DNA of 34,051 nt from a virus, in the IMG/VR virus record IMGVR_UViG_3300042534_000269, positions 1 through 34,051 of that record; one strand, 5' to 3'. The notes under the pieces were generated by a model. It was given only the letters and a program-made list of their open reading frames with translations. It did no database searches and was not told where the DNA came from. Positions 1 to 34,051 of this stretch are shown here, in pieces. A program made the position numbers and the translations under genes. Positions within the stretch are counted from its first letter, which is position 1. Each line of letters begins with the position of its first letter.

Positions 1-63
1 TAAGACTAAATATTTAGAACGGAGCAATTCGAGATTATTATCGGTTTCATAAACTATATACAT
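1..63 (-). CDS. Partial CDS, N-terminal 21 codons only, unknown
   Basis: The reading frame starts at an ATG (61-63 on the plus strand as cat) and runs off the left edge without a stop. The visible protein begins MYIVYETDNNLELL. A strong Shine-Dalgarno (AAGGAG, about 5 bases before the ATG) supports the start. It is divergent from the gene at 98, with only 34 bases between the two start codons. Too little is visible to name a function. Confidence 0.6.
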   Translation of the reverse strand, partial: MYIVYETDNNLELLRSKYLVL

Positions 64-97
64 AATATCTCCTTTATAATAATTATGCAAAAAATAA

Positions 98-871
98 ATG
101 ACAACAATAAATTTTGACCTAATAAGCGATTTAAATCTCGATTCGCTAACTGAATTTTCCTGGGATGGCAAGGCAACCAGTCTGTATTGTATAGTAGCAG
201 GTAACGTTACTTCTAACACTGATACTCTACTAGAATTCTTAACAGAACTATCGACATATTACGAGGCTGTATTCTTCTTAGATGGCGACTTGGAACATGC
301 CGAGTGTAATGGTGAGTTTGACGCCAATTATAAATTTTTAGCAGATGAAATCGAGTTAATAGATAAAGTAATTTACTTACATGAAAATATTATCATCATG
401 GATGGAGCCACACTATTAGCAACCAATGGGTGGACGACATTTGATTTTACAAATCCAAATGCAATCGATGACAATATGGATTTCCTAGAAGCGCAAGGTG
501 TTATGACCGAAACAACAGCTAACGAGATCTTTAAGATGGCCATCACGGATCAACACTACATGTATAATAGTATCAGATCCTGTCAAGATATTGAAGACTG
601 TGAAAATATTGTTGTTATTACGAATTCTGTACCGAGGCCAGAATTCATAACACACAACGATGATTACGATGGCACAATACTTGGCGACACCGCTGGTAAC
701 AATGGTATCACATCATGCTTAAAGAACGATACCTTGGGCAAGGTATCTACTTGGATCTTTGGAAAGTACCCCGGGGAGTTGGATTACGAAATAGACGGAG
801 TACGCTATGTCAATAATCCAATGATTGGGAAAGATTTAAGTTTCTATTACCCTAAGGTAATAAGTTTTTAA
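98..871 (+). CDS. Metallophosphoesterase-fold protein with eroded active site
   Basis: 257 residues laid out like a calcineurin-type phosphoesterase, but the metal-ligand positions look replaced. The first motif reads ISDLNLDSL where the family has D-x-H. The second reads VAGNVTSN where GD is usual. The GNHE position reads LDGDLEH, the later VTHH-type position reads VITNSVPRP, and the final GHxH position reads IFGKYPGE, followed by the conserved-looking DYEIDGVRYVNNP strand. The fold assignment rests on the order and spacing of these motifs; loss of catalysis is inferred. It is one of two complete plus-strand genes, and its stop overlaps the stop of the convergent clpS gene by 4 bases with no terminator between them. 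No Shine-Dalgarno is seen before the ATG. Confidence 0.6.
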   Translation: MTTINFDLISDLNLDSLTEFSWDGKATSLYCIVAGNVTSNTDTLLEFLTELSTYYEAVFFLDGDLEHAECNGEFDANYKFLADEIELIDKVIYLHENIIIMDGATLLATNGWTTFDFTNPNAIDDNMDFLEAQGVMTETTANEIFKMAITDQHYMYNSIRSCQDIEDCENIVVITNSVPRPEFITHNDDYDGTILGDTAGNNGITSCLKNDTLGKVSTWIFGKYPGELDYEIDGVRYVNNPMIGKDLSFYYPKVISF

Positions 872-1170
872 GATTCTTCTCTTTCGATTTTAATCTGTAA
901 TGGGTAGCCTGCTTTTCTGGCATCCACAGTAACTTCGATTCCCTTCTGCTCTGCTATTTCAAACGGTAACACCGCTGCGATAGCATGACCTTCGGTATGA
1001 ACCTTAGATGCAAACTTCTCTGCTGAGATTGCTGCATAGCTAAAATGATCTACGACACTGTCGATGACGAACTGCATACTAGTTTTATTGTCATTGACAT
1101 AAACGACTTTAAACATCGATGGTTCTTTAAGTCCTAGATTTGGCTTAATTGCTGTAGCTACTGCTGGCAT
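868..1170 (-). CDS. clpS: ClpS-type adaptor for Clp protease
   Basis: ClpS binds N-degron substrates and hands them to the ClpAP unfoldase-protease. The protein aligns along its length with E. coli ClpS: FKVVYVNDN, then TSMQFVIDSVVDHFSY, then KVHTEGHAIAAVLPFEIAEQK, and a C-terminal PLQIKIE strand. The binding-pocket Asn, first Asp, Met and His (KVH) are present; the second Asp of the usual NDD is Asn. I start at the ATG at 1170 because AAGGA lies 7 bases upstream. An in-frame ATG at 1185 adds five residues but has no Shine-Dalgarno; it sits 5 bases after a CTAAATA box. It is the last gene of the clpX, rpsU, hsp20, clpS series. Confidence 0.85.
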   Translation of the reverse strand: MPAVATAIKPNLGLKEPSMFKVVYVNDNKTSMQFVIDSVVDHFSYAAISAEKFASKVHTEGHAIAAVLPFEIAEQKGIEVTVDARKAGYPLQIKIEREES

Positions 1171-1190
1171 ATTCTTATCCTTCATGTATA

Positions 1191-1198
1191 TATTTAGT
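1191..1198 (-). promoter_or_regulatory. Late-promoter-like box (ACTAAATA) before clpS
   Basis: The minus strand reads ACTAAATA, a one-base departure from the ATAAATA core of T4 late promoters. It ends 5 bases before the ATG at 1185 and 20 bases before the Shine-Dalgarno-supported ATG at 1170, so a normal short leader is possible for the internal start. Confidence 0.4.
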
Positions 1199-1209
1199 TA
1201 ATTTAGTAA

Positions 1210-1237
1210 TTGTACACGACATTGCTGCCGTGTACAA
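1210..1237. repeat. Perfect 9-bp inverted repeat between hsp20 and clpS
   Basis: TTGTACACG and CGTGTACAA flank a 10-base loop, 18 bases downstream of the hsp20 stop codon on the minus strand. There is no U-tract after the stem, so it is at best a weak terminator or an mRNA-stabilising hairpin at the end of the hsp20 transcript. It could also be an operator upstream of clpS. Confidence 0.45.
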
Positions 1238-1255
1238 CACCATTGGCGAAATGCC

Positions 1256-1720
1256 TTAGCTGAATTTTACTTCAATTTGTTTCGGTTTAAGATTATCCGG
1301 CACAATACGCTCCAGATCGATCTTAAGAATACCGTTTATAACACTTGCACCTTGTACTTCAACGTGTTCAGCAAGCTGGAATGTACGATCAAAACTTTTA
1401 GAGCTTATGCCACGGTGCACATATTTTGTCTCATCGCAATCCGAGCAACCTTCATTCTCATTGCAATCGCATTTATTTGTGCCACCGAGTATAATTAGCT
1501 GGCCGTTATCGGCTGTAACTTTAATTTCATCTTCTGCGAAACCAGCAACTGCTACCTCGATTCGATACCTATCGTTACTGAGTTGGATAATGTTGTACGG
1601 TGGATAATTGCCAGAGTTGGCATGTTGCACACGATCGAGCATGTTGCACATTAAGCGGTCGATGCCTACAGAATTTCTGTAGAATGGATTAAGGTCAAGA
1701 CTTGTGATTCTATGTTGCAT
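1256..1720 (-). CDS. Small heat-shock protein, Hsp20/IbpA class
   Basis: 154 residues. Small heat-shock proteins hold unfolding proteins in a refoldable state. The alpha-crystallin domain is clear: YPPYNIIQLSNDRYRIEVAVAGF, then GQLIILGG, then the region ISSKSFDRTFQLAEHVEV, then GASVINGILKIDLERIVP, as in IbpA. The C-terminal tail contains PKQIEV, an IxV-like contact motif. Between the two central strands, where IbpA has a short polar loop, this protein carries four cysteines in the pattern CxC-x5-CxxC (KCDCNENEGCSDCDE). A good Shine-Dalgarno (AGGAG) precedes the ATG. Both a sigma70-type and a late-type promoter lie upstream, so expression may span the infection cycle. Confidence 0.9.
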   Translation of the reverse strand: MQHRITSLDLNPFYRNSVGIDRLMCNMLDRVQHANSGNYPPYNIIQLSNDRYRIEVAVAGFAEDEIKVTADNGQLIILGGTNKCDCNENEGCSDCDETKYVHRGISSKSFDRTFQLAEHVEVQGASVINGILKIDLERIVPDNLKPKQIEVKFS

Positions 1721-1788
1721 GATATATTTCTCCTATATGTATAGCAAGTAATTTGTGTGTATCCCAACCATTTGGCAATACACAACTT

Positions 1789-1796
1789 TATTTATC
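1789..1796 (-). promoter_or_regulatory. Late-promoter-like box (GATAAATA) for hsp20
   Basis: The minus strand reads GATAAATA, 68 bases before the hsp20 ATG, matching the T4-type late core. It lies just downstream of the sigma70-type promoter at 1801-1828. Confidence 0.5.
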
Positions 1797-1800
1797 ACAC

Positions 1801-1828
1801 ATTATAGCACACTATACAGATTTGTCTA
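1801..1828 (-). promoter_or_regulatory. Sigma70-type promoter for hsp20
   Basis: On the minus strand: TAGACA (1823-1828), a 16-base spacer, then TATAAT (1801-1806) with the extended -10 TGC before it. It is in the 117-base gap between rpsU and hsp20. A small dyad TATAG-N4-CTATA (1803-1816) overlaps the -10. Confidence 0.6.
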
Positions 1829-1837
1829 GTGTTTCGA

Positions 1838-2047
1838 TTAAAATTTTCTAGTTTGGATTGTTTGTTCGCGGTCGGTTTTGCGTTGGCGGTTCTTGGCTGC
1901 TTTCTTAGCTGTTTGACGTTTTGTGGAAGGTTTGACGTATTCTTGCCGTTCCCTTACTTCTTGTACAATTCCTGCGTTTGATACTTGCTTCTTAAACTTA
2001 CGTATGGCTTTTTCGAAATTGTCGTTATAAACTGTTACTCTTGGCAT
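1838..2047 (-). CDS. rpsU: Ribosomal protein bS21 homologue
   Basis: 69 residues with the typical bS21 layout: a short beta start (MPRVTVYNDNFEKAIRKFKK), the central VQEVRERQEYVKPSTKR, and a lysine/arginine-rich C-terminal helix. bS21 sits next to the 16S rRNA 3' end on the 30S subunit and affects mRNA binding during initiation. A phage copy probably joins host ribosomes and biases them toward phage messages (inference). Its ATG overlaps the clpX stop (TAATG), and a strong AAGGAGG lies in the clpX coding end, so it is translated as part of a clpX-rpsU operon. Confidence 0.9.
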   Translation of the reverse strand: MPRVTVYNDNFEKAIRKFKKQVSNAGIVQEVRERQEYVKPSTKRQTAKKAAKNRQRKTDREQTIQTRKF

Positions 2048-3192
2048 TATGTTAACTTTACCTCCTTAGGATTGGTTATTAGTGATTTAGTAATTCTCAC
2101 TTTATTTATGTTGTTACGTGCGTATTTACTTACATTATACATGTGCGGTAATAAAGCTTTCTCCATAATGGATCTAAGACCTCGTGCGCCGGTTTTCTTT
2201 GCTATTGCAATGCTAACTACTTGAGATAGTGCATCGCTATCAAATGATAATTTAACATCGTTGTAATCGAATAGATGCTTATATTGTTGAACTAAATTGT
2301 TTTCGACACTACCTAATATGTTAAGCATGTCTAGTTCAGTTAACTCCTCGACTTCACCAATGATCGGAAATCTGCTAATAAATTCAGGAATTAATCCAAA
2401 TTCAATCAAATCACTAGCCTCCGTATTACGGATTACATCCTTCTTAACACTTGCACTAAATCCGATTTGTGTTGCTGACTTTAGTTTATTTTTAATCTTA
2501 TCAATTCCAACAAAGGCACCGCTTGCAATAAACAATATATTAGTTGTATCAATGGTTGCTGTAGCTTCTGTGATTTTATTTGTTACTATTGTAAATGTTG
2601 CACCTTCGACTAACTTCAACAATGACTGCTGTACACCTTCGTTGCCTACATCCTTCCCACTAAGTTTGTTACCTTTGGCAATCTTATCAATCTCATCAAG
2701 AAATACTATTCCGTGTTGTGCTTTCTTGACATCTCCTCCAGCTTTTTGTAGCAATTGTAATAACACCGAATCAACATCATCGCCTACATAGCCCGATTCG
2801 GTGAACCGGGTCGCGTCAGCTATAACAACAGGTACATGCAGATAATTAGCTAATGTCTTAACAAGTAGTGTCTTGCCGGACCCGGTTGGGCCAAGCAACA
2901 TTAGATTACTTTTGTCAAAATTTGCTTTTGCTGAGCTAATACGTTTAAAATGATTTGCGACTGCGACTGATAAAATTTTCTTAGCTTCGTCTTGACTAAC
3001 AATAAACTTGTCTAAGTGCTCTTTGAGCTCAATTGGATCAATAGCCGTAAGCTGATCGAACTTCGTTTTTTGCTTACTAAGAATGCCAGAACACAAATCT
3101 ATGCAATTATTACAAATGCCGGCACCGTCCCCTACAATTATCTTATTGACTTCGTCTTGGTTTTTACCACAAAAGTTACATATTTCTAACAT
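2047..3192 (-). CDS. clpX: ClpX-type AAA+ unfoldase
   Basis: 381 residues (E. coli ClpX has 424). The N-terminal zinc domain has C5, C8, C27 and C30. Walker A is GPTGSGKT (101-108), the pore loop GYVG is at 134-137, Walker B FLDEIDK at 164-170. An IGF loop (243-245), used by ClpX to dock ClpP, is present. The arginine-finger region PEFISRFP and sensor 2 GARGLRSIM are also conserved. The segment matching the E. coli GGRKHP (RKH) pore-2 loop is about four residues shorter and contains no RKH, so substrate choice may differ from that of the host enzyme. No clpP is in the window, so it probably works with host ClpP. Shine-Dalgarno AGGAG precedes the ATG. Confidence 0.93.
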   Translation of the reverse strand: MLEICNFCGKNQDEVNKIIVGDGAGICNNCIDLCSGILSKQKTKFDQLTAIDPIELKEHLDKFIVSQDEAKKILSVAVANHFKRISSAKANFDKSNLMLLGPTGSGKTLLVKTLANYLHVPVVIADATRFTESGYVGDDVDSVLLQLLQKAGGDVKKAQHGIVFLDEIDKIAKGNKLSGKDVGNEGVQQSLLKLVEGATFTIVTNKITEATATIDTTNILFIASGAFVGIDKIKNKLKSATQIGFSASVKKDVIRNTEASDLIEFGLIPEFISRFPIIGEVEELTELDMLNILGSVENNLVQQYKHLFDYNDVKLSFDSDALSQVVSIAIAKKTGARGLRSIMEKALLPHMYNVSKYARNNINKVRITKSLITNPKEVKLT

Positions 3193-3195
3193 ACC

Positions 3196-5052
3196 TTACT
3201 CCTGTTGAGTCAAAAGTTCTTCTATGTGTTGTTTCTCTAAATCGTTTAACAATTCTGGATTATATTCACTGCTGCCGACTCTTTTGATTAATGTCTTAAT
3301 GTATTCACGACTGTATGCGCTATGCGTTAATAGATTCTTATCGATCTTATCCCACTCTTCGCCATCATATCTATATAACTGTGTTGGTGTTTCACTAGAA
3401 TGAATAAACAAGGTGCCTTCGGCTGCGATTTCAGGTAATGTTGGACCTGATCTAATAGGCGATACAAAATCTAAATTTAACTCAGGAAATGCCTGCACTA
3501 ACGCGGCAGTTCGATACACCTTGCCGTTAAAGTTGATGTAATCTGTACCTACTTTTATTAAACTAATATGTGGCTTTTCTGCAGGACGATTATTAATCTC
3601 TTGCGCTATATCATTTAGCTCGTTCAAGTCTTCCCACGGTGGTTCAACGGGTGCTACATTCTCTTCGGATATAATTAAATCATCGATGCCGTAATCGTGC
3701 TCGGGACTATGGAGTGCGGTAATTGTCTCTGCAAACTCCATTAAGTCTGTATCGACTTCCGTGGTCACTTCCGTGGTCACTTCCGTGGTAGGATGCAGTT
3801 CTTCTTCAATTTCTTGTATCTCATCTTCAATGTGATGAACTTCTTCTTCTAGTCCTTTGAGTGTTTTTATTAACTCTCTATCTCTTTCAAATGAGTACTG
3901 TGTAGCTATTAATAATAACACGGCCAGTGGGTCAAATACAATGATTATGAGTATAATAACCCACTGCACCGCTTTCTCTAATAGGGCTGCGTCGGCTTTA
4001 GTATCATAAACAAATTCTGCAATGTACTTAATAGGGCCGACCTCGGCCTCTAGCTTTCTGAACTGTGTTTCGAGCACGGCTTTCTTCTGGAACAACGTGT
4101 CGAGTTCATCATTGGCTGCTGAGATTACCTGGCGCTCTTTAGCCATTAGCGCGTCAATGTCAGCTGCACTACTATTGCCAAGCTTGGCACGAAGTCTATC
4201 TATTAATTGATTACTTGCTGCTATCTCGTTGCCGGTTGTCTCACGGATACGTTTTATCTCAGCTTCTGCTGTACTCTTTGCAGTGTTGCCATTTGCTCGT
4301 GTCGTATCGATTTTCGCTAACAATCCTTCTCGGATAGTGCGCTGTTCAACCCGGAATACTTGTACCCGCTGAGCGGTGTCAGGCCCGTAATTGCCGTCTG
4401 GCTTAGTGCCAACAATGCTCTGCGCTTTCTTAATATCACCACTATTGATTGCTGTTTGCAGATCTGCTAGTACCGTGGCTATACCTTTTGCTTGTTCTTC
4501 AAATGGAGCCAATCGTTTGTCTAACTTAGTTTCGGCGAGGGCTATTGATTTTTCTTGTGCATCAATCGCAGGCTGTATACGGGTGTACGCAGAATTAATG
4601 CGGTCCTGCTCTCTATCAATTTGTTGTTGTATTGATGCGTCTGCACCTGTTGTATTAGACTCGTACTGTTTGAGCTTCATCTCGGCACGGTTAATTAATG
4701 CTTCCTGGCGGGCTATGTCGTCGGCGATACGCTGTACTTGTGCTACACTTTCCTGTCCAGCACTTGTTTGTTCTACGTGACTCTTACTCAGATAACCAAA
4801 TATGCCCATCGAGGTTATAATCATTAGCACTGCAACTGCTATAGACAAGTAACTTTTGAGCCACCATACTGCTGTGTTCCAGTTATGGTGGAGCCAGACT
4901 GCTGCCACAAGCTTGCCCACCTCAAGTGAGGTGCCCATAATCATAACTGGAACCGCAGATGCTGCGAAAATTATGGCTAAGCCGGCCACACTGTAGTATA
5001 TCGCTACACTACTAATAGACAGTGCTGCGAATAGCGTTAAGTAATTAAACAT
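3196..5052 (-). CDS. Large membrane protein with coiled coils, unknown
   Basis: 618 residues, function not recognised. Hydrophobic segments lie at about 3-20, 22-41, 69-88 and 363-384. Between the third and fourth is a long helical, charged region (about 95-345) typical of coiled coils. Within it, residues 215-235 (VGTKPDGNYGPDTAQRVQVFR) resemble the G-x-DGxxGxxT core of peptidoglycan-binding domains. The tail after 385 begins with an acidic coiled coil and a TTEV triple repeat (422-433). The last 200 residues are soluble and include a segment on a fold such as LYRYDGEEWDKI. This could be an envelope-spanning protein made during infection or a virion component. It ends 3 bases before clpX. 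No Shine-Dalgarno is visible. Confidence 0.75.
   Translation of the reverse strand: MFNYLTLFAALSISSVAIYYSVAGLAIIFAASAVPVMIMGTSLEVGKLVAAVWLHHNWNTAVWWLKSYLSIAVAVLMIITSMGIFGYLSKSHVEQTSAGQESVAQVQRIADDIARQEALINRAEMKLKQYESNTTGADASIQQQIDREQDRINSAYTRIQPAIDAQEKSIALAETKLDKRLAPFEEQAKGIATVLADLQTAINSGDIKKAQSIVGTKPDGNYGPDTAQRVQVFRVEQRTIREGLLAKIDTTRANGNTAKSTAEAEIKRIRETTGNEIAASNQLIDRLRAKLGNSSAADIDALMAKERQVISAANDELDTLFQKKAVLETQFRKLEAEVGPIKYIAEFVYDTKADAALLEKAVQWVIILIIIVFDPLAVLLLIATQYSFERDRELIKTLKGLEEEVHHIEDEIQEIEEELHPTTEVTTEVTTEVDTDLMEFAETITALHSPEHDYGIDDLIISEENVAPVEPPWEDLNELNDIAQEINNRPAEKPHISLIKVGTDYINFNGKVYRTAALVQAFPELNLDFVSPIRSGPTLPEIAAEGTLFIHSSETPTQLYRYDGEEWDKIDKNLLTHSAYSREYIKTLIKRVGSSEYNPELLNDLEKQHIEELLTQQE
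3755..3790 (-). repeat. Three tandem copies of a 12-bp unit
   Basis: The plus strand shows acttccgtggtc three times in a row (last base differs). It encodes the TTEV-TTEV-TTEV stretch in the cytosolic tail of the membrane protein. Such a unit can gain or lose copies in frame by slippage. Confidence 0.8.
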
Positions 5053-5059
5053 ATCTTAG

Positions 5060-5067
5060 TATTTATG
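5060..5067 (-). promoter_or_regulatory. Late-promoter-like box (CATAAATA)
   Basis: CATAAATA on the minus strand, 7 bases before the ATG of the membrane protein gene. No Shine-Dalgarno lies between, so an mRNA from it would start at or within a base or two of the ATG. Confidence 0.5.
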
Positions 5068-5121
5068 ATTAGTACGTACTGCATCTCACGCACTTTGCAA
5101 TGGTTATATCACTAAGTTGTG

Positions 5122-6483
5122 TTAAAGCTTCTCACCTGGGGCAAAGCCGCGGAAGCGTACAAAACGCGGAAATCGAAGACTATATGTTCCATCTTGGTTC
5201 TGTGTTACTGCATCCGCTTTTACTTCTACAATCTGCCCTACGATGCTGCCTTGCTCATTCCAAAATTCATCGCGTTGATTATCACTAAAACCGCCGCCCA
5301 CATTAACTTCAATGTAACAGCCTTGGTCTGTACCTTTACATACTAGCGCGCCAAGGCGGCCCGAATTGCGTCCTGTGCCTTCTTCAATATCGACTACTGT
5401 AAGATCTACAGTAATAGTGGGTTTCCATTTCATCCAGTTTGTTCTACGCTTGCAAACATACGGAGCATCGACATCCTTAATCATAATGCCTTCGTACCCT
5501 AACTCGACTTGCTTTGCTGCGTACTCTTCCATTAAAATGACATCTGATTTAAGATCCAAATCAACAGTAAGTCCGTCAATGACTACAAGACTTGTATATT
5601 TCTCATTAATGGTATCCTTTACACTACCGAGCCAGTCCTCGGATCTTTTCGATTGTGGCGTATTGCATATACCGGTTATGAATTCATCCGTCGGGATAAT
5701 ATCGAAAATGCTTAGTACTGAATCTGAGGTGTCGATGTTTGTTTTGCGCTGAGCTTGTTTCATTAGTGCTTGGAAGTTATCGCTTACCACTTCAGCATCA
5801 ATAACGAAGTGCTTAGTTGGATTCTTAAAAATCTTTGCGAAGATTGGGGCTGCGTCGATTAGTTGTTGTTCAATGTGCGGGAAGTTATTAAGGGGTTTCC
5901 CGTTGCGGCTAAAAATTTCAACAGTAGACTTTTTATCTATTGTTAGGCCTGCTTTTACTAATGCAATAATTCTAATACCGTCTAGCTTGGGTTCAAGACG
6001 CTTTTTGCCTTTTAACTTTTGCGGATGTTTTGCTGAGTCTGTAGCGAGCTGACATTCAAAAATTGGAATGTCATACGATGAGCCTTTAAGGATTTTGTTA
6101 AACGTGTTAACGGTGGCACCAATACGTAAATCTTTAAGGATAGTTGGTCTGCAAAGTAAGTTCCATGTATCCGAATCGAATCCAACAGACACTTGCTCAA
6201 TTTCTGCTTTGGCTGCATTGCCTGTTACCTTTCGATTGTCTAGATCGTGTAGCAATTCAAAGAAACGGTTGAAGTCATTATCTTCGCCGCTGTAGCCAGC
6301 GGTCTCAGGAACCTGCTTTGAATTAAATGTTACGTAAGGGTTATATGCGTACCACGCACAGGTTAGAAACGTTTTAGCATCCGTAGCACCGAGTTTTGAA
6401 GCAGAAAGTGCTTCAGCAATGGTTGCTTCTTTGTCGTTACGAGAATTAGTCTCGTTAAGTTTAGTAATCCAATTGTGTGGCAT
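5122..6483 (-). CDS. ATP-dependent DNA ligase
   Basis: 453 residues. The enzyme seals nicks, joining Okazaki fragments and repair products. The adenylated lysine is K166 in motif I (EPKLDGIR). Later motifs include FVIDAEV (motif III type), EGIMIKD (motif IV) and WMKWKP (motif V). The C-terminal part (from about 380) is an OB-fold-like domain, LTVVDIEEGTGRNSGRLG. The N-terminal domain is helical as in T4 gp30. Shine-Dalgarno CTGGAG lies 7 bases before the ATG, and a sigma70-type promoter lies upstream, which suits early expression. It stands alone as a transcription unit start, 62 bases below the next gene. Confidence 0.93.
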   Translation of the reverse strand: MPHNWITKLNETNSRNDKEATIAEALSASKLGATDAKTFLTCAWYAYNPYVTFNSKQVPETAGYSGEDNDFNRFFELLHDLDNRKVTGNAAKAEIEQVSVGFDSDTWNLLCRPTILKDLRIGATVNTFNKILKGSSYDIPIFECQLATDSAKHPQKLKGKKRLEPKLDGIRIIALVKAGLTIDKKSTVEIFSRNGKPLNNFPHIEQQLIDAAPIFAKIFKNPTKHFVIDAEVVSDNFQALMKQAQRKTNIDTSDSVLSIFDIIPTDEFITGICNTPQSKRSEDWLGSVKDTINEKYTSLVVIDGLTVDLDLKSDVILMEEYAAKQVELGYEGIMIKDVDAPYVCKRRTNWMKWKPTITVDLTVVDIEEGTGRNSGRLGALVCKGTDQGCYIEVNVGGGFSDNQRDEFWNEQGSIVGQIVEVKADAVTQNQDGTYSLRFPRFVRFRGFAPGEKL

Positions 6484-6497
6484 GCTGTTCTCCAGTG

Positions 6498-6538
6498 ATA
6501 ATATGACATATTATACACTAAGCGTTAGCAAATTGCAA
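6498..6538 (-). promoter_or_regulatory. Sigma70-type promoter with dyad, for DNA ligase
   Basis: On the minus strand TTGCAA (6533-6538), a 17-base spacer, then TATAAT (6510-6515). A perfect dyad with 8-bp arms and a one-base centre (6498-6514, ATAATATG / CATATTAT) covers the -10 and the start region. This is where a repressor would act. The leader to the ATG is about 20 bases and holds a Shine-Dalgarno. Confidence 0.6.
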
Positions 6539-6545
6539 CCTGATA

Positions 6546-8465
6546 TTAGGCTGTGTACGTGCTTGGTAATACGTCGGTTTTTGGGACATCCACTGAGTCT
6601 GAAATCTTATTATCAGCTACAATCCCTGCTGCTGTCAGCTTTTTCAGGTTTCTTCCCTCACGCATTGCACCTATTAGGGCTTGTCCAGAACGGTCAGATG
6701 TAGCCATATTTTCCATAATAAACACTACGCCACCTTGTGTAGTGTCTTGTCCGTGTGTGTGCAAATTACCTGCAAAAGAAAGTGCCGATTGTTTTGATGG
6801 TTTAGTTTTGCCAAAGTTTGGGCCCGCATCTAGAGTAGTGTAAGTGACTTCAAACTGTATGTTGGCTTCTGCTAATGTTTGCAATTCGATTATTGAATGA
6901 TCTATAGACTGCTGATATGCTGCGTTAGCTGCATTAACTAATTCTGTATTATTTGCAATGAGGTCTACTGTAGCTAGATCAAGTTCAGTCATTAGTGCGT
7001 TTATCGCTTCTTCGTTGTCGGTGTAAATCCCAGCAGCTGGTAAAGGGACCGGAATCTCTACATAATCGATAATTAACGGATCTGGATCTGTTACAAGATA
7101 AACATCATCAAACACATCTCGCATTACTGTAATGATTTCATTAAACAAATCCAATTCGCCTGATTCTTGTAATTCAGTTATTACATTTAAAATTGTAGTA
7201 AACGTTTCAATGTGTGGCAGTCCTGCCGGAGTACCAACACCATCTGTCAATAAGTACATACCATTCGGCCCTGTTCCGTTACCCATTGAAGATATAAAGT
7301 AATCAGCAGCGTCTGCGGGCATTGCTGTCGCGAGAGATGTTATTTTATCCAAGCCCAAATTAGTCTCTAGCGATTGTGCTTGCTCACCGAGTGCTACTGC
7401 GGTAGTGGTATGAATATTTTTAATTTGCCCCAATGCAATAGCAAATGCTTTGCTGGCCTTAGCTATTTCAGGTGGCATCATTAGTGCCCAGTCTGTAGAT
7501 AATTCAATGACATATCGCGAAGGACCGCCCGATGCAGAAAAGATATGCTCTATCACACCATTATTCATCGAAGTCATAGTGCTGGCACTTTCAGGAAACA
7601 TTTTCGAAATGTTCAGTAGATCAGATAATATTGTAATACCAGGAACCTGAATTCCTAGTACGTACAAAACATCCTGTACTCGTTGATCGGTGATGTTTTC
7701 AAATACTGCATAGCATCGTTTCTGAGTTGACGGCTTTAGTACTAGATTTGGGTTATCCGCTAATGCTTCCTGCAACGAATACACATCAATGCCCACAAAT
7801 TCAAATTCCAGTACAAATAAGGTTAACAGATTGTATGCAATTAATCGTTCGACTAATGCTTGTGGTGATCCGAATATGTGTAGCTTTCTAAAATTATATA
7901 AGCTACCGGTGTTAATTAAATCTTGCCCGAACGCTTGTGTGTATTTGTTTACTGATGTAATATTTCCTGTTACTAACGAATCCATAGAAGTAAACGTTTG
8001 GGCACTCAATTCAGAACTATTAGCTGCACTATTGATGTATTGGTTTGCTGATTTTATAAAACCGTTAACTGCCATGAGATGTGTAATAAACACGCTGTTA
8101 CTGCCATTACCAGTTATATTATTAGCATGGTTAATAATATATTCGCTAAAGTAAGTAGCATCAATATCGGACGCCAATGGAATTACATCGCTCAGAAACG
8201 GCACATCGTCGAGCTGGTGTGCAAACGCATCAATGACACTCTGTTGAATACCTGGAACTTCTTCGTCGATCAATGGTGTCAATGGATCATCAGGAATATA
8301 CAAATTCGCCTGCATATCATCAATCATTGCTTTGAAGTTTGTAATAAATGGCACGGCGACATAAGTAGCAAGAAGAGACTGCATCTCTGCACTAATTTCT
8401 AAAGCGTCGTCTTCTATTAGACCTTGTGCGGCCATCATAGTTAACGGAGTTAACGATCCAGCCAT
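6546..8465 (-). CDS. Large protein after PAAR gene, probable virion protein
   Basis: 639 residues, no family recognised. The composition is alanine, threonine and asparagine rich, with helical stretches, no clear signal peptide and no long membrane segment. Its ATG follows directly on the PAAR gene (gap of one base) and has a Shine-Dalgarno (AGGA) in the PAAR coding end, so the two are co-translated. That context suggests a baseplate- or spike-associated role, but this is inference from position only. The last part (about 545-639) reads like a folded beta domain (FEVTYTTLDAG, then NLHTHGQD). Confidence 0.65.
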   Translation of the reverse strand: MAGSLTPLTMMAAQGLIEDDALEISAEMQSLLATYVAVPFITNFKAMIDDMQANLYIPDDPLTPLIDEEVPGIQQSVIDAFAHQLDDVPFLSDVIPLASDIDATYFSEYIINHANNITGNGSNSVFITHLMAVNGFIKSANQYINSAANSSELSAQTFTSMDSLVTGNITSVNKYTQAFGQDLINTGSLYNFRKLHIFGSPQALVERLIAYNLLTLFVLEFEFVGIDVYSLQEALADNPNLVLKPSTQKRCYAVFENITDQRVQDVLYVLGIQVPGITILSDLLNISKMFPESASTMTSMNNGVIEHIFSASGGPSRYVIELSTDWALMMPPEIAKASKAFAIALGQIKNIHTTTAVALGEQAQSLETNLGLDKITSLATAMPADAADYFISSMGNGTGPNGMYLLTDGVGTPAGLPHIETFTTILNVITELQESGELDLFNEIITVMRDVFDDVYLVTDPDPLIIDYVEIPVPLPAAGIYTDNEEAINALMTELDLATVDLIANNTELVNAANAAYQQSIDHSIIELQTLAEANIQFEVTYTTLDAGPNFGKTKPSKQSALSFAGNLHTHGQDTTQGGVVFIMENMATSDRSGQALIGAMREGRNLKKLTAAGIVADNKISDSVDVPKTDVLPSTYTA

Positions 8466-8466
8466 C

Positions 8467-8754
8467 TTATAGTCCTACGAATACTGTCTGTGCTGAAGAT
8501 GATCTGCCATGGCCACAAGTATCGGTGTCAGATGTAGTAAGAACAGGCTTGCCATCAGCAAAGACGGTCGAGCTACCGCCAGTCGTGGTTGCCGCACAAT
8601 GCGCACCACATCCCCTAGAGCCGCAACACGGATGCGGAGAGACTCCCATCCCGGGCTGGCCGACATTGCTACCTTCTGCAAACACCGTTGCGGCTCCTCC
8701 GTTAGCGGCGCCACCGGCTGTGTTTGTATCTCCACTTCTTACTACATTTCCCAT
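8467..8754 (-). CDS. PAAR-domain spike-tip protein
   Basis: 95 residues. PAAR proteins cap the membrane-piercing spike of contractile tails (T4 gp5.4 role). The start MGNVVRSGDTNTAGG is the typical PAAR opening. Repeats of the form GxxTVFAxG follow, and there are clustered Cys/His residues (HPCCGSRGCGAHC, TCGHGRSS) suited to metal binding at the tip. No Shine-Dalgarno is seen; an ACTAAATA box ends 5 bases before the ATG. There is no other plausible start, since the PAAR fold begins at the first residues. Confidence 0.88.
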   Translation of the reverse strand: MGNVVRSGDTNTAGGAANGGAATVFAEGSNVGQPGMGVSPHPCCGSRGCGAHCAATTTGGSSTVFADGKPVLTTSDTDTCGHGRSSSAQTVFVGL

Positions 8755-8759
8755 ATAGT

Positions 8760-8767
8760 TATTTAGT
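8760..8767 (-). promoter_or_regulatory. Late-promoter-like box (ACTAAATA) for PAAR gene
   Basis: ACTAAATA on the minus strand followed by exactly 5 bases and the PAAR ATG. If it is used like the T4 late box (about -13 to -6), transcription would start on the A of the ATG. Confidence 0.45.
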
Positions 8768-8824
8768 TAACTTCCGATTTGGGTATTTCACTGCTAGATC
8801 TAATCCCATTAAGGTTTTCATTTG

Positions 8825-9124
8825 TTATCCCATGATTATTGATTTGTTTGGGACCTGAATACCCGTTGTTGATTCGCGGTAAGCATCACCTACTTCGCTG
8901 CGAACATCCGAAATGTATGCAATCGAAATCTTATATAATAATGCCGGAGCGTTAAGATCTGATGTAAATAAACCCGGCATTAACTGAATACCACCTTGTG
9001 TCATGCCAACAAGTAACGGTGCAGCGATTTCATAATGATCATCATTATCGGCAACAAATTTTGTTACTAGTTCTGCACTGTTTGTTAGTTTAACTGAATA
9101 TACTTTTCCTATTTCTACTTTCAA
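8825..9124 (-). CDS. Small beta-rich protein, possibly Sm-like
   Basis: 99 residues. The pattern VYSVKLTNSAELVTKFVADND, then HYEIAAPLLVGMT, then GGIQLMPGLFTSD suggests a small beta barrel of the Sm/SH3 type; this is a weak resemblance, not a family match. The start codon is TTG at 9122-9124. It is supported by GAGGA 6 bases upstream and by its overlap with the glutaredoxin stop (TTGA), the same coupling seen through this operon. It is the last gene of the desaturase operon. Function unknown. Confidence 0.7.
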   Translation of the reverse strand: MKVEIGKVYSVKLTNSAELVTKFVADNDDHYEIAAPLLVGMTQGGIQLMPGLFTSDLNAPALLYKISIAYISDVRSEVGDAYRESTTGIQVPNKSIIMG

Positions 9125-9369
9125 CTTAATTCCTCGACTTTTTGTCTAATAAGTGATGGAGTCAACTGCTGTAACAGTTGAAAACCAGCCAACAGTTTGG
9201 CATTAACATACAATTGGGGTACCGATTTATGTCCTTGTGTAATAACAAAATCCATTGCTACTGCATCTTCTAAAATGTTTTTAACTTCAAATTCAATTTG
9301 ATATTGAGTTAACATTTTTTTTGCTTGTTCGCATTGCGGGCAATCATCCTTGCTATAAATTGTTATCAT
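9121..9369 (-). CDS. Glutaredoxin-like protein
   Basis: 82 residues. It begins with a beta strand and the redox site CPQC (residues 10-13), followed by the cis-proline turn SVPQLYV and GFQLLQQL, all standard for glutaredoxin or NrdH-like proteins. It would pass electrons from glutathione or thioredoxin reductase to partners. The nearby ribonucleotide reductase is an obvious client, although it is co-transcribed with the desaturase and dioxygenases. Its ATG overlaps the upstream dioxygenase stop as ATGA, with AAGGCAAGG as Shine-Dalgarno. Confidence 0.9.
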   Translation of the reverse strand: MITIYSKDDCPQCEQAKKMLTQYQIEFEVKNILEDAVAMDFVITQGHKSVPQLYVNAKLLAGFQLLQQLTPSLIRQKVEELS

Positions 9370-10412
9370 GCCTTGCCTTTTCCTTCGTCTAATAAGTACT
9401 CTTTTTTACGTTGTTCGTCGCACATCGCGATGAACTCGTCCATTTTAATTTCCTTACCTTTATACAATGAACGAACATTCGGTTCGCCATCATTATAAAG
9501 TTTATTAAGGTACGAAGGTACACGTATCATTCTACGGTCAGGAGAGTCGCTGCGTAGTGTCATACGACGGTGTGCTGAAATTTCCTGTTCGAAGTACATG
9601 ACCTGACCATCTTTCCATTCGTGCTGGTAAGTCCATCGGGGATCGTAAATTTTCTCAGACAATTCTGCGTACAGCTTCCAACTTTCTAACTCAGACATTT
9701 CAGCGAATCCATTAAATGTATTGGTTGGCCAATGGATACCTGGACGACCACTACGAGTCTGCGATACCAACGGTGTTTGTAAGCCTTCGAGCGAAGCCAT
9801 GTTATAACGCGGTACTTCTTGTTGAGCTTGTGTTACTCCATCAAATACCCTACGTGTACGGAACTTGTGATTAACTGTAAGCTCTTTTAATTCGCTTTGC
9901 ATCGCGCCGGACAATCTCTCCCACATATCAAATGTTTGCAAGAAGTCTGTTCTGCTCCCTTTTGACCCGGATACGCTATGCAACCCAACAAAGCGAGGAG
10001 TTCCGATATGCCCAACCATGTCTGCATGCCATCCAAGTTCACCTGAATTAAACATACCGGACTTCTCAAAAGAAATCTCTGCGGCACCGATGTTATGCTT
10101 GATGCCAACATCTCTACTTAGTGCTGCGGTTAATGTAGCTTTTAATCTCTCCCAATGTGGGCCAGACAATCTACCATCTATAACACGTCTATGAACTTCA
10201 CCTACACTCGGATCACCCCATACATTTTGCACATCGTAAAATCGCTGTGAAGTTACACCCTTGCATGATTTCCTATTAATAAACACCGTGAGTTGATCTT
10301 CAACTAATTTACCAAGCTCTAGAATTTCATCTGGCTCTGCGTTCGCTAAATCAATATCATAGACTTCGCAACCAACACTACCGTAGTACCCTTTTAGTGG
10401 TTTTGTTTTCAT
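9366..10412 (-). CDS. TauD-like Fe(II)/2-oxoglutarate dioxygenase, copy B
   Basis: 348 residues. The family hydroxylates small molecules using Fe(II), O2 and 2-oxoglutarate. The metal triad looks intact: H129-x-D131 (GWHADM) and H281 (SAHRRMT). The 2-oxoglutarate arginine is R294 or R297 (SPDRRMIR). It is a paralogue of the next gene upstream: both start MKTKPLK and continue SVGCEVYD. The substrate cannot be read from sequence; taurine use is not implied. ATGA overlap with the upstream paralogue. Confidence 0.85.
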   Translation of the reverse strand: MKTKPLKGYYGSVGCEVYDIDLANAEPDEILELGKLVEDQLTVFINRKSCKGVTSQRFYDVQNVWGDPSVGEVHRRVIDGRLSGPHWERLKATLTAALSRDVGIKHNIGAAEISFEKSGMFNSGELGWHADMVGHIGTPRFVGLHSVSGSKGSRTDFLQTFDMWERLSGAMQSELKELTVNHKFRTRRVFDGVTQAQQEVPRYNMASLEGLQTPLVSQTRSGRPGIHWPTNTFNGFAEMSELESWKLYAELSEKIYDPRWTYQHEWKDGQVMYFEQEISAHRRMTLRSDSPDRRMIRVPSYLNKLYNDGEPNVRSLYKGKEIKMDEFIAMCDEQRKKEYLLDEGKGKA

Positions 10413-11485
10413 CTTTTTTCTTGTGCCTCTCTCTCTTTAAATATTCTGAGTCTATCAGCATCCACTAGAATAGCAAATTCTGCTGGGGTATATTTAATTC
10501 CTTTCCAATCAAACATGGTCGCTGCCCCGGTTCCAGGATATAATCTATCCATGTATGATACCGTACGTGTCATCTGCCGCAGCGGAGTTTCTGCTTTTAC
10601 CGTCGGGCGCTGGTGTACTGTAATGTTTTGATCCATGTACACTAACTGCCCATCTTGCCAAAACTGTCGATGAATCCACTTCTCTTTATTCACTGCCTTC
10701 CATAATGCTTTATGTAGTTTCTTCCCTTCTTTCTGCGACATACCAACGAATCCTGCAAAGCTCAGATTAGGATAGTTATATCCAGGAACTCCACTAGCAG
10801 TTTCATTATATAAGGAAGTCTGCATTCCATCGATTGGGACACCATTATAACGAGCTGCATCGAGTTGTTCTTGACTAACTGGCCCTAGATCTTCCGGAGT
10901 CCAGTTGTGAATCACTCGCAATTCCTTTATTGTGCTCTGCATGTCTGATGACATTTTCATCCACGCATCGTGCGTACTAAGGAAATCGGTTTCGCTACCT
11001 TTTGAATTCTTATAACTTGACAACCCGATTATACGACTACCATCATCGAATCCTGCTTGGTCCTGGTGCCAGCCTAATTTACCTTCTGTAAACATTCCAA
11101 TTGGTTTGCCAGTTTTTTCATCTGTATCAAAACTAATTGACACCATACCGGGTGACATATCTAGATCCGGATCTTCATTATAGATACCGCGGGCAATTTG
11201 CCCCAATGAACGTAACACTGGCCTCCAATGTCGTCCTTTGATCTTATGGTCCATGACATACTGCTGCATGATAGCGGTACATGGACTTCCCCACGACATC
11301 TGAACGTCGTACAATTGCCGACGGGTTGCTTTATTAACACTTTTTTTGCCGACTCGCACAATACAGTTATCTGCTACGATTTTTCCTAATTCATCGGATT
11401 CATCTGGTGACATGTTTGTAATGTCGAAATCATAAACTTCACATCCAACTGATGCGCTATAATTTTTTAATGGTTTAGTCTTCAT
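10409..11485 (-). CDS. TauD-like Fe(II)/2-oxoglutarate dioxygenase, copy A
   Basis: 358 residues. Metal ligands H140-x-D142 (GWHQDQ) and H291 (VHQRPT), with R303 or R307 as 2-oxoglutarate ligand. It shares MKTKPLK, SVGCEVYD, KGSxTDFLxT and the C-terminal YxxxLY with copy B, so the pair arose by tandem duplication, though the two have diverged widely. It has a different insertion around residues 100-130. It is coupled on both sides by ATGA overlaps (desaturase upstream, copy B downstream). Confidence 0.85.
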   Translation of the reverse strand: MKTKPLKNYSASVGCEVYDFDITNMSPDESDELGKIVADNCIVRVGKKSVNKATRRQLYDVQMSWGSPCTAIMQQYVMDHKIKGRHWRPVLRSLGQIARGIYNEDPDLDMSPGMVSISFDTDEKTGKPIGMFTEGKLGWHQDQAGFDDGSRIIGLSSYKNSKGSETDFLSTHDAWMKMSSDMQSTIKELRVIHNWTPEDLGPVSQEQLDAARYNGVPIDGMQTSLYNETASGVPGYNYPNLSFAGFVGMSQKEGKKLHKALWKAVNKEKWIHRQFWQDGQLVYMDQNITVHQRPTVKAETPLRQMTRTVSYMDRLYPGTGAATMFDWKGIKYTPAEFAILVDADRLRIFKEREAQEKR

Positions 11486-12438
11486 TTAGATACCTCTTTT
11501 TTTATCTTTTTCACTTTCTTCACTTTTTGAGTATCGATATTTTCATCAGACTCACCGAATTGTGACCAATGGAAATCTTTAGTTTTCATTTGCTTCTTTG
11601 GTGCGGTAGCAACTTCGCTTCCGGGGGTTTCAACTCGAACCTCGTTAATATTTTTGCCTATTAATTTAATAAACCAATAAGAAAAGTCGTATTCGCCTTT
11701 GTGTTGATCGTTGTTCGCTGCTCCAGGGAACTGATGATGATTATTGTGTTGGCAAAATCCTGGCGCGAGAATATATAGCGGCTTACAGTTACCATTTAAC
11801 GCATACCCATTTTTATCTTCTGGATTATTATATGGTCTACTAAAATTAAAACCGAATGGTTTCTCATTCCAATGACTCATAGTAGATGTTAATCCGACTA
11901 CAGTTAGTACATACACACCGGACACACCCCAAACATATCCAAATAACACTGGATCAATTGCATATAGTATTCCTGCATAAGCAACTAGTACCCAAATATA
12001 GTTATCGTGAAACCATTTATAATCCGGATCGGTTTTTAAATCCTGCATCGATTGTGTAACTTTCCAGTGGAACCGCTGATTAAAAAATAACACGATAAAA
12101 TGCCAAATTCCCGGGTTAACATTGATTGAGTGCGGATCTAATTCTGTGTCAGGATCCGCATGATGTGTTCTGTGCTCAGCTGACGTTAGGATAATACTGC
12201 CGATGCCGATACACGAACCGTATGCTAATAACAGAATCTTAACTAATCGATTCTTAGCTTCGAATGCTCTGTGACTTGCCATCATATGATGAATTACGTG
12301 CCACCCCACCATATGGAAGAACCAGCCATAAACTATCGCCAAAGCAAGATATAATCCATCAAAATAGTTATATAACGTCAGAAAGGCCACAATATACATT
12401 GATGCCATTGTAATTTTGTTTAATTGTTGTGCGTTCAT
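11482..12438 (-). CDS. Membrane fatty-acid desaturase (acyl-CoA/lipid type)
   Basis: 318 residues. It introduces a double bond in acyl chains with a di-iron centre. The three histidine boxes are present: HMMASH (51-56), HRTHH (89-93) and HNNHH (231-235). Hydrophobic spans flank them (about 10-47, 66-86, 146-185). A lysine-rich tail (KVKKVKKIKK) ends the protein. Phage desaturases would alter host membrane lipids during infection (inference). AAGGAG precedes the ATG. It heads the operon desaturase, TauD-like A, TauD-like B, glutaredoxin, small protein. Upstream is a short gap with a 12-bp palindrome CTTAGTACTAAG (12465-12476) and no clear promoter. Confidence 0.88.
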   Translation of the reverse strand: MNAQQLNKITMASMYIVAFLTLYNYFDGLYLALAIVYGWFFHMVGWHVIHHMMASHRAFEAKNRLVKILLLAYGSCIGIGSIILTSAEHRTHHADPDTELDPHSINVNPGIWHFIVLFFNQRFHWKVTQSMQDLKTDPDYKWFHDNYIWVLVAYAGILYAIDPVLFGYVWGVSGVYVLTVVGLTSTMSHWNEKPFGFNFSRPYNNPEDKNGYALNGNCKPLYILAPGFCQHNNHHQFPGAANNDQHKGEYDFSYWFIKLIGKNINEVRVETPGSEVATAPKKQMKTKDFHWSQFGESDENIDTQKVKKVKKIKKEVSK

Positions 12439-12487
12439 ATTTACTCCTTACACATCGTATATTACTTAGTACTAAGAATCGTGGTGC

Positions 12488-13609
12488 TTATAATTCAAAT
12501 CCCTTAAACGAGTCTTCACCTACATCCTGTTTGGTACCGCCTACGATATAGCTTGATAATTGTACTTCTTGTGGTGCGACTTGCACATCACCGCCTGCAA
12601 TCCATTTTTGGGTCCACGGTAGCGGATCCGATCCACCTGTTTTAAATGGGCAATCAATCCCTAGCGTGTGCATCCGCTTATTCGCAATCCAGTGTACATA
12701 TTCGGTTAGTAGCTGCTTGTTCAGTCCAATCATCGACCCATCTTTAAACAAATACTCTGCCCATTCAATTTCTTGTTGTACTGCTTCGAGGAACATTTCG
12801 CGAACTGCATCTGCACATTCTGTTTGAATCTTTGCAAAATCTGCATCATCTTTCGGTAGCATTTTAAGTATTGATTGCGTAAATGCAAGATGCAGATTTT
12901 CATCACGACATATAAGCTTAATTAACTTTGCATTGCCTTCCATCTGCTTTAATTCTGCGAATGCCCAACTGCAAGCAAATGAAACATAGAAACGAATTCC
13001 CTCAATGACATTGATACTATTCAGTACTAGCCAAATACTCTTTTTAATTTCGTACTCATCAACTACAATGGTTTTACCATTCACATTGTGAGTGCCGATG
13101 CCTAACAATTGATACTGCATTGCAAGCTCGTGAAGCTTATCGTAATCTTTAGTTACTGACACACTACAATCAATGATTTCTTTGATGTCTAGCATCTCGT
13201 CAAACACTACACTTGGGTCGGAATACACATTACGGATGATATGAGTATAACTTCTGCTGTGCATTCCTTCGTTTTGTGTCCACAATGTGATCCAACTCTC
13301 GAGCTCAGGGAGGCTAGTTAACGGAAGTAAAGTTAAAGATGGGGAGCGACCTTGTACACTATCTAAAAGAATTTGTCGTTTCAGGTTTGATGTAAAGATG
13401 TGTTGTTCATTCTCAGTAAGTTCTTTGAAGTCCTTACTATCTCTGCTAACATCTACTTCGGTGGGTTGCCAAAAGAATCCAATTTGGCGTTCTGTCATTT
13501 TGTCAATATTCTTGTACTTCATCGTATCATAACGCTGAATATCAACTTGGCCATCAAGAAACATTTTTCTTGTTGTGCTATCTTTTTTATTTATCTTAAA
13601 TACGCTCAT
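12488..13609 (-). CDS. nrdB: Ribonucleotide reductase class Ia, beta subunit
   Basis: 373 residues. It holds the di-iron tyrosyl radical cofactor that drives dNTP synthesis. All ligands align with E. coli NrdB: D83, E114, H117, E203, E237, H240, with the radical tyrosine Y121 in MHSRSYTHI. The C-terminus (EDSFKGFEL) is the peptide that binds NrdA. It follows nrdA by 25 bases with AAAAGG as Shine-Dalgarno. It supplies deoxynucleotides for phage replication. Confidence 0.96.
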   Translation of the reverse strand: MSVFKINKKDSTTRKMFLDGQVDIQRYDTMKYKNIDKMTERQIGFFWQPTEVDVSRDSKDFKELTENEQHIFTSNLKRQILLDSVQGRSPSLTLLPLTSLPELESWITLWTQNEGMHSRSYTHIIRNVYSDPSVVFDEMLDIKEIIDCSVSVTKDYDKLHELAMQYQLLGIGTHNVNGKTIVVDEYEIKKSIWLVLNSINVIEGIRFYVSFACSWAFAELKQMEGNAKLIKLICRDENLHLAFTQSILKMLPKDDADFAKIQTECADAVREMFLEAVQQEIEWAEYLFKDGSMIGLNKQLLTEYVHWIANKRMHTLGIDCPFKTGGSDPLPWTQKWIAGGDVQVAPQEVQLSSYIVGGTKQDVGEDSFKGFEL

Positions 13610-13634
13610 TATTTTTACCTTTTACTTAACATCG

Positions 13635-15917
13635 TTAAATTGCACACGAATCACAAATTGCTTCTTTATCATTGCCTGCTATCATTGCATCAACGTCAAG
13701 TTCACCTTGGCCGTCATAAGTGTTTAAGTAATAAAGTGTTTTAACTCCGTACTTGTAAGCAATCATTAGGTGCTGTAGCATTTCACTCATTGGAATCTGT
13801 TCGCCTTCGTAGTGCTGCGGGTTGTATGAAGTGTTAGAACTAATTGTTTGATCAATATATTTCTGTAGCACTGCCATAAGTTTAATATATCCGACTGGTG
13901 ACTTCTGGTCCCATAGCAGTTCGTACTTATTTTTAAGTCTGCGGTACTCTGGTACCACTTGTTTTAGTACGCCATCTTTACTTTGCTTAATCGAAACAAA
14001 GCTGCGCGGCGGTTCAATGCCGTTTGTTGCGTTTGCAATTTGGCTTGAGGTCTCACTGGGCATGAGTGCCATTACCGTGCTGTTGCGAATACCGGTTTCT
14101 TTTAACTGCGCACTGAGTCCTGCCCAGTCCATTAGTTCACGATGTGGCACTAGCTCGTCGACTGCTTTTTTGTACGTGTGGATTGGTAGGATACCATCAT
14201 GGTACTTAGTTTCATTACTGCCCGGGCACGGACCAAAATCTTTAGCAAGATCTGCACTTGCTTTAATTAGGTAGTACGACCAATGTTGTGCCCACGTATC
14301 GACTAATTCTAGTGCGCTGCCGTCGCTGTACTTTACTCCGTTCTTAGCCAGGAAGTAAGCAAAATTAATAATGCCTACGCCAAGTGGTCTACGCTTTTCG
14401 GTGCCAAGTTGTGCAGCTAGAACAGGATAGTGTTGATAACTTAGTAACGCATCTAGCCCACGAACAGCTAACGTACACGCACGTTCCATATCTTCCGGGC
14501 GTCTAAACGCGCCCCAATTTATAGCTGACAAGGTGCAAAGCGCGATTTCGCCTTCTTCGTCTGCAATGTTATCAAGTGGTTCAGTCGGAAGTGTAATCTC
14601 CAGGCAAAGATTTGACATCCTAATAGGAGCAACCTCTGGTTTAAACGATCCGTGCTCGTTACAATGATCGACATTCATTAAGTAAATGCGGCCGGTGTCT
14701 TTACGCTCTTGCATAAACTGGCTAAACAATTCCAAAGCAGGAACGGTCTTCTTGCGGATCTTTGTGCTTCGCTCGTACTTCTCGTAGAGCTCTTTAAACT
14801 TGTCTTGATCAGTAAAGAATGCGTCGTACAGTCCGGGAACTTCGTGTGGGCTGAACAATGTGATATCGCCGCCCGAGAGCAAACGCTCGTACATTAGTTT
14901 ATTAAACTGCACGCCGTAATCCATATTACGAACACGGTTCTCGTCTACACCTTTATTGTTCTTTAATACAAGGAGGTCTTGAACTTCAAGATGCCATAGC
15001 GGATAATAAACTGTTGCCGAGCCACGACGTATGCCACCTTGACTACAACTGTTCACCGCACTTTCAAAGTACTTCAAAAAAGGAATGAGACCTGTGTGAT
15101 AAGCGTCGCCGCCCCTAATCGGACTTCCTTGCGCTCGAATACGACCTACGTTAATACCGATGCCTGCACGTTGAGACACGTACTTAACAATAGACGATGC
15201 TGTTGCATTAATGCTATCTAAGCTATCGTCACTATCAATAAGGACACAGGAACTAAACTGCCGCTGAGTTGTTCGCACTCCTGCCATTACTGGAGTAGGG
15301 AGACTGAACTCGTGCGTACTAATTGCATCATAATATTGCTTTGCCCACTGCAGGCGAACTTCTTTAGGATAGTGAGCGAACAAAGTTACTGCGATTAGTG
15401 CATACGCAATTTGCGGTGTTTCGAAGATTTGACCCGTAACACGATTCTGTACAAGGTATTTGCCGCGCATCTGTTCCATAGCTGCATACGTCAGATTCTC
15501 GTCGCGCTCATGCCTAACAAAATTATCAATTGTATCCCACTCGTCATCGGAGTAGTTACTCAGAAGTTCACTATCGTAAAATCCATTATCGACATTCTGT
15601 GCTACTAGCGTCTTAATATGACACGGAGTATACGAACCGTATACTTCCTTGCGCAAGTGATAAGAAATTAATCTACCGGCCACCATTTGATAGTTCGGTG
15701 TTTCTTCTGTAATAAGATCAGCTGCTGACTTAATTAATGTTTCTTGAATATCGGATGTTTTGATTTTATTGTAGAATTGGATGTGACTTTTTAATTCTAC
15801 TTGACTTGCTGAGGTGCCTGTTGTGTTCTCTGTCGCCCAAATCACTACCTTGTGCAATTTTTCAATATTGAGCGGTTCAACTTTTCCGTTGCGCTTGGTG
15901 ACTAATATCTCGCTCAT
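13635..15917 (-). CDS. nrdA: Ribonucleotide reductase class Ia, alpha subunit
   Basis: 760 residues, normal length. An ATP-cone occupies about the first 90 residues, so allosteric activity control may be kept. Catalytic residues are visible: C224 (FSSCVLI) and C461 (IALCTLSAINWG) as the redox pair, N436-C438-E440 (SNLCLE) as the radical site, and the C-terminal CDSC (C755, C758) that is re-reduced by thioredoxin or glutaredoxin. The glutaredoxin at 9121 is a candidate reductant. Shine-Dalgarno AGGAG precedes the ATG. Confidence 0.96.
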   Translation of the reverse strand: MSEILVTKRNGKVEPLNIEKLHKVVIWATENTTGTSASQVELKSHIQFYNKIKTSDIQETLIKSAADLITEETPNYQMVAGRLISYHLRKEVYGSYTPCHIKTLVAQNVDNGFYDSELLSNYSDDEWDTIDNFVRHERDENLTYAAMEQMRGKYLVQNRVTGQIFETPQIAYALIAVTLFAHYPKEVRLQWAKQYYDAISTHEFSLPTPVMAGVRTTQRQFSSCVLIDSDDSLDSINATASSIVKYVSQRAGIGINVGRIRAQGSPIRGGDAYHTGLIPFLKYFESAVNSCSQGGIRRGSATVYYPLWHLEVQDLLVLKNNKGVDENRVRNMDYGVQFNKLMYERLLSGGDITLFSPHEVPGLYDAFFTDQDKFKELYEKYERSTKIRKKTVPALELFSQFMQERKDTGRIYLMNVDHCNEHGSFKPEVAPIRMSNLCLEITLPTEPLDNIADEEGEIALCTLSAINWGAFRRPEDMERACTLAVRGLDALLSYQHYPVLAAQLGTEKRRPLGVGIINFAYFLAKNGVKYSDGSALELVDTWAQHWSYYLIKASADLAKDFGPCPGSNETKYHDGILPIHTYKKAVDELVPHRELMDWAGLSAQLKETGIRNSTVMALMPSETSSQIANATNGIEPPRSFVSIKQSKDGVLKQVVPEYRRLKNKYELLWDQKSPVGYIKLMAVLQKYIDQTISSNTSYNPQHYEGEQIPMSEMLQHLMIAYKYGVKTLYYLNTYDGQGELDVDAMIAGNDKEAICDSCAI

Positions 15918-15925
15918 AGAGCTCC

Positions 15926-15933
15926 TATTTATT
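15926..15933 (-). promoter_or_regulatory. Possible late box (AATAAATA) before nrdA
   Basis: AATAAATA on the minus strand includes the stop codon of the upstream gene and ends 8 bases before the nrdA ATG. A Shine-Dalgarno fills that gap, so it may only be coincidental A/T-rich sequence. Confidence 0.2.
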
Positions 15934-16351
15934 CTAATTTGTTTTTGAAGTACTCACAGTTAATCGAATACTTTACATGAATGTCTGCTTGGTCCGCCAT
16001 TATCTCTCCTGGTTGGTCATTAAGTGTGTATCGACCATCATTTATTTGTAGCAAACAGTAGTTATCGGTTTGTACAATGTGCAAAGAGTTTATTTCTTCA
16101 TGCTTTATTAAAAGTAAAGTATAACACATACCTAGACATTTAGCGATCTCACAATAAGTATTTTCTGCCAAAAGATCCCACGGAAGTGGCCATTCATCGT
16201 AATCTACAATGTGCAAATAATGATCTACCAGCGGTGCTTGCGCCCACCAATCTTGGACCTTATGTAGTGCGGCTGCAAGTGGTAAATCATGTACCTCTTC
16301 CCTGAGGTTTGTCCATTCTAATAGAATATTTTCGTAGGAGTTAGCCCACAT
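15929..16351 (-). CDS. Conserved-looking hypothetical protein next to tail gene
   Basis: 140 residues, rich in tryptophan and acidic residues, with the run VQDWWAQAPLVDHYLH then DEWPLPWDLLAENTYCEI and later YTLNDQP. No signal peptide or membrane segment. From memory, proteins of this type sit beside tail-fibre genes in other marine T4-like phages, but I cannot confirm that here. It overlaps neither neighbour, but starts right after the beta-helix gene stop (TAAT ATG). A chaperone or attachment role for the tail protein is possible; function is unknown. Confidence 0.7.
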   Translation of the reverse strand: MWANSYENILLEWTNLREEVHDLPLAAALHKVQDWWAQAPLVDHYLHIVDYDEWPLPWDLLAENTYCEIAKCLGMCYTLLLIKHEEINSLHIVQTDNYCLLQINDGRYTLNDQPGEIMADQADIHVKYSINCEYFKNKLE

Positions 16352-16352
16352 A

Positions 16353-17921
16353 TTAATCCATTCTTACGATAGAATATTCTATCGTTGCTGCTGTTCCTGT
16401 AGCTGATGTAGTAGCTACCAATTCGGAATCAGTACCATACCCAATTACAACTAGTTCAACGCCGATGTCGGTTGAATCGGTAAACTCTTCATTGTAATTT
16501 ACTGTTGCTCCATTGTTTGAAGCATACAACCAACCCATTCTAGTTTGGTTGTTTCTAGTAATTGTGTAATCGATCTTAAATGAATTTGCTAATGTGTTAT
16601 TAAATGTGAATACTGTGTTGGAGCTATCATCTGGAATAGTAGCGGCGACTCCGACTACACGCTGATACGATCCAAGTAGCATTGAATGGCTACCATCAAA
16701 TGCAATACCACCATTACCTAATAGGTTAACACGTGGCTTACCACCAAGTGCTACGTCGGCATCATCATCGGTACGCTCAAATAAATCACCGATGCTAACA
16801 GCATTACTGCCTTCTATCGAAATAATCGAACTCGCTGGTGTGGCTGATAGGTTATTACCGACATCATAAAAAATGTTGTAGGCTGAACCGTTAATGCCTG
16901 TGGGTCCCATTATAATACCTTGGAGTGCTACACGATCGAATACATTGCGTGTAATAATAACACCATTCGGTCCGGCGCCATTTGTTCCTACTCTAGCACC
17001 AATATAATGGTCTTCGAATTTGCCATTCTCAATGATAACGCCTTTGGAATTACCATTAGCTGTCACGCCGTAAGTTGTGCCACTCATCATTACTTTAGAC
17101 AAGATAATGTCGCTAGTGATTGCCGAGGTTGAACTTTTGATCTCAACCGCAGATTGTTCAGCTCCTGGAATAGTAAAATCAATCACGCTTCCATTAAGCG
17201 AAACTTTTTCAAATACACTGTTAGTAACACTGTCTAGCAGTAATAAGGTATTATCTTCTTCTGAAGTAACCTGCAAGCTGAACATCTCTATACCAGTTGG
17301 CGCTTTGGCCCCGTTGCTGCCGATGTTTGCTCCAGTCTGTTGTAAACTGTCGGCTGTCATTATAACATACGGAGCTACTGTTGTTCCACCGTCTGGACTT
17401 TGGTAAGCAAAGGTGGAACTGGTGATGCCATCGCCGTAAATCTTAGCATGGGGCGGAATCCATAATGGCCCTGTTATTACATAAACACCAGCTGGGAAAT
17501 ATAATGCTCTCCGGATCTCCGGATTTAGTTCGCGGCAGAATAATTCGTACAATGCTCTGTTAATGGCGACTGTATCATCTGTGACCCCGTCGCCTGTTGC
17601 ACCAAAGTCCTGCGCACTTGCTACTTCATCAAACTTGTCTTGCAGTGAACGAACAATGGCTTCATCTTGCGGGCCTGTGGCAACAACATATCCTGCTCTG
17701 TGCCCTGCGTATGTGTACGCAGAACCCAACTCAAGGATATTACTAAACTCAGTTAAAATCTCTGTGTTTCCAATAACTGGGGCGCCGTCTTCAATTGTGC
17801 CGTTGCCGATGTATAGCTTACGCGCATCTAGCGTCCATCCGAATTCTGCTCCTGCTAATTGTGGGAGGTTTTCGATTAGTCCTTTTCTGTTGGTTATGCG
17901 ACTTAGTTGAAGAATTGCCAT
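16353..17921 (-). CDS. Beta-helix tail fibre/spike protein
   Basis: 522 residues. The first 60 residues (RKGLIENLPQLAGAEFGW, then LYIGNGTI) resemble the N-terminal module found on phage tail-fibre and tropism-determinant proteins. Residues 106-117 (FGATGDGVTDDT) are the signature opening of the pectate-lyase-like beta helix, and the rest is short beta strands rich in Asn, Gly, Thr and Ile (for example VIIENGKFEDHYIG). The C-terminus is a beta domain. It most likely binds or degrades a surface polysaccharide of the host. Good Shine-Dalgarno (CAGGAA) and a late-type promoter upstream fit a virion protein. Confidence 0.85.
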   Translation of the reverse strand: MAILQLSRITNRKGLIENLPQLAGAEFGWTLDARKLYIGNGTIEDGAPVIGNTEILTEFSNILELGSAYTYAGHRAGYVVATGPQDEAIVRSLQDKFDEVASAQDFGATGDGVTDDTVAINRALYELFCRELNPEIRRALYFPAGVYVITGPLWIPPHAKIYGDGITSSTFAYQSPDGGTTVAPYVIMTADSLQQTGANIGSNGAKAPTGIEMFSLQVTSEEDNTLLLLDSVTNSVFEKVSLNGSVIDFTIPGAEQSAVEIKSSTSAITSDIILSKVMMSGTTYGVTANGNSKGVIIENGKFEDHYIGARVGTNGAGPNGVIITRNVFDRVALQGIIMGPTGINGSAYNIFYDVGNNLSATPASSIISIEGSNAVSIGDLFERTDDDADVALGGKPRVNLLGNGGIAFDGSHSMLLGSYQRVVGVAATIPDDSSNTVFTFNNTLANSFKIDYTITRNNQTRMGWLYASNNGATVNYNEEFTDSTDIGVELVVIGYGTDSELVATTSATGTAATIEYSIVRMD

Positions 17922-17947
17922 TTAATGTTCCTGTATAGTTTAATAAC

Positions 17948-17955
17948 TATTTATG
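17948..17955 (-). promoter_or_regulatory. Late-promoter-like box (CATAAATA) for tail protein
   Basis: CATAAATA on the minus strand, 26 bases before the ATG at 17921, leaving a leader that contains the Shine-Dalgarno. This is the best-spaced late box in the window. Confidence 0.6.
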
Positions 17956-17959
17956 GCAT

Positions 17960-18646
17960 TTATGTTTCAAAGTATTCTTCTACTCGCCTCCACCAGCGTT
18001 TACGGTGATGATCATAGTCTTCTAAGTTAATAACAAATTCCTGGTACTCGTAGTCTTTGCTACACACCATAATAACACCCTTACGGATGTTTGTGCCGTA
18101 TAAGGCGTTATGTGCTTCGCCGTAGGCTGTTAGCTGCAAGAAGTAATCCTGCACCCATTCAATCTTTTTTGGTTTATTTGTTTGCTTAAAGTCGCCGATT
18201 GCTTCCTCACCTTCGTGTATTCCCACAAGGTCAGTAGTGCCAGCATAAATGTTCGGATGGCAGAGCATTACTTCCGTACCCCACACTTCATTCATTTTTG
18301 ATAGACCGTTATCGATAACGGTCTGGGCCATTTTGTTCGCTTGTTTAGAATACGGATTAGTACCAGGTTCGCGAAGTACACCATCTGCAATGTAATCTTC
18401 TAGGTACTTGTGCATACGAGTACCTCGCCCTGCTGCTTCTTTAGTGATTTCGTTTGCTTTTTGGTAGCCTACAGCTTTCTTCCAGTTTTCAAGTGCAAGA
18501 CGATCGGCTTCTGGTTTGGTACGATCTAGTACTGTAGTGACACTCGGCATTGGCGTGTAATCTGTGCCTTCTAGCAAATAATGACGTTTGCCGTTTACGT
18601 TTTTTCGTTTTAGTGACTTGTAGTCAAATCTTGGTTTTAATAACAT
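17960..18646 (-). CDS. PD-(D/E)XK exonuclease
   Basis: 228 residues. The RecB/Cas4-like nuclease core is clear: GTRMHKYLE (75-83), then E125, D139 in YAGTTDLVG, and D152-F-K154 (IGDFKQ), followed by the QLTAYGEAHN helix with the conserved Gln and Tyr. It probably resects DNA ends for recombination or degrades host DNA. There is no other plausible start near the N-terminus. A consensus sigma70 promoter puts its -10 just 6 bases before the ATG, so the message is predicted to be leaderless. Confidence 0.88.
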   Translation of the reverse strand: MLLKPRFDYKSLKRKNVNGKRHYLLEGTDYTPMPSVTTVLDRTKPEADRLALENWKKAVGYQKANEITKEAAGRGTRMHKYLEDYIADGVLREPGTNPYSKQANKMAQTVIDNGLSKMNEVWGTEVMLCHPNIYAGTTDLVGIHEGEEAIGDFKQTNKPKKIEWVQDYFLQLTAYGEAHNALYGTNIRKGVIMVCSKDYEYQEFVINLEDYDHHRKRWWRRVEEYFET

Positions 18647-18650
18647 TTTG

Positions 18651-18681
18651 TAATTATAGCATCTGCTACAATTAATGTCAA
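18651..18681 (-). promoter_or_regulatory. Consensus sigma70 promoter with dyad for the exonuclease
   Basis: On the minus strand TTGACA (18676-18681), exactly 17 bases, TATAAT (18653-18658), with extended -10 TGC. The -10 and spacer form a dyad with 11-bp arms (one mismatch) around a 2-base centre (18651-18674, core TTGTAGCA / TGCTATAA). The same arms recur at the primase promoter. The -10 ends 6 bases before the ATG. Confidence 0.75.
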
Positions 18682-18684
18682 ATA

Positions 18685-19092
18685 TTACGAGCTTTGTATT
18701 TCCACATACCTCGGATTGTAAGCATATATCTCAAACTCGCCAAGCCCGGCTCGTTGTAGCTCGTCGATTATTTCTTCACCAGTTTCACGCCACTCATCTT
18801 TCATCATTTGGTTATTATTTTGGTTATTATTTTTGCGTTTAACTCTAGGTGTCTTGTTACTATCAGATGCTGGAACCGATACTATAATTCTAACCGGTGC
18901 TGTACCATCGACGCCGGCCTGTGACACACTTGCTCTGTGCGGTGCACCAAGGTATTGATCGACATACTGATTTACAAATGCTTCGACTTGCTGTACATCA
19001 ATGCCATCACTCGCAGAAGGTGGAAAGTAATCATCTTCTGCAAGATCAATGGATTCCATTAAGTTTCTAAGTTGAGTTACTTCGTTATTCAT
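18685..19092 (-). CDS. Small protein with candidate capsid-targeting N-terminus
   Basis: 135 residues from the ATG at 19092; an in-frame ATG at 19119 would add nine residues. I prefer 19092 because the resulting start, MNNEVTQLRNLMES, matches the start of the gene at 19462 (MYKESAQLRNLMEA). Both place L-M-E|(S/A) so that cleavage would follow residue 13, as expected of a T4 gp21-type prohead protease site. The rest has a RIIVSVPAS strand, an asparagine-rich linker (KNNNQNNNQ) coded by two 12-bp repeats, and an acidic tail. It overlaps the end of the upstream gene. Internal head protein is inferred, not shown. Confidence 0.6.
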   Translation of the reverse strand: MNNEVTQLRNLMESIDLAEDDYFPPSASDGIDVQQVEAFVNQYVDQYLGAPHRASVSQAGVDGTAPVRIIVSVPASDSNKTPRVKRKNNNQNNNQMMKDEWRETGEEIIDELQRAGLGEFEIYAYNPRYVEIQSS

Positions 19093-19462
19093 ACTTGCCG
19101 TAAACCCCTTTTCTAGCATTGCGTCTTGCCATTTTGCTGACCACCTTTTTAGCTTTGTCTACATCCATTACTGCACCGTCTATCTCGTGCTGACCTTTGA
19201 ATTGAATCTCGTCATCGTTGACATCCTTAATAATCGCACCTAGCTTTCCACTTTGTGCAAGATCCATTAATGTGTCGCGAGTCAATGATAATCCCATTTT
19301 GTTAGCCAGACTAACAAAGGCATCTGTACTAAGCTTCGATGGAGAGTTTTCTTCTTCTGTTCTGTCTGCAATTAACTGACTAATAGCTGCAAGCTGCTCG
19401 TCGTGGGCTGCTGCCGGGTCTTCCGTAACTATATTCATTAACGCTTTCATGTCTGGGTACAT
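19085..19462 (-). CDS. Hypothetical protein in head-core-like block
   Basis: 125 residues, mostly helical and charged. The N-terminus MYPDMKALMNIVTEDPAA has a short helix and then V-T-E|D, close to but not matching the strict (L/I)-x-E|(A/G/S) site. A lysine/arginine-rich end (KKVVSKMARRNARKG) may bind nucleic acid. Its ATG overlaps the stop of the upstream gene. No family recognised. Confidence 0.6.
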   Translation of the reverse strand: MYPDMKALMNIVTEDPAAAHDEQLAAISQLIADRTEEENSPSKLSTDAFVSLANKMGLSLTRDTLMDLAQSGKLGAIIKDVNDDEIQFKGQHEIDGAVMDVDKAKKVVSKMARRNARKGVYGKYE

Positions 19463-19701
19463 TATTCGTACTCGTCTTGGTCATCTAGTCCAATATCAAT
19501 CTCATTTGCACGTAACATATCCGCAACCTCATCAGTTGACATATAACTTAGCATAGCATTAATAAGATAGTCCTTATCGATCAAACCATCGCCGAGTGCG
19601 TTTATTACTTCGCCTCGGATATCGTAGTCTGAGCTCGAGTGGCGTGATTCCGTTGTCACTGCTTCCATTAAATTTCTTAATTGTGCTGATTCTTTATACA
19701 T
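19462..19701 (-). CDS. Small protein with candidate capsid-targeting N-terminus
   Basis: 79 residues starting MYKESAQLRNLMEAVTT, with the prohead-protease-like site L-M-E13|A14. The mature part would be an acidic, mostly helical 66-residue protein ending DDQDEYE. It is coupled by overlap with the gene downstream and lies 4 bases from the one upstream. The shared leader with the gene at 18685 suggests a common address tag rather than a common function. Confidence 0.6.
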   Translation of the reverse strand: MYKESAQLRNLMEAVTTESRHSSSDYDIRGEVINALGDGLIDKDYLINAMLSYMSTDEVADMLRANEIDIGLDDQDEYE

Positions 19702-19705
19702 AATA

Positions 19706-20257
19706 TTAACCTAGGTTGTATCCTGCTTTTTGTAAAATTTCCAATGCCCGATCGCGGTCTTTGCTGTTAATAATAATATCTGTCTTTGCACTGCGGCTTC
19801 CACTTTGTGCGTCGATGCCAGCTTGCTTTAACTTAGATAAACGATCGTAAACTTGATCGTCTGTAGCTACCGGACGCATTGCAAGAACCATATGCGCTTC
19901 TTCAAGCGGCTCTTCTTCCACAATAGCTTCACCAGTGTCAACCATTTCACCGAACTCGTCTTCGCTTCCTGTTGCTTCTTCCTGAAGCTCCTTGATTAAG
20001 CTGCTAATAGATTCGTCGGCTGACATATACGAGTCGTCGCCGGCAATAATTGCCAACTGTGCTAAGCCGTAGGATTCCCAGTAGGCTAACTTGTCCGGAA
20101 TATAAGCGCGGATAGTATCATGCAACATTTCACGGGCTTCAAATATACGCTCCTGAATTGTTTCAAGTAACTCAATTGCGTCGTACACTTCCTCCATGGA
20201 TGCAGCCTCACTTAATAAGTTTAACGAGTCCCTGACAGATTCAGTTAACTTTTTCAT
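19706..20257 (-). CDS. Helical protein with two prohead-protease-like sites
   Basis: 183 residues. The first 20 carry L-T-E6|S7 and L-S-E17|A18 (MKKLTESVRDSLNLLSEAAS). The middle is a long acidic helical region, and the last 60 residues (MVLAMRPVATDDQVYDRLSK, then the TDIIINSKDRDRALEIL region) look like a small alpha/beta domain. It starts at a TAATG overlap with the scaffold-like gene upstream. A head-core or internal role is inferred. Confidence 0.6.
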   Translation of the reverse strand: MKKLTESVRDSLNLLSEAASMEEVYDAIELLETIQERIFEAREMLHDTIRAYIPDKLAYWESYGLAQLAIIAGDDSYMSADESISSLIKELQEEATGSEDEFGEMVDTGEAIVEEEPLEEAHMVLAMRPVATDDQVYDRLSKLKQAGIDAQSGSRSAKTDIIINSKDRDRALEILQKAGYNLG

Positions 20258-21153
20258 TATCTGCGCTCGCGACCTAAGTCAACTTCCTCTTCGTCGGCTT
20301 CAAGATCTAAATCAAAACCTTCGTCATCGTCCATACCTAAGTCCATCTCATCGTCACCAATATCCATATCTAAGTCTAGCTCATCGCTTGCGCCGAACTC
20401 GTCTACGTCTAAATCATTATCGCCCATGGCAACATCTTGACCTGTAAGTACTGCAACCGCATTATTAACATCGCCTTTAACTTGCTCTAACGTAGAAGTT
20501 AAAACATCAAGCGAACTAACCAGTGAGGTATTAAACGCTTCAGCAGCCTCGACACCTTGGCTGTTACGAATGTTATCATGTAATGCTGGAAGATTCTTGT
20601 ACTTAACGTCAGCGAACTTCTCAATCATTGTTTGTATTTGGTCCGCAATGTCTTGAGCAGCTAATGTGGTTTGAGCCGTATCAATTTCGCCTTCGGTTAA
20701 CGCACGTTTTGATTTCTTGTTCTCGATAATTTTACGCATAAACTTCTGTGAAGCTGTAGCACTTTCGAGTACTGCTTTCATGCCTGCCGACACTTTAAGT
20801 GATTTGATTTGAGCTTCGGATAACTTGCCGCCTCTGGCTGCTATCTTTAAAGCTTTTAGGTAGTTGTTTGTCATCATAGATTCCTGTAATTTTTCGGTGT
20901 TAGCCAACTCTTCGTAACGTTTAAATGCTGCTTCTTTAATCATAACTAATTTCAAGTACGCTGGATTATTTTCGCTTTCGGTTAGCCCGTTTTTATTCAT
21001 GTAATTGAACAATAAGCTGTTTGCTTTATTGAGTAAATCGACGCTTTCTTTTAATCCTAGTTTAGCAAGATTACATCGCTTTCCAAACTGAGCAGTAATA
21101 AGATCAGCGACCTTATTAGACGTGACTTTTGTAGTTAAATCTGTTAGATTCAT
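20257..21153 (-). CDS. Putative prohead core/scaffold-like protein
   Basis: 298 residues, helical, with a very acidic C-terminal 55 residues (runs such as DELDLDMDIGDDEMDLGMD). It contains six matches to the T4 gp21 cleavage rule: LKE36|S, LTE59|S, IKE74|A, LQE91|S, LSE113|A and LTE154|G. Many sites plus an acidic tail resemble the T4 gp22 scaffold, which is digested to peptides on head maturation. However, no major capsid protein or protease lies in this window, so the gp22 link is inference only. Shine-Dalgarno AAAGGA precedes the ATG, with a late-type box upstream. Confidence 0.6.
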   Translation of the reverse strand: MNLTDLTTKVTSNKVADLITAQFGKRCNLAKLGLKESVDLLNKANSLLFNYMNKNGLTESENNPAYLKLVMIKEAAFKRYEELANTEKLQESMMTNNYLKALKIAARGGKLSEAQIKSLKVSAGMKAVLESATASQKFMRKIIENKKSKRALTEGEIDTAQTTLAAQDIADQIQTMIEKFADVKYKNLPALHDNIRNSQGVEAAEAFNTSLVSSLDVLTSTLEQVKGDVNNAVAVLTGQDVAMGDNDLDVDEFGASDELDLDMDIGDDEMDLGMDDDEGFDLDLEADEEEVDLGRERR

Positions 21154-21616
21154 TTAATGAAGTTCCTTTAATTTGTATGTATTTAGCAGATTCTATTCTT
21201 TTCGATAATTGTTTTCTGATTACCTGTCTACTGTGCATATCTTCGGTTAATCGACACTGAAGTACCTGCTTTTTATCTTCGTCGGTATCTTTTGCTTTGA
21301 TTCGTAATAAGGTAATATCAATGTCTGTTTGCTTACGTACAAGATTCAAGTCGAATCGATGCAAATCTCTAGCAGCATGTAATTTGCCTGCTTTTATTAA
21401 TATGCACCAGGCTAGTGCTGCCCTGGAGGTACTAAATTCTACACAGTGCCCGTCCGATTTCACAGTCCAGCAATTAACTTGATTATTAATCACAAATCGA
21501 TCATATACTACATACGCCGTGCCCTTCATCACAATAATGTTATTTCTAAGATCTCTGTCAGAGAACGTGTCGCTGGCTATTTGTCTAATAGACTTACTGA
21601 CGTCTTTAAAATTCAT
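21116..21616 (-). CDS. Hypothetical protein, basic C-terminus
   Basis: 166 residues. The N-terminal half is beta-rich with Cys and Trp (GTAYVVYDRF, then VNCWTVKSDGHCVEF). The second half is helical and strongly basic, ending KGTSLNESNRFNYK. Its start lies inside the end of the gene upstream and its end overlaps the scaffold-like gene by 38 bases. No family recognised; a nucleic-acid or capsid contact is possible from charge only. Confidence 0.55.
   Translation of the reverse strand: MNFKDVSKSIRQIASDTFSDRDLRNNIIVMKGTAYVVYDRFVINNQVNCWTVKSDGHCVEFSTSRAALAWCILIKAGKLHAARDLHRFDLNLVRKQTDIDITLLRIKAKDTDEDKKQVLQCRLTEDMHSRQVIRKQLSKRIESAKYIQIKGTSLNESNRFNYKSHV
21180..21187 (-). promoter_or_regulatory. Late-promoter-like box (GCTAAATA)
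   Basis: GCTAAATA on the minus strand, 26 bases before the scaffold-like gene ATG and inside the end of the preceding gene. The leader would include the AAAGGA ribosome site. Confidence 0.4.
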
Positions 21617-22022
21617 CGGTTAAAAATTCTGTGTTCATATCCGGGCCATCTGCTATTATAAACGCATTGTCGGCAGCTTGCTCTGTTAACCCAACCAGAA
21701 ATGGCACATTGCCGCAATCTTCTTTAAGCAGTCCTAGCGCATCATCTCCTACTTTGTACGCATCGATTGTTTCGATATCGAACTCCAGTACCCATTTCTT
21801 ATCTCGTTTAACCGTATGAATATTCAATGGTTGTGTACGCAAGGATATTATCTGTATTAACGTTTCCCAGTTACTCTGTTGACGGCGAGCAGTAACCCAT
21901 TCGTCTTTTGTAACTAGGAACGTCGATCCTGCTTTAAACGGCAGTAATTCTTTTTTAAAATTACGAACCACTCCGGTATTTGTAATATCAAAGTCTGTAA
22001 TTATTTTGATGTGTTGCGGCAT
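21606..22022 (-). CDS. Hypothetical protein with leaderless-type start
   Basis: 138 residues. It reads as a folded protein (IKIITDFDITNTGVV, then WVLEFDIETIDAYKVG), with an acidic end. No family recognised. It follows a strong terminator on the minus strand, so it begins a new transcript. A GTTAAATA box ends 5 bases before the only plausible ATG and no Shine-Dalgarno is present. Confidence 0.6.
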   Translation of the reverse strand: MPQHIKIITDFDITNTGVVRNFKKELLPFKAGSTFLVTKDEWVTARRQQSNWETLIQIISLRTQPLNIHTVKRDKKWVLEFDIETIDAYKVGDDALGLLKEDCGNVPFLVGLTEQAADNAFIIADGPDMNTEFLTDEF

Positions 22023-22027
22023 AATAC

Positions 22028-22035
22028 TATTTAAC
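22028..22035 (-). promoter_or_regulatory. Late-promoter-like box (GTTAAATA)
   Basis: GTTAAATA then 5 bases then ATG at 22022. It sits between the terminator and the gene, which supports a promoter role. Confidence 0.4.
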
Positions 22036-22055
22036 TACTTAAAAATACGGTCATA

Positions 22056-22082
22056 AAAAAGCCCGACTTAGCCGGGCTTTTT
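22056..22082 (-). terminator. Rho-independent terminator
   Basis: A 10-bp stem, AAAAAGCCCG and CGGGCTTTTT, with a 7-base loop, ending in a T run on either strand. It lies 22 bases after the stop of the 91-residue gene (22104-22379), so it ends that short transcript. It is the only clear terminator in the window. Confidence 0.9.
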
Positions 22083-22103
22083 AGTTTATTACGATCAGTT
22101 AAC

Positions 22104-22379
22104 TTAGAATGCTAAGTCTGAACCAGTAAAGCCAGTTACAAGTGCATCTGCTGTGTTATCAGTGTCTGCACCAGAGATGATCATGTTAACTGCTGTCGAA
22201 ACACCAGCTTCAAATTCACCTACTACTTCAATAGTAGAAGTAAGCATTACTGCCTGAGCTAACTCATTCATTTCGTCCTGAGTGATTGCTGCACCTTTTG
22301 TGTATGTTTTGTAGAATAAATCACGTCCGATGAACTGAGCTGTATCTACTTGACCGTGTACTTTTGTTACGCCTGCCAT
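22104..22379 (-). CDS. Small protein, single-gene late transcript
   Basis: 91 residues starting MAGVTKVHGQVDTAQFIGRD. It is small, mostly uncharged and beta/Ala/Thr-rich, without a signal peptide or membrane segment. It has a GATAAATA box, a Shine-Dalgarno (AGGAG, 7 bases) and its own terminator, so it is a monocistronic unit. That arrangement is usual for an abundant virion protein such as a capsid decoration protein, which is a guess from context. No family recognised. Confidence 0.7.
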   Translation of the reverse strand: MAGVTKVHGQVDTAQFIGRDLFYKTYTKGAAITQDEMNELAQAVMLTSTIEVVGEFEAGVSTAVNMIISGADTDNTADALVTGFTGSDLAF

Positions 22380-22436
22380 TTTAATTCTCCTAATTTCTGA
22401 TTAAATGTTTGGGGTTCTTATGTATCCCGTTATAAT

Positions 22437-22444
22437 TATTTATC
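22437..22444 (-). promoter_or_regulatory. Late-promoter-like box (GATAAATA)
   Basis: GATAAATA on the minus strand about 57 bases before the ATG at 22379; the Shine-Dalgarno lies in the leader. Confidence 0.6.
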
Positions 22445-22459
22445 TCTTTGACAAATTTT

Positions 22460-24382
22460 TTAACGATGTGCAGCCCGATTTGCGGCGGTAAATGTGCCTC
22501 TTGGTACTAATTTAACCGCACCTTCCGGATGTTTAACTACATACCCTTCTCCGCCTGGTCGACCAGCGATAGATTGTTGTACATCGCTAGGATGTGCGTC
22601 AAATTCTGTTATTAAATAATCCTTTAACTTCATTATCATGCTGATCAGAGTCCAAAGAGCTTTTACCCCTACTTTATGCTGCTGTAGGTACGCAAGGATA
22701 GTCTGACGTTTCTTTTCGGTTAACGTCTCCGTGTTTAACCAGTCCGTGAAGTCTGAACCCAGACGTTCTAGTCCAGAATCTACTTTGTTGTTAATGTATT
22801 TGTACATTAACGCATGAATGTTAGCGATACCTTTAAGCCCAGTTGGATCAAACAAATTCTTAATTTCATTGATATGTTGTTTAGCATACGTTTCGATCTT
22901 GTCAACTGGTTTTGTATTAATTGTAGAAGGATGTTGCACATACACCGGAGGAATAACAAATACCTCCTTACCTTGCATCTGTTTGATCGCTTCTTCAGTT
23001 GAACTGTACTGGTCGCCTGTGTACTTGTGTACTACTACTCCGGTCTTGGATTGGCCGACACGTTGCCCTAATTTCGAATCTTTTCTTACTTCGTACCGTA
23101 CAGTGTTAGGTTGAAACACATAGCTGTCTTTGTCTTGATCCGGGGTATTATAATACATAAGGTCGCCCATCATGTACCCACGGAAATCTGCAGGTGTAGC
23201 TTTTTGGTATTCGTCAAATATGTCCATCATATTAGATACAAACTGCTTACGGTTGTCGTCCATCGGAGCTGCTCTACCTGCAAACATTTGTCCTAATTCT
23301 TTAGCTGATGTTGCCTTGCCATTGTACCCTTTAGCTGTGAATCCTGATTTATCTGTTAGTACAAATCGGCCTTGCTCGTTACGCCCAAACACAATACTAG
23401 GACTTCCATCCCACTTAATAGTTGTTTCAGTATGAGCCGAACCTTCAGCAAAGCTACGAAGTATCTTAATAGCTTTGATCAGTCCGGCTGGACCTTCATC
23501 TAACACTAAATCCTCAATATGATTCATATCGCGGAGCTTGCCTTCAGTTACTATGGTTTTCTCCATAATCACATCGCTACCAGTTGACATAATTTTATCT
23601 CTTAGCCGTGCTAAGAAGTACGAATCGGTGTCATTGGTTTCGTGTACTATAGAATCGTTCGGCATTGGCAGTTTTACACCGTAGTGCTCTGCTAATGTCG
23701 CAGCCGCTTCGCCTATAAGTGCTTCGATTTTAGCATCTTGACCTTTATATTTTGTGTAAACGTAGTCAAGTATGCTTTTCACGCTTAAATCTGCAGGGTT
23801 TGCAGTATAACCAGGGAGGAGTGTCCGCACAATCTGATTAGGATCCTGCGATATAACTTCGTTTGTCACACGATTAACTAAACCGTCGCGGTAACTCCAC
23901 TTCATCCCGTGTGCCTTTGCAATACTTGCCATGATTATATGTCGGTGTACACCCTTGTACTCGTTTCCTGGTTCGCCACGCATACTCCATTTCTGGAATG
24001 CGGGATTACCGAACATTAAATCTAGCTGTGCAAAACCACCGGTATGTCTTCCCTTACTATCTCGAATGGGCGTTTTAAAATGTACATTAGTACCGCTCAA
24101 TTTAACCCATTCGCCTGGTGCTTGTCCTTGTTCTTTGGCCCATTGCTTGAGCTTGTTTGCTACATCTTTCTTATCGTGCTTGGATTCATCAACAGATATG
24201 TCAATATCTCCACTTGATTCTTTTTTGCCTGTCGTACCCAAGTACCCGTCGAGTCTAAACCCGAGGATCTTCTCTACAAACGCAACAGATGGTTTGATAT
24301 TTTCTTTGTTTATGCGGGTTGTAAGAGGCTGTTTCTTAGCGTCCTTGAATACATTGCCACCTTCAAATATATTACCAAACAT
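22460..24382 (-). CDS. Nucleotidyltransferase fused to ligase-like domain
   Basis: 640 residues. The N-terminal part has a polymerase-beta-type nucleotidyltransferase core: LGTTGKKESSGDIDISVD (48-65, acidic residues D59 and D61) and the third carboxylate D121 (FAQLDLMF). The second half has motifs of the covalent nucleotidyltransferase (DNA/RNA ligase) fold in order: motif I K323-WDGSP, a motif III-like RGYMMGDLMY (401-410), motif IV EGYVVK (612-617) and motif V VKLVPRGTF (623-631). The N-terminus MFGNIFEGG fits a prohead-protease site I-F-E7|G8. It starts one base after the gene upstream. From memory, similar proteins occur in other marine T4-like phages without known function. Confidence 0.7.
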   Translation of the reverse strand: MFGNIFEGGNVFKDAKKQPLTTRINKENIKPSVAFVEKILGFRLDGYLGTTGKKESSGDIDISVDESKHDKKDVANKLKQWAKEQGQAPGEWVKLSGTNVHFKTPIRDSKGRHTGGFAQLDLMFGNPAFQKWSMRGEPGNEYKGVHRHIIMASIAKAHGMKWSYRDGLVNRVTNEVISQDPNQIVRTLLPGYTANPADLSVKSILDYVYTKYKGQDAKIEALIGEAAATLAEHYGVKLPMPNDSIVHETNDTDSYFLARLRDKIMSTGSDVIMEKTIVTEGKLRDMNHIEDLVLDEGPAGLIKAIKILRSFAEGSAHTETTIKWDGSPSIVFGRNEQGRFVLTDKSGFTAKGYNGKATSAKELGQMFAGRAAPMDDNRKQFVSNMMDIFDEYQKATPADFRGYMMGDLMYYNTPDQDKDSYVFQPNTVRYEVRKDSKLGQRVGQSKTGVVVHKYTGDQYSSTEEAIKQMQGKEVFVIPPVYVQHPSTINTKPVDKIETYAKQHINEIKNLFDPTGLKGIANIHALMYKYINNKVDSGLERLGSDFTDWLNTETLTEKKRQTILAYLQQHKVGVKALWTLISMIMKLKDYLITEFDAHPSDVQQSIAGRPGGEGYVVKHPEGAVKLVPRGTFTAANRAAHR

Positions 24383-24383
24383 A

Positions 24384-25040
24384 TTAAGTCCTTAATCTAT
24401 ATACATCTTGATCTTTAATAGATGTGATTTTAGTAAACAATGCACTCTTTAAGCGTCTGACTTTCTGCTTCGCCATTAACTGATCTATCACTGCTTCCCC
24501 GCTATCATCAATAGGTTTTGCAACGGAATATCCAGCTGCATTCTTTTTCCACTTGTGCCAAACACCATTTGTATTTGAATAGATGTAATCGCCAGGGTTA
24601 GGAATTCGGTGGCCATTGACGTCGTGTGTCGGAACAAAGATATCAGTTAGAACCGAATTCCCTAGATCAGTGAACGACTGTTCTAGTTCAAATGATTTTG
24701 AAATCACATTTGATATCGCACTTAATACTTGTGGACTACTAATATTGTCAGGATCGGCAACTGCCGCTTTAAGCAGAGCAGTCATACGGCCGGCAATTTC
24801 CGGATCATCAAGATCTACTTTTGATGATTTTTTCATAGTAGTTGAAATGATGTCTGCTATTCGAGCAGGATCAATGGAAGAATTATTAGCTTTAGCATCT
24901 GAGATTATACCGTCGATGCGCTTACTTAGTAGCTGCTGCACCGCTTTTGCTATCTTAGGTGTGTTCTTCTGACGTAGTGCTAATTTCTTTGAGGCTAATC
25001 GATCTGAGTTAGCCTCTACTATAAACTCATTTGCTTTCAT
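24384..25040 (-). CDS. Probable internal head protein with capsid-targeting peptide
   Basis: 218 residues. The start MKANEFIVEANSD closely resembles the T4 internal-protein targeting peptide (MKTYQEFIAEA in IPII/IPIII). It would be cut after I-V-E9|A10. The mature part is basic and helical for about 110 residues, then carries a compact segment GDYIYSNTNGVWHKWKKN, and ends in a basic helix. I infer packaging in the head and delivery with the DNA. It overlaps the next upstream gene by 14 bases. Confidence 0.65.
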   Translation of the reverse strand: MKANEFIVEANSDRLASKKLALRQKNTPKIAKAVQQLLSKRIDGIISDAKANNSSIDPARIADIISTTMKKSSKVDLDDPEIAGRMTALLKAAVADPDNISSPQVLSAISNVISKSFELEQSFTDLGNSVLTDIFVPTHDVNGHRIPNPGDYIYSNTNGVWHKWKKNAAGYSVAKPIDDSGEAVIDQLMAKQKVRRLKSALFTKITSIKDQDVYRLRT

Positions 25041-25275
25041 TAATTCGTCCTAAACTACGTTTAAACTTGAGCGAGTCCTTTAGCTTAATTGAGTTAAGCA
25101 ATTTTCGTTTTAAATCATCTGCTTCTTCTGCTGTGTACGTTTCTTCCATTAGTTCTATTAGATTAATTGCACTAGCGATAATATTAGCGGCACGGGATTC
25201 AATGACATGTTTAGTGTCGTGTGCTGTGTGCATACTCTCTAGCTCTTCTAATATACTACGGGTCTTCTTTTGCAT
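25027..25275 (-). CDS. Small helical protein in head-core-like block
   Basis: 82 residues, almost all helix, with alternating acidic and basic runs. It ends LGRINESK, containing an I-N-E|S site, and it has an internal IELMEETYTAEEAD. Size and charge resemble T4 prohead core proteins, but without detectable similarity. A late-type box lies 24 bases upstream and a weak GCGAG ribosome site is present. Confidence 0.5.
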   Translation of the reverse strand: MQKKTRSILEELESMHTAHDTKHVIESRAANIIASAINLIELMEETYTAEEADDLKRKLLNSIKLKDSLKFKRSLGRINESK

Positions 25276-25299
25276 TAATGATCTCGCGTTATTTGTTTG

Positions 25300-25307
25300 T
25301 ATTTATG
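25300..25307 (-). promoter_or_regulatory. Late-promoter-like box (CATAAATA)
   Basis: CATAAATA on the minus strand, 24 bases before the ATG at 25275, between the helicase end and the small gene. It would drive the 25275 to 22460 group. Confidence 0.55.
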
Positions 25308-25308
25308 G

Positions 25309-26712
25309 CTACGACTTAATCTTATTAAGTAACAAGTTTAACTTTGCTGACTGCACATCTCCACGGACAAGGACCGGATCTTCACCGTCTACGGCGCCTG
25401 TGGCAACGCCTGGAGTGACTGTGGATTTCGCTTTAATACCATCTAATATGCTGAGCGACGATTGGCTGCCCGGTGGGTTTGCTTGCGGACCTAGATCAAA
25501 TATACGCAACGTGTCAACATCAAATTCCAAATCAATTTTTTGTCCAACCCCGGCCGAAGAGCGAGTTTTCATTAACTGTAGCTGATACTTGCCGCGTTCG
25601 CGCATTGCACGTGATGTAAATATACCAAACACGTTATCTGCTGTGTTAATCTTTGAGATACCACCTGATATCATACTATGGTCAAACTCTTGTTCTTCTA
25701 CTGCTGAACGGTTTAATTGGGATGCGGTTACCATCAATACGTCTAACTCTTTGCCTAGGTTGCGGATTTCTTCCGACACGTACTTGTCCTTTACAAACAA
25801 GTCACTAGGACTAACTTTAGCACTAACCGGCATCAATAGATCCAAGTAATCGATACACATGAAGTCAATCTTCTTGCCTGTCTTAACTTGCAGCTCTTTA
25901 ACGTACGATCGAATATCATTGATGTTGCTCTGTGCCGGAAAGTACTTAATTTGCAAGTTACCCGAGACCTTAGCTTTTATCTTCACTTTCATTTCGACGT
26001 CGTCGATGTTCTTAAAAATTGCGTTGCTTGCTGTATCTGTCATCATGCTGTCAATACGCATTGCGCACAGGTCTTCACTGAGCTCCAAGGTGATGAATAC
26101 TCCGTTGAGATTCATCCCTGCCCAGTTAACTGCTAAGTTCTGCATGAAGAGCGATTTGCCCGAACCCGATCCACCAGCAAATATTTGTAGCTCACCTCGG
26201 TTGAATCCACCATACAACTTATAATCCATTGTTGGCCATCCCGTTGAGGCTTGCCCATTGTTATTCTTGATGGCCAGTAATCGTGCCTTGGGATCTTCGA
26301 AGTAATCTGTGCCCATATCCTTTGTCAGACTGATCTGTACTGCGTCTTTGATCAGTTTCTCAACTGGAGCAAAGTCGCCCTTCTCTAATAGATCAGCTGA
26401 TTTAAGAATGGCACGTTCTAGCTCTTGTCGTTTGGTAAAACTTTCGAACTCCTCCATAAACCAGTCATAATGACCATCGTTAATCTCCTCAGGTAATGGC
26501 AATAACCTTATTTCTGTCATCGCTAATAGCTGAGATAATTCCGGTAATGTTCCGTACTTAGTTGAATGCTTCTCCATGAAGTCTGCTGCCGGTTGCAGGC
26601 TAGGATGAAAGTTTTTAACATTAAATATGTTCTGCACACGCACAAAACTTTGAGCGTCTGCGATCATCATTTCAAGAAAGAGCTTCTGGATTTGAAGTGT
26701 GTACTCTGTCAT
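25309..26712 (-). CDS. 41: Replicative DNA helicase, DnaB/T4 gp41 type
   Basis: 467 residues (T4 gp41: 475). It unwinds DNA 5' to 3' at the fork as a hexamer and works with the primase. Walker A is GGSGSGKS (180-187), Walker B FMCIDYLDLL, followed by VTASQLNRSA. The N-terminal helical domain (1-130) and a short acidic-then-basic C-terminus are as expected. Its ATG overlaps the stop of the homing endonuclease gene (ATGA), so translation of the two is coupled. Confidence 0.93.
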   Translation of the reverse strand: MTEYTLQIQKLFLEMMIADAQSFVRVQNIFNVKNFHPSLQPAADFMEKHSTKYGTLPELSQLLAMTEIRLLPLPEEINDGHYDWFMEEFESFTKRQELERAILKSADLLEKGDFAPVEKLIKDAVQISLTKDMGTDYFEDPKARLLAIKNNNGQASTGWPTMDYKLYGGFNRGELQIFAGGSGSGKSLFMQNLAVNWAGMNLNGVFITLELSEDLCAMRIDSMMTDTASNAIFKNIDDVEMKVKIKAKVSGNLQIKYFPAQSNINDIRSYVKELQVKTGKKIDFMCIDYLDLLMPVSAKVSPSDLFVKDKYVSEEIRNLGKELDVLMVTASQLNRSAVEEQEFDHSMISGGISKINTADNVFGIFTSRAMRERGKYQLQLMKTRSSAGVGQKIDLEFDVDTLRIFDLGPQANPPGSQSSLSILDGIKAKSTVTPGVATGAVDGEDPVLVRGDVQSAKLNLLLNKIKS

Positions 26713-27485
26713 AGTTTACCCTTACAATTATCGAAGTGCCATCTGATAAAATTTGGACCATCTTTTCCGCTTTTGTTACAATGCGGGCACTCTAATGTAG
26801 CTGCATTTTTATATTTTCCGAACATACCGTTATTTTCTCCTTTATTAGCATTTGAAATTAATTTTTTAGTTTCTTCTGTCTGGGTGTTGCCGTACATAGG
26901 GTTTTTCTCACCACTGTGGTCAGGTGCAATCAATTTCCAAGTCTCAGACATTTTCTTCTTTGTTTCTTCTGATTTCGGACGGGGAATTCCGGTGTTAGCT
27001 TTTGAAATCTTTTGTTTCGTTTCATCCGAATGGAACTTCCCCATCATCGGTTGACGCTTCTTTCTCGCATGTGATTCGGAAATTTTCTGTTTCATTTCAT
27101 TTGCTCTCTTCTGCCCGTAACGCTCATTGTAGTCAATTCCTGTTGTTTCGAGAGATATTTGCTCTCTTAATACTGCATACGTTCTCGCTGTCAATACAGA
27201 CGTATCTTTGCTGTTGGCTAACCGCCACACTGCATAACACATTTTCCGCTTTGCTTTGCCTTCTGTCATTTTAGTAAGTAGTCGATGACAAATAAAATGT
27301 TCCCTGTGTGTTAAGTGTACTCCATTCCAGTTGTGTTTAGATAAAGTTTTATATTCAGGAAATAGTGACTCTGGCAACACATGATGATGATTAGTCTCAT
27401 GTGGTATTTTAATATCGGCCGCCTTGTAAATAATATTAAAATACCATCTTGTATACTTGTTATTGATAAATTTATAGTTTCTCAT
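26709..27485 (-). CDS. HNH homing endonuclease with NUMOD3 repeats
   Basis: 258 residues from the ATG at 27485; upstream in-frame ATGs at 27503 and 27500 overlap the promoter box and are less likely. The HNH-type core is NHHHVLPESLF, then NGVHLTHREHFICHRLLTKM. Several NUMOD3-type DNA-binding repeats follow (KFHSDETKQKISKANTG, PKSEETKKKMSETW, TQTEETKKLISNANKG). The C-terminus has a zinc-finger-like CPHC-x16-H-x3-C-type segment. It is a selfish mobile gene placed exactly between primase and helicase. No Shine-Dalgarno; a GATAAATA box ends 5 bases before the ATG. Confidence 0.9.
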   Translation of the reverse strand: MRNYKFINNKYTRWYFNIIYKAADIKIPHETNHHHVLPESLFPEYKTLSKHNWNGVHLTHREHFICHRLLTKMTEGKAKRKMCYAVWRLANSKDTSVLTARTYAVLREQISLETTGIDYNERYGQKRANEMKQKISESHARKKRQPMMGKFHSDETKQKISKANTGIPRPKSEETKKKMSETWKLIAPDHSGEKNPMYGNTQTEETKKLISNANKGENNGMFGKYKNAATLECPHCNKSGKDGPNFIRWHFDNCKGKL

Positions 27486-27490
27486 ACTAT

Positions 27491-27498
27491 TATTTATC
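27491..27498 (-). promoter_or_regulatory. Late-promoter-like box (GATAAATA) for homing endonuclease
   Basis: GATAAATA, 5 bases, then the ATG at 27485. Free-standing homing endonucleases of T4 also use late promoters (known); the leaderless spacing is the unusual part. Confidence 0.5.
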
Positions 27499-27546
27499 AT
27501 CATTTCTAAAAATATATTTAAAAGTTATGCAATCTCATATGTATAT

Positions 27547-28548
27547 TCAGTCATTAAATTTCTTTCGTATCCTTAGGTTTGTTAAGGCAACCTTTCCTTT
27601 AATCTTGCTTGATGTTCTATTGCTAATAATACTTAACAACGTTCCTATTTTACCATATTTTTTCACAGCGTCGTTAACATCCTTTATATCATCTGGCCAC
27701 TCTGGTACACTAATGCTAAACCCTGCTTTCATTGCCTCGGCTGCCAGTACCATTCCAGCTTTGTCTTGGTCTGGCACAACTATTACTTCTTTACCTTGTC
27801 GGCGTAATATTGCTATCTGCTGTTCGTTTAATTCATTATGTAACACCGCGACACCGTTAATGCTAATAGCGTCTAGTATGCCTTCTACAACGATTATAAA
27901 ATCCCAATCGTTGTGCTGCAAATTTAATCCAAATACATACCCGGGCTGTTGATGTTCGTTTTTGTACTTAGGTAGCTTATCGTCTAAGTATCGCGAAGTC
28001 CAACCTACGATATCATTGCCGTACATGTACGGTATTAGTATTTTATTCTTTTCCCTGCCCGGGCTGTTCGGGGTTATTCTAAACGGATAGTCGTGGTAAT
28101 CTAACCCGCGTTCTTCTTTAAGATAATTAATTGCCCATTTATCGTTTGCTGTAATAGGACGAGCGTTCGGCGGCAACTTCACTTTCTGAAAGAAAATATT
28201 ATTCTGTACTATTACATCATGCCTTGATGATCGATCATTTGCTATATCGTAAATCTTTTTATTCTTAAGACTGTCCAAATTGATCTTCTGAATAGACTGT
28301 TTGTCGATGCCTAGCCATCCTAAGAACTTTTGTGATTTGAAACTCAGTTGTTTGCCATTCTCGAATCGTGTTTTAAATCCACAGTTAAAACAATGGTACG
28401 ACCAATTAAGGCCATCTAGTATTAGGCCACCACGCTTGCGCTTGTCTGCGGTTTCGCCATTATGCACACAACACGGTGCATTGAATGAGAACCACCCGGA
28501 TGGGGACTTACGAGTGCGCGGCGGAAGGTACTGAAGGATGTCGATCAT
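27547..28548 (-). CDS. 61: DNA primase, T4 gp61 type
   Basis: 333 residues (T4 gp61: 342). It makes RNA primers for lagging-strand synthesis. The N-terminal zinc ribbon is CCVH (about 25-28) with YHCFNCGF. The Toprim core shows VVEGILDA and the acidic VVPDQDKAG. Only one plausible start exists, and it lies 7 bases after a sigma70-type -10 with no Shine-Dalgarno. The homing endonuclease and helicase follow. Confidence 0.92.
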   Translation of the reverse strand: MIDILQYLPPRTRKSPSGWFSFNAPCCVHNGETADKRKRGGLILDGLNWSYHCFNCGFKTRFENGKQLSFKSQKFLGWLGIDKQSIQKINLDSLKNKKIYDIANDRSSRHDVIVQNNIFFQKVKLPPNARPITANDKWAINYLKEERGLDYHDYPFRITPNSPGREKNKILIPYMYGNDIVGWTSRYLDDKLPKYKNEHQQPGYVFGLNLQHNDWDFIIVVEGILDAISINGVAVLHNELNEQQIAILRRQGKEVIVVPDQDKAGMVLAAEAMKAGFSISVPEWPDDIKDVNDAVKKYGKIGTLLSIISNRTSSKIKGKVALTNLRIRKKFND

Positions 28549-28554
28549 TGGTTA

Positions 28555-28584
28555 CATTATAGCATCTTGTGCTACAATGATCAA
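28555..28584 (-). promoter_or_regulatory. Sigma70-type promoter with dyad for primase
   Basis: TTGATC (28579-28584), 17-base spacer, TATAAT (28556-28561) with extended -10 TGC. The dyad (28555-28579) has 10-bp arms with one mismatch and a 5-base centre, sharing TTGTAGCA and TGCTATAA with the exonuclease promoter. The -35 overlaps the stop codon of the preceding gene. Confidence 0.7.
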
Positions 28585-29111
28585 GATAATCGGTCGACGA
28601 ATTTACTAATAATAAAGTCTGCTAAAATTGCATGACCTTGCTCGTTTGGAAATTTATGTTCAGTAAATAGAGGCTCCTTGCGAGGCTTATCTCTAATTAC
28701 CAACATCTCAAGTGCAGAGGATGATTCAATTAATGTAGGGACCTTAATTTTGTAATTTTTGGTTAGCACATTAAACTGAAGCAGATGAGCATCATATTCT
28801 GCTGCTGCTTGATCAAATGCGGTTACTACTTCTTCGTACGTAGTTTTCTCATCTGCTAATGCCGAACCGGGCGTTTCTACCGTTAGCCCAACAAGGATAA
28901 GTGTTTCGGCAATGTGCGCTTCTGTGTTGTTAGCTAACCAATTACGAAGAGCCAAGATCATTTCATACAATGTTGTATTTGGTACTGCAAGGTTTTCTAA
29001 TGTCCAGTTCTTCTGCTTTGCTATTAATGCAGGGTATGCTTGTTCGTACGGGAGTGTCAAATCACTCCCGTAAGTCCATCCGCAGCCAAAAGAAACTAAA
29101 TTTGTTATCAT
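28581..29111 (-). CDS. Degenerate SGNH/GDSL hydrolase-like protein
   Basis: 176 residues. Start VSFGCGWTYGSDL resembles the block I of SGNH hydrolases found in phages, where FGCSxTYG carries the nucleophile Ser; here that position is Gly. ENLAVPNTTLYEMI matches the block with Gly/Asn, and LILVGLT follows. At the C-terminus EHKFPNEQGHAILADFI matches the DxxHPNxxGH block, but the residue before Pro is Phe, not His. It is also shorter than usual. A non-catalytic descendant is inferred. It is co-directional with the virion-like gene upstream, 4 bases away. Confidence 0.55.
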   Translation of the reverse strand: MITNLVSFGCGWTYGSDLTLPYEQAYPALIAKQKNWTLENLAVPNTTLYEMILALRNWLANNTEAHIAETLILVGLTVETPGSALADEKTTYEEVVTAFDQAAAEYDAHLLQFNVLTKNYKIKVPTLIESSSALEMLVIRDKPRKEPLFTEHKFPNEQGHAILADFIISKFVDRLS

Positions 29112-29115
29112 TACA

Positions 29116-29853
29116 TTACCTGTAAAGTATTTTAATAAGCGTTCCTGCGCTTTCCGTAATAGTAAATCTTAGGTACGGATGATAACCAACTACATCGATT
29201 ATCTTGTGATATTCCATTGTTAAACTCTCTGTAGCAACAGTGTACCACTGCCCATCCGATTCAGCTGCACCTTCTATTGAAATTAAACCCGAAAACGAAT
29301 CTAAATCAAGTTGAAAAGTGTGGTGCTGCGAATCATCTGTACTTAGAATACTCGAAACGTATGTTGTATTTACACCATGGTCCGGTACAGTTAGAATTTT
29401 GCTCTCCACAAATTTTGGCATAACGCTGTCGAGTATTTCCATATTGCCACGTGCGCTGGCACTTTCATCAACAAATACAGGTTCATTGATACTCGTGCCG
29501 ATTAATTCTACGCTGTAACTAACTGTCTGCGGCATGATGTTGTCTAGCTCCTGCTCTGTTAGCACCAGCTTAGTTTGTCCTTGGCCTGCGTTTACCATCT
29601 CAAGAGATTTCTCCAACAAGAGTTCTTCGCCATCATGTGAAATAAGTCTGCAAACAAATTCCTTGCCTGTTACATCGACACGCTTCTGATCTTGATTCAA
29701 AAATTCAATAAGAATTTGGTTGTCGGTGCCTCTATGGGCTTTTAAGTTATGCGAGTACACGTTGCGGTACCTCCTGTTGAAGAACTCTCCACTAGTATCC
29801 AAAAGGATTACCGGGTGGCGTTGATGGAATAAATACATTTTAGTAGAAATCAT
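29116..29853 (-). CDS. Beta-rich protein, probable baseplate/virion component
   Basis: 245 residues, no signal peptide. Residues about 38-120 (the DNQILIEFLNQDQKRVDVTG, FVCRLIS and QTKLVLTEQELDN stretches) resemble the N-terminal domain of phage upper-baseplate proteins. The rest is a beta-sandwich-like region (HTFQLDLDSFSG, then YHPYLRFTITESAG). The likely role is structural, by analogy only. It starts 12 bases from the divergent plus-strand gene; its late box lies across that gene's start codon. Confidence 0.6.
   Translation of the reverse strand: MISTKMYLFHQRHPVILLDTSGEFFNRRYRNVYSHNLKAHRGTDNQILIEFLNQDQKRVDVTGKEFVCRLISHDGEELLLEKSLEMVNAGQGQTKLVLTEQELDNIMPQTVSYSVELIGTSINEPVFVDESASARGNMEILDSVMPKFVESKILTVPDHGVNTTYVSSILSTDDSQHHTFQLDLDSFSGLISIEGAAESDGQWYTVATESLTMEYHKIIDVVGYHPYLRFTITESAGTLIKILYR
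29828..29835 (+). promoter_or_regulatory. Late-promoter-like box (AATAAATA) for plus-strand gene
   Basis: AATAAATA on the plus strand, 30 bases before the ATG at 29866 and inside the divergent gene. It would give a leader of about 25 bases without a Shine-Dalgarno. A nearer TATAAT (29854-29859) lies 6 bases before the same ATG. Confidence 0.35.
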
Positions 29854-29860
29854 TATAATG

Positions 29861-29868
29861 TATTTATG
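29861..29868 (-). promoter_or_regulatory. Late-promoter-like box (CATAAATA) overlapping opposite start codon
   Basis: CATAAATA on the minus strand, 7 bases before the ATG at 29853. Its first three bases are the complement of the plus-strand gene's ATG. Confidence 0.45.
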
Positions 29869-30252
29869 GAAAATAATAATCAGTTATTCGAAAAATTAGC
29901 AGAAAAGTACCCATTCCTAACAATTTGCAGATACGCAGAGGAAGAGCATGTAGGTATTATTCAAAACCGCGATGGAGTCATTACTAGTTTGTATGATTTC
30001 GGCAGCTTGCCATCATTAGAGCATAAGGAACTATTCTTGAAACTAGGGGAAACGTGGTGGTGGGAATCAAATCGCAGTATTCCAATTAACATCTTTCTAA
30101 AGAGTGAATGGACTGTGTTTAAACCATTTACTAAAACATTCACCAACAAAACCTTAGAAATTCTAAGTGGGCCTTGCACTAGCCTTAGCGAAATAGTTCA
30201 TAAAAAGAAAAAACGCAAATCAATTACACTAGTCCGAAAGGTTGATTGGTAG
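29866..30252 (+). CDS. Hypothetical protein, plus-strand, conserved-looking
   Basis: 128 residues, a compact fold with KYPFLTICRYAEEEHVGIIQ, then GETWWWESNRSIPINIFL, and a basic C-terminus (KKKKRKSITLVRK). No family recognised; the WWWESNR segment is the most distinctive part and could mark a conserved family. It is the second of only two complete plus-strand genes and is convergent with the gene at 30286 across 33 bases with no clear terminator. No Shine-Dalgarno. Confidence 0.65.
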   Translation: MENNNQLFEKLAEKYPFLTICRYAEEEHVGIIQNRDGVITSLYDFGSLPSLEHKELFLKLGETWWWESNRSIPINIFLKSEWTVFKPFTKTFTNKTLEILSGPCTSLSEIVHKKKKRKSITLVRKVDW

Positions 30253-30285
30253 CCTCTAATAATTCTTTAAGGGTAATTCTAACCT

Positions 30286-30864
30286 TTACTTCTTTTCTTG
30301 TTCGCTTATAATGTTCATGTGTAAACCCACCAATACACTATAAGAAATTGCATGACTACACTTAAAAGCGTAGCCTGGGGACTCATCATCTACTTTATCC
30401 CAAATAGTTTTAGCCATTACATTCCAGGGCTTACCTAATAGGTGTTTCTTGCCCGGTCGAAGTGCTGCAAGAAACATTGCTAGGCGCGGAATTGAGTCTG
30501 GCATAACATCTGCTACTTGCTTGGGGTAATTTGCAATATGCACAATCTGCTTAACAAACGCCGGGTCAGACAAACGTTCCCATGGCGGCTCTTTATTGAG
30601 TAGCTCCCGGTAGTGCGCATCATCTCTGATTTGCTGATACACTGACATATTCAAGAAATCAATCTTAAAGTAGCCGCGTTCGTCTGCTTCTTTGAAGTGC
30701 AGAGACGAACAACCAACCATAGGATCAAACGGAATAGGCTGTACGTAGACTCCGCTGTTATGTCGTTCGGGTTTTCCTTTGTGTAACTTACGCGCTGGAA
30801 TATGCTTAATGATATTCAGGATATCATTTCTATTCGCGAAATCAATGTCAATGTCGGCACTCAT
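30286..30864 (-). CDS. Miniature DnaE-like (family C polymerase) protein
   Basis: 192 residues that match scattered active-site segments of bacterial DNA polymerase III alpha, in order. DIDIDF (4-9) matches the PDxDxDF motif (catalytic D401, D403 in E. coli DnaE). HNSGVY (35-40) matches the conserved HAAGVV segment. YFKIDFLNM (65-73) matches VKFDFLGL, with D69 at the place of D555. ALRPGK (134-139) matches the RPG motif, and FKCSHAISYSVL (167-178) matches NKSHAAAYALV. The fingers, PHP, beta-binding and OB domains are missing. It follows the zinc-finger gene by one base. Polymerase activity is not implied; it may modulate replication. Confidence 0.6.
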   Translation of the reverse strand: MSADIDIDFANRNDILNIIKHIPARKLHKGKPERHNSGVYVQPIPFDPMVGCSSLHFKEADERGYFKIDFLNMSVYQQIRDDAHYRELLNKEPPWERLSDPAFVKQIVHIANYPKQVADVMPDSIPRLAMFLAALRPGKKHLLGKPWNVMAKTIWDKVDDESPGYAFKCSHAISYSVLVGLHMNIISEQEKK

Positions 30865-31557
30865 TTACCATCCAGCCTCTTTAAGTATTTCTTCTGCAAA
30901 TGCTACATCAGCTGTTCTACTACTAAACACACCGTCCCAGTATTCTGGATCAATCATATCCCAAATCATAGTACGCTGCTCTGATGATAACCGTTGAATC
31001 AACTTTACTCCGCTTTGTGAATGATAGAGAGCCCACGGACTAACCTTTCCAGCGTTAACCCACTGACATATCCTATTCTCACTACCGTAACGTAGCATGT
31101 CTTGTGGCTGCATATTTTTATCATTACCCCACTCAATGCTCGACTCAATAGAACGAACTAATGCTTCCTGTACATTCTCTTTCTTAATAAGATCGTCAAG
31201 GAACTTTGTGTACGTGCTATCCTTCGCCCAGTTATCTAACTTAATGTTTGATGTAATAACAAATCGAATAAACCGTTCAACTGCAATGCAATGTGAGCTC
31301 GTTACGTATCTTCCAAACTTAACGAACGCCTTGTAGTACGGGCTCTTTGCAAACTCCTCAAATGACTTTGTCTTATTTCTGTTTTGAGTGTGCTGATAGA
31401 ATTTATTGTAAGTTAGCAGGCCTAACTTTACACCCTTCTCGCCCTGCTCGGAGAACCTACGCTTCTGCTCGCACATATGGACGACAAGAGAATTCTCACG
31501 CGCGAAGTCTTTCTTGCAGTACTGGCACTGGTAGGTTTCAGCGATAACCTTCGCCAT
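30865..31557 (-). CDS. Zinc-finger protein, unknown, in replication-like operon
   Basis: 230 residues from the ATG at 31557 (an in-frame ATG at 31569 adds four). A CCHC-type finger lies at the start: C11-x2-C14-x12-H27-x-C29 (YQCQYCKKDF, then VVHMCEQKRR). The rest is helical, with SPYYKAFVKFGRYV and RLSSEQRTMIWDMI. It probably binds nucleic acid or a protein partner through the finger. Overlaps the gene upstream by about 20 bases. Function unknown. Confidence 0.7.
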   Translation of the reverse strand: MAKVIAETYQCQYCKKDFARENSLVVHMCEQKRRFSEQGEKGVKLGLLTYNKFYQHTQNRNKTKSFEEFAKSPYYKAFVKFGRYVTSSHCIAVERFIRFVITSNIKLDNWAKDSTYTKFLDDLIKKENVQEALVRSIESSIEWGNDKNMQPQDMLRYGSENRICQWVNAGKVSPWALYHSQSGVKLIQRLSSEQRTMIWDMIDPEYWDGVFSSRTADVAFAEEILKEAGW

Positions 31558-31990
31558 GGGCTTTAACATATTCTGTTAACTCTTTCTTAGTAATTAATTT
31601 ACTTAACACTTCGAGGTCATCATCCTTCATAGTCGGGAAGTGTGTAGCAAGTTCTTTCTTAACTGGGCCAATACCCGACACACCTTTCTTAGGTTGCTTT
31701 AACCATGTATGACGCTGTAGTCCGAGACCTGGGCTCGCTGCTGTCAGCATTAACCATTGCAATTTAGGATGCTTGCTTAAATCAAACATGCCTCGATTCG
31801 CGTAATGATTTGTACTAGCAATATAATAATGCTCAAGCTCAGGATTAGAATTAACTGTTGCGCTATATCGCAGCATTAAGAAACCACTGAATTGCTTCTT
31901 AAATTCGTCGCTGAGATTATCGTAGTAATCTCTGTCTTTGCGATCCATCGCTGATAATATTTCGTTTAACGGTATTCTAGGGGCCGCCAT
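31538..31990 (-). CDS. Possible clamp-loader small subunit (T4 gp62-like)
   Basis: 150 residues. The first part is helical (DYYDNLSDEFKKQFSGFLMLRYSAT), then KHPKLQWLMLTAASPG, a proline/lysine linker, and a C-terminal helix. The layout and its operon (DnaE-like protein, zinc-finger protein) fit the small subunit of phage clamp loaders as I recall it from marine relatives, but no diagnostic motif is visible, so this is tentative. It begins just after the stop of the upstream gene, without a Shine-Dalgarno. Confidence 0.45.
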   Translation of the reverse strand: MAAPRIPLNEILSAMDRKDRDYYDNLSDEFKKQFSGFLMLRYSATVNSNPELEHYYIASTNHYANRGMFDLSKHPKLQWLMLTAASPGLGLQRHTWLKQPKKGVSGIGPVKKELATHFPTMKDDDLEVLSKLITKKELTEYVKAHGEGYR

Positions 31991-31991
31991 G

Positions 31992-32495
31992 TTACCACAA
32001 CTTATTGTAGTCGATTACTTCGCAATTGCGCGAAATGTCCTTAATGAAATAAACACATTTTGGTTTGTGTCCATCTTCAAGTGGCACTGCTAAGAACTGA
32101 CCATTTTTCAATTTAGGTGCATACCAATTTACTTCACTGTACACATCAAGAATCTCAATAGGTTCAAATGATGGGCTGAAGCTGGACAAGCTATTAAACT
32201 GAAATGCTTTAAAGTCTCTATCATTAATTGATGTTAGTGGAAGGGATTCAAGGTCGCCCATCTCGTCTTCACCGATTACAATTTGCCAATCAACCGGCAT
32301 CTTAATTTTATAATCACCAATCTTCAAGACCAAAGCAGGACAAGTGAAGCTCTCAAGAAAGATTAACGGAATGTAATTAAAGTCTGGATTAACCGGGTCG
32401 CTATTATCCAAGATGGTAAACCGCATATCGTCGATTTCCTCAGGAAGTGTGTTGAGCTCAAAGCTCGCATTGTCATCAAGTGTGTGTATTCGCAT
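31992..32495 (-). CDS. Conserved-looking hypothetical protein, leaderless-type start
   Basis: 167 residues from the ATG at 32495. The frame is open further up (ATG at 32552, TTG at 32561), but those starts lack a Shine-Dalgarno and lie in the upstream gene. The start at 32495 is 6 bases after a TATAAT that has a 5/6 -35 match 17 bases away. The protein has a beta-rich, acidic fold: FELNTLPEEIDDMRFTILD, then CPALVLKIGDYKIKMP, and VYFIKDISRNCEVIDY at the end. No family recognised. Confidence 0.65.
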   Translation of the reverse strand: MRIHTLDDNASFELNTLPEEIDDMRFTILDNSDPVNPDFNYIPLIFLESFTCPALVLKIGDYKIKMPVDWQIVIGEDEMGDLESLPLTSINDRDFKAFQFNSLSSFSPSFEPIEILDVYSEVNWYAPKLKNGQFLAVPLEDGHKPKCVYFIKDISRNCEVIDYNKLW

Positions 32496-32501
32496 TGTGT
32501 T

Positions 32502-32530
32502 ATTATATACTTTTTTTTGTGTTTTGTCGA
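32502..32530 (-). promoter_or_regulatory. Sigma70-type promoter inside the operon
   Basis: TCGACA (32525-32530), 17-base spacer containing an A8 run, TATAAT (32502-32507), 6 bases, ATG at 32495. It would let the lower half of the operon be expressed without the upper half. Confidence 0.6.
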
Positions 32531-32538
32531 CTACTAAT

Positions 32539-32913
32539 TTAGCCTCTCCCATTAGGACCAAACTTTAATCGCCAGAATGTTGCGTGTGCAGTTTTGAGGT
32601 ACGCATAAAAATTATATGTCGTAGAGAGGTTGGCTAGACCGCGCGTCTTCTCTACGTACAGGCCATCAAACGAATTATCATTTGCCCATTCGATTCCTGG
32701 CAACTTTGAATGCTGTTTAAATAGATCCTGCTCATGTTCCGAGAACTGAGTATATTGCTGTGCTGAAGTTATCGACGACGTTATATATCCTACAAGTACT
32801 CGTATGTAGTCTTCGGACTCGATCGACATTGGGTGCCTTCCGCCATTGGTGCAGTCTTGTCTGAACTGAGCTTCGTACATGGCAGGCTTAGGTAATTTAA
32901 TATATGGCTGCAT
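32539..32913 (-). CDS. Tandem paralogue 2, unknown
   Basis: 124 residues. It shares with the adjacent upstream gene the block IEWANDNSFDGLYVEK, the YxFYAYL segment and the ending ATFWRLKFG. Both have a long acidic N-terminal part before that block. No family recognised. It overlaps the upstream paralogue by 17 bases. Confidence 0.65.
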   Translation of the reverse strand: MQPYIKLPKPAMYEAQFRQDCTNGGRHPMSIESEDYIRVLVGYITSSITSAQQYTQFSEHEQDLFKQHSKLPGIEWANDNSFDGLYVEKTRGLANLSTTYNFYAYLKTAHATFWRLKFGPNGRG

Positions 32914-33286
32914 CTGAATCTTTGAACTTTAATCGCCAGAATGTTTTATCTTCCGGTCCGAGGTACGCAAGAATTCTGTAGCAAATCGACATCATGTCAT
33001 AACGCACAACCTTCTTTATATATAAGCCGTCTAACGAGTTAGTTTCTGCCCAGGAAACTGATTCAGTATTACGAAGCATATTAAAATTTTCATGATCAAA
33101 ATGGTTAAAATCGTTTTGGATTACAACAGCATCAACACACAATACTGCAATTTGTGTTAGTTCAAAACATCGTTGATACATTATTTTATCAGTTGCATTA
33201 ATCTTACTGTCATTGGTAGATTCAACCGCATCATTAACCCGAAATTCTAGTAGATATTCATTTGGTGGTGAGAAACGCGCACTCAT
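32897..33286 (-). CDS. Tandem paralogue 1, unknown
   Basis: 129 residues. The shared core is VSWAETNSLDGLYIKK, CYRILAYLG and KTFWRLKFKD. It starts with ATGA overlap at the end of the gene upstream. The pair look like a tandem duplication with strong divergence outside the C-terminal third. Function unknown. Confidence 0.65.
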   Translation of the reverse strand: MSARFSPPNEYLLEFRVNDAVESTNDSKINATDKIMYQRCFELTQIAVLCVDAVVIQNDFNHFDHENFNMLRNTESVSWAETNSLDGLYIKKVVRYDMMSICYRILAYLGPEDKTFWRLKFKDSDAAIY

Positions 33287-33522
33287 TTAATTAATTGTTT
33301 AAACGTTACCATCTGCGGATCTACCTTAATAGTATCGCTGGCGTACTTTGCTACAACCTTCTCTGTCTTGGATTCAAGTCGGATTACCTTTATCTGCTTC
33401 CTATCCTTTGCTGCGTTAACTACCTTAAATATTGCGATCACAGACTGCGGGCTGCCGAAAGCGGTAACAACATAGTCACCGATTTTAATGGGCTGCCCTA
33501 AATAGTCTACATGTGATTCCAC
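33283..33522 (-). CDS. Small SH3-like protein, unknown
   Basis: 79 residues with a beta-barrel-like pattern (IKIGDYVVTAFGSPQSVIAI, then KVIRLESKTEKVVAKY). It starts with GTG at 33520-33522, supported by GAGGA 6 bases upstream; the frame overlaps the end of the gene upstream by 16 bases. Function unknown. Confidence 0.65.
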   Translation of the reverse strand: MESHVDYLGQPIKIGDYVVTAFGSPQSVIAIFKVVNAAKDRKQIKVIRLESKTEKVVAKYASDTIKVDPQMVTFKQLIK

Positions 33523-33821
33523 TGGTCATCCTCTGCGGCATCTAACTCTGCTGCAATAAACTCTTCTTCTGTTTGATATTCAGTATTGCCAACCGTGACT
33601 TTATCTCGCGGCTCTTCGTAATGTCTATTGTCATAAAATGTGATTCCAAAATAAACCAATCGTAAAAGGTCTAACAGGAATACTGCACCTTCGTGATCTT
33701 GCCGTGTGCGAGTTGCTAGTTGAAAATCAAACCACTCTCCACTTCTAGTTAGATCATCATTGAAATTAAGTTGTATCTCTAAGTACTTGTGCTCGTATAG
33801 TTTCCAAGTTTTACAAAACAT
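33507..33821 (-). CDS. Small hypothetical protein
   Basis: 104 residues: WKLYEHKYLEIQLNFND, then WFDFQLATRTRQDHEGAVFL, then an acidic C-terminus (AAELDAAEDDQW). It starts at a TAATG overlap with the upstream gene and has a strong GGGAGG Shine-Dalgarno. No family recognised. Confidence 0.7.
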   Translation of the reverse strand: MFCKTWKLYEHKYLEIQLNFNDDLTRSGEWFDFQLATRTRQDHEGAVFLLDLLRLVYFGITFYDNRHYEEPRDKVTVGNTEYQTEEEFIAAELDAAEDDQWNHM

Positions 33822-34051
33822 TATTCTGCTTCCTCCCTTAGTAGATTAATTATAGTTTTATACTGATCCCACGCTTCCTGTGCTGCCGGGTACTTATCGC
33901 GTAGTTCAGATTCTGAAAGAGTTGGTAGGTTCTCTGCTCTTGCTTCAGCGATTTCGGCTTTTAGCTTCAAGTATTCTCTTTCTAGCTTCACTTTTTCTAA
34001 GCTGGCGCCAATTCCCTTGTTGAATATCCCTTCATTTAATCGATCGTAAAT
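33821..34051 (-). CDS. Partial CDS, C-terminal end only, unknown
   Basis: The frame is open from the right edge to a TAA at 33821-33823 and overlaps the next gene's ATG by one base (TAATG). The visible 76 residues read IYDRLNEGIFNKGIGASLEK, then a charged helix (ENLPTLSESELRDKYP) and end INLLREEAE. It looks like the helical tail of a longer protein. It is part of the overlapping operon that runs to 30286. Confidence 0.65.
   Translation of the reverse strand: MYDRLNEGIFNKGIGASLEKVKLEREYLKLKAEIAEARAENLPTLSESELRDKYPAAQEAWDQYKTIINLLREEAE

Follow-up and report, generated by a model that had tools for sequence, protein, structure and literature searches.

A block of genes lying between two replication genes of a jumbo T4-like phage, a gp41-type helicase and a RecB-like exonuclease, very likely encodes virion proteins, most of them probably loaded into the prohead behind T4-type cleavable leaders, with candidate internal cuts in two of the precursors and the cargo probably ejected. 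We studied this block in a 34,051-nucleotide genome fragment (the window; IMG/VR record IMGVR_UViG_3300042534_000269), in which genes are named here by their lower coordinate (Table 1). Direct support comes from the motif, its conservation and enrichment, the presence of a gp21 gene in one relative, and the published detection of block products in virions of relatives. The capsid-targeting mechanism is already known from T4; the apparent novelty lies in the lineage, in how much cargo there is, and in a two-site precursor for nucleic acid repair. The literature searched, with partial coverage, held no description of targeting leaders in this jumbo lineage.

Table 1. Features of the helicase-exonuclease block in the window; arrows mark candidate cuts.
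Feature	Positions	Strand	Leader, site, or remark
gp41-type DnaB helicase	25309..26712	-	One block boundary; phrog_19, E=9e-63
82-aa conserved gene	25027..25275	-	Helicase edge of block; homologue CBB_292 in virions (one MS peptide)
218-aa variable protein	24384..25040	-	Leader MKANEFIVE (25014-25040), candidate cut E9↓A10
640-aa Pol-beta-type nucleotidyltransferase-DUF6267 fusion	22460..24382	-	Leader MFGNIFE (24362-24382), candidate cut E7↓G8
Interdomain linker of the fusion, residues 243-285	23528..23656	-	Further candidate cut, TIVTE280↓G281, with the E codon at 23543-23545
Three block genes (21116, 21606, 22104)	21116..22379	-	Without N-terminal site
298-aa acidic helical virion-protein homologue	20257..21153	-	Candidate cut LTE154↓G155 (E codon 20692-20694)
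183-aa protein	19706..20257	-	Candidate cuts LTE6↓S7 and LSE17↓A18
79-aa protein	19462..19701	-	Leader MYKESAQLRNLME (19663-19701), candidate cut E13↓A14
125-aa protein	19085..19462	-	Leader MYPDMKALMNIVTE (19421-19462), candidate cut E14↓D15
135-aa protein (Met10 start)	18685..19092	-	Leader MNNEVTQLRNLME (19054-19092), candidate cut E13↓S14
RecB-like exonuclease	17960..18646	-	Opposite block boundary; phrog_298, E=5.5e-49

The initial annotation had likened the start of 24384 to a T4 internal-protein leader, and NC_000866 bears this out, with IPII and IPIII both beginning MKTYQEFIAE↓A. Relatives share the leader class, M(K/R)xxEFIxE, whose columns 5-9 are 78% identical against 14% for the body, and a leader of this class precedes unrelated proteins in relative L003 (15365 and 15936). 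It had further placed QLRNLME(S/A) in 19462 and 18685 with a cut after residue 13 in both. That position holds in 19462; in 18685, the motif is present, but counting from the longest-ORF start puts its Glu at position 22, and only an internal start at Met10 brings it to 13. Translation probably does begin at Met10, which gives an overlap of 8 nt with the gene upstream and coincides with the starts of orthologues (L001, VKETKQLRNLME↓S; L003, MKETDQLKKLME↓S). The QLRNLME class occurs on unrelated bodies in the window, in L001, L003, L011, and L090, and in a 344-kb relative. The two sites proposed for 19706 and IFE↓G in 22460 are likewise present, the former with its motif in all six members of the family and with relatives reading MSDKILTE↓AFDK and MGDKILTE↓AFDK. 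Across relatives, leaders are kept while bodies diverge, and the leader classes recur on unrelated bodies with differing codons.

Three candidate sites extend this set, namely E280↓G281 in 22460, E154↓G155 in 20257, and E14↓D15 in 19085. The last is the weakest, as its P1' is Asp, and the gene occupies the same slot as, and is probably of one family with, CBB_299 (MRFSQITE↓D, two MS peptides) and RaK2 ORF136 (MKFRDIVKITE↓D). Five window proteins carry a putative N-terminal propeptide ending strictly in (L/I)-x-E↓(A/G/S), or six if the E↓D site in 19085 is counted, and P1' at some sites is Asp, Asn, or Glu, departing from the A/G/S rule. The protein at 20257 matches the virion structural protein phrog_14154 (E=1.3e-17); its P1 Glu at E154 is invariant (13 relatives, 6 isolate phages), the L/I-x-E is unchanged across seven phages of distant hosts, and homologues were detected by MS in PA5oct and CBB. 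For the small block proteins, every Pfam match fell below the cut-off, and the NCBIfam search returned no matches.

A prohead protease that could read such sites was sought, and its preference compared. The 344-kb relative has the T4 head cassette gp20-67-68-21-22-23 and encodes gp21 (S77, PF03420), and the sites there follow LxE↓(S/A) both in gp23 (LAE↓S, LAE↓N, LME↓S) and in gp21 itself (LEE↓A, LVE↓G, IVE↓S). The 34-kb window contains no gp21; PF03420 and PF07068 gave no match in control genomes either and clear matches in relatives.

That block proteins are packaged, as initially proposed, agrees with published MS of the virions of three relatives, PA5oct, CBB, and Atu_ph07, which share the gene order and encode proteins homologous to 20257, to 25027, and to the nucleotidyltransferase domain. 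These ESI-MS/MS data, which report particle presence rather than head location or N-termini, include 11 of 15 syntenic-block CDS in PA5oct; four of eight block products in CBB (292, 294, 298, and 299; PMC5259590); and, in Atu_ph07, 29 proteins within CDS 31-76, with at least 17 of the 34 in the block proper (gp36-gp69) detected (PMC6102473). The PA5oct slots matching 21116, 21606, and 22104 include MS-detected structural proteins, to which homology is weak. Such data could also describe ordinary structural proteins (of the neck, tail, whiskers, or inner-body rod) that undergo prohead-protease processing as the particle is assembled and are never injected. The MS papers label block products structural, Atu_ph07 and CBB carry whiskers, an inner-body rod is present in phAPEC6 (PMC7247149) and counts in the same direction, and the acidic, helical 298-aa protein resembles a core or scaffold protein. 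We consider this possible but rather doubtful: the presence of gp21 sites implies that the proteins pass through the prohead, and fast-turnover bodies behind constant leaders, together with a Pol-beta-type nucleotidyltransferase as cargo, better fit delivered effectors. The block proteins are therefore best read as virion-borne and probably head-internal, with T4-type capsid-targeting propeptides.

It is quite unlikely that the leaders are instead localization or assembly tags for a reader other than a gp21-type protease, such as a phage replication compartment. The leader classes do differ (EFIxE, QLRNLME, DKILTE), and targeting is itself a function that we infer, but every class ends in the L-x-E↓small rule of the relative's gp23 and gp21, and block products occur in virions of relatives.

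The N-terminal placement of the motifs had been called suggestive, and the counts place it well beyond chance. In the window, [LI]xE[AGS] with P1 at residue 5-17 occurs in 4 of the 11 block genes and in none of the other 32 genes (5 of 11 with the Met10 start), against a background rate of 1.9% (binomial p=4e-5, or 1e-6 with five genes). Across 16 loci, N-terminal [LI]xE↓[AGS] was found in 38 of 163 helicase-exonuclease block genes versus 4 of 208 elsewhere (p=3e-11), with the control motifs LxD, LxK, and LxQ at about 1-2%, and counting protein families instead of genes preserved the enrichment (16/49 versus 3/67, p=6e-5). Genome-wide, three jumbo relatives had 8, 7, and 4 M(K/R)xx(E/D)(F/I)IxE leaders, versus 0.9, 0.5, and 0.5 in shuffled sequence, with single shuffles reaching 5 for the third. 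The bare four-residue [LI]xE[AGS], counted in every gene of the 344-kb relative, showed no N-terminal enrichment, so the signal is confined to the block and to specific longer leader families, and the bare motif alone is not diagnostic. An origin in chance, gene duplication, or overlapping frames, rather than protease-site selection, is very improbable: the motifs are short and lack that genome-wide enrichment, and 24384 shares 14 nt with the end of the gene upstream, a stretch that takes in leader residues 1-4, but the enrichment is strong and block-specific by gene and by family, the conserved residues 5-9 of that leader lie outside the overlap and show synonymous changes, the bodies are unrelated, and the P1 Glu is kept at several separate sites. 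An all-against-all comparison of N-termini also caught the starts of ordinary domains, as well as an unrelated family, VWDRLKNG.

The fusion at 22460 combines both kinds of site. Specifically, (L/I)xE↓GGN is kept in 10 of 10 relatives, with the preceding leader varying freely, and E280 is followed by G or A in all intact relatives, with variable flanks. In the structural model, pLDDT falls below 50 in just two segments, residues 1-8 and the linker, and both hold cut sites. Separately encoded homologues begin at the same two points: the leaderless nucleotidyltransferases of Atu_ph07 (MGGRAF), Phosso (MGGAAF), and PA5oct (MSGNAF) align from the E↓GGNVF cut, standalone DUF6267 proteins have their leader at the position of the interdomain site, and cyanophage homologues start there, with MAKNTHLEHLED aligning with E↓GKLRDMNHIED. 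By predicted fold and signature, residues 8-242 are a Pol-beta superfamily nucleotidyltransferase, with a Foldseek match to Pol lambda/beta (E=5e-4, probability 1.0) and the G[GT]x(n)DhD signature, GTTGKKESSGDIDISVD, conserved among relatives. The remainder matches DUF6267 (PF19782, E=2.6e-36) and has invariant K323-W-D-G326, E612-G, and K624, resembling the ligase motifs KxDG, EGxV, and K. In profile comparisons, neither T4 RnlB nor the ligase-like protein of Atu_ph07 matched DUF6267 significantly, and no ligase was matched in a PDB sequence search, so "ligase" is here a motif-based label; PF09414 was matched, weakly, only by the ligase-like genes that stand apart in Atu_ph07 and Phosso. PA5oct and Atu_ph07 differ from the window in that the nucleotidyltransferase is a separate leaderless gene adjoining a ligase-like gene, and the PA5oct enzyme was nonetheless found in the virion, which indicates that a leader is not always needed. 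RlaP nucleotidyltransferase and RNA ligase repair systems are known in jumbo phages (PMC7824862) and are similar by description in pairing a Pol-beta-type nucleotidyltransferase with a ligase-like protein bearing KxDG, EGxV, and K motifs; that paper yielded no description of their virion packaging or proteolytic release. The two enzymes of 22460 may act in RNA or DNA end repair.

By analogy with T4, we infer a sequence of events in which block proteins would be made as precursors whose 7-14-residue N-terminal leaders act like capsid-targeting sequences, binding the scaffold core so that cargo is loaded into the prohead. A gp21-type protease would then cut after (L/I)-x-E, splitting the nucleotidyltransferase-DUF6267 precursor into two enzymes and removing the first 154 residues of the 298-aa protein, and mature cargo would remain with the DNA and probably be ejected into the host. 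More speculatively, such phages might package and inject a repair kit of nucleotidyltransferase and ligase, freed by proteolysis from the two-site precursor, alongside fast-evolving effectors, thereby undoing host nuclease defenses before phage gene expression. The leaders would offer a sequence-based rule by which proteins that are injected or head-internal could be recognized in the large pool of unknown genes in jumbo T4-like phages, could aid the search for host-takeover and counter-defense effectors, and would explain why many virion proteins in published proteomes come from a block that looks non-structural and is flanked by replication genes; they also suggest that an enzyme pair is released from one precursor inside the phage head.

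Among known systems, T4 IPI, IPII, and IPIII resemble the block in their approximately 10-residue leaders, a constant leader with a variable body, and the gp21-type cut rule, and the F-I-x-E↓A of MKTYQEFIAE↓A is shared by MKANEFIVE↓A of 24384. Relative to these, the block has far more cargo genes, several leader classes, and enzymatic cargo, and it sits fixed beside replication genes. phiKZ and SPN3US, from a different lineage, have a large head-internal set that includes ejection proteins with prohead-protease propeptides, and are alike by description in that the phage protease cuts many head-internal proteins. T4 Alt, an injected ADP-ribosyltransferase with a 7-residue propeptide, is by description comparable to 22460 in that a large enzyme follows a very short propeptide (here the putative MFGNIFE↓G), whereas 22460 joins a nucleotidyltransferase to DUF6267 and has a further candidate site inside. 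Separately, a tandem array in Atu_ph07 looks ART-like.

The genes flanked by those for the gp41-type helicase and RecB-like exonuclease in this jumbo T4-like phage (hereafter, the block) are best read as encoding virion proteins, mostly head-internal, with T4-type targeting propeptides. Targeting sequences and internal proteins are familiar from T4, whose prohead protease, gp21, obeys an L-x-E cleavage rule. The window is a 34-kb viral fragment whose helicase shares 81% identity with its counterpart on a 344-kb IMG/VR contig; the contig retains the T4 gene order gp20-67-68-21-22-23, with profile matches to gp21 (E=2.5e-25) and gp23 (E=1.1e-96). In this contig and two further jumbo relatives, gp23 carries LAE↓S, LAE↓N and LME↓S (↓, candidate cut) at the T4-expected position, and gp21 carries LEE↓A, LVE↓G and IVE↓S close to its own N-terminus. 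Since both proteins carry such sites in relatives, the rule is plausibly valid in the window phage; a homologue of the protease invoked by the initial annotation is present in the 344-kb relative, with L/I-x-E sites in gp21 and gp23. The gp21 propeptides and T4 targeting residues are given in PMC9026906.

Across 16 loci, [LI]xE[AGS] with its P1 residue at positions 5-17 occurred in 38/163 block genes versus 4/208 other genes (p=3e-11), and control motifs with E replaced by D, K or Q reached a frequency of only ~1-2%. Because genes of related loci are not fully independent, the count by protein family is the safer figure (16/49 versus 3/67, p=6e-5). In the window alone, the motif marks 4 of 11 block genes and none of 32 others; over the entire 344-kb genome, the bare motif showed no N-terminal enrichment. 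Longer leader classes (M(K/R)xxEF(I/V)xE, QLRNLME and DKILNEAF) recur on unrelated proteins, and their copies differ in codons, indicating that the peptide sequence is what is retained.

The five proteins at 18685-25040 carry the capsid-targeting-like motifs originally described. The leader of the 24384 protein, MKANEFIVE↓A, does resemble MKTYQEFIAE↓A of T4 IPII and IPIII, as read from the T4 record, and is conserved in relatives: leader columns 5-9 are 78% identical versus 14% for the rest of the protein, with residues 1-4 left uncounted because an overlapping upstream gene partly constrains them. The proposed cut after residue 13 holds for the 19462 protein; for 18685 it fails from the longest start and is recovered only from internal Met10, the better start given its 8-nt overlap with the upstream gene and the same start in orthologues from two relatives (L001 and L003). 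At two unrelated junctions, an upstream gene runs into an EFIxE leader through the same 14-nt overlap (...NESK-stop with ATGAAAGC...), which may aid cargo-gene swapping through recombination.

Site conservation and leaderless starts support the predicted cleavage. In the 640-aa nucleotidyltransferase-DUF6267 protein (22460), (L/I)xE↓GG is kept in 10/10 relatives while leader length and sequence vary, and a second site, E↓G/A, lies between the two domains in every intact relative. Both fall inside the only segments of the AlphaFold model with pLDDT <50 (residues 1-8 and 243-285). Leaderless homologues begin at the first cut (MGGRAF in Atu_ph07, MGGAAF in Phosso and MSGNAF in PA5oct, versus E↓GGNVF), and cyanophage homologues, MAKNTHLEHLED, begin at the second (versus E↓GKLRDMNHIED). 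The first domain has a Foldseek match to Pol lambda/beta; the DUF6267 domain holds ligase-like motifs (KWDG, EGYV and K), a motif resemblance only, as ligase homology was not confirmed by sequence or profile comparison. In a partial literature search, we found no paper on a nucleotidyltransferase-ligase precursor in virions that bears two prohead-protease sites, nor on targeting leaders in the jumbo lineage. In cyanophages P-RSM6 and P-TIM40, a cytidylyltransferase-like gene adjoins DUF6267, its product starting MITFHVFITE↓A and MRFLDFIKE↓A, respectively, which suggests that cyanophages may likewise use such leaders. The acidic 20257 protein, a match to phrog_14154 (virion structural protein), has hydrophobic-x-E at E154, ahead of its conserved domain, in 13/13 aligned sequences (one with Met at P3), as do six isolate phages; the isolates also have K-E↓S after an acidic tail, just beyond where the window protein stops.

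Isolated jumbo phages share the helicase-exonuclease gene order, and their published mass spectrometry supports the presence of block proteins in virions. In PA5oct, ESI-MS/MS underlies the structural annotation of 11/15 intervening CDS, among them homologues of 20257 and of the nucleotidyltransferase. In CBB, 4/8 were detected in virions (CBB_292, 294, 298 and 299; PMC5259590). For Atu_ph07, 29 virion proteins fall within CDS 31-76 (PMC6102473); counting along the CDS places the exonuclease at gp35 and the helicase at gp70 (the paper likewise names gp70 as the helicase), and therefore at least 17 of 34 block proteins were detected in virions. The main rival reading takes the block proteins as structural (inner body, whiskers) and not injected, and the PA5oct nucleotidyltransferase, packaged without a leader, counsels caution. 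Of the packaged, injected cocktail first proposed, presence in virions is supported through relatives; targeting and injection would follow by analogy with T4.

Within the MS-rich Atu_ph07 cluster (MF403008) sit about ten tandem paralogues with the leader M(R/K)WxQLxE and bodies (YRGM...S(F/I)xC...NE(V/I)W(I/M)(S/T)G) similar to the ADP-ribosyltransferase R-S-E signature, one member being fused to a polynucleotide-kinase/zeta-type P-loop domain; the array may be an Alt-like injected set. Several proteins have (S/T)xxG(A/S/T)T(S/G)AGxxAT downstream of a candidate cut after L-x-E or K-x-E.

Coordinates of additional features in the window and in comparison loci
Feature	Locus	Positions
(S/T)xxG(A/S/T)T(S/G)AGxxAT in gp23	G001 (comparison genome)	264347-265537
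Same motif in small proteins (52-65 aa)	L236; L240 (comparison loci)	1938-2096; 1960-2136
Same motif at protein C-terminus	L237 (Atu_ph07)	11985-14321
Tandem paralogue array	L237 (Atu_ph07)	11985-22008
Cytidylyltransferase-like gene	L004 (P-RSM6); L005 (P-TIM40)	9162-10259; 9174-10247
14-nt overlap	Window; L003 (relative)	25027-25040; 15936-15949
Dioxygenase/desaturase-like genes	Window	9366-12438
Hsp20-like chaperone and ClpX-like ATPase	Window	1256-3192
PAAR-like protein	Window	8467-8754
HNH homing endonuclease	Window	26709-27503

Elsewhere in the window, a tandem pair of TauD-like dioxygenase paralogues adjoins the ribonucleotide reductase genes, together with a fatty-acid desaturase-like protein; these are probably auxiliary metabolic genes. 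The ClpX-like ATPase has an N-terminal zinc finger, the PAAR-like protein is small and glycine-rich (judged by eye), and the homing endonuclease is an insertion between the helicase and primase genes.
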